Made by a program: the position numbers and the translations under genes. A stretch of 64,000 bases of DNA from Novosphingobium sp. KA1. GTDB taxonomy: Bacteria; Pseudomonadota; Alphaproteobacteria; Sphingomonadales; Sphingomonadaceae. The notes under the pieces were generated by a model. That model searched no databases. It worked only from the letters and a program-made list of their open reading frames with translations, and was not told the DNA's origin. This document shows, piece by piece, positions 1 through 64,000 of the stretch (position 1 is its first letter; every line of letters starts with the position of its first letter). The DNA lies in contig NZ_CP021247.1 of NCBI RefSeq assembly GCF_017309955.1, positions 3,559,001 through 3,623,000 on the forward strand. Direction: 5' to 3'.

Positions 1-2
1 AT

Positions 3-923
3 GCCGGAATCGACTTGCGCAAACGCGCCCGCGAGTCGGAACAGCAGGGGCCGTTCGACCTTGACCGCTACCTCTACGACAGCCTGCGGCCGGGGCGGGT
101 CTATTCGATCGGGGAGATGATCGACCACGACCCCGTGGCGCGCGCGGATCGCAACCGGCGCATGGCGAAGCTTGGCATCGGCGACGAGCGCGTGGTGCGG
201 ATCGCCGGCGGCGAGCGCTACAGCGCATGGCTGCTGATGGCGCGTGCGCGCGAGTGCACCGCCGCCGACAGCGCCCTGCTCTCCAGCCTGGCGCCTTACG
301 TGGCCATCGCGGTCGAGAATCTCGTGGCGATGGACCGCGACCGGCTTGCGGCGCGGATCAACGCCATGGGGCTGGAGCGCACCGGCAAGGGCTGGATGCT
401 TCTGGATGCCGAAGCGCGCATCGTGGTGGCCGATCGCGCGCTGGCGGAATTCTGGCAGACGCACTGCGGCGCGGCGCTGCGCCCGGGCGAGCGCGTGCTG
501 GGCCTCGACCTTGCCGCCGAGCGCAAGCTGGCGGCCATCGCGGCGGAAATGACCCAGGCCCCCGCGCTGTCCGCACGGCCGCTGCTGCTGCGGGACAACC
601 CGCATATCGAGGCGCTGCTAATGCCCGCCGAGAATGCGCAGACCCTCGCGGCACCGGCGATCCTGGCGCTCTGCACCCTGCCCCGCCCGCATTCGGATCA
701 GAGCGCCGAACGACTGGCAGCCGTCTTCGACCTGCCCCGGCGCGAGGCGGAACTGGCAATGGCGCTGGCGGACGGCCACTCCATCGCCGAAGCGGCGGAG
801 CGCATGGGCCTGACCCTGGAAACGGCGCGCAACTATTCCAAGCGGCTCTACGCCAAGCTGGGCGTGCGCGGGCAAGCGGAACTCGTGCGGCTGGTTTATG
901 AGAGCAGCGCGGTGATGGCGTAA
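3..923 (+). CDS. LuxR-family transcriptional regulator (5' end outside window)
   Basis: The reading frame is open to the left edge, so the protein is probably longer than the 306 residues visible; a TTG codon at 15 could start it but has no clear ribosome site. The last ~60 residues form a LuxR/GerE helix-turn-helix (LPRREAELAMALADGHSIAE, then the recognition-helix stretch TLETARNYSKRLYAKLGV). The N-terminal part looks like a sensory region of unknown ligand (PAS/GAF-like size, not proven). It lies at the edge of the F420 island, tail to tail with the MBL-fold gene, so it may regulate the island; that is inference from position only. Confidence 0.8.
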   Translation, partial: AGIDLRKRARESEQQGPFDLDRYLYDSLRPGRVYSIGEMIDHDPVARADRNRRMAKLGIGDERVVRIAGGERYSAWLLMARARECTAADSALLSSLAPYVAIAVENLVAMDRDRLAARINAMGLERTGKGWMLLDAEARIVVADRALAEFWQTHCGAALRPGERVLGLDLAAERKLAAIAAEMTQAPALSARPLLLRDNPHIEALLMPAENAQTLAAPAILALCTLPRPHSDQSAERLAAVFDLPRREAELAMALADGHSIAEAAERMGLTLETARNYSKRLYAKLGVRGQAELVRLVYESSAVMA

Positions 924-971
924 AACACGCGCCCGCACGACGCCGCGAACCCAAACCCAACCTCAAACCCA

Positions 972-1080
972 AAAACTTCGTCGCCCCCGCGCAGGCGGGG
1001 GCCCCGCTTCCTTTTTGCACGCTAGCGCGAGGCCAGAAGACCAAGCGGGGTCCCCGCCTGCGCGGGGACGACGAGGTTTT
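972..1080. repeat. GC-rich inverted repeat, family 1, copy 1
   Basis: Two 38-base arms (972-1009 and 1043-1080) are inverted repeats with about three mismatches around a 33-base loop. The core is CCCCGCGCAGGCGGGG. It sits exactly between the 3' ends of two convergent genes, so it may also end transcription from both sides. A related copy lies at 14413-14503, again between convergent genes. Such palindromes are commonly dispersed in sphingomonad genomes. Confidence 0.85.
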
Positions 1081-1086
1081 AGCAGA

Positions 1087-2334
1087 TCAATCCCCCAGCT
1101 TGGCCTCCATCGCCCCGATTTCCGAACGCAGCCACATCATCTCGGACAGGTTCCTGCCGCCCGACGCCGCCAGCAGCGCCTCATGCGCCGCCTTGCGCAC
1201 GGTCAGCACCGCCGCATTGTCCGGCTCCGCGCTGAGGGCAATATCGGTCAGATGCACGGCCTCCAGCGGAGCGCCCGCATCGAGCTTCGCCTGCGCCCGT
1301 TCCGCCAGCTTGACCGCGCCGCCAGCCAGTTCGACCAGATCGCCATCCACACTGGAACGCGGCACGCCGTAGAGCGCCGTCGTACCGTCCTCATAGTGCA
1401 GCCAGCCCGCGTACTCGCGCCAGATCGACTTGACCGCCCAGGCTGCCTTGCCGTGGAATTCGCCGATCTCCAGCCCCTCGGGCCAGACGAATTCGCGCAT
1501 CAGCCTGTGCACGTCCTTGCCCGCCTTCATGCCTTCCAGCGTATAGTCGCGCACGTAGCTTACCGCCGCGTGCATCCTGTCGAGATCGGCACGGATGCGC
1601 TCGGCTCCGCGAATGGCCTCGCCGTGGCCGGTAACAACGATCTCGGCCCCAAGGTCGCGGATCGTCTCCAGCGACTTCAGGTAGTTGCGCACCAGACGCG
1701 GCTTGTCTCCGCGCAGGGTGTTGAGGAACGGCATCGACAGCCAGACCGGCCCGAAGACATTGCCGGTAAAGGCGATCTTCTCCTTGGGCAGCCAGACCGT
1801 CAGCGCATCGACGGTCTCGCCCTCGGGCGTGGAGATCAGTTCGAAGGTCCGCCCGCCAAGATCGATGGTCAGGCGGCGGTCGACGAGGATGTCGGGAACC
1901 ACGTGCGGGGCCGGCTTGGGCGAACCGCCGCGCTTCAGCGTCGCCCCCCAGAGCTTCCCGCTCCTTGGCCCGAAAAAGGGCTGGAGGTCCATCATGTCCG
2001 AAAGCGCTTCATTGAAGCCCGGCCCGCCGACGACCTGCGTGCCCTGCTCCAGGAATTCCGGCACGCCGCCGAAGTGGTCCGCATGGCTCTGCGTCAGGAT
2101 GATAAAGGCCAGCGGCCCGGTGCGATGCGGGGTCAGCAAGCGCTTGGTGCGCTCTGCATTGTCCATGAAGCCGGTGTTGATCATGACGTCGCCCTCGGAC
2201 GTCGTCACGAGGTAGGCGTTCGAGATATCGTTCGCCTGAAACACGAAATCGGTGACCGCGATAGCCTCGGCCTGCTCGTCACCCGAGCGGACCAGGCCCG
2301 CCAGCTTCGGACCGGCATCCTTCATATCGGCCAT
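1087..2334 (-). CDS. MBL-fold metallo-hydrolase, alkylsulfatase-like
   Basis: 415 residues: an N-terminal metallo-beta-lactamase domain followed by a helical region resembling the alkylsulfatase dimerisation domain (YAGWLHYEDGTTALYGV onward, with a TPR-like ADIALSAEPDNAAV-type stretch). The metal motif reads TQSHADHFGG at residues 81-90: His84, Asp86 and His87 are present, but the first His of HxHxDH is Gln82. Family members hydrolyse sulfate esters or lactone-type substrates; the substrate here is unknown. The start is supported by GAGGAGG just upstream, lying inside the end of the preceding gene. It is last of a three-gene operon (SDR, zinc ADH, this gene) with 1-base spacing. Confidence 0.85.
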   Translation of the reverse strand: MADMKDAGPKLAGLVRSGDEQAEAIAVTDFVFQANDISNAYLVTTSEGDVMINTGFMDNAERTKRLLTPHRTGPLAFIILTQSHADHFGGVPEFLEQGTQVVGGPGFNEALSDMMDLQPFFGPRSGKLWGATLKRGGSPKPAPHVVPDILVDRRLTIDLGGRTFELISTPEGETVDALTVWLPKEKIAFTGNVFGPVWLSMPFLNTLRGDKPRLVRNYLKSLETIRDLGAEIVVTGHGEAIRGAERIRADLDRMHAAVSYVRDYTLEGMKAGKDVHRLMREFVWPEGLEIGEFHGKAAWAVKSIWREYAGWLHYEDGTTALYGVPRSSVDGDLVELAGGAVKLAERAQAKLDAGAPLEAVHLTDIALSAEPDNAAVLTVRKAAHEALLAASGGRNLSEMMWLRSEIGAMEAKLGD

Positions 2335-2335
2335 C

Positions 2336-3343
2336 TCAAGCCTCCTCGATCCCGATCATGACTTTGGCGGACTGCGGCGTGGCGGCAATTTCCAGGCCCT
2401 TCATGATTTCGCTGAACGGCAGCTTGTGGCTGATCATCGGCGCGATCTTGTCCTTCAGGCGGGGCATGGCGGCGACAACTTCAGGCATTTCGGTGGGATA
2501 GCCAACCGCCGTGGTGATCGTCATCTCGCTGGTCAGCATGCGGCCGACCGGGAACTCGATGGGCCGCATGTAGGCGGCGGTGATGACCAGCCTGGCATGC
2601 AGCTTGGCCATGATGATCACATCGGTCAGGATGTTGGGCGCGCCCGCCGCGTCGATGAAGGCATCGGTGCCCACGCCCACGCGGCCGTAGCTGGGCACTT
2701 CGCCGTGCAGTTTCGCCAGTTCCGCCCGCAGATCGACCTTCGTGGGATCGAGCGCAGCCTGCACGCCCAGCGCCCGCGCGCGCTCCAGGCGCTCTTCGGA
2801 AAGGTCCAGCGCGACGACATCGGTCACGCCGCGATCGACCAGCCAGAGCAACATGCCAAGCCCGATCGGCCCGCAGCCGAACACGACGACCTTGTCACCC
2901 GGCTTCACATCGGCGCGGTTGACGCCGTGCATGGCCACGGCCAGCGGCTCGCACATCGCGGCCACGTCGTAGGAAATGCCCTCGGGGATCGGCAGGATGG
3001 AATCGCCGAGGCGCGCCTCGCGCACCAGCAGTTCCTGCGTGAACGCGCCTTCCGGGCCGCCCGAACCGATGTTGCTGGGCGTCATCATCGGGTTGACGAT
3101 GACGGCATCACCCACCGCGATCCCGGCGACTTCGGCGCCGACTTCCATCACCTCGCCCGCGCCTTCATGGCCCAGCGCGGTCTCCACGCCCGGCGGAATG
3201 CCGCCCATCTTGATGTAGGACAGGTCCGATCCGCAGATGCCAACCGACTTCATCCTGACGACCACGTCCTTCGGCCCGGCCGCCGGACGTTCGTAGGCAT
3301 CGAGGCGAACGTCGCCTTGCCCATGAATCTTGAGCAATTCCAT
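2336..3343 (-). CDS. Zinc-type alcohol dehydrogenase (MDR superfamily)
   Basis: 335 residues, NAD(P)-dependent medium-chain dehydrogenase resembling sorbitol/threonine dehydrogenases. Catalytic zinc ligands are visible: Cys37 (CGSD), His59-Glu60 (GHEGAGE) and Glu132 (CEPLAVAMHG); the Rossmann loop is GCGPIGLG at 156-163. The usual four-cysteine structural-zinc lobe is absent: the stretch around residues 82-100 has no cysteine. I chose the ATG preceded by GGGGAGAG; an upstream TTG five codons earlier would swallow that ribosome site. Middle gene of the operon with the SDR and the MBL hydrolase, suggesting oxidation of an alcohol intermediate; the substrate is not known. Confidence 0.9.
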   Translation of the reverse strand: MELLKIHGQGDVRLDAYERPAAGPKDVVVRMKSVGICGSDLSYIKMGGIPPGVETALGHEGAGEVMEVGAEVAGIAVGDAVIVNPMMTPSNIGSGGPEGAFTQELLVREARLGDSILPIPEGISYDVAAMCEPLAVAMHGVNRADVKPGDKVVVFGCGPIGLGMLLWLVDRGVTDVVALDLSEERLERARALGVQAALDPTKVDLRAELAKLHGEVPSYGRVGVGTDAFIDAAGAPNILTDVIIMAKLHARLVITAAYMRPIEFPVGRMLTSEMTITTAVGYPTEMPEVVAAMPRLKDKIAPMISHKLPFSEIMKGLEIAATPQSAKVMIGIEEA

Positions 3344-3365
3344 CACGTCTCTCCCCAAGCCCCGC

Positions 3366-4160
3366 TTACGGGCGAACCATGTAGCCGCCGTCGATCGTGA
3401 CCGTCTCGCCGGTCATGAACGAACTTGCGTCCGAGCAAAGATAGGCGCCGATGCCCTCGAAGTCGGCCGGATAGCCGGTGCGCTTCATCGGGATCGTCGG
3501 CGCGAAATGCGCGGCCACGGCATCAGCGCGGGCGCCCTCGCCCATCATCGGCGTGATGACGAGGCCCGGCGCCACGACGTTGGCGCGAATGCCCAGCGGA
3601 GCCAGCTCGATGGCCAGACAGCGGATCGCCGCCGCCACCGCCGCCTTCGATGCGGCATATTCCATCTTGCCCGGCAGACCCTGGAACAGCGAGAGCGAAC
3701 CACAGGCGACAAGGCTGCCGCCGCTTTGGTCTCCCGCCTCCACGCGCTCCTTCATCAACCGCGCGCCTTCACGCAGCGTGAAGAACGCACCGTCCAGCGC
3801 AGTCTTCTGGAATTCGTACCAATGCTCGGTCGGCATCTCGAAGGCCGAGTTGTAGCGCGGGCTTGCACCGGAGTTGGCAAACACGCAGTCCACCCGGCCG
3901 AAATCGGCCATCACCTGCTCGTAACCGGCCTTGATGTTCGCCTCTTCCGAAACGTCGACCTGATAGGCGATCACCCTGCACGCGCCGGCCGCTTCCAGTT
4001 CGGCCTTGGCCTTCGCGCTCTTTTCCGCGTTGCGCGCCCAGATCGCCAGATCGCCGCCCATCTTGGCCACGCCCATGGCAAAGCCGAAGCCGATACCGCC
4101 GTTGCCGCCGGTCACCACCGTCACCTTGCCCGTGCAGTCAAAAAGGCCCTTGGCCATCAT
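3366..4160 (-). CDS. Short-chain dehydrogenase/reductase (SDR)
   Basis: 264-residue classical SDR. The cofactor loop is TGGNGGIG at 17-24 and the active-site Tyr168-x3-Lys172 sits in MEYAASKAA, with Ser in the preceding VACGSLSLF segment. NNAG is altered to ANSGAS. The C terminus GETVTIDGGYMVRP is typical of FabG-like enzymes. The ribosome site GAGGAGAG precedes ATGATG. It is first gene of the SDR-ADH-MBL operon and diverges from the AraC regulator, which probably controls it. Role: interconversion of an alcohol/ketone in the island's pathway (inferred). Confidence 0.9.
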   Translation of the reverse strand: MMAKGLFDCTGKVTVVTGGNGGIGFGFAMGVAKMGGDLAIWARNAEKSAKAKAELEAAGACRVIAYQVDVSEEANIKAGYEQVMADFGRVDCVFANSGASPRYNSAFEMPTEHWYEFQKTALDGAFFTLREGARLMKERVEAGDQSGGSLVACGSLSLFQGLPGKMEYAASKAAVAAAIRCLAIELAPLGIRANVVAPGLVITPMMGEGARADAVAAHFAPTIPMKRTGYPADFEGIGAYLCSDASSFMTGETVTIDGGYMVRP

Positions 4161-4257
4161 TCTCTCCTCGATCCCTCCACCGACTTTCCTGCCGGCACTT
4201 TCGTTGGCGCGATGTTTCCCGTGGGCGGCTTGTCCCGCAAGTGTGGCAATCGTAGAG

Positions 4258-4297
4258 TTCGGGCCCTATCCAAGCATCAGGGACACGAATTCGGGCC
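4258..4297. promoter_or_regulatory. Direct repeats in divergent SDR/AraC promoter region
   Basis: The octamer TTCGGGCC occurs twice (4258-4265 and 4290-4297), 32 bases apart, about three helical turns, inside the 167-base gap between the divergent SDR operon and the AraC-family gene. AraC-type regulators bind direct half-sites, so this is a candidate operator; no binding evidence is available. Confidence 0.3.
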
Positions 4298-4327
4298 AGC
4301 GACCCGACACGCCCCGGAGAGCCTGCC

Positions 4328-5224
4328 ATGCCCGAAACGCAACTTGCCCATTCGCCGACGATGATTGTCGATGCGGAACTTTCCGCAGCCGGAATCACCG
4401 CGCAGATCGTGCGGTTCGACATTCCCGAACCGACCGACACGCGCCATGCCCTCGGCTCGGGCTATCATGTCAACATGTGCCTGACCCCGCGCCCGCTGGA
4501 CTCGCGCGGCGGCTATCGCGAGCGCTGGGGCCCGCACCGGTTCGAACGTCTGGGCGACATCTTTGCGATCCCCCCCGGAGAGGCGCTCTACATTCGCGGC
4601 GGCAGCGGCCGGCAAGCCTCCCTGGTCTGCACCATCGACGCCGCGTTGGTGCACGACCTGCTCGGCCGAGAACTGCCGTGGGACGATGCGCACCTCGCCG
4701 CAGCGCTCGACATCGGCAGCGCGCATGTGCGGGCGCTGCTGTTCCGCATCACCGCCGAAGTGCGCCACCCCGGCCTTGCCGCGCAGCGCATGCTGGAACT
4801 GCTGGGCGGCGAACTGGCCATCGAGCTCGGGCGCTACGGCCTCGAAGTTGCCGAAAGACCGATGACCGGCGGCCTTTCCGGCTGGCGGCTGCGCCTGATC
4901 GAGGAACGGCTGGCCAGCGACCTCACTTCCCCGTCGCTCAAGGATCTGGCCGACATGTGCGGGCTCTCCGTGCGTCAGTTGACCCGCGGCTTTCGCGTCA
5001 GCCGCGCCTGCTCGATCGGCGACTATATCGAACAGCGCCGGATGGAAGCCGCCAAACGCCTGTTGATGGAAGGCGAAAGCGTGAAGACGGTCGCCTTCGC
5101 CATGGGCTTTGCCTCCCCCTCCAGCTTCACGTTCGCGTTTCGCCGCGCAGTGGGCGCCAGCCCCAGCACGTTCCGCCAGCGGCAGGCGCGCGCCTTGTCC
5201 TCGATGGCCTCCGCCGCAGCATGA
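4328..5224 (+). CDS. AraC-family transcriptional regulator
   Basis: 298 residues. The C-terminal ~100 residues carry the double helix-turn-helix of AraC/XylS proteins (LKDLADMCGLSVRQLTRGFR and VKTVAFAMGFASPSSFTFAF). The N-terminal ~185 residues are a probable ligand-sensing cupin-like domain. A CGGAGAG ribosome site precedes the ATG. It is divergent from the SDR-ADH-MBL operon and upstream of the sulfotransferase, so it is likely the local activator of one or both; the effector is unknown. Confidence 0.9.
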   Translation: MPETQLAHSPTMIVDAELSAAGITAQIVRFDIPEPTDTRHALGSGYHVNMCLTPRPLDSRGGYRERWGPHRFERLGDIFAIPPGEALYIRGGSGRQASLVCTIDAALVHDLLGRELPWDDAHLAAALDIGSAHVRALLFRITAEVRHPGLAAQRMLELLGGELAIELGRYGLEVAERPMTGGLSGWRLRLIEERLASDLTSPSLKDLADMCGLSVRQLTRGFRVSRACSIGDYIEQRRMEAAKRLLMEGESVKTVAFAMGFASPSSFTFAFRRAVGASPSTFRQRQARALSSMASAAA

Positions 5225-5371
5225 GGGGCGGCGGGTCTTGGCCCATATTCGACATTACGTCCTGATCCGTCATGTCAGCCGCATTGCCAAGGCGGCTCTC
5301 CCGCTGGCTATCTCATGGCGATGAGGTCGCCGCAGCGGCCCGCGCCGAGACACGGGAAAGAGGATCACGAA

Positions 5372-6553
5372 ATGACCGAACACCTCACGATGGACAAACT
5401 CGTCGGTGATGCACTCGTCGAACAGGCGATGAACGAGACCGGCATCCACACCTTCGACAACGACACATGGCGCGAAGGCTTCGACGTTCTTGTGGGCGAT
5501 TTCAACGCCGGCATCGCGCGCGGTCAATATACCGAGGGCGGTATAGCCCGCGCGAAGGCGGACATCGTGCACTATCTGCGCGGCCGCCTGAAGATCTCCG
5601 ACTACCTGCGCCAGAACCCTGAATTGCTCAGTCGCCCGGTCGAAAAGCCGGTCTTCGTGATGGGCGTGCCGCGCACCGGCACCACGCTGCTCTCGAACCT
5701 GCTCGCCGCCGACCCGGCGCGCCGCTCGCCGCTGACCTGGGAAATCGACGATCCGGTCCCGCCGGTCGCCTCGAAGGAACTGCTCACCACCGATCCGCGC
5801 GCGCAGGCCCGTCTGGCGCAGGAAAAGGCGATGCTCGAGGCCAATCCGGCGATGGGCAAGTACTATCGCGGCTCGGCCGTCTATCCGAACGAGTGCGTGT
5901 TCTTCATGGCGCACGACTTCAAGACACTGATGATCGATTCCAAGGGCAAGCTGCCGGGCTACAAGGAATTCATCTTCTCCTGCGACATGACCAGCGCCTA
6001 CGAATACCACAAGAAGTTCCTGCAAGTACTCCAGCAGAACGCCGGCGGCGTGTGGAACGTGAAGAAGCCCAGCCATGCGCTATGGCTGGAGACGATTTTC
6101 AAGGTCTATCCCGACGCCCGCGTGCTCTGGGCGCACCGCGATCCCTTCACCGCCACAGGGTCGCTCTGCTCGATCATCTCGCTCAGCCACATGGCACACA
6201 TGGGCAAGCCGGATACCGCGTGGCTCAAGGAAAACTACACCTGGCAGGCCGCCGAGCACGCCAACCGGATCATGGATTTCCGTGACAGGCATGGCGAGGA
6301 CAAGATTATCGACGTCCACTACGCCGATATGACGGCCGATCCGATCGGCACCATGAAAAAGGTCTACCGGCAACTGGGCGACGAATGGACCGCCGAGGCA
6401 GAGGCCGGGATCCAGCAGTGGGTGGACGACAACCCGCAGGACAAGTTCGGCAAGCACGAATACAAGCTGGCCCAGTACGGCATCGACAAGGCCGAACTCG
6501 AACCGCTCTTCGAACGCTATCTTTCGCGCTACGACGTCGCCCGCGAGGGCTGA
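5372..6553 (+). CDS. Sulfotransferase family protein
   Basis: 393 residues, predicted cytoplasmic PAPS-dependent sulfotransferase. The 5'-phosphosulfate loop GVPRTGTTLLSNLLAAD is at 98-114, and a 3'-phosphate-binding stretch VLWAHRDPFTATGSLCSI lies near the middle. The start is the ATG after GAAAGAGG, 19 codons downstream of an earlier in-frame ATG. It is followed by the VOC gene with a GC-rich hairpin in between. In this setting it may sulfate a hydroxylated substrate or, as in some pathways, act on an activated intermediate; no specific acceptor can be assigned. Its neighbour three genes upstream is an alkylsulfatase-like MBL protein. Confidence 0.85.
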   Translation: MTEHLTMDKLVGDALVEQAMNETGIHTFDNDTWREGFDVLVGDFNAGIARGQYTEGGIARAKADIVHYLRGRLKISDYLRQNPELLSRPVEKPVFVMGVPRTGTTLLSNLLAADPARRSPLTWEIDDPVPPVASKELLTTDPRAQARLAQEKAMLEANPAMGKYYRGSAVYPNECVFFMAHDFKTLMIDSKGKLPGYKEFIFSCDMTSAYEYHKKFLQVLQQNAGGVWNVKKPSHALWLETIFKVYPDARVLWAHRDPFTATGSLCSIISLSHMAHMGKPDTAWLKENYTWQAAEHANRIMDFRDRHGEDKIIDVHYADMTADPIGTMKKVYRQLGDEWTAEAEAGIQQWVDDNPQDKFGKHEYKLAQYGIDKAELEPLFERYLSRYDVAREG

Positions 6554-6571
6554 GACGGCGAACTCCTTCCA

Positions 6572-6601
6572 GACCCGTCGCCCTCGCCGGGGCGACGGGT
6601 C
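6572..6601 (+). other. Intercistronic GC-rich hairpin
   Basis: GACCCGTCGCCC (6572-6583) and GGGCGACGGGTC (6590-6601) form a perfect 12-bp stem with a 6-base loop between the sulfotransferase and VOC genes. There is no T-run, so it is more likely an mRNA-stabilising or attenuating structure than a terminator. Confidence 0.6.
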
Positions 6602-6633
6602 CAGGGGCTTGCGCAAGACTGCAGGAGAGACCG

Positions 6634-7107
6634 ATGCTTGAAGGCCGCCATTACCAGAACGCCTACGTCTGCGACAATCTTGAAGCCGGAATCGACCTGT
6701 TCCGCAGGCGCGGGCTCGTCCGTGAACCGGTAATCATCCCGGTGGACCAGCAAGTGCTCACGCCGCAGGGCCTGAAACGCCAGAAGGGGCGGATCTGCTT
6801 CATCTGGATCGGCGAACTCCAGATCGAACTGATCGAAAACGAGATCGACGAAGTGGGCATCTACGCGGGTTGCCAGTCGAACGGTGGACCGCTGCGCTTC
6901 CACCATATCTGCTTTGGGGTGGACGACTGGCCGGACTTTCGCAAACGGGTCGACAGCCAGGAGTTTCCCATCGCCATGGAGCGCGAGCCTGACGACAATC
7001 CGGACGCGCTGAAGTTCCTCTACCTCGATGCCCGCAAGGTCTTCGGGCACTACATCGAATACACCTGGATGCCCGAAGCCATGTGGCAGCAGATCAAGGC
7101 CATGTAA
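6634..7107 (+). CDS. VOC (glyoxalase/bleomycin-resistance) superfamily protein
   Basis: 157 residues with the beta-alpha-beta-beta-beta pattern of vicinal-oxygen-chelate proteins (YQNAYVCDNLEAGIDLFRRR at the start; RFHHICFGVDDW at about residue 90; FGHYIEYTWM near the end). Candidate metal ligands are His and Glu in HHICF, IELIE and HYIEYTW. The start follows a GCAGGAGAG ribosome site. Members include epimerases, dioxygenases and isomerases, and nothing here decides between them. Probably co-transcribed with the sulfotransferase. Confidence 0.8.
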   Translation: MLEGRHYQNAYVCDNLEAGIDLFRRRGLVREPVIIPVDQQVLTPQGLKRQKGRICFIWIGELQIELIENEIDEVGIYAGCQSNGGPLRFHHICFGVDDWPDFRKRVDSQEFPIAMEREPDDNPDALKFLYLDARKVFGHYIEYTWMPEAMWQQIKAM

Positions 7108-7116
7108 GGTCCCGGT

Positions 7117-9435
7117 TCAAACCGCTTCCAATGCCACTTCGCCGTAAAGCGTGGTACGCTGCTTCAATGTGCGCCCCACGCTTTCCGCCGCCGTGCGCAG
7201 TTCCGCGATCGTCACCCCCTGCCCGTGTGCTGCCCCTGCGGCGCGGCTGATGCTTTCATCCATCAGCACACCGCCAAGGTCGTTGGCGCCCGCTGCCAGC
7301 ACGGCGGCGGCCCCGTCCATGCCCAGTTTCACCCAGGAGCACTGGATCGAGTTGATCGCCCCATTCAGCGCCAGACGCGCCACCGCGTGCATCATTACCG
7401 CCTCGCGCCAGGTCGGCCCCTTGCGGCACTGTCCACGCCGGTAGAAGGGCGCTTCCATGTGCACGAGCGGCAGCGGCACGAATTCGGTGATGCCGCCGGT
7501 TTCGAGCTGGAGATTGCGCAGCGCCAGCAGGTGCCGCGCCCAGTGCCCGATGCCTTCGAGGTGACCGAACATCACCGTGGACGTCGTCGGCAGGCCGACA
7601 GCATGCGCGGTGCCGACCACATCCAGCCATTCCTGCGTGGTCAGCTTGCCCGGGCAGATCTGCTCGCGAATGTCGTCGCAAAGGATCTCGGCCGCCGTAC
7701 CGGGCAGCGAGCCCAGCCCCGCATCCTTCAGCATCGCCAGATAGTCCCGCACCGGCATGCCCAGCGTACGCGCGCCCTGGCTTACTTCCAGCGGAGAGAA
7801 GGCGTGGACATGAAGGTCCGGGCACGCCGCTTTCACTTCGCGCAAGATCGAAAGGTAGGTTTCGCCGGTATAGCTCGGGTGGATGCCGCCTTGCAGGCAG
7901 ACTTCGGTCGCCCCGCGCTCCACCGCTTCGCGCGCGCGGCCCGCGACTTCCGACAAGTCGAGATTGTAGGGCTTGTCACGGAAGCCCGCCTTGCTGCTGG
8001 TCTTCGAGAAAGCGCAGAACGAGCAAGTGTGCGTGCAGATGTTGGTGTAGTTGATGTTGCGATTGACGACGTACGTCACTGCATCGCCGCTGACTTCGGC
8101 GCGCAGGGCGTCGGCCGCGGCGATCACCGCCTGCGCCGCAGCGCCGCGCGTGGCAAAAAGATCGACGATCTCGTCCTCGCTGAGCGTCACGCCGCTCGCC
8201 GCACGATCAAGAATACGATGGAGCGAGGCTGCGACCGGGCCGGCATGGAACTGCCCCAGCGGAGCGCGAACACTGCCTGGTGCATGCTGATCGGCCAGAC
8301 CGGGGCTCCAGACGCTGTCGCGCGCCAGCCCCTCGGCATCGGCATGGCGTAGCACGGCTGGCCGGATCGCCGAATCGAGCCATGAACGGTCCTCGCTCAT
8401 CACGAAGCGCGGATAGACCGTCAGGCGCTCGACCAGCGGCAGGCCCTTGGTCGCGCAGATCGCACGCAGCCGCTCCACTTCGGGCCAGGGCGCTTCCGGG
8501 TTTACATGATCGAGCGTTACCGGAGAGATGCCGCCCCAATCGTCGATCCCCGCGTCGATCAGTTCGACAAGCCGCTCATCATTCAGATTGGGCGGCGCCT
8601 GTATCGATACTTCGTCCGGCAGCAGGATGCGCGCGGCGGCGACCACGCGCAGGAAATCCGCCTCGCTCGCTTCCGGCGCGCGGGCCATCTTCGTGCCTGG
8701 CTTGGGGCAGAAGTTCTGGACGATCACTTCCTGCAAATGGCCATGCTCGCGGTGCAGATCGCGCAAGGCGATCAGCGCGTCGATGCGTTCTTCCGCCGTC
8801 TCGCCAATGCCGATCAGCACGCCGCTGGTCATCGGCACCTGTGCGCGACCGGCCGCCGCCAGCGAGGCGAGCCGCAGCGCCGGCACCTTGTCAGGCGAGC
8901 CATGGTGGCACATGCCCTTTTCCAGCAGCCGCTCCGACGTGCTTTCCAGCATCAGCCCCACCGAAGCCGCGACCGGGCGCAGCATCCGGTAGTCCACTTC
9001 CTCCAGCACACCGGCGTTGACGTGCGGCAGCAGGCCGGTTTCCTTCAGCACCAGTTCGGCGCAGTGGCGCACATAGTCCACGGTGCGCGCGAAGCCCCGC
9101 TCCGCCAGCCAGTCGCGCGCGGCGGCATAACGGCGCTCCGGGGCATCGCCCAGCGTGAACAGCGCCTCCCGGCACCCCGCCGCGGCCCCGGCGCGGGCTA
9201 TGTCCAGCACTTCCTCAGGCGTGAGGTAGGGTGCCTCGAGCCGCGACGGCGTCGTCGCGAACGTGCAGTAGTGGCAGACGTCCATGCAAAGGCGTGTCAG
9301 CGGGATGAAGACCTTGGGCGAATAAGTCATCCGCGCCGGACCGTTTGCCTCGCGCCGCGCCCTTGCCCGCGCGGTGACGTCCTCCAACTGAGCCGCCAGC
9401 AGCCATGCCTTCAGCGTGTGGCTATCATCCTGCAT
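7117..9435 (-). CDS. fbiC: 7,8-didemethyl-8-hydroxy-5-deazariboflavin (FO) synthase, CofG-CofH fusion
   Basis: 772 residues; a fusion of two radical-SAM enzymes that join tyrosine and the flavin precursor 5-amino-6-ribitylaminouracil to form FO, the chromophore of coenzyme F420. The CofG half has its [4Fe-4S] cysteines at C50, C54 and C57 (CMDVCHYC). The CofH half has CTHTCSFC near residue 466. The N-CofG/C-CofH order and length match actinobacterial FbiC; archaea have two separate genes. Ribosome site GAAGGGTGAG. It follows cofD by 11 bases in the cofE-cofD-fbiC operon. F420 genes are sparse in Proteobacteria, which suggests transfer into this lineage. Confidence 0.97.
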   Translation of the reverse strand: MQDDSHTLKAWLLAAQLEDVTARARARREANGPARMTYSPKVFIPLTRLCMDVCHYCTFATTPSRLEAPYLTPEEVLDIARAGAAAGCREALFTLGDAPERRYAAARDWLAERGFARTVDYVRHCAELVLKETGLLPHVNAGVLEEVDYRMLRPVAASVGLMLESTSERLLEKGMCHHGSPDKVPALRLASLAAAGRAQVPMTSGVLIGIGETAEERIDALIALRDLHREHGHLQEVIVQNFCPKPGTKMARAPEASEADFLRVVAAARILLPDEVSIQAPPNLNDERLVELIDAGIDDWGGISPVTLDHVNPEAPWPEVERLRAICATKGLPLVERLTVYPRFVMSEDRSWLDSAIRPAVLRHADAEGLARDSVWSPGLADQHAPGSVRAPLGQFHAGPVAASLHRILDRAASGVTLSEDEIVDLFATRGAAAQAVIAAADALRAEVSGDAVTYVVNRNINYTNICTHTCSFCAFSKTSSKAGFRDKPYNLDLSEVAGRAREAVERGATEVCLQGGIHPSYTGETYLSILREVKAACPDLHVHAFSPLEVSQGARTLGMPVRDYLAMLKDAGLGSLPGTAAEILCDDIREQICPGKLTTQEWLDVVGTAHAVGLPTTSTVMFGHLEGIGHWARHLLALRNLQLETGGITEFVPLPLVHMEAPFYRRGQCRKGPTWREAVMMHAVARLALNGAINSIQCSWVKLGMDGAAAVLAAGANDLGGVLMDESISRAAGAAHGQGVTIAELRTAAESVGRTLKQRTTLYGEVALEAV

Positions 9436-9446
9436 CTGCTCACCCT

Positions 9447-10406
9447 TCAGATGCCTGCGAGGGCAAGCACCTCCTTCGCGAGCCTTTCCCTGTCGGCGGC
9501 TTCGCGCATCATTGTCGTCGTCACGGTGACCGTGAGGCCCCGTGCCTGCAAACCAGAGACATCGGCCTCATCGGCATGATCGATCAAGAGGTGGTCGAGA
9601 AGATCGCTGTAGTGATGAGCGATAGCCGCATTGCTCACCGCCTGCCCGCGCTCGGCCAGCATCTTGGCCAGCGGGCCTTTCACCGAGGTTCCGCCGACAA
9701 TCGGCGAGACTGCGATCAGCGGCACCCGCCGCGCCGCCAGCGCAGCGCGCACGCCGTCGACGGCAAGGATCGGATCGACACTGAGGAACGGGTTGGACGG
9801 GCAGACGACGATGGCGGCAAGGTCTTCCCGTGCCAGTGCGTCAGCAAATCCGGACGAGGGTTTAGCCCCCGCCGCGCCCTCGAAACGTACATCAGAAACC
9901 ACCGGAACGCATTGATCCCCCACGAACCAGCGCTGAAAATCTGTCCAGCCTGCCTCCGTAAGCACCTGCGTGCGCACCGGATCGTCGCTCATCGGCACAA
10001 CCGTATGGGCGATCCCGAGTTCGTGCGTCAGCCGCGCCGTCACTTCAGAAAGCGTCTCACCTGCACGCAGCCGCCATGACCGCGCAATGTGCATCGCCAT
10101 GTCGCGGTCGCCAAGGTTGAACCACCCCTCCTCGCCCAGCGCGCGGAGCATGGCCATGGTCTGCCACGTCTCGTCCTTCACGCCCCAACCGCGCTGGGCA
10201 TCGTTGAGACCGGCGAGCGCATAAGTCACAGAATCCATGTCAGGACATATAGTTAGACCGAGATGCTCGAAATCGTCTCCAGTATTGATGACGATCGTGA
10301 GATCTGCCGGCGCCATGACTGCAGCGAGCCCCGCAGCCAGCTTCGCCCCGCCGACGCCGCCCGAAAGCGCGAGTACGTGCCCCGCTTGCTGTTTTTGGCC
10401 GTTCAT
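9447..10406 (-). CDS. cofD: 2-phospho-L-lactate transferase (FbiA/CofD)
   Basis: 319 residues. Transfers the phospholactyl-type moiety from a GDP-activated C3 acid made by CofC onto FO, giving F420-0 or its dehydro form. The family signature LSGGVGGAKLAAGL begins at residue 14, followed by NTGDDFEHLGLTICPDMDSV, the FO/GDP-binding segment. Its start codon overlaps the cofE stop as ATGA, so translation is coupled. Which C3 acid is transferred (2-phospholactate, phosphoenolpyruvate or 3-phosphoglycerate) cannot be read from the sequence. Confidence 0.95.
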   Translation of the reverse strand: MNGQKQQAGHVLALSGGVGGAKLAAGLAAVMAPADLTIVINTGDDFEHLGLTICPDMDSVTYALAGLNDAQRGWGVKDETWQTMAMLRALGEEGWFNLGDRDMAMHIARSWRLRAGETLSEVTARLTHELGIAHTVVPMSDDPVRTQVLTEAGWTDFQRWFVGDQCVPVVSDVRFEGAAGAKPSSGFADALAREDLAAIVVCPSNPFLSVDPILAVDGVRAALAARRVPLIAVSPIVGGTSVKGPLAKMLAERGQAVSNAAIAHHYSDLLDHLLIDHADEADVSGLQARGLTVTVTTTMMREAADRERLAKEVLALAGI

Positions 10407-11185
10407 CGGAACATATCCTGCTCGATAGGCCGAAGCCCGCTTACCGCGCCGGGGCCGTCTTCCTCCGTCACCCAGCGCTCGCAGCCGCGCACCAGCGCGA
10501 CCGGAGTGCCTTCCGCGCCTTCACCCATCGCCAGCGCTGCCATGGCGGCAACCGAGTCCGCAATGCCGATCACCGTGGCCTGAAGCGTGCGGCCGTAAAG
10601 ATCCTGCCCGCGACCACGGCGGTCTTCCAGCACGGTCAGCCCCGCGCAGCCGATGGCATGGCCCAACGTGCCGATCCGCCAGGCCCGCCCCATCGAATCC
10701 GCGACCACCACGCCGATCCGAACTTTACACGCTTTCTGAAGTTCGCCCCGCAGCGCCCGCGCCGAGGCATCGGGTTCGAGCGGCCAGAGCAGCACACGGC
10801 CAGCCTCTCCGCCTTCCACGTTCGATGCGTCGATCCCGGCATTGGCCAGCACGTGCCCGGTGCGATGCGCCGCGATCACGGCCGCCGGAGTGCAGCGCAG
10901 GACCTGGGAACTCTCCTCTAGTATCGCCTGCATCATCCCAGGATCGCGGCCGGTTGTACGGGTAAGTTCATGTGCTTCCTCAGAAGGCATGAACGCCGCA
11001 AGATCGCGCGTGCGGCCCTCCACCTTGGAGACGATCTTCTGCGCAACCACCAAGATATCGCCATCGCGTAACCGGTCACCTTCGCCTGCGAGGCTCGCGC
11101 ATATCGCTTGCGCAATCGACATTCCGGCAGCGAACATAGGTAGCCCCGTCAGCGGTCGCACGGTCAGTTCTGGATTTCGCTTCAT
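10403..11185 (-). CDS. cofE: Coenzyme F420-0:L-glutamate ligase
   Basis: 260 residues; adds L-glutamates to F420-0 using GTP. Family segments are RPLTGLPMFAAGMSIAQAIC near the N terminus, GDILVVAQKIVSKVEGR, and VADSMGRAWRIGTLGHAIGC near the middle. The length is that of stand-alone CofE; the C-terminal FMN nitroreductase domain of actinobacterial FbiB (dehydro-F420 reductase) is absent. I chose the ATG preceded by GGGAGGG; a longer upstream frame lacks a ribosome site and family similarity. First gene of the operon, divergent from npdG. Confidence 0.93.
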   Translation of the reverse strand: MKRNPELTVRPLTGLPMFAAGMSIAQAICASLAGEGDRLRDGDILVVAQKIVSKVEGRTRDLAAFMPSEEAHELTRTTGRDPGMMQAILEESSQVLRCTPAAVIAAHRTGHVLANAGIDASNVEGGEAGRVLLWPLEPDASARALRGELQKACKVRIGVVVADSMGRAWRIGTLGHAIGCAGLTVLEDRRGRGQDLYGRTLQATVIGIADSVAAMAALAMGEGAEGTPVALVRGCERWVTEEDGPGAVSGLRPIEQDMFR

Positions 11186-11270
11186 CGGCCCTCCCGAACC
11201 ACCGTGTCTAAAGCTGCCGCACCGGGAACGACAATGACAACGACCAAGAATTCGCAGGGGAGATGATCTG
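11186..11270. promoter_or_regulatory. Divergent promoter region between cofE and the F420 reductase gene
   Basis: These 85 bases must carry the start signals of both F420 operons. On the minus strand TTGTCG and TTAGAC are spaced 17 bases apart and could serve as -35/-10; the plus-strand gene has a good ribosome site (AGGGGAG). No clear operator palindrome was seen. Confidence 0.35.
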
Positions 11271-11921
11271 ATGGCAGCGATCGCGGTGATCGGCGGGACC
11301 GGCGCGCTGGGCAAGGGCATTGCCCGAAGGCTCGTCAAGGCGGGGCATCAGGTGACGATCGGATCCCGCACGGCGGACAAAGCCCGTGCGGCGGCCGAGG
11401 AACTCGGGGCGGCGGGCTATGCCGAGAATGGCGAGGCCGCGCAGGGCAAGGACGTGGTGATCGTCACCGTGCCCCATGCTTCGCAAGGCGAGACCCTGCG
11501 CCAGATCGCGAACGTGATCGGCTCGGCCGTGGTCGTCGACACCACCGTGCCGCTGGTGCCGCCCAAAGTCATGCGCGTGCAGCTTCCTGCAGAGGGCAGC
11601 GCCGCGATGCAGGCTCGTGAGCATCTGGGGCCGGACACCCGCCTCGTCACCGCGTTCCACAACGTCTCTGCCCACCACCTCGACAGCGATCACGCCATTG
11701 ACTGCGACGTGCTGGTCTTCTCGGACGATGTGGAGGCGCGCCAGACCGTTGTGGACTTGTGCCCGGGCATGGGCCTGCGCGGGCTTTCCGGCGGCGGCCT
11801 GGCCAATTCGGCGGCGGCGGAGGCGCTGACCTCGATCCTCATCTACATGAACAAGACCTACAAGGCCGACGGGGCCGGAATACGCTTCACCAACCTCACC
11901 GCAGCGCCCCAAGTGCCGTGA
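11271..11921 (+). CDS. npdG: F420-dependent NADP reductase (F420H2:NADP oxidoreductase)
   Basis: 216 residues. Moves hydride between NADPH and F420, supplying reduced F420H2 to dependent enzymes. The N-terminal Rossmann loop is VIGGTGALGKGIARRL, and SRTADKARAAAE provides the Ser/Arg that favour the NADP 2'-phosphate. The C-terminal dimer segment GGLANSAAAEALTSILIYMN is typical of the Fno/NpdG family. The stop overlaps the GTG start of cofC (GTGA). Being with the biosynthesis genes, it is the likely electron entry point for the adjacent luciferase-like oxidoreductase. Confidence 0.92.
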   Translation: MAAIAVIGGTGALGKGIARRLVKAGHQVTIGSRTADKARAAAEELGAAGYAENGEAAQGKDVVIVTVPHASQGETLRQIANVIGSAVVVDTTVPLVPPKVMRVQLPAEGSAAMQAREHLGPDTRLVTAFHNVSAHHLDSDHAIDCDVLVFSDDVEARQTVVDLCPGMGLRGLSGGGLANSAAAEALTSILIYMNKTYKADGAGIRFTNLTAAPQVP

Positions 11922-12562
11922 GCTGCTGGGCGCTCATCCCGGTCAAGGCGCCAGGCATGGGAAAGACCCGGCTGGCCTCCGCGCTCGATCCTGACGAGCG
12001 CGAGGCACTGGTTTCAGGCATGTTGCGCCATGTGCTTGATACCCTGCGCGGCTGCCGGGCAATCCAGCGCGTCTGCGTATTGGGTCCGGCGCGGCCCAAT
12101 CTGGGTAGCGGGGTACTGCGTTTCGACGATCCGGGCCCCGACCTCAACGGAGCGCTGGAAAGCACGGTATCGGCCATCACCGCAGCGGGACCGGAACGTA
12201 TCCTGGTGCTGCCGGCAGACCTGCCGTGCATCACCGCCGCTGACATCGAACGGCTCGTAGATCTGCCCCACGATGCTCTGGGAATCGCCCCGGACCGTCA
12301 TCGCACCGGCACCAACGCGCTGTCCCTGCCATTGCCGGCAGGCATCTGGTTTCCCTTCTCCTTTGGTCAGGACAGCTTCTCAACCCATTGCGAACAAGCG
12401 ATAAATCGCGGCCTTACCGTGGAGACGATCCTCTCCTGCGGACTGGAGAAAGATATAGACGACCCTCTCGATCTCGTTGATGCTGTTCGCGTTTTAAGGC
12501 GCGTCTACAACCCGGCGATCGACGGTTGGCCACGCCCGGGAGGCCGAAAACGGCCCGGTTGA
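11918..12562 (+). CDS. cofC: Phospholactate/phosphoenolpyruvate guanylyltransferase (CofC/FbiD)
   Basis: 214 residues. Activates a phosphorylated C3 acid with GTP for CofD. Key segments are IPVKAPGMGKTRLASAL at the N terminus, VLPADLPCI at about 97-105 (metal-binding Asp), HRTGTNALSL and FGQDSFSTH. I chose the GTG that overlaps the npdG stop as GTGA; the open frame further upstream lies inside npdG and is not family-like. Substrate preference differs between lineages (2-phospholactate, PEP or 3-phosphoglycerate) and determines which F420 variant is made. Confidence 0.9.
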   Translation: MSCWALIPVKAPGMGKTRLASALDPDEREALVSGMLRHVLDTLRGCRAIQRVCVLGPARPNLGSGVLRFDDPGPDLNGALESTVSAITAAGPERILVLPADLPCITAADIERLVDLPHDALGIAPDRHRTGTNALSLPLPAGIWFPFSFGQDSFSTHCEQAINRGLTVETILSCGLEKDIDDPLDLVDAVRVLRRVYNPAIDGWPRPGGRKRPG

Positions 12563-12575
12563 AGGGAGAACGGGT

Positions 12576-13433
12576 GTGGATGCCTCGGTCATCGACCTGT
12601 CGGGGAAAGTCGTGTTCGTCACCGGTGGCGGCGGCGGGATCGGGCGAGCGATCGCGCTCTGCATGGCCGATATGGGTGCAGACATCGCGATCCTTGAGGC
12701 GATCCCCGAACGCTGCGATCAGGTAGCCGAACTGATCGAGGCGCGCGGGCGCAAGGCGCTGTGCATCGCCGGAAATGCCATGGACGCCGATTTCGTGCAG
12801 GATGCCGTTACCGAGGCGGCGCGCCATTTCGGGCGGCTTGACGTGCTGGCGAACAACGTCGGCGGCGTGTCCCGGCGGCCCTTCGCGGACCTCACCGAGA
12901 AGAACTGGCGCCGCCATATCGATCTCAACCTCGTCTCCAACCTTGCCGCCACGCAGGCCGCGCTGCCGATCATGATCGAAAGCGGGCGTGGAGGTTCAAT
13001 CATCAACGTCACCAGCATCGAGGCGTCGCGCGCGGCGCCGGGCTACGCGGTCTATGCCGCGTGCAAGGCCGGGATCAACAACCTCACCCGTACGCTGGCG
13101 GTTGAGCTTGCCCACCACGGCATCCGCGTGAACGCCATCGCGCCCGACTATACGGTAACGCCGGGCACCCGCGGCCAGTTCACCGGGCCGGTCGATCCGC
13201 TGCTCTGGCATCGCCCCTCGCCTGCGCAGGAAGAGGCGATCCGCCGCCGCATCCCGCTCGGCCGTGCAGGCGTCGACGAGGAATGTGGCCGCGTCGCCGT
13301 GTTCCTCGCCTCCGAAATGGCCACATACGTCACCGGCACGATCATCCCGGTCGACGGCGGCACCTGGGCATCCGGCGGATGGGTGCGCAACAGCGATGAA
13401 AACTGGGTGCTGCCGCCCGAACCCACCGATTGA
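12576..13433 (+). CDS. Short-chain dehydrogenase/reductase in F420 operon
   Basis: 285-residue classical SDR: cofactor loop TGGGGGIG at 16-23, NNVGG at 93-97, Ser147, and Tyr160-x3-Lys164 (YAACK). GTG start after GAAGGGAG, 13 bases past cofC, so probably co-transcribed. The C-terminal extension after the usual VDGG motif (GTWASGGWVRNSDENWVLPP) is family-specific, close to substrate-processing SDRs of xenobiotic or steroid pathways. It uses NAD(P), not F420. Probably prepares or consumes the ketone/alcohol handled by the next gene; the substrate is unknown. Confidence 0.88.
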   Translation: MDASVIDLSGKVVFVTGGGGGIGRAIALCMADMGADIAILEAIPERCDQVAELIEARGRKALCIAGNAMDADFVQDAVTEAARHFGRLDVLANNVGGVSRRPFADLTEKNWRRHIDLNLVSNLAATQAALPIMIESGRGGSIINVTSIEASRAAPGYAVYAACKAGINNLTRTLAVELAHHGIRVNAIAPDYTVTPGTRGQFTGPVDPLLWHRPSPAQEEAIRRRIPLGRAGVDEECGRVAVFLASEMATYVTGTIIPVDGGTWASGGWVRNSDENWVLPPEPTD

Positions 13434-13450
13434 ACGAGAGACCGCACGCC

Positions 13451-14371
13451 ATGACCTTCACGCTCAGCACCAGCCTGCCTTTCGACCGGATCGACAGGCC
13501 GGAGGAATTCGGCACCATGGAGGCCGTGCACGAGATTGCCCGCACGGTCGAGAAGGCAGGCTTCCACGCCGGCACCGTCACCGATCACCCTGCTCCCTCG
13601 GCACGCTGGCTGGATGCGGGCGGACACTACGCGCAGGATCCGTTCGTGATGCTGTCGATGCTGGGCGCGGTGACCACCAGGCTACGGCTGCAGACCAACA
13701 TTCTGGTACTGCCGTACCGCAATCCCTTCGTGGTGGCGCGCGGGGTCTCGTCGCTGGACCACTTCACCAATGGCCGCGTGGTTCTGGGCCTTGGCGCCGG
13801 GTACATGAAGGCGGAATACAAAGCGCTGGGCGTCGATTTCGACAGCCGCAACGACCTCATGGACGAGTACATCACGGCGATGAAGCTGGCCTGGACGGGC
13901 GAGGACTTCACATTCGAGGGCAGCGGATACACCGCGCTGGGCAATCGCATGCTGCCGACGCCGGTGCAGAAGCCGCACCCCCCGCTTCTGGTCGGCGGCA
14001 ATTCGCGGCGCGCGCTGCGCCGGGCAGCGGAGATGGGCGATGCCTGGCACCCGTTCTTTGTGCCCAAGTCGGTGACCGACACCGCCCGCACCGCCAATCT
14101 GGAGGGTGACGAAGACATCAGCGAGGCCATCGCCTACATGCACGCCCATGCCGAGAAGATCGGGCGTGCGGAGCCGCCGAAGGTCATCGCCTCGTCCACC
14201 TATTCGATCAAAGAGGGCTGGAGCGCGCCGGAAGCGCTGGACCACTTCGCGCACCTCAAGTCGCTTGGCATCCATGGCGCCGGCGCAACGGTGCATGCCG
14301 ATACGCGCGCGGAATATTGCGATCTGGCACTGAAATTCGGGGAGGATGTGATCGCGAAGATTGATTTTTGA
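13451..14371 (+). CDS. Luciferase-like F420-dependent oxidoreductase
   Basis: 306 residues, TIM-barrel bacterial-luciferase superfamily. The signature RVVLGLGAGYMKAEYKALGV near residue 110 and PPLLVGGNSRRALRRAAEMG near 180 match the F420-dependent branch (LLM class), which reduces or oxidises substrates with F420H2/F420. The ATG after GAACGAGAG is used; an upstream TTG adds seven residues. It is last in the npdG-cofC-SDR operon, which makes F420 rather than FMN its likely cofactor and makes it the island's best candidate for the F420-using catalytic step. Confidence 0.87.
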   Translation: MTFTLSTSLPFDRIDRPEEFGTMEAVHEIARTVEKAGFHAGTVTDHPAPSARWLDAGGHYAQDPFVMLSMLGAVTTRLRLQTNILVLPYRNPFVVARGVSSLDHFTNGRVVLGLGAGYMKAEYKALGVDFDSRNDLMDEYITAMKLAWTGEDFTFEGSGYTALGNRMLPTPVQKPHPPLLVGGNSRRALRRAAEMGDAWHPFFVPKSVTDTARTANLEGDEDISEAIAYMHAHAEKIGRAEPPKVIASSTYSIKEGWSAPEALDHFAHLKSLGIHGAGATVHADTRAEYCDLALKFGEDVIAKIDF

Positions 14372-14412
14372 TGGGTCAGATCGCGGTCGACCACGATCTT
14401 AAACAATACCAT

Positions 14413-14503
14413 CTCGTCGCCCCCGCGAAGGCGGGGGCCCCGCTTCCCTTTTTGCCACGTCGCAAAGAACAAGCGGGATCCTCGCCTTCGCGGGGATGAC
14501 GGG
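14413..14503. repeat. GC-rich inverted repeat, family 1, copy 2
   Basis: Arms of 33 bases (14413-14445 and 14471-14503) are inverted with about six mismatches; core CCCCGCGAAGGCG. The loop keeps CCCTTTTTGC, also found in copy 1. Like copy 1 it lies between two convergent gene ends (the luciferase-like gene and thiE). Confidence 0.85.
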
Positions 14504-14575
14504 GTTTAGTTGAACCGATCCATTCTGCCGGTTCGGCCTACTGGTTCGGGGCTGTGCCAAACGCCCGCGCAGACC

Positions 14576-15214
14576 TCAGGCCATCGCCCCGGTCATCGCC
14601 TCGTGGAAAGCCTTGACCGCTGCGGCCTCATCGCCGTTCCACACCGCACCCGACACCGCAAGGAAATCGGCTCCGGCCTTCACCAGCGGCGCGCAGTTTC
14701 CGGGCGTGATACCGCCGATGGCAACGCAGGGAATTTCGAAGATCGACTGCCACCATTCCAGCAGGTCGAGCCCCGCCATGTGCTTCACGTCCTTGGTGGT
14801 CGTGGGGAAATAGGCACCGAAAGCCACGTAGTCCGCGCCCTCTTCGCCCGCGTCCATCGCAAGATGGCGGCTGTTGTTGCAGGTCACGCCGATCTGCGCG
14901 TCACGGCCGAGCGCCTTGCGCGCTTCCTCGACCGAGCCGTCCTCCTGACCCAGATGCACGCCGTCCGCACCGAGGCGCTTGGCGAGGCTGGTGGAATCGT
15001 TGACGATGAAGGCCACGTCGCGATCGCCGCAAATCTTCTGCAGCGGCTCGGCAAGGCGCGCCGCCTCGTGCTGGTCCACGTCCTTGACGCGAAACTGGAA
15101 CGCCGCCACCGGCGCGGCATCGAGCGCGCGGGCCAGGCGTTCGGGGAAAGCGCCGGTCACATCGAGCGGCGAAATCAGGTAAAGCTGCGTCGGTTCGCGT
15201 TCAATCTCTTCCAT
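14576..15214 (-). CDS. thiE: Thiamine phosphate synthase
   Basis: 212 residues, TIM barrel. Couples the pyrimidine and thiazole phosphates to give thiamine phosphate. Seen: FQFRVKDVDQHEAARL (residues ~39-54), IVNDS and ADGVHLGQED for the pyrimidine/Mg site, VAFGAYFPTTTK and VAIGGITPGN for the phosphate site. The usual FRxK substrate-binding Arg-Lys pair is kept as RVK. No TPP riboswitch was recognised in the short gap upstream, so it is probably transcribed with the membrane-protein gene 27 bases upstream. Confidence 0.93.
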   Translation of the reverse strand: MEEIEREPTQLYLISPLDVTGAFPERLARALDAAPVAAFQFRVKDVDQHEAARLAEPLQKICGDRDVAFIVNDSTSLAKRLGADGVHLGQEDGSVEEARKALGRDAQIGVTCNNSRHLAMDAGEEGADYVAFGAYFPTTTKDVKHMAGLDLLEWWQSIFEIPCVAIGGITPGNCAPLVKAGADFLAVSGAVWNGDEAAAVKAFHEAMTGAMA

Positions 15215-15241
15215 AAGCGCGCACCTAGCCGTTCGCGAGGC

Positions 15242-15796
15242 TCAGGAAAAGACTTCGTCTTCAAACAAGGCATCCTCGGCCTCACGATTGCAGCCCGTCA
15301 GCGCGGCATGGGTAAACACCAGGATCGCGAGGCGCATCGTCGCATGAAGCGCCTCGGTTGCGGTCTCGAGGTTCCAGTCGGCCGCGCTCACCGCCAGATA
15401 GATCGCCTCGAACGCCGCTGCGCCGACCGCGCCGACCAGCATGCCCAGCAGCATTCTCGAAGGACGCCAGACAAGGCAGCCCGCAAAGACGAGCGCTGCC
15501 AGGATGCCGATCACGGTTGCAGGCGGCACGCCTCCTGCCAGCCCCGCATCAAAGCCGATCCATGCCGCTTCCGCGACCAGCAAGGCGAGCGCGCGCCGCA
15601 ACATCGGATCGAGCCGGGGCCGTAGCCGCGCGATCACGCTTGTCGCCAGCAGGGCACAGAAAACGGGCGGCAATACCACCTGCCGGACGGACATGGGCAG
15701 CAGCGACGGAAGGATGTAACTCGCCGCCAGATAGGCGATCCACAGCTTGAGCCAACCATCGACGCCCCGCCAGGACTTGAGAATTTTCATCGTCAT
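15242..15796 (-). CDS. Conserved-looking integral membrane protein, unknown function
   Basis: About 184 residues with 5-6 predicted hydrophobic segments (LWIAYLAASYILPSLLPM, VVLPPVFCALLATSVIA, VIGILAALVFAGCLVW, MLLGMLVGAVGAAAFEAIYL and others). No enzymatic motif was recognised. The ribosome site is weak; ATG at 15796, the ATG six bases later, or an upstream ATG are all possible. It lies upstream of thiE on the same strand and may share its transcript. Confidence 0.6.
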   Translation of the reverse strand: MTMKILKSWRGVDGWLKLWIAYLAASYILPSLLPMSVRQVVLPPVFCALLATSVIARLRPRLDPMLRRALALLVAEAAWIGFDAGLAGGVPPATVIGILAALVFAGCLVWRPSRMLLGMLVGAVGAAAFEAIYLAVSAADWNLETATEALHATMRLAILVFTHAALTGCNREAEDALFEDEVFS

Positions 15797-15936
15797 ACCA
15801 CTTGCCGCGCCCATCCCTACCCGCCCCGGTGCGGCAGGCAAAGCCCGTTTCGTTCGGGAGAGGTTCAGGCGCTGCCGATAGGTTTCGCCGGCACGCCCCC
15901 GGAACCCGGGGCTGCTTCAAGCTATAAGGGAGGAAC

Positions 15937-16530
15937 ATGAAACGACGCGCCCCGCCGCCCGCCCTTTCCTCCGCACTCGCACAGACCCTGGCGCTCACCG
16001 CGCTGGCCCTGGCGATGAGCGGTTGCCGGATCATCCCCGAAGGCGCCGGAATGCCTCCGTCCGCGCCAATGCAGGTACCACCTTCGTCTTATCGCCCGGC
16101 GCCTCCCGATGTGCCCCCGCCGCCTGCCCCCGCGCAGCCACCGGCGTCCATGCCCGAGCAGGCCACTCCGCCGCTCGCACAGCCCGCCGGCGAATTGCCC
16201 GCCTCGCATCCCTACAACGGCCCGCCCCTCGCCTATACCCGCATCGGCGAGACGGTTTCCGTCGATGGCCCAAGGGTCACCCCGCTCTCGCTGATCGAGG
16301 ATAGCCGCTGTCCGCAAGGTGTGCAGTGCATCCAGGCCGGGCGCCTGAGGCTTCGCGTACGCATCGATCTCGGCTCGGGTTCGCACAAGATCGACATGAC
16401 GCTCGGACAGCCTGTGCAAGTCGCCGATGGCAGCCTGACCTTGCTGGCCGCAAGTCCGACGCCGGTTGCAGGCTCCAAGCCGGCCCCGCTCGCCTACCAG
16501 TTCGGTTTCCGCTTCATGGGCGGCCTCTGA
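15937..16530 (+). CDS. Proline-rich lipoprotein of unknown function
   Basis: 197 residues. Basic N terminus, hydrophobic core and lipobox LAMSGC give a signal-peptidase II site with Cys28 as the lipidated residue. Next comes a Pro-rich linker (residues ~36-85) typical of a flexible reach across the periplasm, then a C-terminal domain with a cysteine pair in RCPQGVQCIQAGRLRLRV. Function not recognised. Ribosome site AGGGAGG. Convergent with the aldolase gene; a hairpin separates them. Confidence 0.8.
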   Translation: MKRRAPPPALSSALAQTLALTALALAMSGCRIIPEGAGMPPSAPMQVPPSSYRPAPPDVPPPPAPAQPPASMPEQATPPLAQPAGELPASHPYNGPPLAYTRIGETVSVDGPRVTPLSLIEDSRCPQGVQCIQAGRLRLRVRIDLGSGSHKIDMTLGQPVQVADGSLTLLAASPTPVAGSKPAPLAYQFGFRFMGGL

Positions 16531-16538
16531 AACGAGAA

Positions 16539-16572
16539 AGGGCGGCGCCTTGCGGCACCGCCCTGTCCTTTC
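16539..16572. terminator. Bidirectional hairpin between convergent genes
   Basis: AGGGCGGCGCC and GGCACCGCCCT pair with one mismatch around TTGC, flanked by GAGAAAG and CCTTTC. It lies just past the lipoprotein stop and the aldolase stop, so it may serve both strands. Confidence 0.6.
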
Positions 16573-16587
16573 GCGTGATCCGGACGA

Positions 16588-17499
16588 TCAGACTGCCGCA
16601 GCGGCGTCCGCCTTCTGGGTCGAGCCCTTGAAGATCTCGTCGATCGCTTCGCCGAGCGCGGCATCGAATTCGGCATCGCTCATCTGCGCGCGCAGGTCCT
16701 GCAGCAGCGCGCGGCTGAAGCTGGCGATGATGCCCTTGTTCTTCGCCAGTTCGACGCAGGCCTCGGGACGTTCGTAGCCGCCCGAAAGCGCAACGACGCG
16801 CAGCACCTTGGGGTGGGTGACCAGCGGATCGAACGTGCCGGGCACGATCGGCAGCGAGAGCTTGAGCATGACCTTCTGCCCTTCGGGCAGTTCATCGAGG
16901 TTCTTGAGAAGCTCGGCGAGCAGGATCTGGTCACACTCGGCGCGGGTGGCGCTCTTGATGTTCACCTCGGGCTCGACGATCGGCATCATGCCATGCGAGA
17001 GCACCTGCTTGCCGATCTCGAACTGCTGCCTGACGACGGCGGCAATGCCCTCGGCATTGGCCGAGTTGATCACCGAACGCTCCTTCGTGCCGAACACGCC
17101 CAGCGCCTTCGAACGCTCCAGCAGCGCATCAAGGGTCGGCATCGGCTTCATGAGTTGCACGCCGTTCACCTCGTCCTCAAGGCCCTTGTCGACCTTGATG
17201 AACGGCACTACGCCCTTGGCGATCAGTGCCTGGGGGGTGGGAACGCCGTTCACTTCACCGTCCATGGTGCGTTCGAACAGGATCGCGCCGAGAACCTTTT
17301 CACCGGTGAACACCGGCGACGAGATGATGCGGGCGCGCATCTGGTGGATCAGGCCGAACATCTCTTCTTCGGTCGACCAGGCGCCTTCCTCGATGCCGTA
17401 GCCCTTGAGCGCCTTCGGGGTCGAACCGCCGCTCTGGTCAAGCGCGGCAATGAAGCCGTGTCCGCCGGCGATCTTGGCCGTCATCTCAGAAAATTCCAT
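16588..17499 (-). CDS. fda: Fructose-bisphosphate aldolase, class I
   Basis: 303 residues, the usual length of bacterial class I aldolases that cleave fructose 1,6-bisphosphate through a lysine Schiff base, without metal. N-terminal HGFIAALDQSGGSTPKALKG is diagnostic; candidate catalytic lysines lie in PFIKVDKGL and KVMLKLSLPIVPG. Ribosome site GGAGGAGAAA. It is last of the tkt-gap-pgk-acyltransferase-fba run and completes lower glycolysis/gluconeogenesis. Confidence 0.95.
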   Translation of the reverse strand: MEFSEMTAKIAGGHGFIAALDQSGGSTPKALKGYGIEEGAWSTEEEMFGLIHQMRARIISSPVFTGEKVLGAILFERTMDGEVNGVPTPQALIAKGVVPFIKVDKGLEDEVNGVQLMKPMPTLDALLERSKALGVFGTKERSVINSANAEGIAAVVRQQFEIGKQVLSHGMMPIVEPEVNIKSATRAECDQILLAELLKNLDELPEGQKVMLKLSLPIVPGTFDPLVTHPKVLRVVALSGGYERPEACVELAKNKGIIASFSRALLQDLRAQMSDAEFDAALGEAIDEIFKGSTQKADAAAAV

Positions 17500-17553
17500 G
17501 GGTTTCTCCTCCTAGATTTGCCCCGGCGAGCCGGAGCGAAACGATTGCGCGCC

Positions 17554-18666
17554 CTAAGGCAGCGCGGCGTGACGCAGGCGCTGCGCCTTCTCGCGGCGAC
17601 GCAGGATGCCGCCCAGCAGAGTGCGCGCCGGCACGTCGATCCAGCGTACGCAGAGCCAGGCGATGGCAAGGCACGCACCGAGAAAGACAAATGCCATTAG
17701 CACAGCGTTATAATGCAGATCGTCCTTGAAGTAACGCATCGGCTCGATCACCGCCCAGTGCACCGCGTAGAGCGCAAAGGATACCTCGCCCACGAACCAG
17801 GCGGCGCGCGCGAAGCGGCGCGAGGGCTCGACACGCGAACCGCACCAGACCAGCAGCGGCGAGATCAGCAGCGCACAGGCAAGGTCGTAGGCCGTGGTCG
17901 ACAGGAAATGCGGATCCGCCATCAACATCGCGGCGATGGCAACGAGACAAGCCACGCCCACCCACGATGAGGGACGATGTTCGGGCTGCGGCATCCGGGC
18001 GATCAGCATGCCGATCCCGAACGAATAGAGCGTGCGGGCAAGCGCGATCGGCCATTCGTGCCAGACCGCGCCGATATTGCCCGATCCGTTCTCGAGCACC
18101 GCCGGCACGAACCACCAGGCCGAAAGCGCACAGACCACCGCGATGCCGATGCGCGGCAGGCGGAACAGCAGCACGATCATCGCGAAATTGGCGACCAGTT
18201 CGTAGAACAGCGACCAGGCAGGCACGTTCAGCGGAAACAGCGTGTTGGTCAGCGGCGACGGCAACATGGCGGCGTTGATGCCGGTGCTGACGAGGATCGT
18301 CCTGAGGCTCAGCGAGGTATCGCCGCCGCTGTAGAGGCGGGCGAGGCCCACCGTCGTTGTCAGCACCACGCCGACGAGGAACAGCGGATAGAGCCGCACG
18401 AGGCGCTTCATCATGAACTCGCCGGTGCCCATGCCCGCCTGCCAGCGCGGCAGGTAGCTGGTGGCAAGCACGAAGCCCGAAAGCGCAAAGAAGAAGTCCA
18501 CCGCGACGTAGCCGTGCGGGGCCTGCGAGATGTTGAAATGAAACAGCGCGACGGCAAGGGCGGCAATCCCGCGCATGCCGTCGAGCGTTACATAGCGGCC
18601 GTGCCAAGGCGGGCGCGGGCCTTGCCAGGCCCGGGCAGCGTCGGAAACCGAAGCAGGTCCGTTCAT
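17554..18666 (-). CDS. Acyltransferase-3 (OafA/YrhL-like) membrane protein
   Basis: 370 residues with about ten membrane segments. The N-terminal signature VTLDGMRGIAALAVALFHFN carries the catalytic His of the family, which O-acylates surface sugars or other extracytoplasmic acceptors. Acceptor unknown. Weak ribosome site. It is inserted, same strand, 23 bases after pgk and 54 bases before fba, unexpected for a glycolytic operon; either co-transcribed cargo or a later insertion. Confidence 0.9.
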   Translation of the reverse strand: MNGPASVSDAARAWQGPRPPWHGRYVTLDGMRGIAALAVALFHFNISQAPHGYVAVDFFFALSGFVLATSYLPRWQAGMGTGEFMMKRLVRLYPLFLVGVVLTTTVGLARLYSGGDTSLSLRTILVSTGINAAMLPSPLTNTLFPLNVPAWSLFYELVANFAMIVLLFRLPRIGIAVVCALSAWWFVPAVLENGSGNIGAVWHEWPIALARTLYSFGIGMLIARMPQPEHRPSSWVGVACLVAIAAMLMADPHFLSTTAYDLACALLISPLLVWCGSRVEPSRRFARAAWFVGEVSFALYAVHWAVIEPMRYFKDDLHYNAVLMAFVFLGACLAIAWLCVRWIDVPARTLLGGILRRREKAQRLRHAALP

Positions 18667-18689
18667 GCGCGCCGCCCCGCCCTATCCTA

Positions 18690-19889
18690 TCAGGCTTCGA
18701 GTGCTGCCACGCCGGGCAGTTCGCGACCTTCCATCCACTCCAGGAAGGCACCACCGGCCGTGGAGATATACGAGAAGTCTTCCGCCACGCCCGCATGGTG
18801 AAGCGCGGCAACGGTATCGCCGCCACCAGCCACCGAGGTCAGCGAGCCTTCACGGGTCAGCGCGGCCGCGGTCTTGGCCAGAGCCACGGTGGCGGCATCG
18901 AACGGCACCGTCTCGAAGGCACCGAGCGGGCCATTCCACACCACCGTGCGGCAGGTCTTGAGCACGTCGCCAAGAGCCTCGACCGCGAGCGGGCCGACGT
19001 CGAGGATCATTTCGTCGGCAGCCACTTCGTGGACGTTGCAGGTGCGCAGGCTGGGCGGATTGGCGGCGAATTCCTTCGACACCACCACTTCATAGGGCAG
19101 GTGCACGGTGCAGCCCGACTGATCGGCGGTATCGAGAATCTCGTTCGCAGTCCCGGTCAGGTCATGCTCGCACAGCGACTTGCCCACGTCCACGCCCTTG
19201 GCGGCCAGGAAAGTATTAGCCATACCGCCGCCGATGATCAGGTGATCGACCTGGGTAACGAGGTGCTTGAGCACGTCGAGCTTAGACGAGACCTTGGCGC
19301 CGCCGACTACGGCCGCGACCGGCTTTTCCGGCGCGCCGAGCGCCTTTTCCAGCGCCTCCAGCTCAGCCTGCATCGAACGGCCGGCATAGGCGGGCAGCAC
19401 GCGGGCGAGGCCCTCGGTGCTGGCGTGGGCGCGGTGGGCAGCGGAGAAGGCGTCGTTGACGTAGAAGTCGCCGTTGGCGGCAATCGCGGCGGCAAGTTCG
19501 GCCTCGTTCTTTTCCTCACCCTTCCAGAATCGGGTGTTCTCGAGGATCGCGATGTCGCCCGCGCGCAGGATGCCGACGGCCTGCTTGACCACGTCGCCCG
19601 CCACTTCCGGCACAAACATCACTTCCTTGCCGAGCACCTTCTCGACCGCGCCGACCACCATCGACAGCGACATGCTGGGCACGCGCTCACCCTTGGGGCG
19701 GCCAAAGTGGGCGAGCAGGAGGACCTTGGCGCCCTTCTCGGCGAGCTGCAGGATCGTCGGCGCGGCGGCGCGAATGCGGGTATCGTCGGTGACGACGCCA
19801 TCGCTCATCGGCACGTTGAAATCGACGCGCACCAGCGCGACCTTTCCGGCCACGTCACCAAGGTCATCAAGGGTCTTGAAAGCGCTCAT
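18690..19889 (-). CDS. pgk: Phosphoglycerate kinase
   Basis: 399 residues, normal length. Catalyses 1,3-bisphosphoglycerate + ADP to 3-phosphoglycerate + ATP. Seen: [12 protein letters not shown] with the substrate-binding Arg/Asp/Asn near residue 21-32, HFGRPKG (~62), [14 protein letters not shown] (~115), [14 protein letters not shown] (~190) and the nucleotide loop GGGDTVAAL near the C terminus. Ribosome site AAGGA. A 255-base gap separates it from gap; it contains GC-rich hairpins but no recognised gene. Confidence 0.98.
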
Positions 19890-20144
19890 CGTTCGGTCCT
19901 TGTCTCGTCGCCCACGGCAGCACGCGCGCCGTCAGAATATCTTGTTCGCAGTCTATGCCGCCCGTACCGCCATGACGCCGCCCCAAAGCGGGCGCCGGAC
20001 GATCGTGCCGGATGCACTGCGCCGCGAAAGTCCCATACCGGACTTCCGCGGCGACAGTGGTGGGGGCGAACCGCCCACCATCGGATCAACGCGGCTCTTA
20101 CACCGCGTTTGACGCCGACAGGGCGATCCACCGCCATCAAGCCC

Positions 20145-21152
20145 TCAGAGCAGGCCAGCCATGACACCAGCGGTGTCGATCATGCGGTTGGAGAAGCCCC
20201 ACTCGTTGTCGTACCACGACAGGACGCGGACCAGCTTGCCTTCCAGAACGGCAGTCTCAAGGCTGTCGATGGTCGACGAGTGCGCGTCGTGGTTGAAGTC
20301 GATCGAAACCAGCGGCTCTTCGGTGTAACCGAGCACGCCCTTGAGTTCGCCTTCGGCCGCTTCCTTGAGCAGCGCGTTGACTTCCTCGGCGGTGGTGTCG
20401 CGCTTGGGCACGAAGGTCAGGTCGACGACCGAGACGTTCGGGGTCGGCACGCGGATCGACGAACCGTCGAGCTTGCCCTTGAGGTCGGGAAGAACGAGAC
20501 CCACGGCCACGGCGGCGCCGGTGCTGGTGGGGATCATGTTCATCGCGGCGGCGCGGGCGCGGCGCGGATCCTTGTGGATCTGGTCGAGGATCTTCTGGTC
20601 GTTGGTGTACGAGTGGATCGTGGTCATCAGACCGCGCTCGATACCGATCTTCTCGTTCAGTACCTTGGCGAAGGGCGCCAGGCAGTTGGTGGTGCACGAG
20701 GCGTTCGACACGACGACGTGATCGGCGGTCAGTTCCTTGTGGTTCACGCCGTAGACGACGGTGAGGTCCACGCCCTTGGCCGGAGCCGAGACGAGCACGC
20801 GCTTCGCGCCCGCGTCGATGTGCTTGCCGGCGCTCGCCTTGTCGGTGAAGAAGCCGGTGCATTCGAGCACGATATCGATGCCCTGCGCGGCGTGCGGCAG
20901 GTTCGCGGGATCGCGCTCCGCCGTCACGTGGATGCGCTTGCCGTTCACGACGAGATCGGTGCCGTCGACTTCCACGGTGCCTTCGAAGGTACCGTGGACG
21001 CTGTCACGCTTGAACAGGAGGGCATTGGCCTGAGCATCGGCGAGGTCGTTGATCGACACCAGCTCGAGGTCATGGTCGGTGCGTTCGAGAATGGCGCGAG
21101 CGACATTGCGCCCGATACGTCCGAAACCGTTGATCGCAACCTTGGTCGCCAT
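20145..21152 (-). CDS. gap: Glyceraldehyde-3-phosphate dehydrogenase, type I
   Basis: 335 residues. Oxidises glyceraldehyde 3-phosphate with NAD(P) and phosphate. NAD loop [13 protein letters not shown] (8-20); catalytic Cys153 in [28 protein letters not shown]-terminal [13 protein letters not shown]. Strong ribosome site AGGAGA. Immediately downstream of tkt (16 bases), so co-transcribed. Confidence 0.98.
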
Positions 21153-21168
21153 TGGTAAATTCTCCTGT

Positions 21169-23157
21169 TTACACGCTAAGCTTGTTGAGGATCTTCGGGA
21201 CGATCGCCTCGACGGTGAAGCCGAAGCGAGCGAAGAGGTCCTTGGCCGGGGCCGAGGCGCCGAAGCGGTCGAGACCGATGTTCAGGCCGCCGTTGCGGCT
21301 CTGTGCGGTGTAGCGTTCCCAGCCCATGGTCGTGCCGGCCTCGATCGAGACCTTCAGGATCGACGCATCATGGGGCAGGACTTCGTGCTGATAGGCTTCA
21401 TCCTGGGCGGCGAAGAGCTCCATGCACGGCATCGAGACGACGTCGGCGCCGATGCCCTGCGATTCCAGCTCGGCACGGACCTTGACCGCCAGCTCGACTT
21501 CCGAACCGGTGGCGATCAGGATCACCTTGCGATCCGCTTCGGCGTGGCGAAGCGTATAGGCGCCGCGCGCCGAAAGCATGTCGCCGGTCTTGCGCAGCTG
21601 CGGCAGGTTCTGGCGGGTAAGCGCCAGCACCGAAGGCGTATCCTGCGATTCCAGGGCCACGTTCCAGCATTCCGCCGTCTCGATGACGTCGGCCGGACGG
21701 AACACGTAGAGGTTCGGGATTAGGCGCATCGACATGACGTGCTCGACCGGCTGGTGGGTCGGGCCGTCTTCGCCAAGGCCGATCGAATCGTGGGTCAGCA
21801 CGTAGATCGCACGGGTCTGCTGCAGCGCCGAGAGGCGGATCGCATTGCGGCAGTAATCCGAGAAGATCAGGAAGGTGCCGCCGTAGGGGATCACGCCGCC
21901 GTGCAGCGCCATGCCGTTCATGGCCGCGGCCATGCCGAACTCACGGATGCCGTAATAGACATAGCGGCCGCCGAAGTTGTCCGGGGTGAACGGTTCCTGG
22001 CACTTGGCCTTGGTGTTGTTCGAACCGGTAAGGTCGGCCGAACCGCCGATCATCTCGGGGATCGCCGGGGCCAGCACGTTCAGCCAGTTTTCCGAAGCCT
22101 TGCGGGTTGCGACGGTGGCATCGCCTTCCAGCCATTCGGCCAGCTTGGCGCGGATCGCATCGCCTTCCGGCAGTTCACCGGCCATGCGGCGGGTGAATTC
22201 GTCCGCCTTGTCCGAAGCGCCGAGGCGCACGAACCATTCGGCATGGGCCTTGGCGCCGGCCTGCCCGAGCGAACGCCAGTCGGCGAGGATTTCCGCCGGG
22301 ATTTCGAAGGGAGCCGAAGTCCAGCCCAGGTATTCACGGGCAGCGGCCACTTCGGCCTCGCCCAGCGCGGCGCCGTGGACGTCATGGCCGCCCTGCTTGT
22401 TGGGGGCACCCTTGCCGATCACGGTCTTGCAGGCGACCAGCGTCGGCTTGTCCGAAGCGGCAGCCTGAGCCAGCGCGCGTTCGATGTCGGCGAAGTCATG
22501 GCCGTCGCATTCGAACACGTCCCAGCCCGAAGCGCGGTAGCGCGCCGGGATGTCTTCGCTGGTCGAAAGCGAGGTGTCGCCGTCGATGGTGATCTTGTTG
22601 TCGTCCCACAGGACCTTGAGACGGCCCAGCTTGAGCGTGCCGGCAAGACCGATGGCCTCGTGGTTGATGCCTTCCATGAGGCAGCCGTCGCCGGCGATGA
22701 CCCAGGTCTTGTGGTCGACCAGATCGTCACCGAAAGTGGCGTTGAGCTGGCGCTCCGCCATCGCCATGCCGACCGCCATGGCCAGGCCCTGGCCGAGCGG
22801 ACCGGTGGTGCATTCCACGCCTTCGATCAGGAAGTTTTCCGGGTGGCCGGCGCAGACCGAGCCCAGCTGACGGAAATTGCGGATGTCGTCCATCGTCGGG
22901 CTGGCATAGCCGGTCAGGTGAAGCAGCGAGTAGATCAGCATCGAACCGTGACCGGCCGACAGCACGAAGCGGTCGCGGTCGGCCCACTTGGGCGCTGCGG
23001 GATCGAACTTGAGAAACTTGGAGAACAGGACGGTGGCAACATCGGCCATGCCCATCGGCATGCCGGGGTGGCCGCTGTTGGCGGCCTGGACCGCGTCCAT
23101 GGAAAGCGCGCGAATGGCGTTGGCCATCGGCGCGAGACGGTCGGCAGCAAGGGTCAT
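21169..23157 (-). CDS. tkt: Transketolase
   Basis: 662 residues, full length. Thiamine-diphosphate enzyme moving two-carbon units between sugar phosphates. The ThDP/Mg motif is [20 protein letters not shown] to DDNKITIDG (about 154-190). [12 protein letters not shown] (~29), [18 protein letters not shown] (~460) and the C-terminal domain are present. First gene of the tkt-gap-pgk operon. The 213-base gap upstream, shared with the divergent zapA operon, should hold its promoter. Confidence 0.98.
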
Positions 23158-23370
23158 CGGGTGGCTCCGGTAAACGGAAAAAGGAACGATTCGGCTTGCC
23201 GACCCCCTTTAGGCTGAGGCCTGCGGGCGTCAAGTTCACCGCAGCCAAACACCGCAGATCCGGGCCCAGGCAATTCGCGTGGTGGCACAATCTCTTCCAC
23301 TCGTCGAAGCATTAGTCGCCAAGCTGTGCCAAATTCTTGCCTTTTTACAGTTTCGCGGTAACCGTAAGCC

Positions 23371-23544
23371 ATGAAAGAGGTACCGATCGTTCAGATCGTC
23401 GAACGGATCGAGTCGGCGTTGTCCCGTCTCGACAAGGCCATTCCGGAAACCGTGGAACAGCGCAGTCGCGATCGCCGCCTGCGGGTGCTGGTTGAGGATG
23501 CCCTCGGCGAAATCGATGCATTGCTGGCGCGGCGCGAGGCATGA
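23371..23544 (+). CDS. Small charged protein upstream of zapA
   Basis: 57 residues, ATG to TGA, with the stop overlapping the zapA start as ATGA, so the two are translationally coupled. It reads KEVPIVQIVERIESALSRLD at the start and ends EIDALLARREA: charged, amphipathic, no cysteines, probably a single helical hairpin or short coiled coil. Function not recognised. Tight coupling to the FtsZ-ring gene suggests a role with ZapA; that is inference. Confidence 0.75.
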   Translation: MKEVPIVQIVERIESALSRLDKAIPETVEQRSRDRRLRVLVEDALGEIDALLARREA

Positions 23545-23906
23545 GCAACGTCAATCTCACCATCGGCGGTCGCAGCTTCACGCTGGCCTGCGCGGACGGT
23601 CAGGAAGGCCATGTCGAGCATCTCGGCCGCCTGATCGACGAGAAGGCAGCCGCAGCCGGCGCCGTCGGCCAGACCGAGACGCGCATGCTGCTGTTTGCAG
23701 CCATCATGCTGGCCGACGAAGTGCATAACCTGCGCGAACAAGACGCCGCACCGCCTCCCGCGCCACCCCTGACATCCCCCCCGGCACCTGCTGCCAGCGA
23801 GGAAAATGCCTCCCTGCCCCCGGAAATGCTCGATCGGCTGGCGAAAATTGCCGATAGCATCGAAAATCTCGCAAGCCTCCTTGAGGAAGCGCAAGAGAGC
23901 CCCTAA
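23541..23906 (+). CDS. zapA: Cell division protein ZapA
   Basis: 121 residues. ZapA cross-links FtsZ filaments at the division site. The N-terminal head VNLTIGGRSFTLACADGQEG and the following helix HVEHLGRLIDEKAAAAG match the family; residues ~50-70 (ETRMLLFAAIMLADEVHNLR) form the dimer helix. A Pro/Ala-rich stretch (~75-95) links to a C-terminal helix (PEMLDRLAKIADSIENLASL). The 6S RNA candidate follows immediately, as usual in alphaproteobacteria. Confidence 0.93.
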   Translation: MSNVNLTIGGRSFTLACADGQEGHVEHLGRLIDEKAAAAGAVGQTETRMLLFAAIMLADEVHNLREQDAAPPPAPPLTSPPAPAASEENASLPPEMLDRLAKIADSIENLASLLEEAQESP

Positions 23907-23907
23907 T

Positions 23908-24090
23908 TAGACGGTGACGGGAACTGCCCGGCACGAGCCGTTCGAAAATCCCTGAGGCTATAAGCAAATCCAAGGGGGCTGTCCCTGCCCGGACCCTGGT
24001 CCGGAACACATGGTCCCCACCTGACGTCGAGGCGTCAGAGGATTTCTAGGCAAACGACCCTATGGTGGGCCCGTCACCCCCTCTTCCGTG
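23908..24090 (+). ncRNA. ssrS: 6S RNA (SsrS) candidate
   Basis: Non-coding interval between zapA and 5-formyl-THF cyclo-ligase, the standard 6S RNA locus in Proteobacteria. The ends pair: GGTGACGGG (23913-23921) with CCCGTCACC (24070-24078). Inside, AAATCC and GGATTT can pair, and smaller hairpins (GGACC...GGTCC; CTGACG...CGTCAG) fill the distal part, giving the long interrupted rod with a central bubble expected of an RNA that mimics an open promoter and binds housekeeping RNA polymerase. Exact ends are estimates. Confidence 0.7.
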
Positions 24091-24166
24091 ATCACTCCCT
24101 TTTCTTGAGGGATTTAGCCTCGCCCTTCCAGCATGGGCCCGAAGCTGGCCGCGCTGGAATTCCAAC

Positions 24167-24829
24167 ATGCCCAACGCAGCCGCAGATGATACCGTGCGGC
24201 TCCGAATGCCAGGAATGGGACCACCGGTGGATTCGTCACTCCCTCTCTCTCCCGCAGCCGAAAAGGCCGCTCTGCGCAAAAAGCATCGTGCCGCGCGCAC
24301 GGAGCACGTCGCCTCGCTTCCGCAGCAGCTGCGCGCGCTGATGCTGAACCGCCCGCCCGCGCCCGTCGCCGAAATGATGCCCGAGGGGCTGACCATCGGT
24401 CTCTATGCTCCCGTAGGCGACGAGGCACCGGCCTTTGGCTGGGCGCGCTGGCTGTCGGAGAACGACCGCAAGATCGCCCTGCCCTGGTTCGAATCGCGCG
24501 ACGCGCCGATGGAGTTCCGCCTCTGGGCAAATCCCTTCGTCGAAGAACAGCTTGCCATCGGCCCCTGGGGTGCGCTGCAACCACTGGCAGACGCAGCGCC
24601 CGTCACCCCCGCCATCGCCATCGTGCCGCTGCTCGCCTTCACTGCCGAGGGGCACCGACTGGGCCAGGGCGGCGGCCATTACGATCGCTGGCTCGATGCC
24701 AACCCGGACGTTCCGGCAATCGGGCTTGCATGGGACTGCCAACTCGCCGACACCCTTCCCATCGAAGCGCACGACCGCATCCTCGATGCCGTGGTGACAC
24801 CGACGAGAATATACGAGGGAGCGATCTGA
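24167..24829 (+). CDS. 5-formyltetrahydrofolate cyclo-ligase
   Basis: 220 residues. Converts 5-formyl-THF with ATP to 5,10-methenyl-THF. The ATP/Mg signature is GHRLGQGGGHYDRWLD at about 163-178; KAALRKKHRAAR near residue 35 is the N-terminal nucleotide-contact segment. The first ~25 residues are an extension with several alternative Met codons (for example at 24206), so the true start may be shorter. Stands after the 6S RNA and 2 bases before the DUF2842-like gene. Confidence 0.92.
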   Translation: MPNAAADDTVRLRMPGMGPPVDSSLPLSPAAEKAALRKKHRAARTEHVASLPQQLRALMLNRPPAPVAEMMPEGLTIGLYAPVGDEAPAFGWARWLSENDRKIALPWFESRDAPMEFRLWANPFVEEQLAIGPWGALQPLADAAPVTPAIAIVPLLAFTAEGHRLGQGGGHYDRWLDANPDVPAIGLAWDCQLADTLPIEAHDRILDAVVTPTRIYEGAI

Positions 24830-24831
24830 AC

Positions 24832-25047
24832 TTGCGCGAGACTCCAACCCTGCGAATCCCGCTGGGCGTATTGGGGCTATTTGCCGCCCTGATCGCCTAT
24901 GGCGTGCTGATTGCACGCTATCTGGCCCCGGTGATCGAAGGATGGCACCCTTTGCTTCAGACGCCCGTCTACGTGGTTCTGGGAGTGGTTTGGCTGCTAC
25001 CGCTCAAGCGGTTCCTGATCTGGATGGAAACCGGGCGCTGGGGGTGA
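24832..25047 (+). CDS. Small membrane protein, DUF2842-like
   Basis: 71 residues from a TTG start, preceded by GAGGGAG at 8-10 bases. Two membrane helices (PLGVLGLFAALIAYGVLIAR and TPVYVVLGVVWLLPL) and the end RFLIWMETGRWG resemble the alphaproteobacterial DUF2842 family. Function unknown. Its stop codon lies in the loop of a rho-independent terminator, so it is the last gene of this operon. Confidence 0.75.
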   Translation: MRETPTLRIPLGVLGLFAALIAYGVLIARYLAPVIEGWHPLLQTPVYVVLGVVWLLPLKRFLIWMETGRWG

Positions 25048-25068
25048 TTCCCCAGCGCTTTTATTTTT
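25035..25068 (+). terminator. Rho-independent terminator, 5-FCL/DUF2842 operon
   Basis: GCGCTGGGG pairs with CCCCAGCGC (9 bp) around a 6-base loop and is followed by TTTTATTTTT. The stop codon of the preceding gene lies in and beside the loop. Confidence 0.9.
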
Positions 25069-25142
25069 GCCCTGAGCAGCCACCCGATTCGACAAATCAG
25101 GCATCGACAAATCAGGAACGGCACGCCTGCGCCGGACAAAAG

Positions 25143-25175
25143 AAAAGGCCGGGCGTGAACCCGGCCTTTTTCGTT
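25143..25175 (-). terminator. Terminator for the tRNA-Asp pair
   Basis: AAAAGGCCGGG and CCCGGCCTTTT form an 11-bp stem with a 6-base loop; T-runs on both strands make it usable from either side, chiefly for the minus-strand tRNAs. Confidence 0.85.
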
Positions 25176-25205
25176 TCATTGCCTTACCACTTCCCGTAAA
25201 GGAAA

Positions 25206-25282
25206 TGGCGCGAGTGACGGGGCTCGAACCCGCGACCTCCGGCGTGACAGGCCGGCACTCTAACCAACTGAGCTACACCCGC
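25206..25282 (-). tRNA. tRNA-Asp (GTC)
   Basis: 77 bases including encoded CCA. Cloverleaf: acceptor GCGGGTG/CACTCGC, D-arm AGCTCAGTTGGTTAGAGT, anticodon loop CTGTCAC with anticodon GTC, T-arm GGTTCGAGCC. Identical to the copy 63 bases away. Confidence 0.97.
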
Positions 25283-25345
25283 GCAGCAATGTATGCGAGG
25301 TTTTTAGACTACCTCAAGTCGCTGGATTACCAGCATTTTCCCAAG

Positions 25346-25422
25346 TGGCGCGAGTGACGGGGCTCGAACCCGCGACCTCCGGCGTGACAGGCCGGCACTC
25401 TAACCAACTGAGCTACACCCGC
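25346..25422 (-). tRNA. tRNA-Asp (GTC), second identical copy
   Basis: Same 77-base sequence as the downstream tRNA-Asp, including CCA. It is the promoter-proximal copy; a TTGACA-N17-TAGAGG promoter lies just upstream and both copies probably form one transcript. Confidence 0.97.
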
Positions 25423-25454
25423 GTTCTTGCGTTTGCGTCCGCTTGGGAGCCGCG

Positions 25455-25483
25455 CCTCTATGGCAGGGCACCCACCCTGTCAA
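25455..25483 (-). promoter_or_regulatory. Sigma-70 promoter of the tRNA-Asp pair
   Basis: On the minus strand TTGACA (25478-25483) and TAGAGG (25455-25460) are separated by 17 bases, about 30 bases ahead of the mature tRNA end. Confidence 0.7.
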
Positions 25484-25664
25484 CGGGAATGACCCGAAGA
25501 TTGAAAAGTTTTTATCCACACCCCCGAAAAATCTGGCCGGTCCGACCTTACCCCATCTGAGCGACAACACGGGCAACCGGCGTTAACCATATGTTGGCGA
25601 CTGGAATTGCAGAAAACACCCCGTCCACGCGGAAACGGCGCGGAACATCGCAGGGGGTTTTCGG

Positions 25665-26123
25665 GTGAAAGCAATCCATCTCGCCATGTCGCTTGCGCTT
25701 GCAGCCAGCACGTTCACCACCAGTGCTGCGCAGGCAGAACTGCGCACAGGGCCCGCCGTGGCCACCGACAGCGCCGTCTATGTGGAACGCAGCGGCTCGG
25801 CCGCCTCCCGCAGCCTGGAACCCGCGAGCCGCCTTGCTCGCGGTGATAGAGTCGTGACGATCGTTACATGGGTCCGCGCCGCCGGAACCGGCGGCTTCGT
25901 CATCACCAATCCCGTGCCCACCGCCCTCGCCTATCAGCAGAGCGCGGAAGACATGCAGGAAGTCTCGGTGGACGGCGGCCGCTCATGGGGCCGTATCGGC
26001 GCGCTGAGGATCGGCAATCGCCTCGCCACCCCCGAAGACGTCACGCATGTTCGCTGGCGCATCCCGCCGCAGAGCGCGGCGCGCGGACGCGGGCAGATCA
26101 CCTACAGCGGCATCGTGCGCTGA
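25665..26123 (+). CDS. Secreted protein of unknown function
   Basis: 152 residues from GTG (AGGGGG upstream). Signal peptide MKAIHLAMSLALAASTFTTS with cleavage after AQA. The mature part has WVRAAGTGGFVITNPVPTAL and VSVDGGRSWGRIGAL followed by VTHVRWRIPP, a beta-sandwich-like pattern seen in DUF11-type conserved-repeat or pilus/secreted proteins; not firmly assigned. Possibly a periplasmic or surface beta protein. The ~240 bases upstream hold the tRNA promoter on the other strand. Confidence 0.75.
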   Translation: MKAIHLAMSLALAASTFTTSAAQAELRTGPAVATDSAVYVERSGSAASRSLEPASRLARGDRVVTIVTWVRAAGTGGFVITNPVPTALAYQQSAEDMQEVSVDGGRSWGRIGALRIGNRLATPEDVTHVRWRIPPQSAARGRGQITYSGIVR

Positions 26124-26130
26124 TTCAGGC

Positions 26131-26715
26131 TCAGCAGCGCTCGTACTTCCAGTTGCGGCGCTTGCCTTCGGAAATCCAATCGACGGCCTGAGCCATGCGC
26201 TTGGCACGCGTAGCCTCTGTCTTGGCCTCGGTGATCCATTCGAGATATTCGCGCCGCTGTGACGGCGAGAAGGCGTCGTAGTGCCCCTGCGCGGCAGGAG
26301 CAGTCGCCAACACCGACGCGAAATCGTCCGGCATCGGAATCTCCGCCTTGGGCGCGCGCGGGGCGGCAGACTTCAGCGCAGTGCCCGTTTCGAGCACCCT
26401 CGCCTCGGCCGCCTGCAATTTTTCAATGAGTTCGCCTTCGCCCGGCAGTTCGCCGATGGCGGTGATGCGCCCGAACTGGCCCATGGCATCGCCCTGTCGC
26501 CCGTCTCCATGGATGACGAACGTGCAGTGCGCCTTGAACGCCGCCATCCCGGCGACATTCTTACCCTTCACCAGAAAGTGCGGCATGCCCCATTTGATGG
26601 CCTCTTCGGCCCCGGGCAGCGCGCGGTGGGTGAGATCGCGCAAATGGGTGAGGATCGGGCGGGCAAAGTCCGCGGCCTTTTCGATATAGTCGTCGGCGCG
26701 CGGATCTTTGCCCAT
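26131..26715 (-). CDS. YdeI/OmpD-associated family protein
   Basis: 194 residues. An N-terminal DUF1801-type domain (ILTHLRDLTHRALPGAEEAIKWGMPHF) and a C-terminal YdeI tail (FSPSQRREYLEWITEAKTEATRAKRMAQAV) are recognisable. Biochemical role unknown; relatives are linked to stress and bacteriocin resistance. Lies 16 bases downstream of the E2 gene on the same strand and may be read from the bkd transcript. Confidence 0.85.
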   Translation of the reverse strand: MGKDPRADDYIEKAADFARPILTHLRDLTHRALPGAEEAIKWGMPHFLVKGKNVAGMAAFKAHCTFVIHGDGRQGDAMGQFGRITAIGELPGEGELIEKLQAAEARVLETGTALKSAAPRAPKAEIPMPDDFASVLATAPAAQGHYDAFSPSQRREYLEWITEAKTEATRAKRMAQAVDWISEGKRRNWKYERC

Positions 26716-26731
26716 GAATGCCCTCTCTATC

Positions 26732-28033
26732 TTATCCCGCCAGAATCAGCGCCGGGGCCTCGATCAGCTTCTTGAGGTCCTGCGCGAAGCTTGCTGCGTC
26801 CCAACCGTCTACCACACGGTGGTCGCACGACATCGAGATATTCATGATCTTGCGCTTCTCGATGCGCTCCACGCCATCGGCGCCCTTCACGAACATCGGT
26901 CGCTCGACGATGCGATTCGGGCCGATGATGGCGACTTCGGGGCGATTGATGACCGGAGTCGTGGCGACACCGCCCATCGGCCCGAGCGAGGTGACCGTGA
27001 TCGTCGAGCCCGAAAGCTCCGACGACTTGGCCGAACCATCGCGCGCCGCATTGGCAAGGCGGCCGATCTCGGTAGCGAGCTGCCACAGGTTACGGTCCTG
27101 CGCATCGCGGATCACCGGAACCATCAGGCCCGCCGGGGTCTGCGCGGCCATGCCCAGATGGACCGAGCCGTAGCGCGTCACTACGCCCGCCTCGTCATCG
27201 TAATGCGCGTTGAGCATCGGATACTTGGGCAGCAGCTTGCAGATCGCCGCGATCAGGAACGGCAGCATCGTCAGCTTGGGACGATCTCCTCGCCCAGCGT
27301 TGAGCTGCGCACGGGTTTCCTCCAGCGCCGTCACGTCGAATTCCTCGACATAGGCGAAGTGCGGGATCTGGCGCTTGGACGCGGCCATGTTCTCGGCAAT
27401 GCGGCGGCGCAGGCCGATCACGCGGACCTGTTCGTCCTTACCCTTGCTGCCGGCGGGCTGGAAACCGCCCGCAGCGTTGTAGGACAGGAAGGCATCGAGA
27501 TCGCCATGGCGCACGCGGCCGTCTTCCGCAGGGCGGACTTCGGCCAGATTGATGCCCAGATCCGACGCGCGCTTGCGGACGGCGGGGCTGGCCATGACCT
27601 TGGCGTGCGTGGCGGGCGTTGGCGCGCGGGCTTCGACAAGCTCAGCCTGAGCGGGTTTGGGGAGCACAGCTTCAGGTTCAGGCGCTGGGGCAGCCTCCAC
27701 AACCTCCGCTCGTGCCGAGCTTGTCGAAGCACTGGCCATCTCGGGCTCGACCTTGGGCGCACTGGCCCCGTCGACCCCATTGCCCGCGCCTTCGACCTCG
27801 ATCACCACCAGCGGCGATCCGATAGCGATGATGTCACCCGCCTCACCGGCGACTTCGACCACCACGCCCGAAACCGGGCTTTCCATCTCGACCGTTGCCT
27901 TGTCGGTCATCATGTCCGCAACGCGGTCGTCTTCCTCGATCCGATCGCCGATCTTGACGTGCCAGGCGACGATCTCTGCCTCGGCAATGCCCTCGCCGAT
28001 GTCGGGGAGCCTGAAAGTATAGCGTCCCATCAA
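26732..28033 (-). CDS. bkdB: Branched-chain 2-oxoacid dehydrogenase E2 (dihydrolipoyl acyltransferase)
   Basis: 433 residues. Lipoyl domain at 1-80 with the lipoylated Lys in MMTDKATVEMESP (Lys45); a variable Ala/Pro/Glu-rich linker (81-145); an E1/E3-binding domain (ASPAVRKRASDLGINLAEV, ~148-185); and a catalytic domain ending with MSCDHRVVDGWDAASF, the acyltransferase His-Asp motif. The linker contains an inverted, REP-like DNA repeat. Forms the core of the complex that makes isobutyryl-, isovaleryl- and 2-methylbutyryl-CoA. Last of E1alpha-E1beta-E2. Confidence 0.93.
   Translation of the reverse strand: MMGRYTFRLPDIGEGIAEAEIVAWHVKIGDRIEEDDRVADMMTDKATVEMESPVSGVVVEVAGEAGDIIAIGSPLVVIEVEGAGNGVDGASAPKVEPEMASASTSSARAEVVEAAPAPEPEAVLPKPAQAELVEARAPTPATHAKVMASPAVRKRASDLGINLAEVRPAEDGRVRHGDLDAFLSYNAAGGFQPAGSKGKDEQVRVIGLRRRIAENMAASKRQIPHFAYVEEFDVTALEETRAQLNAGRGDRPKLTMLPFLIAAICKLLPKYPMLNAHYDDEAGVVTRYGSVHLGMAAQTPAGLMVPVIRDAQDRNLWQLATEIGRLANAARDGSAKSSELSGSTITVTSLGPMGGVATTPVINRPEVAIIGPNRIVERPMFVKGADGVERIEKRKIMNISMSCDHRVVDGWDAASFAQDLKKLIEAPALILAG
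27631..27729. repeat. REP-like inverted repeat inside the E2 linker
   Basis: CTTCGACAAGCTCAGCCTGA... (27631-27654) and its near-perfect inverse (27706-27729; 21 of 24 bases) lie 51 bases apart in the coding sequence, adding linker residues around 102-109 and 127-135. The unit resembles the short CTTCGACAAGCTCAG palindromes that occur between genes in sphingomonads. Confidence 0.8.
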
Positions 28034-28034
28034 A

Positions 28035-29090
28035 TCAATCCTTCAACAGACGATCGACCGCCTCGCCAATGCGGACGGGACCGGGGAAATAGGCCCACTC
28101 AAGGCTGTGCGGGTACGGCGTATCGAAACCGGTCACACGCTCGACGGGCGCTTCCAGGTGATAGAAGCAGCGTTCCTGAACCAGCGTCACCAGTTCCGCG
28201 CCAAAGCCGGAGGTGCGGGTCGCCTCGTGTATCACCAGGCAACGCCCAGTCTTTTCCACGGACTTTTCCACAGCCTCCAGGTCAAGCGGGACCAGCGTGC
28301 GCAAGTCGATGATCTCGGCGTCGACACCCTTTTCGGCCAGCACCGCCTCGGCCACGTGGACCATGGTGCCATACGTCACCACCGTCAGCGCCGAACCTTC
28401 CTGCACGATCCGCGCCTTGCCCAGCGGGATCGAATAGTACCCTTCCGGCACCATGCCGAGCGGGTGGCCCTTCCACGTCTTCGACGGGCGATCGTAATAG
28501 CCGTCGAACGGGCCGTTATAGATGCGCTTGGGCTCGAAGAAGATCACCGGATCGTTGTCTTCGATGGCAGCGATCAGCAGGCCCTTGGCGTCATAGGGGC
28601 TGGCCGGGATCACCGTCTTCAGGCCGGAAACGTGCGTGAAGAGCGCTTCCGGGCTCTGGCTGTGGGTCTGGCCGCCGAAAATGCCGCCCCCGAAAGGCGA
28701 GCGCACGGTGATCGGCGCGATGAACTCCGCCGCCGAACGATAGCGCAGACGCGCCGCTTCGGAGACGAGCTGGTCCATGCCCGGGTAGATATAGTCCGCG
28801 AACTGGATCTCCGGCACCGGGCGCAAGCCATATGCGGCCATGCCCACGGCAGCGCCGATGATGCCGCATTCGTTGATCGGCGTATCAAACACGCGGTTGC
28901 GGCCGTACTTCTTCTGGAGATTGGCCGTCGCGCGGAACACGCCGCCGAAATAGCCGACGTCTTCACCGAAGGTCACCACATCGGGATCGCGCGCCATCAT
29001 GATGTCGAGCGCGTCGTTGATCGCCTCGATCATGTTCATCTGGCGGGTCGGCGCGTCGTGGAGGCTGACCGAATCTTCTTCAATCATCAT
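28035..29090 (-). CDS. bkdA2: Branched-chain 2-oxoacid dehydrogenase E1 beta subunit
   Basis: 351 residues from the ATG after AGGACT. Transketolase-like pyrimidine-binding half: FGEDVGYFGGVFRAT (~45), FDTPINECGIIGAAVGMAAY and EIQFADYIYPGMDQ, and a C-terminal domain ending YPHSLEWAYFPGP. Pairs with E1 alpha (2-base gap upstream) to decarboxylate branched-chain oxoacids. Confidence 0.93.
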   Translation of the reverse strand: MMIEEDSVSLHDAPTRQMNMIEAINDALDIMMARDPDVVTFGEDVGYFGGVFRATANLQKKYGRNRVFDTPINECGIIGAAVGMAAYGLRPVPEIQFADYIYPGMDQLVSEAARLRYRSAAEFIAPITVRSPFGGGIFGGQTHSQSPEALFTHVSGLKTVIPASPYDAKGLLIAAIEDNDPVIFFEPKRIYNGPFDGYYDRPSKTWKGHPLGMVPEGYYSIPLGKARIVQEGSALTVVTYGTMVHVAEAVLAEKGVDAEIIDLRTLVPLDLEAVEKSVEKTGRCLVIHEATRTSGFGAELVTLVQERCFYHLEAPVERVTGFDTPYPHSLEWAYFPGPVRIGEAVDRLLKD

Positions 29091-29092
29091 GA

Positions 29093-30406
29093 TCAGTCCT
29101 TCCAATCCGGGAACTTGCTCTGCCGCTCACGGATCGCCTGATCCGCCTGCTCTTCAAGGTGCCAGGGCAGTTCCTCGAAGACGTCCTCGAACATGGTGTG
29201 GAACGGATGGTGCAGGCCGTGACCCAGAATGCCGTTCTTCTCGGCCTCCTTGGTGGCGGCCTTCACTTGCTCGGCGGCGTCGCGGTCCATCTCGGCATGC
29301 CGTTCCTCGGACCATTCACCAAGCCCGATCAGGTGCTTCTTCAGGCGCATGATCGGATCGCCCAGCGGCCATTCCTCACGCTCATGCGCGGAGCGATAGG
29401 CCGTGGGATCGTCCGAGGTGGAGTGCCCCTCGGCGCGATAGGTGAAGTGCTCGATCAGCGTCGGCCCCTGGTTGGAGCGGGCACGGTTGGCGGCCCACTC
29501 CATCGCGGCATAGACCGCCAGGATGTCGTTGCCGTCCACCCGCAGGCCGGCGATGCCGTAACCGGCGGCGCGCGCCGCAAAGGTGGTGCGCTCCGCCCCG
29601 GCAAAGCCAGAGAAGCTGGAAATCGCCCACTGGTTGTTGACGACATTGAGCACGACCGGCGCGTTGTAGACCGCCGCGAACGTCATTGCTGCGTGGAAAT
29701 CGCCTTCCGCGCTGGAGCCTTCGCCCACGAAGCTGGTGGCGATGCGGGTATCGCCCTTGATCGCGCTGGCCATCGCCCAGCCCACCGCCTGCGGGAACTG
29801 TGTGGCGAGGTTGCCGGAAATCGAGAAGAACCCGTAGTCCTTGGCCGAATACATGATCGGCAGCTGGCGGCCCTTCAGCGGGTCCGCGCGGTTGGAGTAG
29901 ATCTGGTTGACCATCTCCACCAGCGGATAGCCGCGCGCGATCAGGATGCCCTGCTGGCGATAGCTGGGGAACACCATGTCGTCGAAGGCCAGCGCATGGG
30001 CGCAGGCGATCGAGACCGCCTCCTCGCCCGTGGACTTCATGTAGAAGCTGGTCTTGCCCTGCCGCTGGCCGCGATACATGCGATCGTCGAAAGCGCGGGT
30101 GAGCGCCATCGAAGCCAGCATGCGGCGCAGGGTCTCGGGATCGAGATTGGGGTTCCACGCACCCACCGCCGCGTCGTTCTCATCCAGAACGCGGATCAGG
30201 TCGAGCGTCAGCGGCCATGTCTCGCTGGCGGCGCAACCCTCGTCGGGGCGCGCCAGCTTGCCGGCGGCAGGAATTTCCAGATGCGAATAGTCGACCGGAT
30301 CGCCGGGCCGGAACTTCGGCTCGGGGACATAAAGATCAAGGGGCGGCAGATTGCCGCGCGACTTACCTGTACGCGTGGGACCTGTACGTGTCGGGCCTGA
30401 AGCCAT
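29093..30406 (-). CDS. bkdA1: Branched-chain 2-oxoacid dehydrogenase E1 alpha subunit
   Basis: 437 residues. The ThDP motif is GEGSSAEGDFHAAMTFAAVY to NNQWAIS (~215-255); the phosphorylation-loop region YRAEGHSTSDDPTAYR (~330) is typical of this family. The N terminus has a short tandem GPTRTGPTRTG, probably disordered. Ribosome site GAGAGGAAA. First gene of the bkd operon; the 155-base gap to thyA is unusually A/T-rich for this window and should hold the promoter. Confidence 0.94.
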   Translation of the reverse strand: MASGPTRTGPTRTGKSRGNLPPLDLYVPEPKFRPGDPVDYSHLEIPAAGKLARPDEGCAASETWPLTLDLIRVLDENDAAVGAWNPNLDPETLRRMLASMALTRAFDDRMYRGQRQGKTSFYMKSTGEEAVSIACAHALAFDDMVFPSYRQQGILIARGYPLVEMVNQIYSNRADPLKGRQLPIMYSAKDYGFFSISGNLATQFPQAVGWAMASAIKGDTRIATSFVGEGSSAEGDFHAAMTFAAVYNAPVVLNVVNNQWAISSFSGFAGAERTTFAARAAGYGIAGLRVDGNDILAVYAAMEWAANRARSNQGPTLIEHFTYRAEGHSTSDDPTAYRSAHEREEWPLGDPIMRLKKHLIGLGEWSEERHAEMDRDAAEQVKAATKEAEKNGILGHGLHHPFHTMFEDVFEELPWHLEEQADQAIRERQSKFPDWKD

Positions 30407-30561
30407 TTTTGTTTCCTCTCCCGCATTGAATCGGGCCGCGAAGAGTGAAACTACGCCGAAAACAACGGTTAACGGTGAGTTTCAAAATTCCACAGTCAGG
30501 TCACAATATTTCAACCAAAGGTAATGTCAATACAGAGTCGATTGGCCGCCCCGAAGGCTCG

Positions 30562-31539
30562 TCACACCGCGACAGGCGCGGCGATGTGGGCCTGCGGAGC
30601 ATAACCGGAAACCGCGAAATCCTCGATCCGATAGTCGAAGATCGAATCGGGCTTGCGCACGATATCCAGCCGCGCCTCGCCCGAGGGCTGACGCAAAAGC
30701 TGCTCTTCGACGAGGCTGGCGTGGTTGAGATAGAGATGGACATCACCACCCATCCAAACGGCCTCACCCGGTTCAAGGTTGCACTGCTGCGCAAACATGC
30801 GCGTCAGCAGCGCCAGTGACCACATGTTGAAGGCGAAGCCGAGACCAAGATCGCAGCTGCGCTGATAGAGAATGCACGACAGCCGGCCCTCGGCAACGTG
30901 GAACTGATAGGTCTTGTGGCACGGCGGCAGCGCCATCGTGTCCAGTTCGGCAACGTTCCAGCCCTCGATGATGTGGCGGCGGCTGCCGGGATTGCTCTTG
31001 AGGCTCTCGATCACTTGCGCGACCTGGTTCACGCCGTGCTCACGCTTCTTGTAGAGTCCGTCGCCGGTAGGCTCGTAGACCGGCCAGTCGACCCATTGCT
31101 TGCCATAGACCGGACCGAGATCGCCCCATTCTGCCGCGAAGCCCTCATCCTCGACGATGCGGCGGGAGAAATCGGCTCGGGCAATCTCCTCACCCGTCGC
31201 CTTGCGGTAACGGTCGAGCGGCCAGTCGGTCCAGATTTCCACGCCCTGCGCACAGAGCGAGCGGATGTTGGTGTCACCCGTCAGAAACCACAGCATCTCG
31301 CGGCTCGCAGTCTTCCAGTAGACACGCTTGGTCGTGAGCAGCGGCATCAGCCCGCCCGACAGATCGAAGCGAATGGTCGCCCCGAAGACCGAGCGGGTGC
31401 CCACGCCGGTACGGTCCACCCGTTCGTCACCCTGCTCCCAGATGCGGCGCATAAGGTCGAGATACTGCCATTCCCAGTGTCGCCCCGAGGCTGCGCGGGA
31501 CGGGTCGATTCTGGCGGCTTCGATCAGGCTGTCGGTCAT
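30562..31539 (-). CDS. thyA: Thymidylate synthase
   Basis: 325 residues. Methylates dUMP to dTMP with 5,10-methylene-THF. Seen: DRTGVGTRSVFGATIRFDL, the catalytic Cys near residue 208 in ALPPCHKTYQFHV, and YQRSCDLGLGFAFNMWSLAL for dUMP binding. Longer than the 264-residue E. coli enzyme because of an extended internal segment between about 85 and 160 and a longer N terminus. Confidence 0.97.
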   Translation of the reverse strand: MTDSLIEAARIDPSRAASGRHWEWQYLDLMRRIWEQGDERVDRTGVGTRSVFGATIRFDLSGGLMPLLTTKRVYWKTASREMLWFLTGDTNIRSLCAQGVEIWTDWPLDRYRKATGEEIARADFSRRIVEDEGFAAEWGDLGPVYGKQWVDWPVYEPTGDGLYKKREHGVNQVAQVIESLKSNPGSRRHIIEGWNVAELDTMALPPCHKTYQFHVAEGRLSCILYQRSCDLGLGFAFNMWSLALLTRMFAQQCNLEPGEAVWMGGDVHLYLNHASLVEEQLLRQPSGEARLDIVRKPDSIFDYRIEDFAVSGYAPQAHIAAPVAV

Positions 31540-31665
31540 GCCCCTGACCTACCTCCCCCGAGCCGCAAGGGAAAGAGCAGCTTCGCCCGAGCCGCCCTCA
31601 CCCTTGTGCTTTACCTTATGGTCATCTTCGCAGCTAGGCAGGACTGCGGCTCTATAATTGATGCC

Positions 31666-32013
31666 ATGACAAACACCGCCAGCCCCCGCGCCAAGAGCAA
31701 GACCGCGGCAAAAGGCGTGCTGGCCCTTCAAGGCCTCGTCGCCGTTGCGACCGTTTGCTTCGCACTGACACCGGCCAGAGGCGGGATCGCACTTTACGTC
31801 TCCCCCGGCAATGGCAGTGCCGCCCCGTTCCAATGGGCGCATGACGTGCGTGCAGGCGTGATCGCCCGCGGCCCCTGGCCCGGCAGCGTCTTCGTCCGCG
31901 TACCCTCTGCGCGCGCCACGCTCGCCGCCCTGCGGCAAGGCGCCCTCCTGATTTCCGTTCCCGAAGCCCTTTGTGGGCACTCCCTCCAAAAAGAACCGAA
32001 TCCCCGACCATGA
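31666..32013 (+). CDS. Small membrane-anchored protein upstream of the chemoreceptor
   Basis: 115 residues: a basic N terminus ([10 protein letters not shown]), one hydrophobic segment ([20 protein letters not shown]), then a Gly/Pro-rich exported part with one Cys near the C terminus. Its stop overlaps the chemoreceptor start as ATGA, so the two are coupled. No family recognised. It could be a periplasmic partner of the receptor, which itself has no periplasmic sensor domain; inference only. Confidence 0.65.
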
Positions 32014-33557
32014 ATGAACTGGAAGAACTGCGTCGCAAAGGAGCCCAGGGGCTCGTCCTGGTATGCTGGATCGGCGTGCTGATAACGCTGGGCGGCACTC
32101 TGTTCGCACAGACCGGCCTCGGCCCGCCTGTTGCTGCCGTGCTGGTAACACTCGCGCCCACCTGGCTGGTACTGCGCAGCGAAAGCGGGCCGCACAGCCG
32201 CCTGGCCCTCGGCCTGACCTTGCCGCTCTATCCGGCCATCCTGCTGTGGCAATGGTCCGGTCACGAATGGATGATCGACCTCCACATGCTGTTTTTCGCG
32301 ACGATCGCCATGTTGGCGATTCTCGCCGACTGGCGGCCTATCCTGCTTTCTGCAGCCATAACCGCGGTCCATCACCTGCTGACCAATTTCATCGCGCCTT
32401 CGCTCGTCTTCACCAATGGCGGCGAATTCGGCCGGGTTGTCCTTCACGCGGCGATCGTCATCGCCGAAACGCTGGTGCTGGTCATGGTCGCCATCCGGCT
32501 TGAAAAGCTGGTGATCGACCAGGCTGCGGCACACGAAGCGCGAGAAGCGCTCCAGCATGCGGCTGAACAGGAACGGGCCGCAGCGGCCGACGAGCAAAGG
32601 AGCGTGATCGACAGCATTGGCGACGGGCTTCGTTCGCTTGCAGCCGGCGACCTTTCGCTGCGGCTGGCCCAGACCTTTCCCGCCAGCTACGAGGAATTGC
32701 GCGGCTACTTCAATTCCGCTGCGGAAGACCTCGACGGCATCGTGCGCGGGGTGGGCGAATCGGCCCGCCAGATCGAGACCGGATCACTCGAGATCCGCTC
32801 CGCCACCGACGACCTTGCCCTGCGCACCGAACGGCAGGCCGCGACGGTCGAGGACATCGCCACGACCCTGCGCGCGCTCAACACCACGGTTCAGGACAAT
32901 GCCTCCAGCGCCCGCGAGCTCCAGGCGGGCGTGGCCAAGGCCCGCAACGACGCGATGAGCGGCGCCGCAATCGTCGAGGACGCCGTCATGACGATGGGCG
33001 AGATCGAAAGCTCCGCCAACGAGATCAGCCAGATCATCGCCCTGATCGACGGCATCGCCTTCCAGACCAACCTGCTGGCCCTCAATGCCGGCGTCGAGGC
33101 CGCCCGTGCCGGCGAGGCGGGCAAGGGTTTTGCCGTGGTGGCGACGGAAGTGCGCGCCCTGGCCCAGAGGTCTGCCGATGCCGCCAACCAGATCAAGGCG
33201 CTGATCGGCGCCTCCACACAGCAAGTCGCCTCGGGCGTGAAGCTGGTAGGCCAATCGGGCGAATCGCTGATGACCATCGTCAGCGCCATTGCAGAAATCG
33301 ACGAGGCTCTCGCCCGGATCGCCCAGGTGTCGATGGAACAGGCGACCGACATCGGACGAATCAACGAACGCGTCGGCGGCCTTGATTCGGCAACGCAGCA
33401 GAACGCCGCAATGGTCGAGCAAGGAACCGCCGCCGCACGCAATCTTTCCAGCGAAGCGGAAAACCTGACGCGCATCGTCGCGCATTTCCGCGTTTCCGGG
33501 AGCGCGACCGGCTCCTTGCAAAAGTTGTCCACACCCTCGGTGCGCCATGCAGCATAA
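32010..33557 (+). CDS. Methyl-accepting chemotaxis protein with multi-TM N terminus
   Basis: 515 residues. The first ~165 residues contain about six membrane segments with only short loops, so sensing is probably by the membrane domain or a partner. A HAMP-like region follows (~195-245), then a methyl-accepting coiled coil with the conserved hairpin tip [20 protein letters not shown] at ~350-369. No C-terminal CheR pentapeptide is visible. ATG chosen because it overlaps the upstream gene's stop; an earlier in-frame ATG adds 13 residues. Confidence 0.92.
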
Positions 33558-33574
33558 AAAGCAATTTTCTACAC

Positions 33575-33603
33575 TTGCCACCCTGAGAGTCGCCCTATAT
33601 AGG
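33575..33603 (+). promoter_or_regulatory. Promoter of tRNA-Pro
   Basis: TTGCCA and TATAGG are 17 bases apart, about 40 bases before the tRNA. A nearly identical TTGCCA/TATAGG pair precedes tRNA-Asn. Confidence 0.6.
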
Positions 33604-33643
33604 CGCGCTCCTGCCCCGGGCGCTCTTCGGAACGCCCTCCGGT

Positions 33644-33720
33644 CGGGGAATAGCTCAGCCTGGTAGAGCACTGTCTTCGGGAGGCAGGGGCCGGAGGTTC
33701 GAATCCTCTTTCCCCGACCA
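33644..33720 (+). tRNA. tRNA-Pro (CGG)
   Basis: 77 bases with CCA. Acceptor CGGGGAA/TTCCCCG with discriminator A, characteristic of proline; anticodon stem CTGTC/GGCAG around loop TTCGGGA, anticodon CGG; T-arm GGTTCGAATCC. Confidence 0.95.
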
Positions 33721-33745
33721 TTTTCACCTTCGGGTGAGGCATAGA

Positions 33746-33772
33746 AACCCAGCGGAAACGCTGGGTTTTTTG
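33746..33772 (+). terminator. Rho-independent terminator after tRNA-Pro
   Basis: AACCCAGCG pairs with CGCTGGGTT around GAAA and is followed by a T-run. Confidence 0.9.
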
Positions 33773-33866
33773 CTATCTGCGGCACAGGCAACGAATCCCG
33801 CACGCAAAGAAAAAGGCGAAGGCTCCATCCAAGCCTCCGCCCCTCGATATTGCGGCTTGTGCCGGA

Positions 33867-34172
33867 TCAACCCTGCTTGTGGTTCTCGGGCCGCCCATCG
33901 GGCAATGTAAGCCCCTCCAGCTGCTTGTCGGTCATGTTCTCGACAAAGGCCGGGGACAGCTTGCGTTCCAGCCGGCGACACATGTCGGCCTGCTTGATCA
34001 GCCCCTGCGAGGCCGAGCGCAATGCATTGCGATCCAGCGCCACGTCGCCGGAGAGGAAATCGCGCACTTCCTTTTCGGAAACGCCCATGTAGCGCGCCAT
34101 CACGCGCTGTCCGCCGACCGCGTCGACTGCCTGGGCAAAAATGGCGAGCTGGATATCCGGTTTCTGGGGCAT
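33867..34172 (-). CDS. Small protein with helix-turn-helix-like region
   Basis: 101 residues from MPQKPDIQLAIFAQ. The stretch QRVMARYMGVSEKEVRDFLSG looks like a helix-turn-helix; the rest is charged (CRRLERKLSPAFVENM). Function not recognised. The ribosome site is weak, and a longer start upstream is possible. On the same strand as recG, 68 bases downstream. Confidence 0.6.
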   Translation of the reverse strand: MPQKPDIQLAIFAQAVDAVGGQRVMARYMGVSEKEVRDFLSGDVALDRNALRSASQGLIKQADMCRRLERKLSPAFVENMTDKQLEGLTLPDGRPENHKQG

Positions 34173-34240
34173 GCCACGGCCATCACAGGGCGGCGCAGGC
34201 AAGTCAATTGCGGCGTCCCCCGCTTTATGGAGAGAGGCGC

Positions 34241-36298
34241 TCAACCGCCTCGCAGAAGCTGCACACCCCAATCCCGCTCGAACAGATAGAGCAGCAGCCG
34301 TGCCGCCTCGCCGCGCGGACCGGTGAGGCCGCCGTCACGCTCGATCAGCAACCGCGCGTCATCATGGGCCAGCGGCAGCAGCTTGGTGATCTGCTCAAGG
34401 CTCGCAATGCGGAACGGCGTGTCGCCCGACTGCCGCGTGCCCAGCAGTTCGCCGCCGCCGCGCAGCTGCAGATCCTCTTCCGCCAGACGGAAGCCGTCCT
34501 GCGTCTCGCGCATCAGGGCAAGACGCTGACGGGCGGTTTCACTCAGCTGCTGCCCCCGTAGCAGCAGGCATGTCGATTTCTCGCTGCCGCGCCCCACGCG
34601 TCCGCGCAACTGGTGAAGCTGGGCAAGACCGAAACGCTCCGCCTGCTCGATCACCATCAACGTGGCGTTGGGCACGTCAACACCAACCTCGATCACCGTC
34701 GTCGCCACCAGCACCGAAGCCTCGCCACTGGCAAAGCGCTCCATGCCCGCGTCCTTCGCCTCCGGCTTCAACTGCCCATGGACAAGCACGACCGTATCGC
34801 CGAATCGCTCCTTCAGCGTCGCATAACGCGCCTCGGCAGCAGCCAGATCGTCGTTCTCGCTTTCACTCACCATCGGACAGACCCAATAGGCCTGCTGCCC
34901 GGTCTCGATATGGCGGGCGATGGCACCGACGACGTCGCCCATGCGCTCCACCGAGACGACGCGGGTGTCGATCGCCTGGCGCCCCGGAGGCAATTCATCG
35001 AGCTTGGAGACTTCCATCTCGCCGTATTGTGCCAAAGTCAGCGTGCGCGGGATCGGCGTGGCAGTCATCGCCAGCGTATGCGGCGTGCGCCGCCCCTTGC
35101 GGGCGAGCATCAGCCGCTGGCCAACGCCAAAACGGTGCTGCTCGTCGATCACCACCAGCGCGAGATTGCGATAGGACACCGTGTCCTGGAAAATCGCATG
35201 GGTGCCCACGACGATATCTATGGAGCCACCGATCAGCCCCATGAGGATCGCCTCGCGCGCCTTGCCCTTGTCGCGCCCGGTCAGCAGCGCAATCTCGACG
35301 CCCGTGCCCTGCAGCATCCGCGCGAGCGTCTCATAGTGCTGGCGGGCAAGGATTTCGGTTGGCGCCAGCAAGGCGGCCTGCGCCCCCGCCTCCACCGCGA
35401 TCAGCATCGCGTTAAGCGCGACGACCGTCTTGCCCGCACCGACATCGCCCTGCAGCAAGCGCAGCATCGGTGCCTGCTGCGCAACATCGCCCTCGATCTC
35501 GTCGATCGAGCGCTTCTGCGCGCCGGTCAGCGCGAAAGGCAGCTTGAGCTTGGCACGCAGCGAACCGTCGCCTTTCAGCGGCGTGCCCGACTGGCGGCGA
35601 TTGCTCTCGCGCACCAGCATCAGCGCCAGCGCGTTGGCCAGCAATTCGTCATAGGCCAGGCGGTCGCGCGCAGGCCCGTTGACGCCGCGATGCGCCTCCA
35701 TCACCGCCTCGCGCCAGGCAGGCCACTTCATCTTGTCGTAGAGACTGGGCTCGATCCATTCCGCCAATTCCGGCAGGACCTTGAGCGCCTGCTGGACCAG
35801 ACCGCCCACGCGCCCCTGCGTCAGTCCTTCAGACAGCGGATAGACCGCCTCGCACAGCTGCCCCACCGGCGCGGCGCTGTCCTCCGAAACATGTTCGGGG
35901 TGCACCATCTGGAGCATCTGGCCGTACTGGTCGAGCCGACCGGCCACCCAGCGCGTCTCGCCCACCGGAAGCTGCTTTTTCGCGGTGTAGGAGGCGCGGC
36001 CGAAATAGGTGATCGAGCAAATGTTGCCGAGCGCGTCTTCGGTCACCACCCGGAACGGCCCGCGCCCGGACGAGGCGCGATGCTCGCGCACCGTCAACTG
36101 GACGATGACGTTCTCGCCGACGTTGGCCTCGTCCAGATGGGTGACCGCGCGCCGCTCCACGAAACGATCGGGCAAGTGATAGACAAGATCCCGCAGCCGC
36201 GTGAGGCCCAGCTTTTCGAGCGGGCGCTTGAGCTTGGGGCCCACGCCGTCGAGGGCATCGGTTTCGACAAACAGGCAATTCAGAGCTTCGGGCCGCAT
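34241..36298 (-). CDS. recG: ATP-dependent DNA helicase RecG
   Basis: 685 residues. Remodels stalled replication forks and branched DNA. N-terminal wedge/OB domain (to ~260, including VGPKLKRPLEKLGLTRLRDL), Walker A GDVGAGKTVVAL near 282, DEQHRFG (~385), TATPIPRTL, and a C-terminal helicase half with QLRGRVGRG. The Met before RPEALNCLFV fits family length; a longer frame adds 35 unlike residues. Confidence 0.96.
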   Translation of the reverse strand: MRPEALNCLFVETDALDGVGPKLKRPLEKLGLTRLRDLVYHLPDRFVERRAVTHLDEANVGENVIVQLTVREHRASSGRGPFRVVTEDALGNICSITYFGRASYTAKKQLPVGETRWVAGRLDQYGQMLQMVHPEHVSEDSAAPVGQLCEAVYPLSEGLTQGRVGGLVQQALKVLPELAEWIEPSLYDKMKWPAWREAVMEAHRGVNGPARDRLAYDELLANALALMLVRESNRRQSGTPLKGDGSLRAKLKLPFALTGAQKRSIDEIEGDVAQQAPMLRLLQGDVGAGKTVVALNAMLIAVEAGAQAALLAPTEILARQHYETLARMLQGTGVEIALLTGRDKGKAREAILMGLIGGSIDIVVGTHAIFQDTVSYRNLALVVIDEQHRFGVGQRLMLARKGRRTPHTLAMTATPIPRTLTLAQYGEMEVSKLDELPPGRQAIDTRVVSVERMGDVVGAIARHIETGQQAYWVCPMVSESENDDLAAAEARYATLKERFGDTVVLVHGQLKPEAKDAGMERFASGEASVLVATTVIEVGVDVPNATLMVIEQAERFGLAQLHQLRGRVGRGSEKSTCLLLRGQQLSETARQRLALMRETQDGFRLAEEDLQLRGGGELLGTRQSGDTPFRIASLEQITKLLPLAHDDARLLIERDGGLTGPRGEAARLLLYLFERDWGVQLLRGG

Positions 36299-36405
36299 GA
36301 GCAGCCTCTTAGCGCGAGTGCGGCGCGTTTCACCAGACCGATGGGGAACGGATTTGCGGACAGACCCGTTGCCTTGGTGAACCCAACTGCACAGGAGAGC
36401 CATTC

Positions 36406-36828
36406 ATGCGGATGTCCCGCGGAACCGTTTTCGCAATCGTCGACGGCGAGAACTTCGAACTCTACCGCAATTCGGGCGCCGAGGCCGCCCCGCGGCTGAC
36501 GGCCATGGAGCCCCCCGCGCTGGAGGCCACCAACTTCAGCGCCGGCGCCCGCCGCAGCGACGCGCCAAGGCGCCATCAGGCCCGCACCGGCGACGGCAGC
36601 AACGACTCGCACGACGAGAGCGCCCATGTCGCCGCCGTGACCGGATGGCTCAACCAGCAGGTACTGGAAGGGGAAATCGCCGAACTGGTCATCGTCGCCG
36701 ATCCGCGCTCCCTTGGTGAGATGCGAAGGCACTACCACAAGGAACTGAAAGCCTCGCTGCGGGCCGAAGTGCCCAAGACGCTGACCGGCAGACCCGTCAG
36801 CGAGATCATCAAGGTGATCCAGCGCTAA
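36406..36828 (+). CDS. Host-attachment family protein
   Basis: 140 residues. Resembles the family called 'protein required for attachment to host cells': an N-terminal FAIVDGENFELYRN strand pair and a C-terminal VIVADPRSLGEMRRHYHKEL and EVPKTLTGRPVSEIIKVI, an RNase H/translation-factor-like alpha-beta fold. The middle (~45-75) is charged and probably disordered. Actual role unclear; the name comes from one plant-associated relative and is no evidence for symbiosis. Ribosome site AGGAGAG. Divergent from recG. Confidence 0.85.
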   Translation: MRMSRGTVFAIVDGENFELYRNSGAEAAPRLTAMEPPALEATNFSAGARRSDAPRRHQARTGDGSNDSHDESAHVAAVTGWLNQQVLEGEIAELVIVADPRSLGEMRRHYHKELKASLRAEVPKTLTGRPVSEIIKVIQR

Positions 36829-36841
36829 CCCAAAACCTTGC

Positions 36842-36877
36842 TCATGCCCGCGCCGTATCGTAACGGCGCGGGCATGA
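36842..36877. promoter_or_regulatory. Perfect 15-bp palindrome over the sdhE start codon
   Basis: TCATGCCCGCGCCGT (36842-36856) and ACGGCGCGGGCATGA (36863-36877) are perfect inverse copies with a 6-base loop. The right arm contains the chosen sdhE ATG and the left arm contains another in-frame ATG (36844). In mRNA the hairpin would hide the start region; no T-run follows, so it is not a normal terminator. Confidence 0.75.
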
Positions 36878-37155
36878 CCGAACTCACGCCCCAAAAGCAG
36901 GCACGGCTCGCCCGCCTCAAGTTCCGCGCCTGGCATCGCGGCACGCGCGAGGCCGATTACATGATCGGCTGCTTCTTCGACAAATTCCACGCAGAGTGGT
37001 CCGACACCGAGATCGACCTCTTCGAAACGATGATCGAGGAAGAAGACGTCGACATCATGGCATGGGCGCTGGGCACCCAGAGCATTCCCGAGGAATATCG
37101 CGGTGCCTTGATGGACCGCATGATGAAGCTCGATTACGTCGATATTCCGCGCTGA
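36874..37155 (+). CDS. sdhE: FAD assembly factor SdhE
   Basis: 93 residues. SdhE helps attach FAD covalently to succinate dehydrogenase subunit A. The diagnostic RGTREADYMIGCFFD (RGxxExD) is near residues 22-36, and EEEDVDIMAWALG follows. The start could also be the in-frame ATG ten codons upstream; neither has a clear ribosome site, and a perfect palindrome spans both. Lies 25 bases before mfd on the same strand. Confidence 0.9.
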   Translation: MTELTPQKQARLARLKFRAWHRGTREADYMIGCFFDKFHAEWSDTEIDLFETMIEEEDVDIMAWALGTQSIPEEYRGALMDRMMKLDYVDIPR

Positions 37156-37180
37156 TTTCATAAGGCAGACTGACTGCGGC

Positions 37181-40100
37181 ATGGCCGAATTCCAACGCAT
37201 TGTCTCGGCTACCTCGCCGCTTACCCTCGCCTCGGTCACGCGCGGGGCCCAGCCTCTGGTCATGGCGGACCTTGCCCGCGCCGTGGCAAGCAAGAGTTCC
37301 GGAGGCCGGGCGGTCTTCATTGCCGACAACGAAAGCGCCATGCGCGCCGTTGCCGAAGCCGCGCAGTTCTTCGCGCCGGAACTGGATGTCGTTGAATTCC
37401 CCGCGTGGGACTGCCTGCCCTACGACCGCGCCAGCCCTGCCCTTTCGGTCAGTGCCCGCCGTCTGGCCGCGCTGCACCGGCTCCAGCTCAAGCGCACCGG
37501 CCCGCAGCTTCTCGTCACCACCGCCAATGCCGTGCTCCAGCGCGTGCTCACGCCGTTCCGCATTCGCGAATCGGTGCGCCTGCTCAAGCCTGGGGCGGAA
37601 ATCGGCCATGAAAGTCTGATCGCGCTGCTGCGCCGTCAGGGCTACCAGCGCAGCGACACCGCGATCGACGCAGGCGAGTTCGCCGTGCGCGGCTCGATCT
37701 TCGATATCGTGCCTTCGGGGCTTGAAGGCGGCCTGCGGCTCGACTTCTTCGGCGACGAGCTGGAAACGCTGCGCCTGTTCGATACCGGCACCCAGCGCTC
37801 CACCGGCACCGTCCCCGAACACCTGCTGCTCCCCGCCAGCGAGGCGCTGATCGACGAGGACAGCGTCAAGCGCTTCCGCAGCCGCTACCGCGAGATGTTC
37901 GGCGCCAATGCCACGGCGGACCCACTCTATCAGGCGGTCAGCGACGGCCGCCGCCTTGCCGGCATGGAACACTGGCTGCCGCTATTCGAAGACCGTCTGG
38001 TCACGCTGTTCGATCACCTTTCGAACGACGACCTGCTGGTGATCGACAGCCCGGCGCTCGGCGCCGCCGACGAGCGCTTCACCGACATTGCGGACTATCA
38101 CAAGGCCCGCCTCGAAACCTCCGGCCAGAAGGCGGGATCGTACCGCCCGCTTGCGATCGACGCGCTCTACCTGGGCCGCGAGGAGTTCGAGCAGGCCGTG
38201 GCCGCCTTCCCGGTCCACCGCGCCGATCCTTTCGCGCAGCCGGAAAGCACCAAGGTCATCGACTTCGGCTTCGGCAATGCCCGCGACTTCACGCCCGAGC
38301 GCGCCCGCGGCGACAATGCCTATGAGGCTGCCGCCAAGCACCTCCACGCCGTCGCCAAGACCGGCCGCAAGGCGATCCTGGCCGCCTATTCCACCGGCAG
38401 CCGCGCCCGTCTGGTCTCCATCCTGGGTGAGGCACAGGGACCCGAGCCCAAGCTGGCCGAGACATGGCAAGAAGCCCTCGGCCTTGCCGTTCAGGGCCGC
38501 TCCGCCGCGCTGGTGCTGCCGCTGGAGACCGGCTTCTCCAACGATGCGGTCGAAGTCGTCACCGAGCAGGACATCCTGGGCGATCGCCTTGTCCGCCGGA
38601 AGAAAAAGAAGAAGGATTCCGACGCCTTCCTCGCCGAACTGGCGGCGCTGACGCCCGGCGACCTGATCGTCCACATGGACCACGGCATCGGTCGCTACGA
38701 AGGCCTGCAGTCGATCCCGGTCGGCAAGAGCCCGCACGACTGCGTGATGCTGACCTATGCGGGCGGCGACAAGCTCTACATACCGGTCGAAAATCTCGAC
38801 GTCCTCTCCCGCTACGGCAGCGAGGCGGAAGGCGTCGCGCTCGACAAGCTGGGCGGAGAAGCATGGCAGAAACGCCGCGCCAGGCTGAAGGAACGCATCC
38901 GCGAAATCGCGGGTGAACTGATGAAGACCGCGGCCGCGCGTGCCCTGCGCGTTGCCCCGGCGCTGCTGCCCGAAAAGTCGAGCTACGACCAGTTCGTGGA
39001 CCGTTTCCCCTGGCAGGAAACCGAGGACCAGGAACACGCCATCGACGACGTGCTCGGCGATCTGGCCGAAGGCAAGCCGATGGACCGCCTCGTCTGTGGC
39101 GATGTCGGCTTCGGCAAGACCGAAGTGGCCCTGCGTGCCGCCTTCGTCGCCGCCATGGCGGGCCAGCAGGTTGCCGTCGTCGCGCCGACCACCCTGCTCG
39201 CACGCCAGCACTATGCGAGCTTTGCCGAACGCTTCAACGGCTTCCCGCTGGAAGTGGGCCGCCTGTCGCGCCTCGTGCCCGAGAAGGAAGCCAAGGCCAC
39301 CCGCGAGGGCCTTACCGCAGGCACCATGGACGTGGTCTGCGGCACCCACGCGATCCTCTCGAAAACCGTCAATTTCAAGCGCCTCGGCCTCGTCATCGTC
39401 GACGAGGAACAGCGCTTCGGCGTCAATCACAAGGAGCGCCTGAAGCAGCTTCGCACCGACGTGCACGTGCTGACGCTCACCGCCACGCCGATCCCGCGCA
39501 CGCTGCAAATGGCAATGTCCGGCCTGCGCGAACTTTCCACCATCCAGACCCCGCCGGTCGACCGCCTCGCCGTGCGTACGTACGTGATGGAATGGGACGA
39601 GATGGTGATGCGCGAGGCGCTGCTGCGCGAACACCATCGCGGCGGCCAGAGCTTCATCGTCGTGCCGCGCATCTCGGACATGGCCGAAGTCGAGGAATGG
39701 CTCGCCAAGAGCGTGCCCGAAGTGAAGGTCATCTCCGCCCACGGCCAGATGAGCGCGGGCGAAGTGGAAGAGCGCATGAGCGCCTTCTACGAGGGCAAGT
39801 ACGAAGTCCTGCTGTCGACCACCATCGTCGAGAGCGGCATCGACATTCCGCGCGCCAACACGATCATCATCCACCGCGCCGACCGCTTCGGCCTTGCCCA
39901 GCTTTACCAACTGCGCGGACGCGTGGGCCGATCGAAACTCCGCGCCTATGCCTATCTCACGACACCGGCGGGCCGCGCGCTCTCGGAAGTGGCCGAAAAG
40001 CGCCTCAAGGTATTGAGCGATCTCGATTCGCTGGGTGCCGGCTTCCAGCTTGCCAGCCACGATCTCGACATTCGCGGCGCGGGCAACCTGCTGGGTGATG

Positions 40101-40666
40101 AGCAGTCCGGCCATATCCGCGAGGTTGGCTTCGAACTCTACCAGTCGATGCTGGAGGACGCGATCCTCGAGGCCCGCGCGGGCGGCGTCGGGCTGGAGAA
40201 GGATACCTCGGGCCTGTCTCCGCAGATCACGGTGGAAGCGCCGATCATGATCCCGGAGGACTACGTTCCCGATCTGGCCGTGCGCATGGCGCTCTATCGC
40301 CGCCTCAACGATGCGGACAGCAAGGACGAGATCGAATCGCTCTCGGCCGAAATGATCGACCGCTTCGGACCGCTGCCGAGCGCCACGTCGAACCTCGTCC
40401 AGCTTATCCAGATCAAGCGGCAGGCGATCGAGGCGCATATCGCCAAGATCGACGTCGGCCCGCGCGGCACGCTGGTCAGCTTCCACAACGACAGCTTCCC
40501 GAACCCCATGGGCCTGATCGCCTATGCCGAGCGGCTTCAGGGCGCGGTCAAGCTGCGGCCGGACAACAAGCTGGTGCTGCAACGCGCCTGGGGCGATCCC
40601 AAGAGCCGCCTCAACGGGTTGCTGCAATTGACCAAGGGCCTCGCGGCGGTGGCGCGGAAGGGATAA
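37181..40666 (+). CDS. mfd: Transcription-repair coupling factor Mfd
   Basis: 1161 residues, full length. Removes RNA polymerase stalled at lesions and recruits UvrA. N-terminal UvrB-like domains (AFYPAWDCLPYDR-type: FPAWDCLPYDRASP ~70), RNA-polymerase-interaction domain (GDLIVHMDHGIGRYEGL, ~492), Walker A GDVGFGKTEVAL near 640, DEEQRFGVNHKERLK (~745), TATPIPRTLQMAMSGLRELS, and a C-terminal TRCF domain. Confidence 0.98.
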   Translation: MAEFQRIVSATSPLTLASVTRGAQPLVMADLARAVASKSSGGRAVFIADNESAMRAVAEAAQFFAPELDVVEFPAWDCLPYDRASPALSVSARRLAALHRLQLKRTGPQLLVTTANAVLQRVLTPFRIRESVRLLKPGAEIGHESLIALLRRQGYQRSDTAIDAGEFAVRGSIFDIVPSGLEGGLRLDFFGDELETLRLFDTGTQRSTGTVPEHLLLPASEALIDEDSVKRFRSRYREMFGANATADPLYQAVSDGRRLAGMEHWLPLFEDRLVTLFDHLSNDDLLVIDSPALGAADERFTDIADYHKARLETSGQKAGSYRPLAIDALYLGREEFEQAVAAFPVHRADPFAQPESTKVIDFGFGNARDFTPERARGDNAYEAAAKHLHAVAKTGRKAILAAYSTGSRARLVSILGEAQGPEPKLAETWQEALGLAVQGRSAALVLPLETGFSNDAVEVVTEQDILGDRLVRRKKKKKDSDAFLAELAALTPGDLIVHMDHGIGRYEGLQSIPVGKSPHDCVMLTYAGGDKLYIPVENLDVLSRYGSEAEGVALDKLGGEAWQKRRARLKERIREIAGELMKTAAARALRVAPALLPEKSSYDQFVDRFPWQETEDQEHAIDDVLGDLAEGKPMDRLVCGDVGFGKTEVALRAAFVAAMAGQQVAVVAPTTLLARQHYASFAERFNGFPLEVGRLSRLVPEKEAKATREGLTAGTMDVVCGTHAILSKTVNFKRLGLVIVDEEQRFGVNHKERLKQLRTDVHVLTLTATPIPRTLQMAMSGLRELSTIQTPPVDRLAVRTYVMEWDEMVMREALLREHHRGGQSFIVVPRISDMAEVEEWLAKSVPEVKVISAHGQMSAGEVEERMSAFYEGKYEVLLSTTIVESGIDIPRANTIIIHRADRFGLAQLYQLRGRVGRSKLRAYAYLTTPAGRALSEVAEKRLKVLSDLDSLGAGFQLASHDLDIRGAGNLLGDEQSGHIREVGFELYQSMLEDAILEARAGGVGLEKDTSGLSPQITVEAPIMIPEDYVPDLAVRMALYRRLNDADSKDEIESLSAEMIDRFGPLPSATSNLVQLIQIKRQAIEAHIAKIDVGPRGTLVSFHNDSFPNPMGLIAYAERLQGAVKLRPDNKLVLQRAWGDPKSRLNGLLQLTKGLAAVARKG

Positions 40667-40696
40667 GCGACGGCAGCGCGCAAGAAATAGGCGCCG

Positions 40697-42022
40697 CTAT
40701 CCCGCCGTGCGGGCCAGCCTGCCGAACATCGCTATGCTCATCGGTTGCGCGCGCAGGAACCCCTGATAATAGGCACAGCCCTCGCGCGCGGCGACCTGGC
40801 GCTGGGCCTCTTCCTCGATACCCTCGGCGATGACCTGAAGGTCCAGCGCCTTCGCCATCGCAACGATGGCACGCAGCACCGCCACGTCGCGCTTGTCGGT
40901 GGTGATGCCGTCGATCATCGAGCGATCGAGCTTGAGGTAGTGGATCGGCAGGACCTTGAGATAGCGGAAGTTGCAGAAGCCCGCCCCGAAGTCATCCAAT
41001 GCGATGCGGATGCCCTGCGCCGAGAATTCCGCCAGGATCTGCGCAGCCTGCGAGATATCGCCGATCAGGGCCTGTTCGGTCACTTCCAGCGTCAGCCTGC
41101 GCGGCGGAAACCCGCTCGCGCGGACAAGGTCCAGCATCTGGCGCACGTAATTGCCGAAGGCGAGGTCCGCCGGCGTGACATTGATCGACAACCGCAAGGC
41201 CTTGGGCCAGTTGCCCGCCGCTTCCAGCGCCTTGGCGGCGATGTGACGGGAGAGCGGCGCCACGTGGTCGGCCCGCTCGGCAATGGCAAAAAGGCCGCCC
41301 GCACCGATCCGCCCCAGGCGCGGATGCTTCCAGCGTGCCAGGGCTTCCGCCCCGGTCAGCCGGTCGTCCTCGAGGCTGAACTGCGGCTGGAACAGGATCT
41401 CGATCTCGTCGCGGTCGATCGCGCCGAGCAGATCGGCCTCAAGCTGCGCAGCCGAATGGCCGGGCGGGGTTGCTTCGCCCTCGGCCCAGGCAAGCCGCGT
41501 GCCTTGCTGGTCGCGCGCGGATTCCAGCGCGTGGCCGAGCCGGTCCAGCATCGAATCCACGCCTTCGTCGGCCAGCGCGCGAATCAGGGCGATGCGCGGC
41601 GACAGGCGCAAGACTCCCGAGGGCACCGCGATGGGGCGCGACACCGCCTCGGCCAACTGATCGGCAACCAGTTGCCAGCGCTCCCGGCTGCATGCCTCAT
41701 TGGCGACCAGCACGAAGGAACCGCCCCCGGCACGCGCCAGCAGCCAGTGACCGTCGAGTTCCTCGTTCGCGAAATGCGCGATGCGGCTCGCCACTTCTTC
41801 CAGCGCCCCGTCACCCGCAGCCGCGCCATAGGCCATGTTGATGGCATCGAGCCGGCGCAGGCCGAGCAGCATCGCATGGATATGTGCGCCCGGCCCATTC
41901 TCGCTCGCCTGGCGCCAGGCGGCGATCCGTTCGCGCACGGCATCAAGCCCCGGAATTCCGGTCAATCTATCCTCAAGACCGCGTGCCAGCTCTGCCGGCA
42001 CCCCTTCCCTGCTCAAAACCAT
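40697..42022 (-). CDS. EAL-domain cyclic-di-GMP phosphodiesterase with degenerate GGDEF domain
   Basis: 441 residues. A GGDEF-like domain (~30-165) has ARAGGGSFVLV where GGDEF should be, so it cannot make c-di-GMP. The EAL domain (~185-430) keeps the signature: GAEALARWKHP, SINVTPADL, ALDDFGAGFCNFRYL, KLDRSMID, VIAEGIEEEAQ, and QGFLRAQPM, so it should be an active phosphodiesterase. No membrane segment or other sensor is seen. Convergent with mfd. Confidence 0.92.
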   Translation of the reverse strand: MVLSREGVPAELARGLEDRLTGIPGLDAVRERIAAWRQASENGPGAHIHAMLLGLRRLDAINMAYGAAAGDGALEEVASRIAHFANEELDGHWLLARAGGGSFVLVANEACSRERWQLVADQLAEAVSRPIAVPSGVLRLSPRIALIRALADEGVDSMLDRLGHALESARDQQGTRLAWAEGEATPPGHSAAQLEADLLGAIDRDEIEILFQPQFSLEDDRLTGAEALARWKHPRLGRIGAGGLFAIAERADHVAPLSRHIAAKALEAAGNWPKALRLSINVTPADLAFGNYVRQMLDLVRASGFPPRRLTLEVTEQALIGDISQAAQILAEFSAQGIRIALDDFGAGFCNFRYLKVLPIHYLKLDRSMIDGITTDKRDVAVLRAIVAMAKALDLQVIAEGIEEEAQRQVAAREGCAYYQGFLRAQPMSIAMFGRLARTAG

Positions 42023-42171
42023 GCGCCTTTCCTAACCCCACCCCCATAACGCAAGCCCCTTGCAAAAGCGTTCAAAATTCGAAAGGTCCGACGAAGTGAC
42101 GAAGGCGTCACGGTCACGCCTCGCCGACCGCGGCACCGGGGCGCAGCATGACCGCCTCAAGGAAATGAAGA

Positions 42172-42951
42172 ATGAGCGACGAACCCCGGCTGGCCCTCAT
42201 CGTTTCGGACAGCGCCAAGGCACAGGAAGGCGCAGACGCCTTACGTGATGCCCATGGCTGGGTAAGCCCGGAAGAAGCCGATGTCTTCGTGGTGCTGGGC
42301 GGCGACGGTTTCCTGCTGCACGTCCTCCACGAGATGCTCGACCGCGACCGCATCAAGCCGGTCTACGGCATGAACCTGGGAACGGTGGGTTTCCTGATGA
42401 ACGGGCCGCACGACCATATCCCGATCATCCATAGGGTGATGGAAGCGCACCGCGTGCCCGTGACCCCGCTGCGCATGTACGCGGTCAGCAACGACGGACG
42501 TGAGTACAAATATTACGCCATCAACGAAGTCTCGCTGCTGCGCGAAACCCGCCAGACCGCCAAGCTGGAAGTGCGCATCAACGGGCGCGTGCGGATGGAG
42601 GAACTGGTGGGCGACGGGGTGCTGGTGGCAACGCCGGTCGGCTCCACCGCCTACAATCTCTCCGCCGATGGCCCGATCCTGCCGCTCGGTGCCCCGATGC
42701 TGGCGCTGACGCCGCTCAGCCCCTTCCGCCCGCGCCGCTGGAAAGGCGCGATCCTGCCCGAAAGCGCCGAGGTCGAATTCCACGTCAACGAGTCCGAAAA
42801 GCGCCCCGTCGCCGCCGTGGCCGACCAGAAGGAAGTGCGCGACGTGAAGTCGGTGCGAATCCGCGCGACCTACGAAAAGGAACTGACACTGCTGTTCGAC
42901 CCCGGATTCACGCTGGAAGAACGTATCTTCGCCGAGCAGTTCCAGGTCTGA
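42172..42951 (+). CDS. nadK: NAD kinase
   Basis: 259 residues, the short alphaproteobacterial form. Phosphorylates NAD to NADP. The motif GGDGFLLHVLHEM (~44) carries the catalytic Asp; NLGTVGFLMN (~68), NEVSLLRETRQ and GDGVLVATPVGSTAYNLSADGP (~146) complete the family set. No partner gene; tRNA-Asn follows. Confidence 0.96.
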   Translation: MSDEPRLALIVSDSAKAQEGADALRDAHGWVSPEEADVFVVLGGDGFLLHVLHEMLDRDRIKPVYGMNLGTVGFLMNGPHDHIPIIHRVMEAHRVPVTPLRMYAVSNDGREYKYYAINEVSLLRETRQTAKLEVRINGRVRMEELVGDGVLVATPVGSTAYNLSADGPILPLGAPMLALTPLSPFRPRRWKGAILPESAEVEFHVNESEKRPVAAVADQKEVRDVKSVRIRATYEKELTLLFDPGFTLEERIFAEQFQV

Positions 42952-43031
42952 AATCACAGCAATTCCGCGCCTCCCGGCACCGAACCATCACCTGTGGAAA
43001 AATTTTCGCCGCATTTTGCTCAAAGTCAGGG

Positions 43032-43059
43032 TTGCCAATCCCTACGGCACTGTTATAGG
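43032..43059 (+). promoter_or_regulatory. Promoter of the tRNA-Asn pair
   Basis: TTGCCA and TATAGG, 16 bases apart, about 40 bases upstream of the first tRNA-Asn; same boxes as at tRNA-Pro. Confidence 0.6.
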
Positions 43060-43097
43060 CGCACCCCTGCCCAGCGGTGGAAACACTGACAGGCCGG

Positions 43098-43172
43098 TCC
43101 CCGATAGCTCAGCGGTAGAGCATTCGACTGTTAATCGAATGGCCGTAGGTTCGAATCCTACTCGGGGAGCCA
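43098..43172 (+). tRNA. tRNA-Asn (GTT)
   Basis: 75 bases with CCA; acceptor TCCCCGA/TCGGGGA, discriminator G, anticodon stem TTCGA/TCGAA around CTGTTAA with anticodon GTT; T-arm GGTTCGAATCC. Confidence 0.97.
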
Positions 43173-43255
43173 CTTCTTTTGAAGGGTTCGAAGCGGTATC
43201 GAAAGATGCCGAAAGCAACTCTTCCGCCCGCCGGTGGAAACACCGACCAGGCTGT

Positions 43256-43330
43256 TCCCCGATAGCTCAGCGGTAGAGCATTCGACTGTTAATCGAATGG
43301 CCGTAGGTTCGAATCCTACTCGGGGAGCCA
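43256..43330 (+). tRNA. tRNA-Asn (GTT), second identical copy
   Basis: Identical to the first copy, 83 bases downstream. The ~25 bases before each copy are also alike (GGTGGAAACAC...GACAGG / GGTGGAAACAC...GACCAG), so the duplication included leader sequence. Confidence 0.97.
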
Positions 43331-43440
43331 CCTTTCCAACCAGACATCGCCAGCCCTTCGCCCCGTGCCGACCTGCCAGGTCAGCACGCGTTTTTGCGTG
43401 CCCGCCGTTCGCAAGGGTGCCCGGCACAAGGATCGGCCAA

Positions 43441-43471
43441 AGGAAAAGGGCCGCAGCTTCCGCTGCAGCCC
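43441..43471 (-). terminator. Terminator downstream of secA
   Basis: On the minus strand GGGCTGCAGC and GCTGCGGCCC pair with one mismatch around GGAA and are followed by TTTTCCTTT. It lies ~87 bases past the secA stop. Confidence 0.75.
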
Positions 43472-43557
43472 TCTCGATGCTCGAAGAAGGCCGAGAGAAA
43501 CGCTCCCGGCCCACCTCATGCGGCTCAGGCCCTTGCCCTGCCAGACCCTTGTCCTGC

Positions 43558-46296
<2,739 letters not shown>

Positions 46297-46405
46297 GGCG
46301 GGAATCCCTGTTTTACTTGGATATCGTGAATGACGGACATGTGCGCCTCCGCCTCGTGGCAGAGCGCAGAAAATAGCTTCGCGAGGATGCGAAAGGTCGG
46401 CGCGC

Positions 46406-46684
46406 TTACTCGCGCGCGCGGTCTATCCCGGTCAGGACCGAAGGCACCGCCAGCGAAACCGGCACCGCGACAAGCGGCGGGGCATGGCGGCGGGCATTGC
46501 GCAGGCCCGGCTCGGGCAAGCGCGCAAGGGCAACCGGCGCACGCGGCGCCTTGGCAGCCACGGCAGCCTCGGTCAGCACCACCTGCAGGCTCGCCACCTG
46601 CGACGCACGCGCCTCGGCAGGGCCGATCTGCGCGGCAAGGCCCGTCAGCAGGGCCAGCAGGGTGAGGATCAGGCGATTTGCCAT
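46406..46684 (-). CDS. Small secreted protein of unknown function
   Basis: 92 residues with a clear signal peptide ([20 protein letters not shown], cleavage about AEA). The mature part is short, Ala/Pro/Arg-rich and without cysteine; no family recognised. Downstream of the divergent argJ promoter region, upstream of secA on the same strand. Confidence 0.6.
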
Positions 46685-46811
46685 GGCGGATCAGATAAGG
46701 GCGGCTCGGCGCCATGTCCACACCAGAGAACGCCCTGCCCCGAGTTTACACACGTATCCCCGCATGCACCACGACTCTTGACCTGCCGCACCCACGCGCT
46801 ACGCACCCGCC

Positions 46812-48038
46812 ATGGCCTATCCCACCTCACCGCTCGCCTCGCCCTTCCCCGCCATGCCGCCGATCGCCGGCGTCACCCCGCACGTCGTGCGCGCAGGGTA
46901 CAAGGACTGGGGCCGGTGCGACCTCACTTACGTGGAACTGGACGAGGGCACTGCCGTCGCGGGCGTGTTCACCAGGAACCTGTGCTGCTCCAGCGAAGTG
47001 GAACTGGGCCGCGCCAACGTGAAGCAGGGTCATGCCCGCGCACTGGTGGTCAATGCGGGCAATTCCAATGCCTTCACCGGCTACCGGGGCCGCGAGGCGG
47101 TGGAGCAGATCATGGATCAGGTCTCCGCCCATATCGGCTGCCCGCGTGAGCAGGTCTTTGTCTCCTCCACCGGCGTGATCGGCGTGCCGCTGCCCAAAGA
47201 CAAGGCCCGCGAAGGCGTGGAGAAGGCCCTCGCCGCCCAGCCCTGCTCGTGGGAAGACATGGCCAACACCATTTCCACCACCGATACTTTCGCCAAGGGC
47301 GCGACGGCCACGGCAATGATCGGCGACACCAAGGTCACGCTCGCCGCCGTCATCAAGGGCTCGGGCATGATCGCACCGGACATGGCGACGATGCTCGGCT
47401 ACATCTTCACCGATGCCGCCGTGGAGCCTGCCTTCCTGCAGGAATGCCTCGCCGCCGCGAACTTCCGCACGTTCTCGTGCATCACCGTCGATTCGGACAC
47501 CTCCACCAGCGACACCGTGCTGGCCTTCGCCACCGGCAAGGCCGGCAACGCGCCGCTTGCCTCGATCGCCTCGCCCGGCGCCCATGCCTTTGCCGCCGCG
47601 ATCCATGACGTCTGCCGCCAGCTCGCCCACCTCGTCGTGCGCGACGGCGAAGGCGCGCAGAAGTTCATCGAGGTTGCCGTCTCCGGCGCGGTCTCGGACG
47701 AAAGCGCGAGGCTGGTCGGCATGGCCATCGCCAACTCGCCGCTGGTGAAGACCGCCATTGCCGGCGAAGACGCCAACTGGGGCCGCGTGGTCATGGCCGT
47801 GGGCAAGGCGGGCGAACCGGCCGACCGCGACAAGCTCTCCATCGGCTTCGGCGGCACCTGGGCCGCGCGCGAGGGCCTGCCGCTCGCCGACTATGACGAG
47901 GCCCCCGTTGCCGCCCACCTCAAGGGGCAGGACGTCACCATCGAGGTCGATCTGGGCCTTGGCGAAGGCGCGGCCACCGTGTGGACCTGCGACCTCACGC
48001 ATGGCTACATCTCGATCAACGCCGATTACAGGAGCTGA
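46812..48038 (+). CDS. argJ: Bifunctional glutamate N-acetyltransferase / ornithine acetyltransferase
   Basis: 408 residues. Cyclic arginine pathway: recycles acetyl from N-acetylornithine to glutamate and may make N-acetylglutamate. The self-cleavage site is in APDMATMLGYIFTDA near residue 190, where the Thr becomes the new N-terminal nucleophile of the beta subunit. NAGNSNAFTG (~80) and GEDANWGRVVMAVGKAG (~318) are also typical. GST follows after 2 bases. Confidence 0.96.
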   Translation: MAYPTSPLASPFPAMPPIAGVTPHVVRAGYKDWGRCDLTYVELDEGTAVAGVFTRNLCCSSEVELGRANVKQGHARALVVNAGNSNAFTGYRGREAVEQIMDQVSAHIGCPREQVFVSSTGVIGVPLPKDKAREGVEKALAAQPCSWEDMANTISTTDTFAKGATATAMIGDTKVTLAAVIKGSGMIAPDMATMLGYIFTDAAVEPAFLQECLAAANFRTFSCITVDSDTSTSDTVLAFATGKAGNAPLASIASPGAHAFAAAIHDVCRQLAHLVVRDGEGAQKFIEVAVSGAVSDESARLVGMAIANSPLVKTAIAGEDANWGRVVMAVGKAGEPADRDKLSIGFGGTWAAREGLPLADYDEAPVAAHLKGQDVTIEVDLGLGEGAATVWTCDLTHGYISINADYRS

Positions 48039-48040
48039 GC

Positions 48041-48664
48041 GTGCCCGCACCCGTGTTCACGATCTGGGGGCGCCTCAACTCCCACAACGTCAAGAAGGTC
48101 GCCTGGTTCGCCGAGGAACTTGGCCTGAATTACGTGCGTCACGATATCGGCGGCAAGTTCGGCTATACCGACGAGTACCTCGCCAAGAACCCGAACCGGC
48201 TGGTGCCGATGATCGAGGACGGCAAGCTCTCGCTGTGGGAATCGAACGCGATCCTGCGCTACATGGCGGCCGAGTACGGCGGTGAGCGCTGGTTCCAGCG
48301 CGACCCCATCGACCGCGCGCTGGCCGACCGCTGGATGGACTGGCAGATCACGTATGCCGATGCCCAGCGCCTCCCGTTCCTGTCGATGGCCCGCACCCCG
48401 CAGGACCAGTGGGACATGCCCGCCATCGAGCGGGACGTGAAGGCCTGCGCCGCCCACCTCGCGGTGCTGGAACGTTACCTTTCCGAAAAGCCCTGGCTCT
48501 CCGGCGGCCAGTTCGGCATCGGCGACATTCCCATGGGCGTCTATGCCTACACCTGGTTCAGCCTGCCGTTCGAGAAGCCGGAATTCCCCGCGGTGGGCGA
48601 ATGGTACGCCCGCATCCGCGAGCGCAAGGGTTATGCCCAGCAGGTCATGATCCCGCTTACCTGA
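48041..48664 (+). CDS. Glutathione S-transferase family protein
   Basis: 207 residues from GTG, with AGGAG upstream in the argJ end. Thioredoxin-like N-terminal domain: WGRLNSHNVKKVAWFAEELG (Ser active site), NPNRLVPMIEDG, LWESNAILRYMAAEYG; helical C-terminal domain with ERYLSEKPWLSGGQFGIGDI. Substrate unknown. Sits between argJ and the phosphatase gene and is probably co-transcribed. Confidence 0.92.
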   Translation: MPAPVFTIWGRLNSHNVKKVAWFAEELGLNYVRHDIGGKFGYTDEYLAKNPNRLVPMIEDGKLSLWESNAILRYMAAEYGGERWFQRDPIDRALADRWMDWQITYADAQRLPFLSMARTPQDQWDMPAIERDVKACAAHLAVLERYLSEKPWLSGGQFGIGDIPMGVYAYTWFSLPFEKPEFPAVGEWYARIRERKGYAQQVMIPLT

Positions 48665-48687
48665 TCCTCCCGTCAAAGGCCTCCCGC

Positions 48688-49500
48688 ATGATCACCCCTT
48701 CGCTCAACGCCGCTGTCGAGACGATCATGCGCGAGGTGTCTCGCGACGTGATCCTGCGGCACTACCAGTCGCTGTCCGCCGAACAGATCGTCAGCAAGGC
48801 GGTGAACGACGTCGTCACCGTGGCCGACCGCGAGAGCGAGGCGATCCTTGCCGAGCGCCTCGCCGCCCTGCTGCCCGAGGCGGCTGTCGTGGGCGAGGAA
48901 GCCACTTTCGCCGACGAGAACGAACTGCTCAAGCTCAAGGACCGGCTCTGCTGGATCGTCGACCCGCTCGACGGCACCAACAACTTCGCATCCGGCAAGG
49001 CCCCCTTCGGCATGCTCATCGCGCTGGCCGACAAGGGCGAGACACTGGGCGGCTGGATTCTCGACTGCCTGACCGGCCGGTTCTGCCACGCCTCGGCGGG
49101 CGGCGGCGCCTGGGTGGACGGGGAACGCCTCACCGCCCGCGCCACCGGAGAGCAGCCGCCGGTCGCGGCGATCTCGCTGATCTTCACGCAGGAATCCCGC
49201 CGCGAGCAACTGCGCAGCGAAGTCGCCCCGCACTACCGCATGGTCGACATCCCCCGCTGCGCCGCCGAACAGTATCCCCGCCTTGCGCTCGGCCAGAACG
49301 ACGTGGCGATCTTCGAGCGTACCCTGCCATGGGACCATGCGGCGGGCGCCCTGTTCCTCAACGAGGCCGGCGGCAAGTGCGCCCGCCCCGACGGCAGCGC
49401 CTACCGGGTCGACGAGATCGGTCGCACCGGCCTGATCGGTGCCTCCAGCCCGGCGCTGTTCGACGACCTCGCCGCCCGGCTCGCGGCCCTGCCCGATTAG
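48688..49500 (+). CDS. Inositol-monophosphatase family phosphatase (histidinol-phosphatase candidate)
   Basis: 270 residues. Mg-dependent phosphatase fold: GEEATF (~70), WIVDPLDGTNNFASG (~91) and LPWDHAAGALFLNEAGG (~215). In alphaproteobacteria this family supplies both inositol phosphatase and HisN-type histidinol phosphatase; context next to argJ does not decide. A large palindromic repeat starts at its stop codon. Confidence 0.87.
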   Translation: MITPSLNAAVETIMREVSRDVILRHYQSLSAEQIVSKAVNDVVTVADRESEAILAERLAALLPEAAVVGEEATFADENELLKLKDRLCWIVDPLDGTNNFASGKAPFGMLIALADKGETLGGWILDCLTGRFCHASAGGGAWVDGERLTARATGEQPPVAAISLIFTQESRREQLRSEVAPHYRMVDIPRCAAEQYPRLALGQNDVAIFERTLPWDHAAGALFLNEAGGKCARPDGSAYRVDEIGRTGLIGASSPALFDDLAARLAALPD

Positions 49501-49657
49501 AGACTGTTTGAAAAATGCCCGAAAGGGCATTTTGAGGACGGCACCAGCCCGCTCCCCCACCCGACCACCCACAGGATACTGCCGATGGGCGGTCGGGTGG
49601 GGGAGCGGGCTGGTGCCGCGAAATTCGCTTTTCGCGAATTTCCAAACGGGCTCTTAG
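49497..49657. repeat. Palindromic repeat family 2, copy A
   Basis: Imperfect palindrome of ~160 bases made of nested hairpins: outer arms AGAGACTGTTTG/CAAACGGGCTCT; AAAATGCCC-GAAA-GGGCATTTT; a central stem of 31 bp with one mismatch (49541-49571 and 49586-49616) around a 14-base loop; then GAAATTCGC/GCGAATTTC. Related copy B is at 63111-63296 in the opposite orientation. It starts on the stop codon of the preceding gene. MITE- or REP-like; no transposase. Confidence 0.8.
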
Positions 49658-49684
49658 GCCCCGCTTCAGCGTCATACTTTGGCA

Positions 49685-49761
49685 CAAGGTGACACGCCGG
49701 TTGACACTGTTGACACGGTCCTGAGGAAAAACCGTCACCTTGCGCCGACTGTCACCTTGCG
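49685..49761. promoter_or_regulatory. Cluster of TGACAC/GTCACC repeats upstream of a secreted-protein gene
   Basis: CAAGGTGACA (49685-49694) has an exact inverse TGTCACCTTG (49750-49759). GTCACCTTGCG occurs twice (49734-49744, 49751-49761), and TTGACAC twice in a row (49701-49716). The density suggests an operator or promoter; no clear -10 is visible. The remaining ~220 bases to the next gene show nothing recognisable. Confidence 0.4.
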
Positions 49762-49982
49762 GCCTGATGACGAGCGATTTTCCCACGATTTCAAAGAGCA
49801 TTTGTCGCGCACGATCATGCCAGATCGCCGCGATGTAGGAAAATCGCCAGATGCGAGCCGCCCCGCACGCATGCCCGTGAAAGCGCGGGCCTCCGCTTGC
49901 CCCATACCCCCACCTGCGGATTCCCCGGCCCTCCGGCGTCTCCGAACCGTTCCCTCAACAGGACGGGGATGGGAGAACGACG

Positions 49983-50924
49983 ATGACGACATCGGGCGTG
50001 GCGGGCATATCCTGTGTCATTCTTGCGCTGACCCCATGTCTGGCGCCCAGTCCGGCCCTGGCGCATTCAGAAAAGAGTTGGGGCGAAGCGGGCTGGCGGT
50101 ATCTTCCGCCTGCCGTGGCATGGTCGCTTTCGGACCTCGCCGCGCCCGATCAGAGCAAAGTGGAAGTCGTCGACCGCGACGACGGCAACGCCGGATGGCG
50201 ACTGGAAGCCGTCGCCGTCCGATCCTACGATCCGCTGTCCCTCGCGCTTCCCGCAAGGCTGATCGACGACCATGACACCGCCCGGTTCCGCACCCGACAT
50301 TTCAGCGCCAGCGCGTGGCATGCGCTGGGCGACCACGACACCCTGCGCTTCACCGCCGTCGCCGGTCGCACCAGCCGCCGCACCGACGATGCCGTGGTCC
50401 TTCCGGCCAAGACCCTGACCGGATTTGCCGGTGCGCAACTGGCCTGGGAGCATGCGCGAACGTGGTCTTTCTCGATCGGCCCTTTCAGGCAAGGCGGCTG
50501 GGGCGGCCGCTCGCTCGAAAGCGATCTGCTGCATTTCTCGCACGGCGAACCGCCTGCCGCGCGCGGTTTGAAGGCCTCCTGGCGCATGAGCCTGCAGGGC
50601 AACAACAACGACGGCGCCGGACGCGGTATCTGGGTCGGGCTGGATTCCCGTCTCGGCACCCGCGCAGCCGGACTCGGGGGTGCCCTGGCGCAGTCCGCGC
50701 TCCATGACTCCCGTCTCGGCCTTGTGCTTGCCGCCCAATTCTGGAGTCGAGTGGCCGGCTACCGAGCCTTGCCGAGCGAACAAGCCCCTGCTCTCTCGCC
50801 CTTCACCGACCAGCGCATGATGTCCGGCGGTGTCCTTTGCTGGCCTATTCCCGGGGCATCCGGCAGGTTCATCAACGGCTCCCTGCGGTTCTCGAAATCG
50901 AGCTTCAGCGCCGAGCCGCCGTAA
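49983..50924 (+). CDS. Secreted protein, possible outer-membrane beta-barrel
   Basis: 313 residues. Signal peptide TTSGVAGISCVILALTPCLA, cleavage after ALA. The mature part has many short alternating hydrophobic strands (LRFTAVAGRTS, TWSFSIGPFRQGG, RGIWVGLDSRLG, RLGLVLAAQFWS), the pattern of a beta-barrel. Ribosome site GGGATGGGAG. No family recognised. Its last 166 bases overlap the 3' end of the convergent gene on the other strand. Confidence 0.65.
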   Translation: MTTSGVAGISCVILALTPCLAPSPALAHSEKSWGEAGWRYLPPAVAWSLSDLAAPDQSKVEVVDRDDGNAGWRLEAVAVRSYDPLSLALPARLIDDHDTARFRTRHFSASAWHALGDHDTLRFTAVAGRTSRRTDDAVVLPAKTLTGFAGAQLAWEHARTWSFSIGPFRQGGWGGRSLESDLLHFSHGEPPAARGLKASWRMSLQGNNNDGAGRGIWVGLDSRLGTRAAGLGGALAQSALHDSRLGLVLAAQFWSRVAGYRALPSEQAPALSPFTDQRMMSGGVLCWPIPGASGRFINGSLRFSKSSFSAEPP

Positions 50925-51379
50925 TTTCCCGAAACGTACATCATCAGCCGCGTCTGGAAGCGGGTCACCCTGCCCGTGTTCGCATCCTTCGAACTGGCAT
51001 AGCCACCCTGGCAGGTCTGCGTCGCCTGCAATTGTCCCTGGCCCAGACGCATCTTCAGCGGACGGCACTGCGTCGTTCCCGCAGCCTGGGAGCGCCCCTC
51101 GCCCACCAGCAGGCGCACGAAGTCCTCCACTTGCGTATCGGCAAGGCAGAAGTGCCACTCGCGGTCCTTGCCCACGGCCATCGCCGTGTCACCCCCGTCG
51201 AGACTTTTGCCGATGCGATAGGACCGCGAAATCGTGACGAGCCAATCCCCGCCCTGCATCGTCCTCTGCTCGCGCGTGCCTTCGACAATGATATCCTGCG
51301 GATCGGCGCCGCCCTGCGCCTGCGCGGACCAGGCGGACGCCGCCATCAGGAAAACCGGAACCGCGCGCAACCAATGCAT
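50759..51379 (-). CDS. Secreted protein, DUF3617-like
   Basis: 206 residues with signal peptide HWLRAVPVFLMAASAWSAQA. The conserved core WHFCLADTQVEDFVRLLVGE, QCRPLKMRLGQGQ, TCQGGYASS and RFQTRLMMYVSGNYGGS, with paired cysteines and a C-terminal small-domain pattern, resembles DUF3617 periplasmic proteins common in sphingomonads. Ribosome site AGAGGG before the ATG. The tail after ENRRE is unlike the family and lies in the overlap with the convergent gene, suggesting a lost stop. Confidence 0.7.
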   Translation of the reverse strand: MHWLRAVPVFLMAASAWSAQAQGGADPQDIIVEGTREQRTMQGGDWLVTISRSYRIGKSLDGGDTAMAVGKDREWHFCLADTQVEDFVRLLVGEGRSQAAGTTQCRPLKMRLGQGQLQATQTCQGGYASSKDANTGRVTRFQTRLMMYVSGNYGGSALKLDFENRREPLMNLPDAPGIGQQRTPPDIMRWSVKGERAGACSLGKAR

Positions 51380-51504
51380 GGCAAGCCCTCTGCCAGTCAG
51401 CATCCGCAAGGATAAGTCGCTGCGGGCGAACAGCTTGGGATTATGGAAGAAATACCAAGAAATGCAACGCCCTGGCAGCTCCCACAATAAATGCAGAGGA
51501 CAAA

Positions 51505-51539
51505 GAAAAACCCCCTCCACCGCGCAGGTGGAGAGGGTT
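51505..51539 (-). terminator. Terminator downstream of trxA
   Basis: On the minus strand CCCTCTCCACC pairs with GGTGGAGGGG (one G-T pair) and is followed by TTTTTCTTT. Confidence 0.85.
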
Positions 51540-51576
51540 CTCATTCATCCGGGGCAACAACGGCCCCCGTGAATTC

Positions 51577-51897
51577 TCAGAGTTCGCCTTCGAGCCAGCC
51601 CTTGAGCGCACTCTTGGGCGCCGCACCCAGCTTCTGGGCGACCGGCTTGCCGTCCTTGAACAGCACCATCAGCGGGATCGACTTCACGCCGATCTCGGCG
51701 GGGATGCCGGTGTTGGCCATGATGTCCATCTTGGCGATGGTGACCTTCTCGGACAGCTCGTCGCTGATCTCTTCGAGAGCGGGGCCGATCATCTTGCAGG
51801 GGCCGCACCAGTCGGCCCAGAAATCGACGAGAACGGGCTTGTCGGACTTCAGGACGTCGTCTTCGAAGCTGGCGTCGGTAACGGCAATGGTTGCCAT
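51577..51897 (-). CDS. trxA: Thioredoxin
   Basis: 106 residues. General disulfide reductant. Active site WADWCGPCKM at ~28-37, with the cis-Pro in KSIPLMVLF. The ATG follows GGAGTTCAAG. Ends the divL-to-addA run, as in many alphaproteobacteria; a terminator follows. Confidence 0.97.
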   Translation of the reverse strand: MATIAVTDASFEDDVLKSDKPVLVDFWADWCGPCKMIGPALEEISDELSEKVTIAKMDIMANTGIPAEIGVKSIPLMVLFKDGKPVAQKLGAAPKSALKGWLEGEL

Positions 51898-51981
51898 GAA
51901 CTTGAACTCCTCGGGGGTATCTCGGGTTGATCGCAATCTAGGGAGGAATCGCCGGGAGGCAACGCCCCGGCGCACATAGCT

Positions 51982-54900
51982 TTACTGGACCTGTGCAAAG
52001 TCGGGCTTGTGCGCCGCCAATGTCGCGGACGGTACTTCGATCAGGCGCGGAACGGAAGTGTAGAGCAAGGCGACTTCCACCGCGCGTCCCGGGAACGCCA
52101 CTTCCAGCGCGGCGGCATAGGCCGCCATCTGCCGCAGCACGCCTCTCGGCACCTGCTCCAGACGTTCGGGCGGACGGCGCGCGGTCTTGTAATCGACCAG
52201 CCGCACGCGGGTGGGCTCGACCACCAGACGGTCGATCGTGCCCGCCACCACCTGCCCGCCGACGACCGCCGCCACCGGCACTTCGGCAAGGCTGCGGGGC
52301 CCGAACAGGTCAGCCCAATCGGGATTGCCGAGCACCGCCAGCGCGCTGTCCAGCATCGCCTGACGCACCTCTTCGGCAAGATCGGCGGCATTGCGGGCAA
52401 GCCATTGCCAGCCCGCCTCCTCGCGCATGTCGGCAGCGACTTGCGGCAGGCGTTCGAGCAGCTTGTGCACCAGCGTACCGCGCCGCAGGGCATCGCGGCC
52501 CGCACCCGGCGGGAACGGCGGATCGGGGGCGTCCTCCTCGCCCAAAGCAGACGGCGCCAGCGGACGCGGCGGACGCGGTTCGGCTGGGGCAACACGCTCC
52601 AGCCAGCGCGGCAGCGGCTCACGCAGCGGCAGCTGCACCGAGCGGACTTGCGCCGGCAAGGGCGCGGGCGGCGTGCCGTAATCGCAGCGCGTGCCCCAGA
52701 TCGCATCCTCCACCTCAGCCCCGTCCTCGAACAGGCTGCGCAGGCGGGCGAACCAGCTTTTCTCGGCCGGGCCGTCCTTGTCGCGCTTGCCCAGCGCGCC
52801 GCCGACAAACAGCGCTTCCTCGGCGCGGGTCATGGCGACGTAGAGCAGGCGCCAGTGTTCCTGTTCGTCCCCCTCGCGGTTTTCGGCGATCTGCGCGGCG
52901 ATGCGGCCCGCCTTCTCGTCCTTCGACAGCGGCGGCAGCGGCACCTTGCGGCGTGCCTCGCGCGGGTCGGCAAGTTCGAAACCGCGCTCGCGCGCCGCCT
53001 CGGGATTGCCGGTGGCGTCGGCGAGGATGACGATGGGCGCCTGCAGGCCCTTCGATCCATGCGCGGTCATCACGCGGACAAGCCCCTGCGCGGCATCCGC
53101 CTCGCGCTTCAGCTCGCCGTCGCCCGCATCGAACCATGCGAGGAAACCGGCAAGGCTGGGCGTGTCGGTCATGACATAGGCCTGCGCGGCGTTGACCAGT
53201 TCGTCGATCGGGTCGTTGGCCTCGCTGCCCAGCCGCGCCACCAGCTTGCGCCGCGCCTGCCATGGCCCGACCAAGAGCCAGTGCAGCATGGCCTGCGGCG
53301 GCGCATAGTCGGCCTTGGCGAGCAGTTCGCCCAGTTGTTCCATGACCACGCCGATTTCGGGGCCGGACTGGGTGCGCAAGTGATCCCACAGGCGCACGCC
53401 CTTCGCCCGGTGCCCGAAGCGCAGCAATTGCTCCTGGCTCCAGCCCACCAGCGGCGAGACGAGCAGGCTGGCCAGCGTCAGGTCGTCCAGCGGCTGCACC
53501 GCAAAGCGCAGCGCGGCAATCAGGTCCTTCACCGCCAGCGGCGCGCCCAGACGCAGACGGTCGACGCCCGCCACCGGCACACCCGCCGCATGGAGCCGCG
53601 CGACGATCAGCCCCGCCAGTTCCTTGCGCTGGCGCACCAGGACCATGATGTCACCCGCCCCGGCGCGGCGCGGCTTGCCCTTGTGGAGCGCGAAACCGGG
53701 GCCGCTTTCATCCAGCCATTCGCGCACCTGACGGGCGATGCGCTCCGCCATCTGGCGATCCGGGCGGGAGAGCCAGTTCGGCTGCGCACCGTCGGCGTCG
53801 TCGGTGTCGAGGGGTTCTTCCTCCTCCACTTCCTCGGCCACCGGCTGCCACAGCGCGACATAGCCGGGACGCTCCTGCCCGACGTGACGCTCTGCCGGAC
53901 GGTCGAGCCCGAAATTGCCGTGGCCGATGCCGCCGATGGCCTCGTCCACGAAATCGAGGACTTTCTGCGCGGTGCGGAAGCTGCGGTCGAGCCCGAGTTC
54001 GACGAGGCGCCGCGGCGCGGCCGCGCTGCGCAGCATGTCGGCATTGTCCGCCGCCTGGTCCATCATGGCGCGCACGCGCTCTGCCGCACGGCGGAAGTTC
54101 TCCGGGCTGGTGCCCTGGAAGCGGAAGATCGCCTGCTTGTAATCGCCCACCACGAAGAGCGTGCGCAAGAGTTCGCTCCGCTGGCCCTCCCCGGCCCAGA
54201 ACTCCTCCGCCATGGCAAAGACGATGTCCCACTGCGCGGCATTGGTATCCTGCGCCTCGTCGACCAGGATGTGGTCGAAGCGGCGGTCCAGCTTGTAGCG
54301 GATCCAGTCGGCCGAAGCCTGCCCGCGCAAGAGGTCGGCGGCGCGGCGGATCTGGTCGTCGAAGTCGATCAGGCCTTCGCGCTGCTTCGCCTCGTCCCAG
54401 GCGATCGCGAAAGCGCGGCCAAGGCGCAGCGCGGGCACCAGCCGGTCGGCCAGCCCCAGCAGTGCCTTCACCTCGCGGATGCGAACCAGACACTCGCCCA
54501 CGCGCGAGGTATAGCCTTCGTAATCGGGCTCGAACTTTGCAAGGTTCCTGGCGCTGCGAACCGCATCGTCCTTGGTGAACAGCGCGCCGTAGAGGTCTTC
54601 CACCTGCTCGGCGCGCTTGGCGGGCGAATGCATCAGCCAGGGCACCAGCACGTCGGTCGCCTTGTGCGCGGTGGCGGTGTTCCACTCGGCCAGCACTTCG
54701 CAGCAGCGGCGCAGCGAGCGGACGTCGAACTGGTCGTCCGCACACATGGATGCCAGCATGTCCCCGCCGGCATCGGCGGGCAGCCCCAGCAGGCGCAGCA
54801 CATGACCCCGCATGTCGCCCGCCTGCCACGATCCCGGCCCAAACCATGCCTCCCGCGCCGAAGCACAACGCAGCAAGAAGTCCATCACCGAGTCCGGGCC

Positions 54901-55476
54901 ATGCCGCAGCGAAAGCTGGGCAATGGCGCGCAGCAAATGCGTATCGCCCAGCGCGGCCTCTTCCGCCTCCACCAGCAGATCGGCCAGCACCTGCCGCGCC
55001 AGCAAAGCGCGTTCGCGGTCCTCCATCGGGCGAGTGCCGGGAACCAGCCCCGCCTCCAGCGGGAACGTCGCCAGCAGCCACTGCGAGAAGGCGTGGATGG
55101 TATCGATCCGCAAACCCCCGCCGGGGCAATCGAGCACGGCGGCAAACAGCGTGCGCGCCCGCGCCATCGTTTCGGGATCGGTCGGCGCGCCGATGGCATC
55201 GAGGCGCAGGAACAGCTGCGTCTCTTCCAGCCGCACCCATTCGGCCAGCGTGCCGTTGATGCGCGCTGCCATTTCGGTGGCGCCGGCCTTGGTGAAGGTG
55301 AGGCACAGCACCTGCGAAGGCGAAACCCCCTCCTGCAGCAAGAGCCGCAGCACGCGCGAGGAGAGGACCTGCGTCTTGCCGGTGCCCGCCGATGCCGAAA
55401 GCCAGACGCTGTCACGCGGATCGACCGCGCGCATCTGGTTGCCGTGCAGCGGATGGACGGTTGCCGGGCCGCTCAT
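51982..55476 (-). CDS. addA: Double-strand break repair helicase/nuclease AddA
   Basis: 1164 residues. AddA of the AddAB (RecBCD-equivalent) complex. Walker A SASAGTGKT at 27-35, DEAQDTNAAQWDIVFAM (~415), GDYKQAIFRFQG, VMTAHGSKGLQAPIVILADA (~800), and a C-terminal RecB-type nuclease with GTIDRLVVEPTRVRLVDYKT near 1095. Its start overlaps the addB stop as ATGA. Confidence 0.97.
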   Translation of the reverse strand: MSGPATVHPLHGNQMRAVDPRDSVWLSASAGTGKTQVLSSRVLRLLLQEGVSPSQVLCLTFTKAGATEMAARINGTLAEWVRLEETQLFLRLDAIGAPTDPETMARARTLFAAVLDCPGGGLRIDTIHAFSQWLLATFPLEAGLVPGTRPMEDRERALLARQVLADLLVEAEEAALGDTHLLRAIAQLSLRHGPDSVMDFLLRCASAREAWFGPGSWQAGDMRGHVLRLLGLPADAGGDMLASMCADDQFDVRSLRRCCEVLAEWNTATAHKATDVLVPWLMHSPAKRAEQVEDLYGALFTKDDAVRSARNLAKFEPDYEGYTSRVGECLVRIREVKALLGLADRLVPALRLGRAFAIAWDEAKQREGLIDFDDQIRRAADLLRGQASADWIRYKLDRRFDHILVDEAQDTNAAQWDIVFAMAEEFWAGEGQRSELLRTLFVVGDYKQAIFRFQGTSPENFRRAAERVRAMMDQAADNADMLRSAAAPRRLVELGLDRSFRTAQKVLDFVDEAIGGIGHGNFGLDRPAERHVGQERPGYVALWQPVAEEVEEEEPLDTDDADGAQPNWLSRPDRQMAERIARQVREWLDESGPGFALHKGKPRRAGAGDIMVLVRQRKELAGLIVARLHAAGVPVAGVDRLRLGAPLAVKDLIAALRFAVQPLDDLTLASLLVSPLVGWSQEQLLRFGHRAKGVRLWDHLRTQSGPEIGVVMEQLGELLAKADYAPPQAMLHWLLVGPWQARRKLVARLGSEANDPIDELVNAAQAYVMTDTPSLAGFLAWFDAGDGELKREADAAQGLVRVMTAHGSKGLQAPIVILADATGNPEAARERGFELADPREARRKVPLPPLSKDEKAGRIAAQIAENREGDEQEHWRLLYVAMTRAEEALFVGGALGKRDKDGPAEKSWFARLRSLFEDGAEVEDAIWGTRCDYGTPPAPLPAQVRSVQLPLREPLPRWLERVAPAEPRPPRPLAPSALGEEDAPDPPFPPGAGRDALRRGTLVHKLLERLPQVAADMREEAGWQWLARNAADLAEEVRQAMLDSALAVLGNPDWADLFGPRSLAEVPVAAVVGGQVVAGTIDRLVVEPTRVRLVDYKTARRPPERLEQVPRGVLRQMAAYAAALEVAFPGRAVEVALLYTSVPRLIEVPSATLAAHKPDFAQVQ

Positions 55477-58400
55477 GCGCCGTCTCCCGTCCTGGGCTCG
55501 GAATCCTTGGGTTCCGAACGCCCGCCCAGCGAGGTGATCCACTCATCCAGCCGCATCAGCTGGTCGTAATCGGCGTAGGAACCCAGTTCCGGATTGAGCC
55601 TTGCGGTGAACGGCTCGGTGCCGAGGATCCAGCGGTCGAGCGCGTCGTTCAGGTAGTCCTCGGTATGCGGCATGAACTCGTCCGGCAACACGCCGGTGCG
55701 CTTGCTGCCTTCCTTGAGCGGGGTGGTGGTGTAACCGATGGTGTCCTTGTTCTTGGCCATCGACCAGTATTCGAAGGCCTGCGCCTCCCCCTCGATCACC
55801 CTGTCGTCCAGATCCTTGAAGCCGCGCGCCTCGGCAATCATCGCGACCAGGCCAAGCTGCAGCGCAAAACCCTCTTCCACGCGGCGGGTCGTCGGCGGCG
55901 AGCCGGTCTTGTAGTCCACCACCGCCAGCTTGCCGTCGGCCAGCCGGTCGATACGGTCGGCCCGGCCGTGAACCCTGATGCCGCGATAGTCCATGTCGCC
56001 CTTCGCTTCCGTGGCGATGACGCGGCGGCCGTGGGTCTTGTGCGCCAGCACGAGATCGCGGAACGTATCGAGCGCGGCGGAAAGACGCGGCCACCACAGC
56101 GCACGCATCAGCGGGTGCGCGTTCTTCTCCACCAGGACTTGCTGCGCGATCGTGTGCAATCCGTCGACCGGCTCGCCCGCGCGGTGCCAGCGCTCCATCA
56201 CGAGATGCGCGACTTCGCCCTTCCACGCCGCGCTCGGCTCCGCGTCCAGCGCATCGAGGCGCGAGAGGCCGAGGATGGCATTGGCGTAGAATTCGTAAGG
56301 ATCGCCGCGCAGACGGTCGAGCCCGGTGACCGAAAGGTCCACCCGGCGCTGCCCGGCGCTCGGCATCGGCTGCGGGCGAGGATGCGCGGGAACCGGGGTT
56401 GCGTCGTCGATCATGCGCGCAAGGCGCAGCGCCTCGGTCTCGACATGGCGCTTGGCCTCATCCGCGCCCATCAGCGCCTTGACGCGCAGCACGAAGCGCG
56501 AGGGGATCACCGGGCCGCCGGCATCGCGCAAGGCCCAGCTGAGCACCACTTCGGGCGCGCCCAATGCTGCGGCAAGGTCGTGTGCAGCAAGGCCGATGCG
56601 GAAGTCGGCGCCCGGCACCCCCAGCGCGCGCAGCACGGCGGGCGGCAGCAGCGCGTCCTGCGCGGGAGCGGCCGGCCAGGTGCCCTCCACCAGTCCGCCG
56701 CAGATGACCAGATCGGCGCGGCTCATGCGCGCTTCCAGCAGGCCGTAGATCGAGACGCGCGGATGGCCGCCCCAGGGCGGGCGCACGGCAGCACGGTCCA
56801 TGACGTCGCGCAGCATGGCGTGGAGCTCGCGCGGATCGAACAGCGTTCCGGCCGAGGCGGCAGCGGCGCGCAGTTCCTCGACCATGGCACTGAGCGAACG
56901 CCCATCGGCCCCCGACCAGATCGCCTCGCCGCAGAGCCGTTCGGCAGCATCGGCGAGCGTGCCCAGCATCGTCTCGAGCGGTTCGCCTTCCTCGAGCGCG
57001 AGCAGCGGCGCCAGCACCGCCTCGACCTCGCCCCACCATGCGCCGATCTTGCGCGCCTCGGCGATTTCCGCCAGCGCGGCAAGGCCGCCGCCGGGGCGCG
57101 GTCCGCGCAGGCCCCGGTCCAGCTTGCGCGCCGATTCCAGCCAGGCCGCACGGCCTTCCCCGGCACCGGCAAGGGGATGCACCAGCAGCGCGATCAGCGG
57201 CACCGGCGCCGCCTGATCGGCCATGACTTCGGCCAGAAGCAGCATCAGGCGGCCCGCGGCGGTCTGCGACAGCGGCAGGCCCGCGGTATCGTCGGCGGCA
57301 ATGTCCCAGCGGGTGAGGTGCGCGACGACGCGCGCGGCCAGCCCGCGATCGGGGGTGATGACCGCCACGCGCCGCTCGGGCACTTCCAGCGCCTGCCGCA
57401 CGAGAATGGCGATGGCCTGCGCTTCCTGCTCGGGATGCGCGCTTTCCATCAGGCGCACGCCGGGCAGGCGGCGTCGTTCCGCCTCCAGAGCGACCCACGC
57501 GGTCGAGGCCTGCGGCGGCAGGAACAGGTTGGAGATCACCGTGCTGCGCGACGGCGGCGAGGCGCCGGGACCGGAGCGGTGCCACGCCGTCACTTCCTCG
57601 CGGGCGATGCCCATGCGGTTCAGCAGCAGCTTGAGGTGATATTGCGGGTGCGTCACCGCGTCATGGGGCCCGAACGGCGGGTCCTCCGGCCCGGCCGGAT
57701 TGCCGGCGGTGCCGAGTTCCTCCCAGACGTCCTGCGGCAGCGCGAGGTCGAAGTCGGGCAGCACCACGCTACCCTCGGGCAGTTCGCTCACCACCCGCAG
57801 CAATTTCGCCAGCGCGGGCGAGGCGCTGGTGACGCCCGCCGCGACGATCGGGAAGACCGGAGGCGCCAGGCGCCATTCGCGGGCGGCATGCTCGAACAAC
57901 TGGTTGCGCCGCTCCGGCGCGTCGATCTCGCCGCGCGCCGCCAGTTCCGCCAGCCAGTATTGCTGCACTTTCAGGAAAGTACGGGTGTTGTCGGTCCAGT
58001 GGCTGGCGAGTTCGCCGACCACGCCGATCACCCGCTCGCTCATCAGGTCGAGCGGGGCGATCCCCTCGACCAGCAGGCGGTCCATCGTCCGGCCCAGTTC
58101 CCACGCACGGCGCAGCAGCGCCGCGCCCTTGCCCGCCGCATCGCCGTCGACTTCGCGCAAGTAATGGGCCAGCCGCAGCCAGCGGCGGGTGGGATCGGCA
58201 GCCGGCGCGATGTCCGCCGCGCCCAGCGGATCGAGCAGCGGTCCCAGCGTCTCGTCAAGGTCGAGATCGCCCACCACCACCATGCGCGGCAGCAGCAGGC
58301 CGGGCGTCTCGACGCTGCCCGCATGGCGCACGAAGGCCTCGGTCACCGTGCGCACGGCGCGGCGGCTGGGCAGCAGCAGGGTCAGCCGGGCTAGGCCAAG

Positions 58401-58502
58401 CTCGCCCTGCCCGTAACGCGGCGCCAGCCCCGCCACGAGGGCGTCCGCGAAACCGCGATGGGCTGCAATCGAATAGACTTTCGGCCCCGCCCTCTCAGGC
58501 AC
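55473..58502 (-). CDS. addB: Double-strand break repair protein AddB
   Basis: 1009 residues. Partner of AddA: an inactive helicase-like part that recognises Chi-type sites, then a C-terminal PD-(D/E)xK nuclease with HGRADRIDRL and KLAVVDYKTGSPP near residue 860. The N-terminal LTLLLPSRRAVRTVTEAFVR is family-typical. Its start overlaps the end of the murU-like gene by 8 bases. Confidence 0.96.
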   Translation of the reverse strand: MPERAGPKVYSIAAHRGFADALVAGLAPRYGQGELGLARLTLLLPSRRAVRTVTEAFVRHAGSVETPGLLLPRMVVVGDLDLDETLGPLLDPLGAADIAPAADPTRRWLRLAHYLREVDGDAAGKGAALLRRAWELGRTMDRLLVEGIAPLDLMSERVIGVVGELASHWTDNTRTFLKVQQYWLAELAARGEIDAPERRNQLFEHAAREWRLAPPVFPIVAAGVTSASPALAKLLRVVSELPEGSVVLPDFDLALPQDVWEELGTAGNPAGPEDPPFGPHDAVTHPQYHLKLLLNRMGIAREEVTAWHRSGPGASPPSRSTVISNLFLPPQASTAWVALEAERRRLPGVRLMESAHPEQEAQAIAILVRQALEVPERRVAVITPDRGLAARVVAHLTRWDIAADDTAGLPLSQTAAGRLMLLLAEVMADQAAPVPLIALLVHPLAGAGEGRAAWLESARKLDRGLRGPRPGGGLAALAEIAEARKIGAWWGEVEAVLAPLLALEEGEPLETMLGTLADAAERLCGEAIWSGADGRSLSAMVEELRAAAASAGTLFDPRELHAMLRDVMDRAAVRPPWGGHPRVSIYGLLEARMSRADLVICGGLVEGTWPAAPAQDALLPPAVLRALGVPGADFRIGLAAHDLAAALGAPEVVLSWALRDAGGPVIPSRFVLRVKALMGADEAKRHVETEALRLARMIDDATPVPAHPRPQPMPSAGQRRVDLSVTGLDRLRGDPYEFYANAILGLSRLDALDAEPSAAWKGEVAHLVMERWHRAGEPVDGLHTIAQQVLVEKNAHPLMRALWWPRLSAALDTFRDLVLAHKTHGRRVIATEAKGDMDYRGIRVHGRADRIDRLADGKLAVVDYKTGSPPTTRRVEEGFALQLGLVAMIAEARGFKDLDDRVIEGEAQAFEYWSMAKNKDTIGYTTTPLKEGSKRTGVLPDEFMPHTEDYLNDALDRWILGTEPFTARLNPELGSYADYDQLMRLDEWITSLGGRSEPKDSEPRTGDGA

Positions 58503-59220
58503 GGGTCAGCCATTCCTCGGTGGGACGGATCGCCGCCGGTTCACCCACTTCGAACCATAGGCCGGTATGGGTAATGCCGTAGAGACGGCCTTCCTCGATC
58601 GCGCGGCTCCACAGCAGGTTGGTGGAGAACGGCCCTTCCGGCGCATCGCGCAGCAAACGCTTCGATACCAGCTGGATGCCCATGTAGATGAACGGCGCGA
58701 CGTGGCCCGGCTTGCGGCGCGAGACACGGCCCACGGCATCGAGATGGAAGTCGCCGGCGCCCCTGTGGTGCATCGCCTGCGGATGCGGCACCACCAGCAG
58801 CAGCGCGTCCATGCGTTCCTCGTCCCAGGCGCGCGAGAGTTCGTGGAACACGTCCTCCGGACCGTCGAGCCAGATATTGTCGCTGTTGAGGCAGAAGAAC
58901 GTCTCGGGCAGCAAGGGCGCGGCCTTGACCATGCCGCCGCCGGTTTCGAGAAGCTGCGCGCGCTCGTCCGAAACGGTCACCCGCGGTCCCTGGTGACGCG
59001 CCTTGAAGTGTCCTTCCAGCGCATCGGCAAGGTAGTGGACGTTGACCACTGCCTTCTCGATCCCGGCCGTGTCCAGCTTGTCGAGTGTATGGTCGATCAG
59101 CGACTTGCCCGCCACCCGCACCAGCGGCTTGGGCTGGGTGGCGGTGAGCGGGCGCATGCGCTTGCCGATGCCGGCGGCCAGCACCATCGCGGTATCGCTG
59201 GCGAGCGGGCCCCGGTTCAT
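58495..59220 (-). CDS. murU: N-acetylmuramate alpha-1-phosphate uridylyltransferase (MurU-like)
   Basis: 241 residues. Nucleotidyltransferase with MVLAAGIGKRMRPLT (~10) and PKPLVRVAGKSLID; NSDNIWLDGP carries the metal Asp. With the kinase AmgK it turns MurNAc from wall turnover into UDP-MurNAc, bypassing de novo MurA/MurB. Its start overlaps the amgK stop as ATGA. Could alternatively act on other hexose phosphates; the pairing favours MurU. Confidence 0.88.
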   Translation of the reverse strand: MNRGPLASDTAMVLAAGIGKRMRPLTATQPKPLVRVAGKSLIDHTLDKLDTAGIEKAVVNVHYLADALEGHFKARHQGPRVTVSDERAQLLETGGGMVKAAPLLPETFFCLNSDNIWLDGPEDVFHELSRAWDEERMDALLLVVPHPQAMHHRGAGDFHLDAVGRVSRRKPGHVAPFIYMGIQLVSKRLLRDAPEGPFSTNLLWSRAIEEGRLYGITHTGLWFEVGEPAAIRPTEEWLTRA

Positions 59221-60215
59221 GCCGCAAGGCTCCCGCCATTGGCGGCGCGCAGTTCGTCGGGCACGTTGGCATCGAACCAGCGGGCCACCGGCTCCAGCGC
59301 CGGATGGGCAAGATCCCGCTCCAGCTGCGCCCATACGCGCGGAATCAGGTCGAGGTAGCGCGGCTTGCCGTCACGCTTGAACAGGCGCACGAAGATGCCG
59401 ACGATCTTGGTGTTGCGCTGCGCGCCGAGGCGGGCGTAATCGGCCAGGAACGTCTCGGGATCGACCCCGGTCGCGCGCAGGTAATGGTCGAACATCTCGG
59501 CCTCCAGTTCGGGCGAAACGTCGCGGCGGGCATCCTGCAGCAGCGAGACGAGATCATAGGCCGGGTGGCCGATCAGCGCGTCCTGGAAGTCCAGCAGCCC
59601 CTGCTTTTCGAGCGCGCCGAGCAGCATGATGTTCTCGGCGTGATAGTCGCGCAGCACGGTGACGCCGGGACGCTGGCGGGGCAGCATCTCGCCCAGCACG
59701 CTTTCCCACGCGGCGGTGAAACCGGCGGCATCGACCGAGAGGTTCTGCGCGGGCGCATACCATTCGAGGAACAGGCGCACCTCGCGCTGGTACTCGCTCA
59801 TCGAATAATCGAGGAACGGCCCGGGCGGCAGCTTGTGGAGCTGCACCAGCGTGTCGATCGCGCCCTTGTAGATCGCGCGTTCGTCGTCCGGCCACTGGTC
59901 GATGTAGTCACGCATGCGCGCATCGCCGAAGTCTTCCATCAGCACCAGCCCGCGCTCGGCCTGCTCGGCCAGGATCCGCGGGCTGCGCATGCCGTTGGCA
60001 TCGAGCCAGCGTGCCGCGCGCAGGAACGGCTGCGGGTCCTCGGTCGGCGGCGGGGCGTCCATCAGCATCGCGCATTCGCCATGCGCCCCGCGCACGCGGA
60101 AGTAGCGGCGGAACGACGCATCGCCGGCCAGCGGCTCGACAGTGGCGCCCTGCCATCCGGCATCGGCAAGGAAGGGCGCGAGGCCCTTGGGAAGATCGGC
60201 GGGAATCGTGGTCAT
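59217..60215 (-). CDS. amgK: N-acetylmuramate/N-acetylglucosamine kinase (AmgK-like)
   Basis: 332 residues, aminoglycoside-phosphotransferase fold. GDASFRRYFRV near the N terminus (nucleotide loop), the catalytic loop VLRDYHAENIMLL (~198; His of HxD replaced by Leu-Arg-Asp as in this subfamily), and LDFQDALIGHPAYDLVSLL with the metal Asp. It phosphorylates C1 of MurNAc and GlcNAc in wall recycling. Coupled to tsaE upstream and murU downstream by ATGA overlaps. Confidence 0.88.
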   Translation of the reverse strand: MTTIPADLPKGLAPFLADAGWQGATVEPLAGDASFRRYFRVRGAHGECAMLMDAPPPTEDPQPFLRAARWLDANGMRSPRILAEQAERGLVLMEDFGDARMRDYIDQWPDDERAIYKGAIDTLVQLHKLPPGPFLDYSMSEYQREVRLFLEWYAPAQNLSVDAAGFTAAWESVLGEMLPRQRPGVTVLRDYHAENIMLLGALEKQGLLDFQDALIGHPAYDLVSLLQDARRDVSPELEAEMFDHYLRATGVDPETFLADYARLGAQRNTKIVGIFVRLFKRDGKPRYLDLIPRVWAQLERDLAHPALEPVARWFDANVPDELRAANGGSLAA

Positions 60216-60658
60216 TGCGGGATTCGCCCTACCCAATCCGCCCCCGCTTCGACAATGGCGATCCTACCCTCTTCCGCAACTTCCAGCGTAATCGAGAGGC
60301 AGCCCGGCTCATGGGTGAACCCGCCGGCGTGATCGGGCCACTCGGCGATGAGCGCGGCGCCCTGCCGGTAGTCGTCGAGACCGATCTCGTCCGCCTCGGA
60401 AGGATGGGCCAGGCGGTAGAAATCGGCATGGATCAGCGGCAGGCGGACCGCAGGCGGATCGTAGACCTCGATGATCGCGAAACTGGGCGAAGGCACTTCA
60501 CCCTCATGCCCGAGACCGGCGATGATTGCGCGGGCGAGCGTAGTCTTGCCCGCGCCGAGGCCGCCCTCCAGCGCAACGACATCGTCCGGCCGCAAAGCCT
60601 CGGCAATGGCGCGGCCAAGCCGGTCCATCGCCGCAAGATCGGGAAGCGCAATCTTCAT
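60212..60658 (-). CDS. tsaE: tRNA threonylcarbamoyladenosine biosynthesis ATPase TsaE
   Basis: 148 residues. ATPase of the t6A37 tRNA-modification complex. Walker A EGGLGAGKTTLARAII (~29), SPSFAIIEVY and HADFYRLAHPSEADEIGLDD. The start overlaps the divL stop as ATGA. Confidence 0.95.
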   Translation of the reverse strand: MKIALPDLAAMDRLGRAIAEALRPDDVVALEGGLGAGKTTLARAIIAGLGHEGEVPSPSFAIIEVYDPPAVRLPLIHADFYRLAHPSEADEIGLDDYRQGAALIAEWPDHAGGFTHEPGCLSITLEVAEEGRIAIVEAGADWVGRIPQ

Positions 60659-63015
60659 TCGGGAAGCTCCACCAGCGCACTGGTCCCCTTGCCGCGTTCG
60701 GAAACGAGCCGCAGCGCACCGCCGTGCGCCTCGACCAGCTGGCGCGCCAGCGGCAGGCCGAGCCCCTGGCTGCGCTCCACCGACTTGCCGTCGGCGCTCT
60801 GCTTCATGCCGTCGAGCGCGAGGGCGAGACTGCGATTGTCCATGCCCTGCCCGCGATCCTGCACGAGAATCTGCACCACGCCCTCGCCTTCGGGCGACTT
60901 GCGCCGTGCCATCTGCACGAGAATGCGCTGTCCGCGCGGCGAGGCGGCAATGGCGTTGTCGACCAGATGGCCGACCGCCCGCGCCAGACGCCGGCGGTCG
61001 CCCGGGAAGGGCCGCAGCAGCCCGTCGGCCCGCAAGTCGAGCACCAGGCCGGCCCGTTCCAGACGCCCGGCCCGCTCCTCCACCACCGAGCGGATGAAGG
61101 GCATCGGGTCGATCTCTTCCTTCTTGAGCGGCAGCAGCCCGGCCTCGCTCTGCGACAGGTCGAGCAGGCTGTCGATGTGCTCGCCCAGCTGGTCGACCGA
61201 GGCGATGATCGCCGCCACGTATTCCTGCCCGCCGGGATTGAGCTCGCCGCCGACGCCCGCTTCCAGCAATTCGGCAAACCCGCCGATCGAGGTGAGCGGG
61301 GTGCGCAGTTCGTAGCTGATCTTGGCGAGGAAGCGGGTCTTGATCGCATCCGCCTCGATCAGCGCCTCGTTGCTTTCGCGCAGCGCCGCTTCGGCCTTCT
61401 GCGAATCGGTGATGTCGAGCACGGCCAGCAGGCCGTTGCCGTCGGGCAGCGGCACGCCCGCATATTCGAGCATCCTGCCGTCGGCGAGCGCGATGCGCCC
61501 GCCCTTCTGCGTACGGTCCAGCGCGGCGGCACGCACGGCCACACCGATCGCTTCGGCCTCGACCGGACGCATGAGCCGCGGCGCAATCTTCTTGAGCAAG
61601 GCCTCGACGTGCGGGTGGGTATCGAGGAAATCGCTCTCCATGCCCCAGTCGGCGGCAAAGCGGCGGTTCCACAGCTGCACGCGGCCATCGGGCGCAAAGA
61701 CCGCAACCGATTCGTAGAGGCTGTCGAACATCGCCGTGCGTGTGCGCAGCAGCGTGTCGCGCACCGCCGAAAGACGCAGCTGTTCGGTGCGGTCTTCCGC
61801 GATCAGCAGCAGGCCGCCGTCGGGCAGCGGCTGGGCGACGATACGCAGGTGCGTACCGTCGGACAGCGTCCAGGCTTCCTCATGGCTCTCGCTGGAGGCG
61901 AACCAGGCGCCCTTCTCGCGCCGCCATGCCGGGAAGTCGCGCACTTCGGGAACCCGCTGGGCATCACGCGCGGCATCGAGCAGGCGTTCGAACACCGGCG
62001 GGTCCTGCAGCACTTTCGGCTCCAGCTTGAACAGGCGCTGGAACGGCTGGTTGGCAAAGCTCAGGCGCTTGCGGGCATCGAACTGGGCGACACCGGCGGA
62101 CAACTGGTCCAGCAGGGCCCGCTGCGCATCGCGGAAGGCGCGGAACGAGCGCGACATTTCCTCGAGGTCTTCGATGTCCACCGCGTAACCGGCAACCCCG
62201 TCATCCCCCAGCGGCAAGTCGCTGACCCGCATCGCCCGGCGCTGGCCGTCGATCGTGGTGGAAACGATGCGCTGGATCGGCGCGCCCTTCTGCGCGGCGA
62301 TCCGCGCGACTTGCGCCGGGCTGACGCCGTCGACGTTCTCGACCAGTTCAGTACCTGCCGCCACCACGCCTTGCGCGCTCTCGCCGCCGACCGCGGTGAC
62401 ATAGGCCGAGTTCACCAGTTGCAGTTCGCCGTCCGGGCGGCGGAACCACATCGGCATCGGCGCCGCCTCGATCAGCGAGACCAGCGCGGTGAAATCACCC
62501 CGCGCGCGCGCCGCCTCGTCGCGCAGGCGGACAAGTTCGCCCTCGCTGTCGGAAAAGTCGAAAAGCCAGACCAGCGCCGCGCCGCCGGGCGAGACCTGCG
62601 GATCGGCAAGATGCCCGCGCAGCGCCAGCGAGCGTGCCGAATTGCGCGGAGTGACGACCATGCGGAAGGGCGCGGCGCTCTTCTGGGTGCGGCGCACCGC
62701 CTCGGTCAGTTCGGCGAGCTTGTCGGAAGGAATACCGCGGTCGCCGCCGTCGAGTTCGGACAGGAACTGGGGAACCGCATCAAAACCCAGCCACTGGGCA
62801 ACGCGCGGCGGCCCCTCGATGCGGCCGTCGGAACGCACGAGCAGCGGGATCGCCGGCGATTCCTCGACCATGCGGGCCAGCCGCCGGGCGGAACGAAGCT
62901 GCGCTTCCGCGCGCTTCTGGCGGCCTCTGGCGGAAAGCACCGCCCAGGCCGCCGCGAGCATCCATGCGGCAAGAAGCAACCCGATTACGAGAGGTACGAA
63001 GCGTTCGTGATCCAT
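60655..63015 (-). CDS. divL: DivL-like PAS-domain pseudo-histidine kinase (Tyr in the H-box)
   Basis: 786 residues. One N-terminal membrane segment (VPLVIGLLLAAWMLAAAWAV), about three to four PAS-like regions (~40-535), a DHp helix and an HATPase domain. The H-box is KISYELRTPL: Tyr568 replaces the phospho-accepting His, exactly as in Caulobacter DivL, which controls CckA and CtrA. The ATPase N-box (HLVDNAIAASP) and GQGMD / GLGLPLARQLVEAHGG loops are kept. Downstream tsaE-amgK-murU-addB-addA-trxA and upstream ahcY match the divL neighbourhood. Confidence 0.9.
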   Translation of the reverse strand: MDHERFVPLVIGLLLAAWMLAAAWAVLSARGRQKRAEAQLRSARRLARMVEESPAIPLLVRSDGRIEGPPRVAQWLGFDAVPQFLSELDGGDRGIPSDKLAELTEAVRRTQKSAAPFRMVVTPRNSARSLALRGHLADPQVSPGGAALVWLFDFSDSEGELVRLRDEAARARGDFTALVSLIEAAPMPMWFRRPDGELQLVNSAYVTAVGGESAQGVVAAGTELVENVDGVSPAQVARIAAQKGAPIQRIVSTTIDGQRRAMRVSDLPLGDDGVAGYAVDIEDLEEMSRSFRAFRDAQRALLDQLSAGVAQFDARKRLSFANQPFQRLFKLEPKVLQDPPVFERLLDAARDAQRVPEVRDFPAWRREKGAWFASSESHEEAWTLSDGTHLRIVAQPLPDGGLLLIAEDRTEQLRLSAVRDTLLRTRTAMFDSLYESVAVFAPDGRVQLWNRRFAADWGMESDFLDTHPHVEALLKKIAPRLMRPVEAEAIGVAVRAAALDRTQKGGRIALADGRMLEYAGVPLPDGNGLLAVLDITDSQKAEAALRESNEALIEADAIKTRFLAKISYELRTPLTSIGGFAELLEAGVGGELNPGGQEYVAAIIASVDQLGEHIDSLLDLSQSEAGLLPLKKEEIDPMPFIRSVVEERAGRLERAGLVLDLRADGLLRPFPGDRRRLARAVGHLVDNAIAASPRGQRILVQMARRKSPEGEGVVQILVQDRGQGMDNRSLALALDGMKQSADGKSVERSQGLGLPLARQLVEAHGGALRLVSERGKGTSALVELPE

Positions 63016-63052
63016 TCACCCCCGGCTATGCTGTCCCGGCGCCGCAAAGACA

Positions 63053-63088
63053 ATGGGGAGAGTACCGCAGTGCCGGTACTCTCCCCAT
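63053..63088. promoter_or_regulatory. Perfect 15-bp palindrome upstream of divL
   Basis: ATGGGGAGAGTACCG (63053-63067) and CGGTACTCTCCCCAT (63074-63088) are exact inverses around CAGTGC, 38 bases upstream of the divL start. No T-run on either side, so an operator or mRNA structure is more likely than a terminator. Confidence 0.65.
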
Positions 63089-63110
63089 GTTGTTCGCGGA
63101 TTTGGCTTTG

Positions 63111-63296
63111 TTCGAGAATTCGCCAAAGGCGAATTTTAGCGGCACCGGCCCACTCCCGTCCCGAAGAACACAAAAAGGTCCGGGGGACCTTTTTGCTGAG
63201 GGGGCCGACCACCCGTCAGGATACACTCGTGGGTGGTCGGGTGGGGGAGTGGGCCGGTGCCGCATCGGGAACGCCCGGATGGGCATTCCCGACCAA
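63111..63296. repeat. Palindromic repeat family 2, copy B (with nested hairpin)
   Basis: Same architecture as copy A in reverse orientation: GAATTCGCC/GGCGAATTT, a large central stem (GCGGCACCGGCCCACTCCC and its inverse, plus CGACCACCC/GGGTGGTCG), then CGGGAACGCCC-GGAT-GGGCATTCCCG. The left arm is interrupted by about 47 extra bases that form their own hairpin AAAAAGGTCC/GGACCTTTTT. It lies between the ahcY stop and divL. Confidence 0.75.
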
Positions 63297-63300
63297 ACCA

Positions 63301-64000
63301 TCAGTAGCGGTAGTGGTCCGCCTTGAACGGGCCCACTTCCGGCACGCCGATGTAGTCGGCCTGCTTCTTCGAAAGCTTGGTGAGCTTCACGCCCAGCTTT
63401 TCGAGGTGCAGCGCGGCGACCTTCTCGTCGAGGTGCTTGGGCAACACGTAGACGCGGTTCTCGTACTGCTCGTTCTTGGTGAACAGTTCGATCTGCGCGA
63501 GCGTCTGGTTGGTGAAGCTTGCCGACATCACGAAGCTGGGGTGGCCGGTGGCGCAGCCCAGGTTCACCAGACGGCCCTTGGCGAGCACGATGATCTGCTT
63601 GCCGTCCGGGAAGGTGACGAGGTCGGTACCGGCCTTCACTTCCTTCCAGTCGTAGTTGTCGAGCGCCGAGATCTGGATCTCGCTGTCGAAGTGGCCGATG
63701 TTGCAGACGATGGCCTTGTCCTTCATCTGCTCCATGTGCTCGCCGGTGATGACGGCTTCGTTGCCGGTGGCGGTGACGAAGATGTCGCAGCGCTTCACGG
63801 CGTCTTCCATGGTGACGACTTCATAGCCTTCCATGGCGGCCTGAAGGGCGCAGATCGGGTCGATCTCGGTGACCATCACGCGGGCGCCGCCGTTGCGCAG
63901 CGACGCGGCCGAGCCCTTGCCGACGTCGCCGAAACCGGCAACGCAGGCGACCTTGCCGGCCAGCATCACGTCGGTGGCGCGGCGGATCGCGTCGACCAGC
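63301..64000 (-). CDS. ahcY: Adenosylhomocysteinase (N-terminal part outside window)
   Basis: The visible C-terminal ~232 residues contain the NAD-binding loop [46 protein letters not shown] and the terminal signature FKADHYRY. Hydrolyses S-adenosylhomocysteine to adenosine and homocysteine. The frame remains open at the right edge; any SAH riboswitch would be outside this window. Confidence 0.97.

Follow-up and report, generated by a model that had tools for sequence, protein, structure and literature searches.

Why do some Proteobacteria make coenzyme F420? The available text of a review treats this as an open question (PMC8498797), and a locus in Novosphingobium sp. KA1 offers one place to ask it. 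The locus lies near the start of a 64,000-nucleotide stretch of contig NZ_CP021247.1 (the window), and all coordinates below are positions in it. F420 genes in this genus are already in print: the accessible part of a genome paper reports genes for coenzyme F420 biosynthesis in six strains that it compares (PMC13318209). Among the matches listed in the literature searched, none was an experimental study of F420 in a sphingomonad. Nor are predicted F420 genes rare in Alphaproteobacteria, with FbiC in 60 of 385 sampled genomes (own included). Together with cofD in 49 of 119 genus genomes, that count bears out a preliminary description of this DNA, which called F420 patchy in Proteobacteria.

A 13-gene block between luxR and thiE

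The 13 genes filling positions 1087 to 14371 are, as annotated, a set of F420 synthesis and reduction genes plus an enzyme cassette that contains a sulfotransferase. To the left, outside the block, is a luxR-type regulator gene (15..923, plus strand; GerE over cut-off) that adjoins thiE in some F420-less relatives; the available text of PMC10413115 held no link to it. To the right, also outside, is thiE (14576..15214, minus strand; PF02581), present in 112 of the 119 genus genomes. REP-like inverted repeats mark both borders, one at 972..1080 (38-nt arms, 92% complementary) and the other at 14415..14501 (31-nt arms, 84% complementary). None of the 13 genes encodes an integrase or transposase, as a self-mobile island would. 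The closest relative of CofD, at 99%, is from "Sphingomonas sp. IC081"; otherwise the nearest relatives are from Novosphingobium.

The preliminary description had named an fbiC/cofD/cofE operon, divergent npdG and cofC genes with a short-chain dehydrogenase (SDR) and a luciferase-like (LLM) oxidoreductase, and a set of flanking genes. All of these were found. The limits it gave, 2336 to 14371, were too narrow, as a metallo-beta-lactamase (MBL)-fold gene at 1087..2334 (minus strand) also belongs to the block. The two F420 operons diverge from an 85-bp intergenic region (11186..11270). Is there a common regulatory signal? Aligned promoter regions of araC and npdG, inspected by eye, revealed no shared operator. 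A conserved TTG-N4-GCAA-like dyad is visible in the araC/SDR1 region and was not seen in the cofE/npdG region, both by eye and with no statistic attached.

F420 synthesis and reduction

FbiC, CofD, CofE, NpdG, and CofC were identified with NCBIfam equivalog models and their curated cut-offs. The FO synthase FbiC (CofGH; 7117..9435, minus strand) scores 1093 bits against a cut-off of 1018 (NF006687), and its translation has the CX3CX2C motif twice, as CMDVCHYC and CTHTCSFC, indicating two radical-SAM clusters. CofD, the phosphotransferase acting on FO (9447..10406, minus strand), reaches 290 bits against 257 (TIGR01819). The F420-0:glutamate ligase CofE (10403..11185, minus strand, start set by context) reaches 252 against 181 (TIGR01916), with the nitroreductase domain unmatched. 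On the plus strand are the NADPH:F420 oxidoreductase NpdG/Fno (11271..11921; 174 bits against 150, TIGR01915) and the guanylyltransferase CofC (11918..12562; 135 against 105, TIGR03552), whose GTG start, placed from the sequence, overlaps the npdG stop. Chance is excluded because these model scores are joined by block synteny in N. panipatense, N. clariflavum, strains ST904, PhB57, and PhB165, and further genomes.

By established chemistry, FbiC would generate FO, CofC would activate phosphoenolpyruvate (PEP) or 2-phospholactate (2-PL) rather than 3-phosphoglycerate (3-PG), CofD would join the product to FO, and CofE would add glutamates. NpdG, judged at the family level, would reduce F420 with NADPH. 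The earlier claim that the island makes F420 and reduces it with NADPH thus holds as far as coding capacity goes, all cofactor genes being over their cut-offs. "Near-complete" fits with one proviso: every core enzyme is present, and nothing in the genome scores over cut-off as a dehydro-F420 reductase resembling the FbiB C-terminal part.

Which form of F420 would result? The closest solved CofC structure is 7p97, the 3-PG enzyme of Mycetohabitans, so the 3PG-F420 variant known from that organism was considered; CofE without a nitroreductase domain and a genome without an FbiB C-terminal match over cut-off fit it as well. The key specificity serine of the Mycetohabitans enzyme, S162, is documented by mutagenesis in the available text of PMC8764529. 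The island protein lacks it, having Gly for S162, Leu for M91, and Leu for C95 (L/L/G at the specificity positions), and the 40 relatives' rows aligned (those under 150 residues left out) have no Ser or Thr at 162, no Met at 91, and no Cys at 95. These residues argue against the variant, and we regard its production here as very improbable. A dehydro-F420 end product, or F420 made from PEP via an unrelated reductase, is a possibility of a different order, doubtful but well short of negligible. At its specificity positions, CofC has residues typical of the PEP/2-PL class, and the FbiB C-terminal model TIGR03553 finds nothing in the genome over its cut-off of 249.55, the best match being 55 bits. 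That weak match is a nitroreductase-family protein, and another reductase or the 2-phospholactate route may serve instead. A dehydro-F420-0 reductase is needed only if PEP is the precursor.

The LLM oxidoreductase and its neighbor

Downstream of cofC are SDR2 (12576..13433, plus strand; PF13561) and the LLM oxidoreductase (13451..14371, plus strand), which scores 226 bits against 167 with TIGR03619, a subfamily-domain model. Does the LLM protein use F420 or FMN? Its AF2 model (pLDDT 83) has the LLM fold, and comparison of Foldseek matches re-aligned with VIA-align ended in a tie between F420 and FMN users. The protein has 4904 homologues at E<=1e-30, spread widely and including one at 70% in Haliea. 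The phylogenetic profile favors F420, as an orthologue (>=55% identity) is predicted in 35 of the 49 cofD genomes and in 0 of the 70 without cofD. An FMN-dependent monooxygenase, with F420 serving only enzymes elsewhere, is therefore quite unlikely given this distribution, the TIGR03619 score, and the position of the gene in one run with npdG and cofC. Candidates elsewhere in the genome do exist, namely, a deazaflavin-dependent nitroreductase-family protein (TIGR00026) and a second LLM protein (TIGR03619), both over cut-off. If it is an F420 enzyme, the island LLM protein may reduce a small organic substrate with F420H2 or oxidize one with F420, and SDR2 may act on a neighboring carbonyl or alcohol.

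The sulfotransferase cassette

The second cassette places three minus-strand genes divergent from three plus-strand genes. The former encode the MBL-fold protein mentioned above (PF00753 and PF14863 over cut-off, the latter an alkylsulfatase-type dimerization domain), a zinc-dependent alcohol dehydrogenase (ADH; 2336..3358; PF08240 and PF00107; start perhaps the ATG at 3343, from its context), and SDR1 (3366..4160; PF13561). The latter encode an AraC-family regulator (4328..5224; PF12833), a Sulfotransfer_3 family sulfotransferase (5315..6553; possible start ATG 5372), and a VOC-like protein (6634..7107).

The sulfotransferase scores 138 bits with PF13469 (cut-off 27) and aligns with PDB 2z6v at E=7e-86. 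PRTGTT, presumably the PAPS loop, is aligned in both. Of 398 phylum genomes, only KA1's own has an orthologue at E<=1e-100, and the best match on plasmids is 40%. In one relative, G466, genes matching PF01507, GTP_EFTU plus APS_kinase, and Inositol_P lie one ORF past the MBL gene and are read as PAPS synthesis.

Could the MBL protein remove the sulfate that the sulfotransferase adds? It shares fold and dimerization domain with SdsA1-type zinc alkylsulfatases, but such an on/off pair is weakened by its motifs. The first motif His is Gln (QSHADH here; 21 of the 22 rows, the island's among them, have QxHxDH instead of HxHxDH), the Glu of AENVVG is Gly, and the length is 415 residues versus 658. 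The SdsA1-type signature, taken from the accessible part of PMC5066984 and present in the SdsA1 fragment, occurs in none of the 22 MBL rows, own included. A paralogue at 43% (L097) has no such metal motif in the extracted stretch.

The VOC gene called in the preliminary description is there, though its family can be given only as VOC-like, since PF13669 falls under its cut-off (21.1 bits versus 27; E 0.00039). Many of its 260 homologues match PF13669, and Q63, H90, and E142 are invariant among 30 aligned. In a longer ORF over the gene (6385-7107), the added upstream part falls within the sulfotransferase gene and the intergenic gap that follows.

Conservation and history of the island

The genus profile covers 119 genomes, counting KA1's own and a second from its species. 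Of these, 38 have this cofD lineage, 11 have another, and 70 have no cofD. In counts that take no account of phylogeny, the sulfotransferase orthologue (>=55% identity) is in 35 of the 38, 0 of the 11, and 0 of the 70; the LLM orthologue (>=55%) is in 34, 1, and 0; and the MBL orthologue (>=50%) is in 34, 1, and 3. The near-universal thiE next door serves as a control. Flanking genes that failed to travel with the cofactor genes would have spoken against the island as first described; instead, 35/38 versus 0/81 for the sulfotransferase and 34/38 versus 1/81 for the LLM protein show that they do travel together. Among the exceptions, the LLM orthologue is missing from G404 (99% complete), and G486 (100% complete) has the cofactor core but no cassette at this site. 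G466 keeps both cassettes about 7 kb apart, while G422 and G440 keep them on different contigs, a split counted as one event because the two are sisters in the FbiC tree.

What does the site look like without the island? The luxR-thiE gap is only 16-27 bp (aligned ends) in four of the eight genomes compared. Three of these (G474, G186, and G473) are F420-less, and G481 has another cofD lineage. By these alignments, the island has one fixed site, where genomes mostly carry either the whole block or none of it. In a marker tree with weak deep support (rows under 190 residues left out), F420-less genomes fall among island-bearing ones (G418 with G146, 97/97; G458 with ST904, 95/82), which implies repeated loss or gain. 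FbiC itself forms at least three lineages in the genus, in a tree restricted to rows with at least 600 matched residues, after removal of five loci that were own or duplicates.

One pathway or two units?

We consider it fairly probable that the block forms a single metabolic island in a lineage of Novosphingobium, with both cassettes acting on one substrate route, and the whole-block-or-none tendency in related species points to such a shared pathway. ADH, SDR1, and the VOC-like, sulfotransferase, and MBL proteins, under the AraC regulator, would then act on the substrate of the F420 enzymes or on what is made from it, with sulfation of an alcohol or phenol as the sulfotransferase step. The competing view, that cofactor module and cassette are independent units sharing one permissive site and lost together by deletion, seems unlikely but deserves to be taken seriously. 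Homologous cassettes occur without a cofD match in G462, G456, and G409, which makes F420 no general requirement of such a cassette, and another is on a Sphingobium plasmid; G486 has the core alone; and the border repeats could promote deletion. Against it stand the genomes that keep both parts though separated (G422/G440 and G466) and the sulfotransferase distribution. The earlier phrase "one dedicated pathway" therefore stands in part: the flanks are conserved with the cofactor genes, but the F420-type enzymes elsewhere in the genome and the cofD-free and plasmid cassettes count against exclusivity.

More tentatively, and with the odds against it, F420H2-dependent reduction by the LLM protein and SDR2 might be wired to PAPS-dependent sulfation, followed by processing by the MBL protein with its substituted metal motif. 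The compound reduced may be an alcohol, phenol, or terpenoid from plants or algae. No F420-sulfotransferase pathway was met among the matches listed in the literature searched.

Relation to known clusters

F420 clusters in plasmid records of Aromatoleum, Agrobacterium, Paraburkholderia, and Paracoccus (review of such clusters, PMC8498797) use the same enzyme families with NpdG, and those of Agrobacterium and Paracoccus have an LLM gene beside the F420 genes, as here. Their gene orders differ from that of the island, however, no sulfotransferase is in the stretches compared, and plasmid-record FbiC is at most 59% identical to the island's. On pCME4A9I of Croceicoccus marinus and pSA2 of N. resinovorum, F420 genes lie with a TIGR03619 LLM gene, an SDR, and a zinc-binding dehydrogenase in a catabolic-looking Sphingomonadales context. 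Yet these clusters are plasmid-borne, run in one direction, and have other neighbors, and their FbiC forms a separate clade (12 rows, support 100). The second cassette has its own counterpart on pBSY17_1 of Sphingobium sp. RAC03, which groups VOC, HTH regulator, SDR, ADH, MBL, and sulfotransferase genes. Identity to the island is 71% for ADH, 58% for SDR1, 57% for MBL, 51% for AraC, 41% for VOC, and 38% for the sulfotransferase. Unlike the island, the stretch compared has no F420 gene; its neighbors are TonB receptor, MaoC, and AMP-binding genes.

Significance

For the question of why Proteobacteria make F420, a compact island that close relatives carry or lack as a block at one site supplies matched strain pairs, and its gene list is short. 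If the cassette with the sulfotransferase acts on the substrate of the F420 enzymes, it would be a new reaction context for these enzymes, and an F420-sulfotransferase route, if true, would be a concrete reason for F420 production in these Proteobacteria.

Gene Content and Layout of the Island

The genome comprises 5.78 Mb in three contigs (C1 and C2 below are two of them), and the window lies at C1:3559001-3623000. FbiC, CofD, and CofE are encoded consecutively on the minus strand. NpdG, CofC, SDR2, and the luciferase-like oxidoreductase LLM are encoded divergently on the plus strand, where a possible GTG start of cofC at 11918 overlaps the npdG stop. Every cofactor gene passes its NCBIfam equivalog cutoff. 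To the left of these F420 genes lies a second cassette, with MBL-ADH-SDR1 on the minus strand and AraC-sulfotransferase-VOC on the plus strand. The preliminary description had placed an F420 island at 2336..14371. That island is real, complete, and conserved along with its flanks, but these coordinates omit the MBL gene; the block of 13 genes spans 1087-14371. Similar REP-like inverted repeats flank it at both borders (window 972-1080 and 14415-14501) and contain the sole matches in the 64-kb window to a 28-base repeat pattern allowing up to three mismatches. A shorter core of the border repeat occurs in 9 of 158 loci, not at both block ends in every case.

Which F420 is made? According to Hasan et al. 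(PMC8764529), 3-PG use by Mycetohabitans CofC is governed by S162 and, less so, by M91 and C95; replacing H145 with Thr alone leaves the specificity of that enzyme unaltered. The window CofC has G, L, and L at positions 162, 91, and 95 and Thr at the H145 position; Ser at 162, Met at 91, and Cys at 95 are absent from the rows of all 40 relatives. This departure from the 3-PG enzyme predicts a precursor route via PEP or 2-phospholactate. No homologue of the FbiB C terminus, a candidate for the reduction of dehydro-F420 that PEP use would call for, scores over the cutoff in this genome.

Conservation across the Genus

F420 synthesis as such is an ordinary finding in this group, and among named CofD matches the closest are that of "Sphingomonas sp. 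IC081," at 99%, and those of several Novosphingobium, at 83 to 95%. The gene content, synteny, genus profile, and empty site are established observations. When relatives' loci were compared with the window genes by tblastn, IC081, N. clariflavum, and ST904 had an identical gene order that starts at luxR, crosses the whole block, and reaches PGK. PhB165 keeps the order from MBL to PGK, and N. panipatense and PhB57 keep it from luxR to LLM within the stretch compared.

The genus sample held 119 genomes (G numbers), drawn evenly from a larger group and including this genome and one of the same species. cofD is present in 49, divided by identity into 38 of the window's lineage (at least 61%; two are partial genes) and 11 others (45 to 57%). 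With orthologue thresholds set at identity gaps (at least 55% for sulfotransferase and LLM, at least 50% for MBL), the sulfotransferase occurs in 35 of the 38, in none of the 11, and in none of the 70 genomes lacking cofD. The corresponding counts are 34, 1, and 0 for LLM and 34, 1, and 3 for MBL. The sulfotransferase is missing from G408 (75% complete), G478 (71%), and G486, a true exception given its 100% completeness; LLM is missing from G404 (99% complete), G408, G434, and G478. The LLM of G486, on a different contig from cofD, may be a paralogue, as may that of G464 (55%). G486 carries an SDR2-LLM pair (67% and 65%; locus L099 8547-10448) apart from its F420 genes, and G333 has a second LLM copy (66%) at G333:C45:202320. 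The pair may duplicate or move independently.

Are the two cassettes physically linked? In 29 of the 35 genomes the sulfotransferase gene is on the cofD contig, at a distance of 2.8 to 10.9 kb, and their splitting in G416, G437, G460, and G464 may be due to contig breaks. G422 and G440 retain both cassettes, each well within separate contigs; these genomes are sisters in the FbiC tree, so their separation counts as one event. The cassettes of G466 are separated by other genes spanning about 7 kb. Between them (L101 284-6279) lie an aldehyde dehydrogenase, a carboxymuconolactone decarboxylase-family gene, SDRs, and NAD_binding_2 proteins, possibly further pathway steps. A block-wise association of F420 genes with a sulfotransferase cassette was not found in the literature searched.

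Of the 38 genomes in the window's lineage, 23 have cofD no more than 20 kb from thiE, 2 have it farther away on the same contig, and 8 have it on a different contig; the other 5 have no thiE match at E≤1e-60. What occupies this place elsewhere? The thiE region was compared in eight genomes without the window's cofD lineage. luxR is followed by thiE in G474, G186, G473 (its luxR match split in two pieces), and G481 (a different cofD lineage elsewhere in the genome), with 16 to 27 bp between aligned ends. In G384, 45 bp separates thiE from the gene left of luxR, the luxR-thiE spacing in G418 is 1.8 kb, and no left neighbours were seen in the stretch examined for G458 and G450. In G486 the site holds the cofactor core only. 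For the most part, then, the block is present or absent as a unit at a single location. By local marker genes, F420-less genomes fall among island-bearing ones, so gain or loss occurred more than once.

FbiC Lineages and Wider Distribution

In an FbiC tree of 73 rows built by a quick method, a clade of 19 rows (support, 100) contains the window's lineage. A separate 12-row clade (support, 100) unites plasmid-borne FbiC from Croceicoccus, Sphingobium, and N. resinovorum with five same-genus genomes, and FbiC of G424 and G213 falls near Aromatoleum; the genus thus holds at least three FbiC lineages. Counting this genome, FbiC (E≤1e-100) occurs in 60 of 385 Alphaproteobacteria and cofD exceeds the cutoff in 26 of 396 Sphingomonadales. 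FbiC matches at E≤1e-30 occur in 71 plasmid records. The sulfotransferase orthologue (E≤1e-100) was found in 1 of 398 phylum-wide genomes, this one, in a sample whose share of the genus is not given.

N. resinovorum pSA2, typed as conjugative, carries cofE-cofD near the window's lineage (71% and 75% identical; L160 11111-12873) amid transposase and recombinase genes. About 63 kb away lie fbiC-npdG-cofC-LLM (L141 8875-13499), whose FbiC falls in a different clade, so this single plasmid may encode an F420 pathway of mixed origin.

The Sulfotransferase Cassette and F420 Use

We infer a shared pathway, and its chemistry, for the island genes. The sulfotransferase matches a solved protein, 2z6v (E 7e-86). 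In a single genome, G466, the MBL gene is followed, after one intervening ORF, by genes interpreted as ATP-sulfurylase and APS-kinase types, which fits a PAPS requirement. Of two alkylsulfatase features tested in the window MBL protein, neither was found. As in the window's second cassette, SDR, ADH, MBL, and sulfotransferase genes form a run on a Sphingobium RAC03 plasmid, accompanied by HTH-regulator and VOC genes; there the run adjoins TonB receptor, AMP-binding, and MaoC genes, a setting suggestive of a catabolic unit. The three genomes that have MBL but lack cofD (G409, G456, and G462) carry a VOC-SDR-ADH-MBL cluster related to the cassette, together with a sulfotransferase that is only distantly similar (35 to 39%). 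The G456 cassette (L096) lies near P450, acyl-CoA dehydrogenase, AMP-binding, and fatty-acid-hydroxylase genes.

The structure model of the island LLM (pLDDT 83) has the expected fold, and F420 and FMN enzymes tie in the fold match. LLM homologues are widespread. One, 70% identical, comes from Haliea sp. E17 (P0095), a gammaproteobacterium and so outside the order; this LLM type is therefore not confined to sphingomonads.

Is F420 dedicated to one substrate pathway, as first proposed? The flanks are conserved with the cofactor genes, but the genome encodes other F420-type enzymes. Among its 10 LLM-superfamily matches, the island LLM and one further copy, on C2, pass TIGR03619. A TIGR00026 deazaflavin-dependent nitroreductase-family gene lies away from the island at C1:2472006 (L080 9944-10459), its neighbourhood overlapped by an ORF that includes a region resembling FAS1-like dehydratases. 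Given the further TIGR03619 LLM and the TIGR00026 protein, F420 is probably not reserved for the island.
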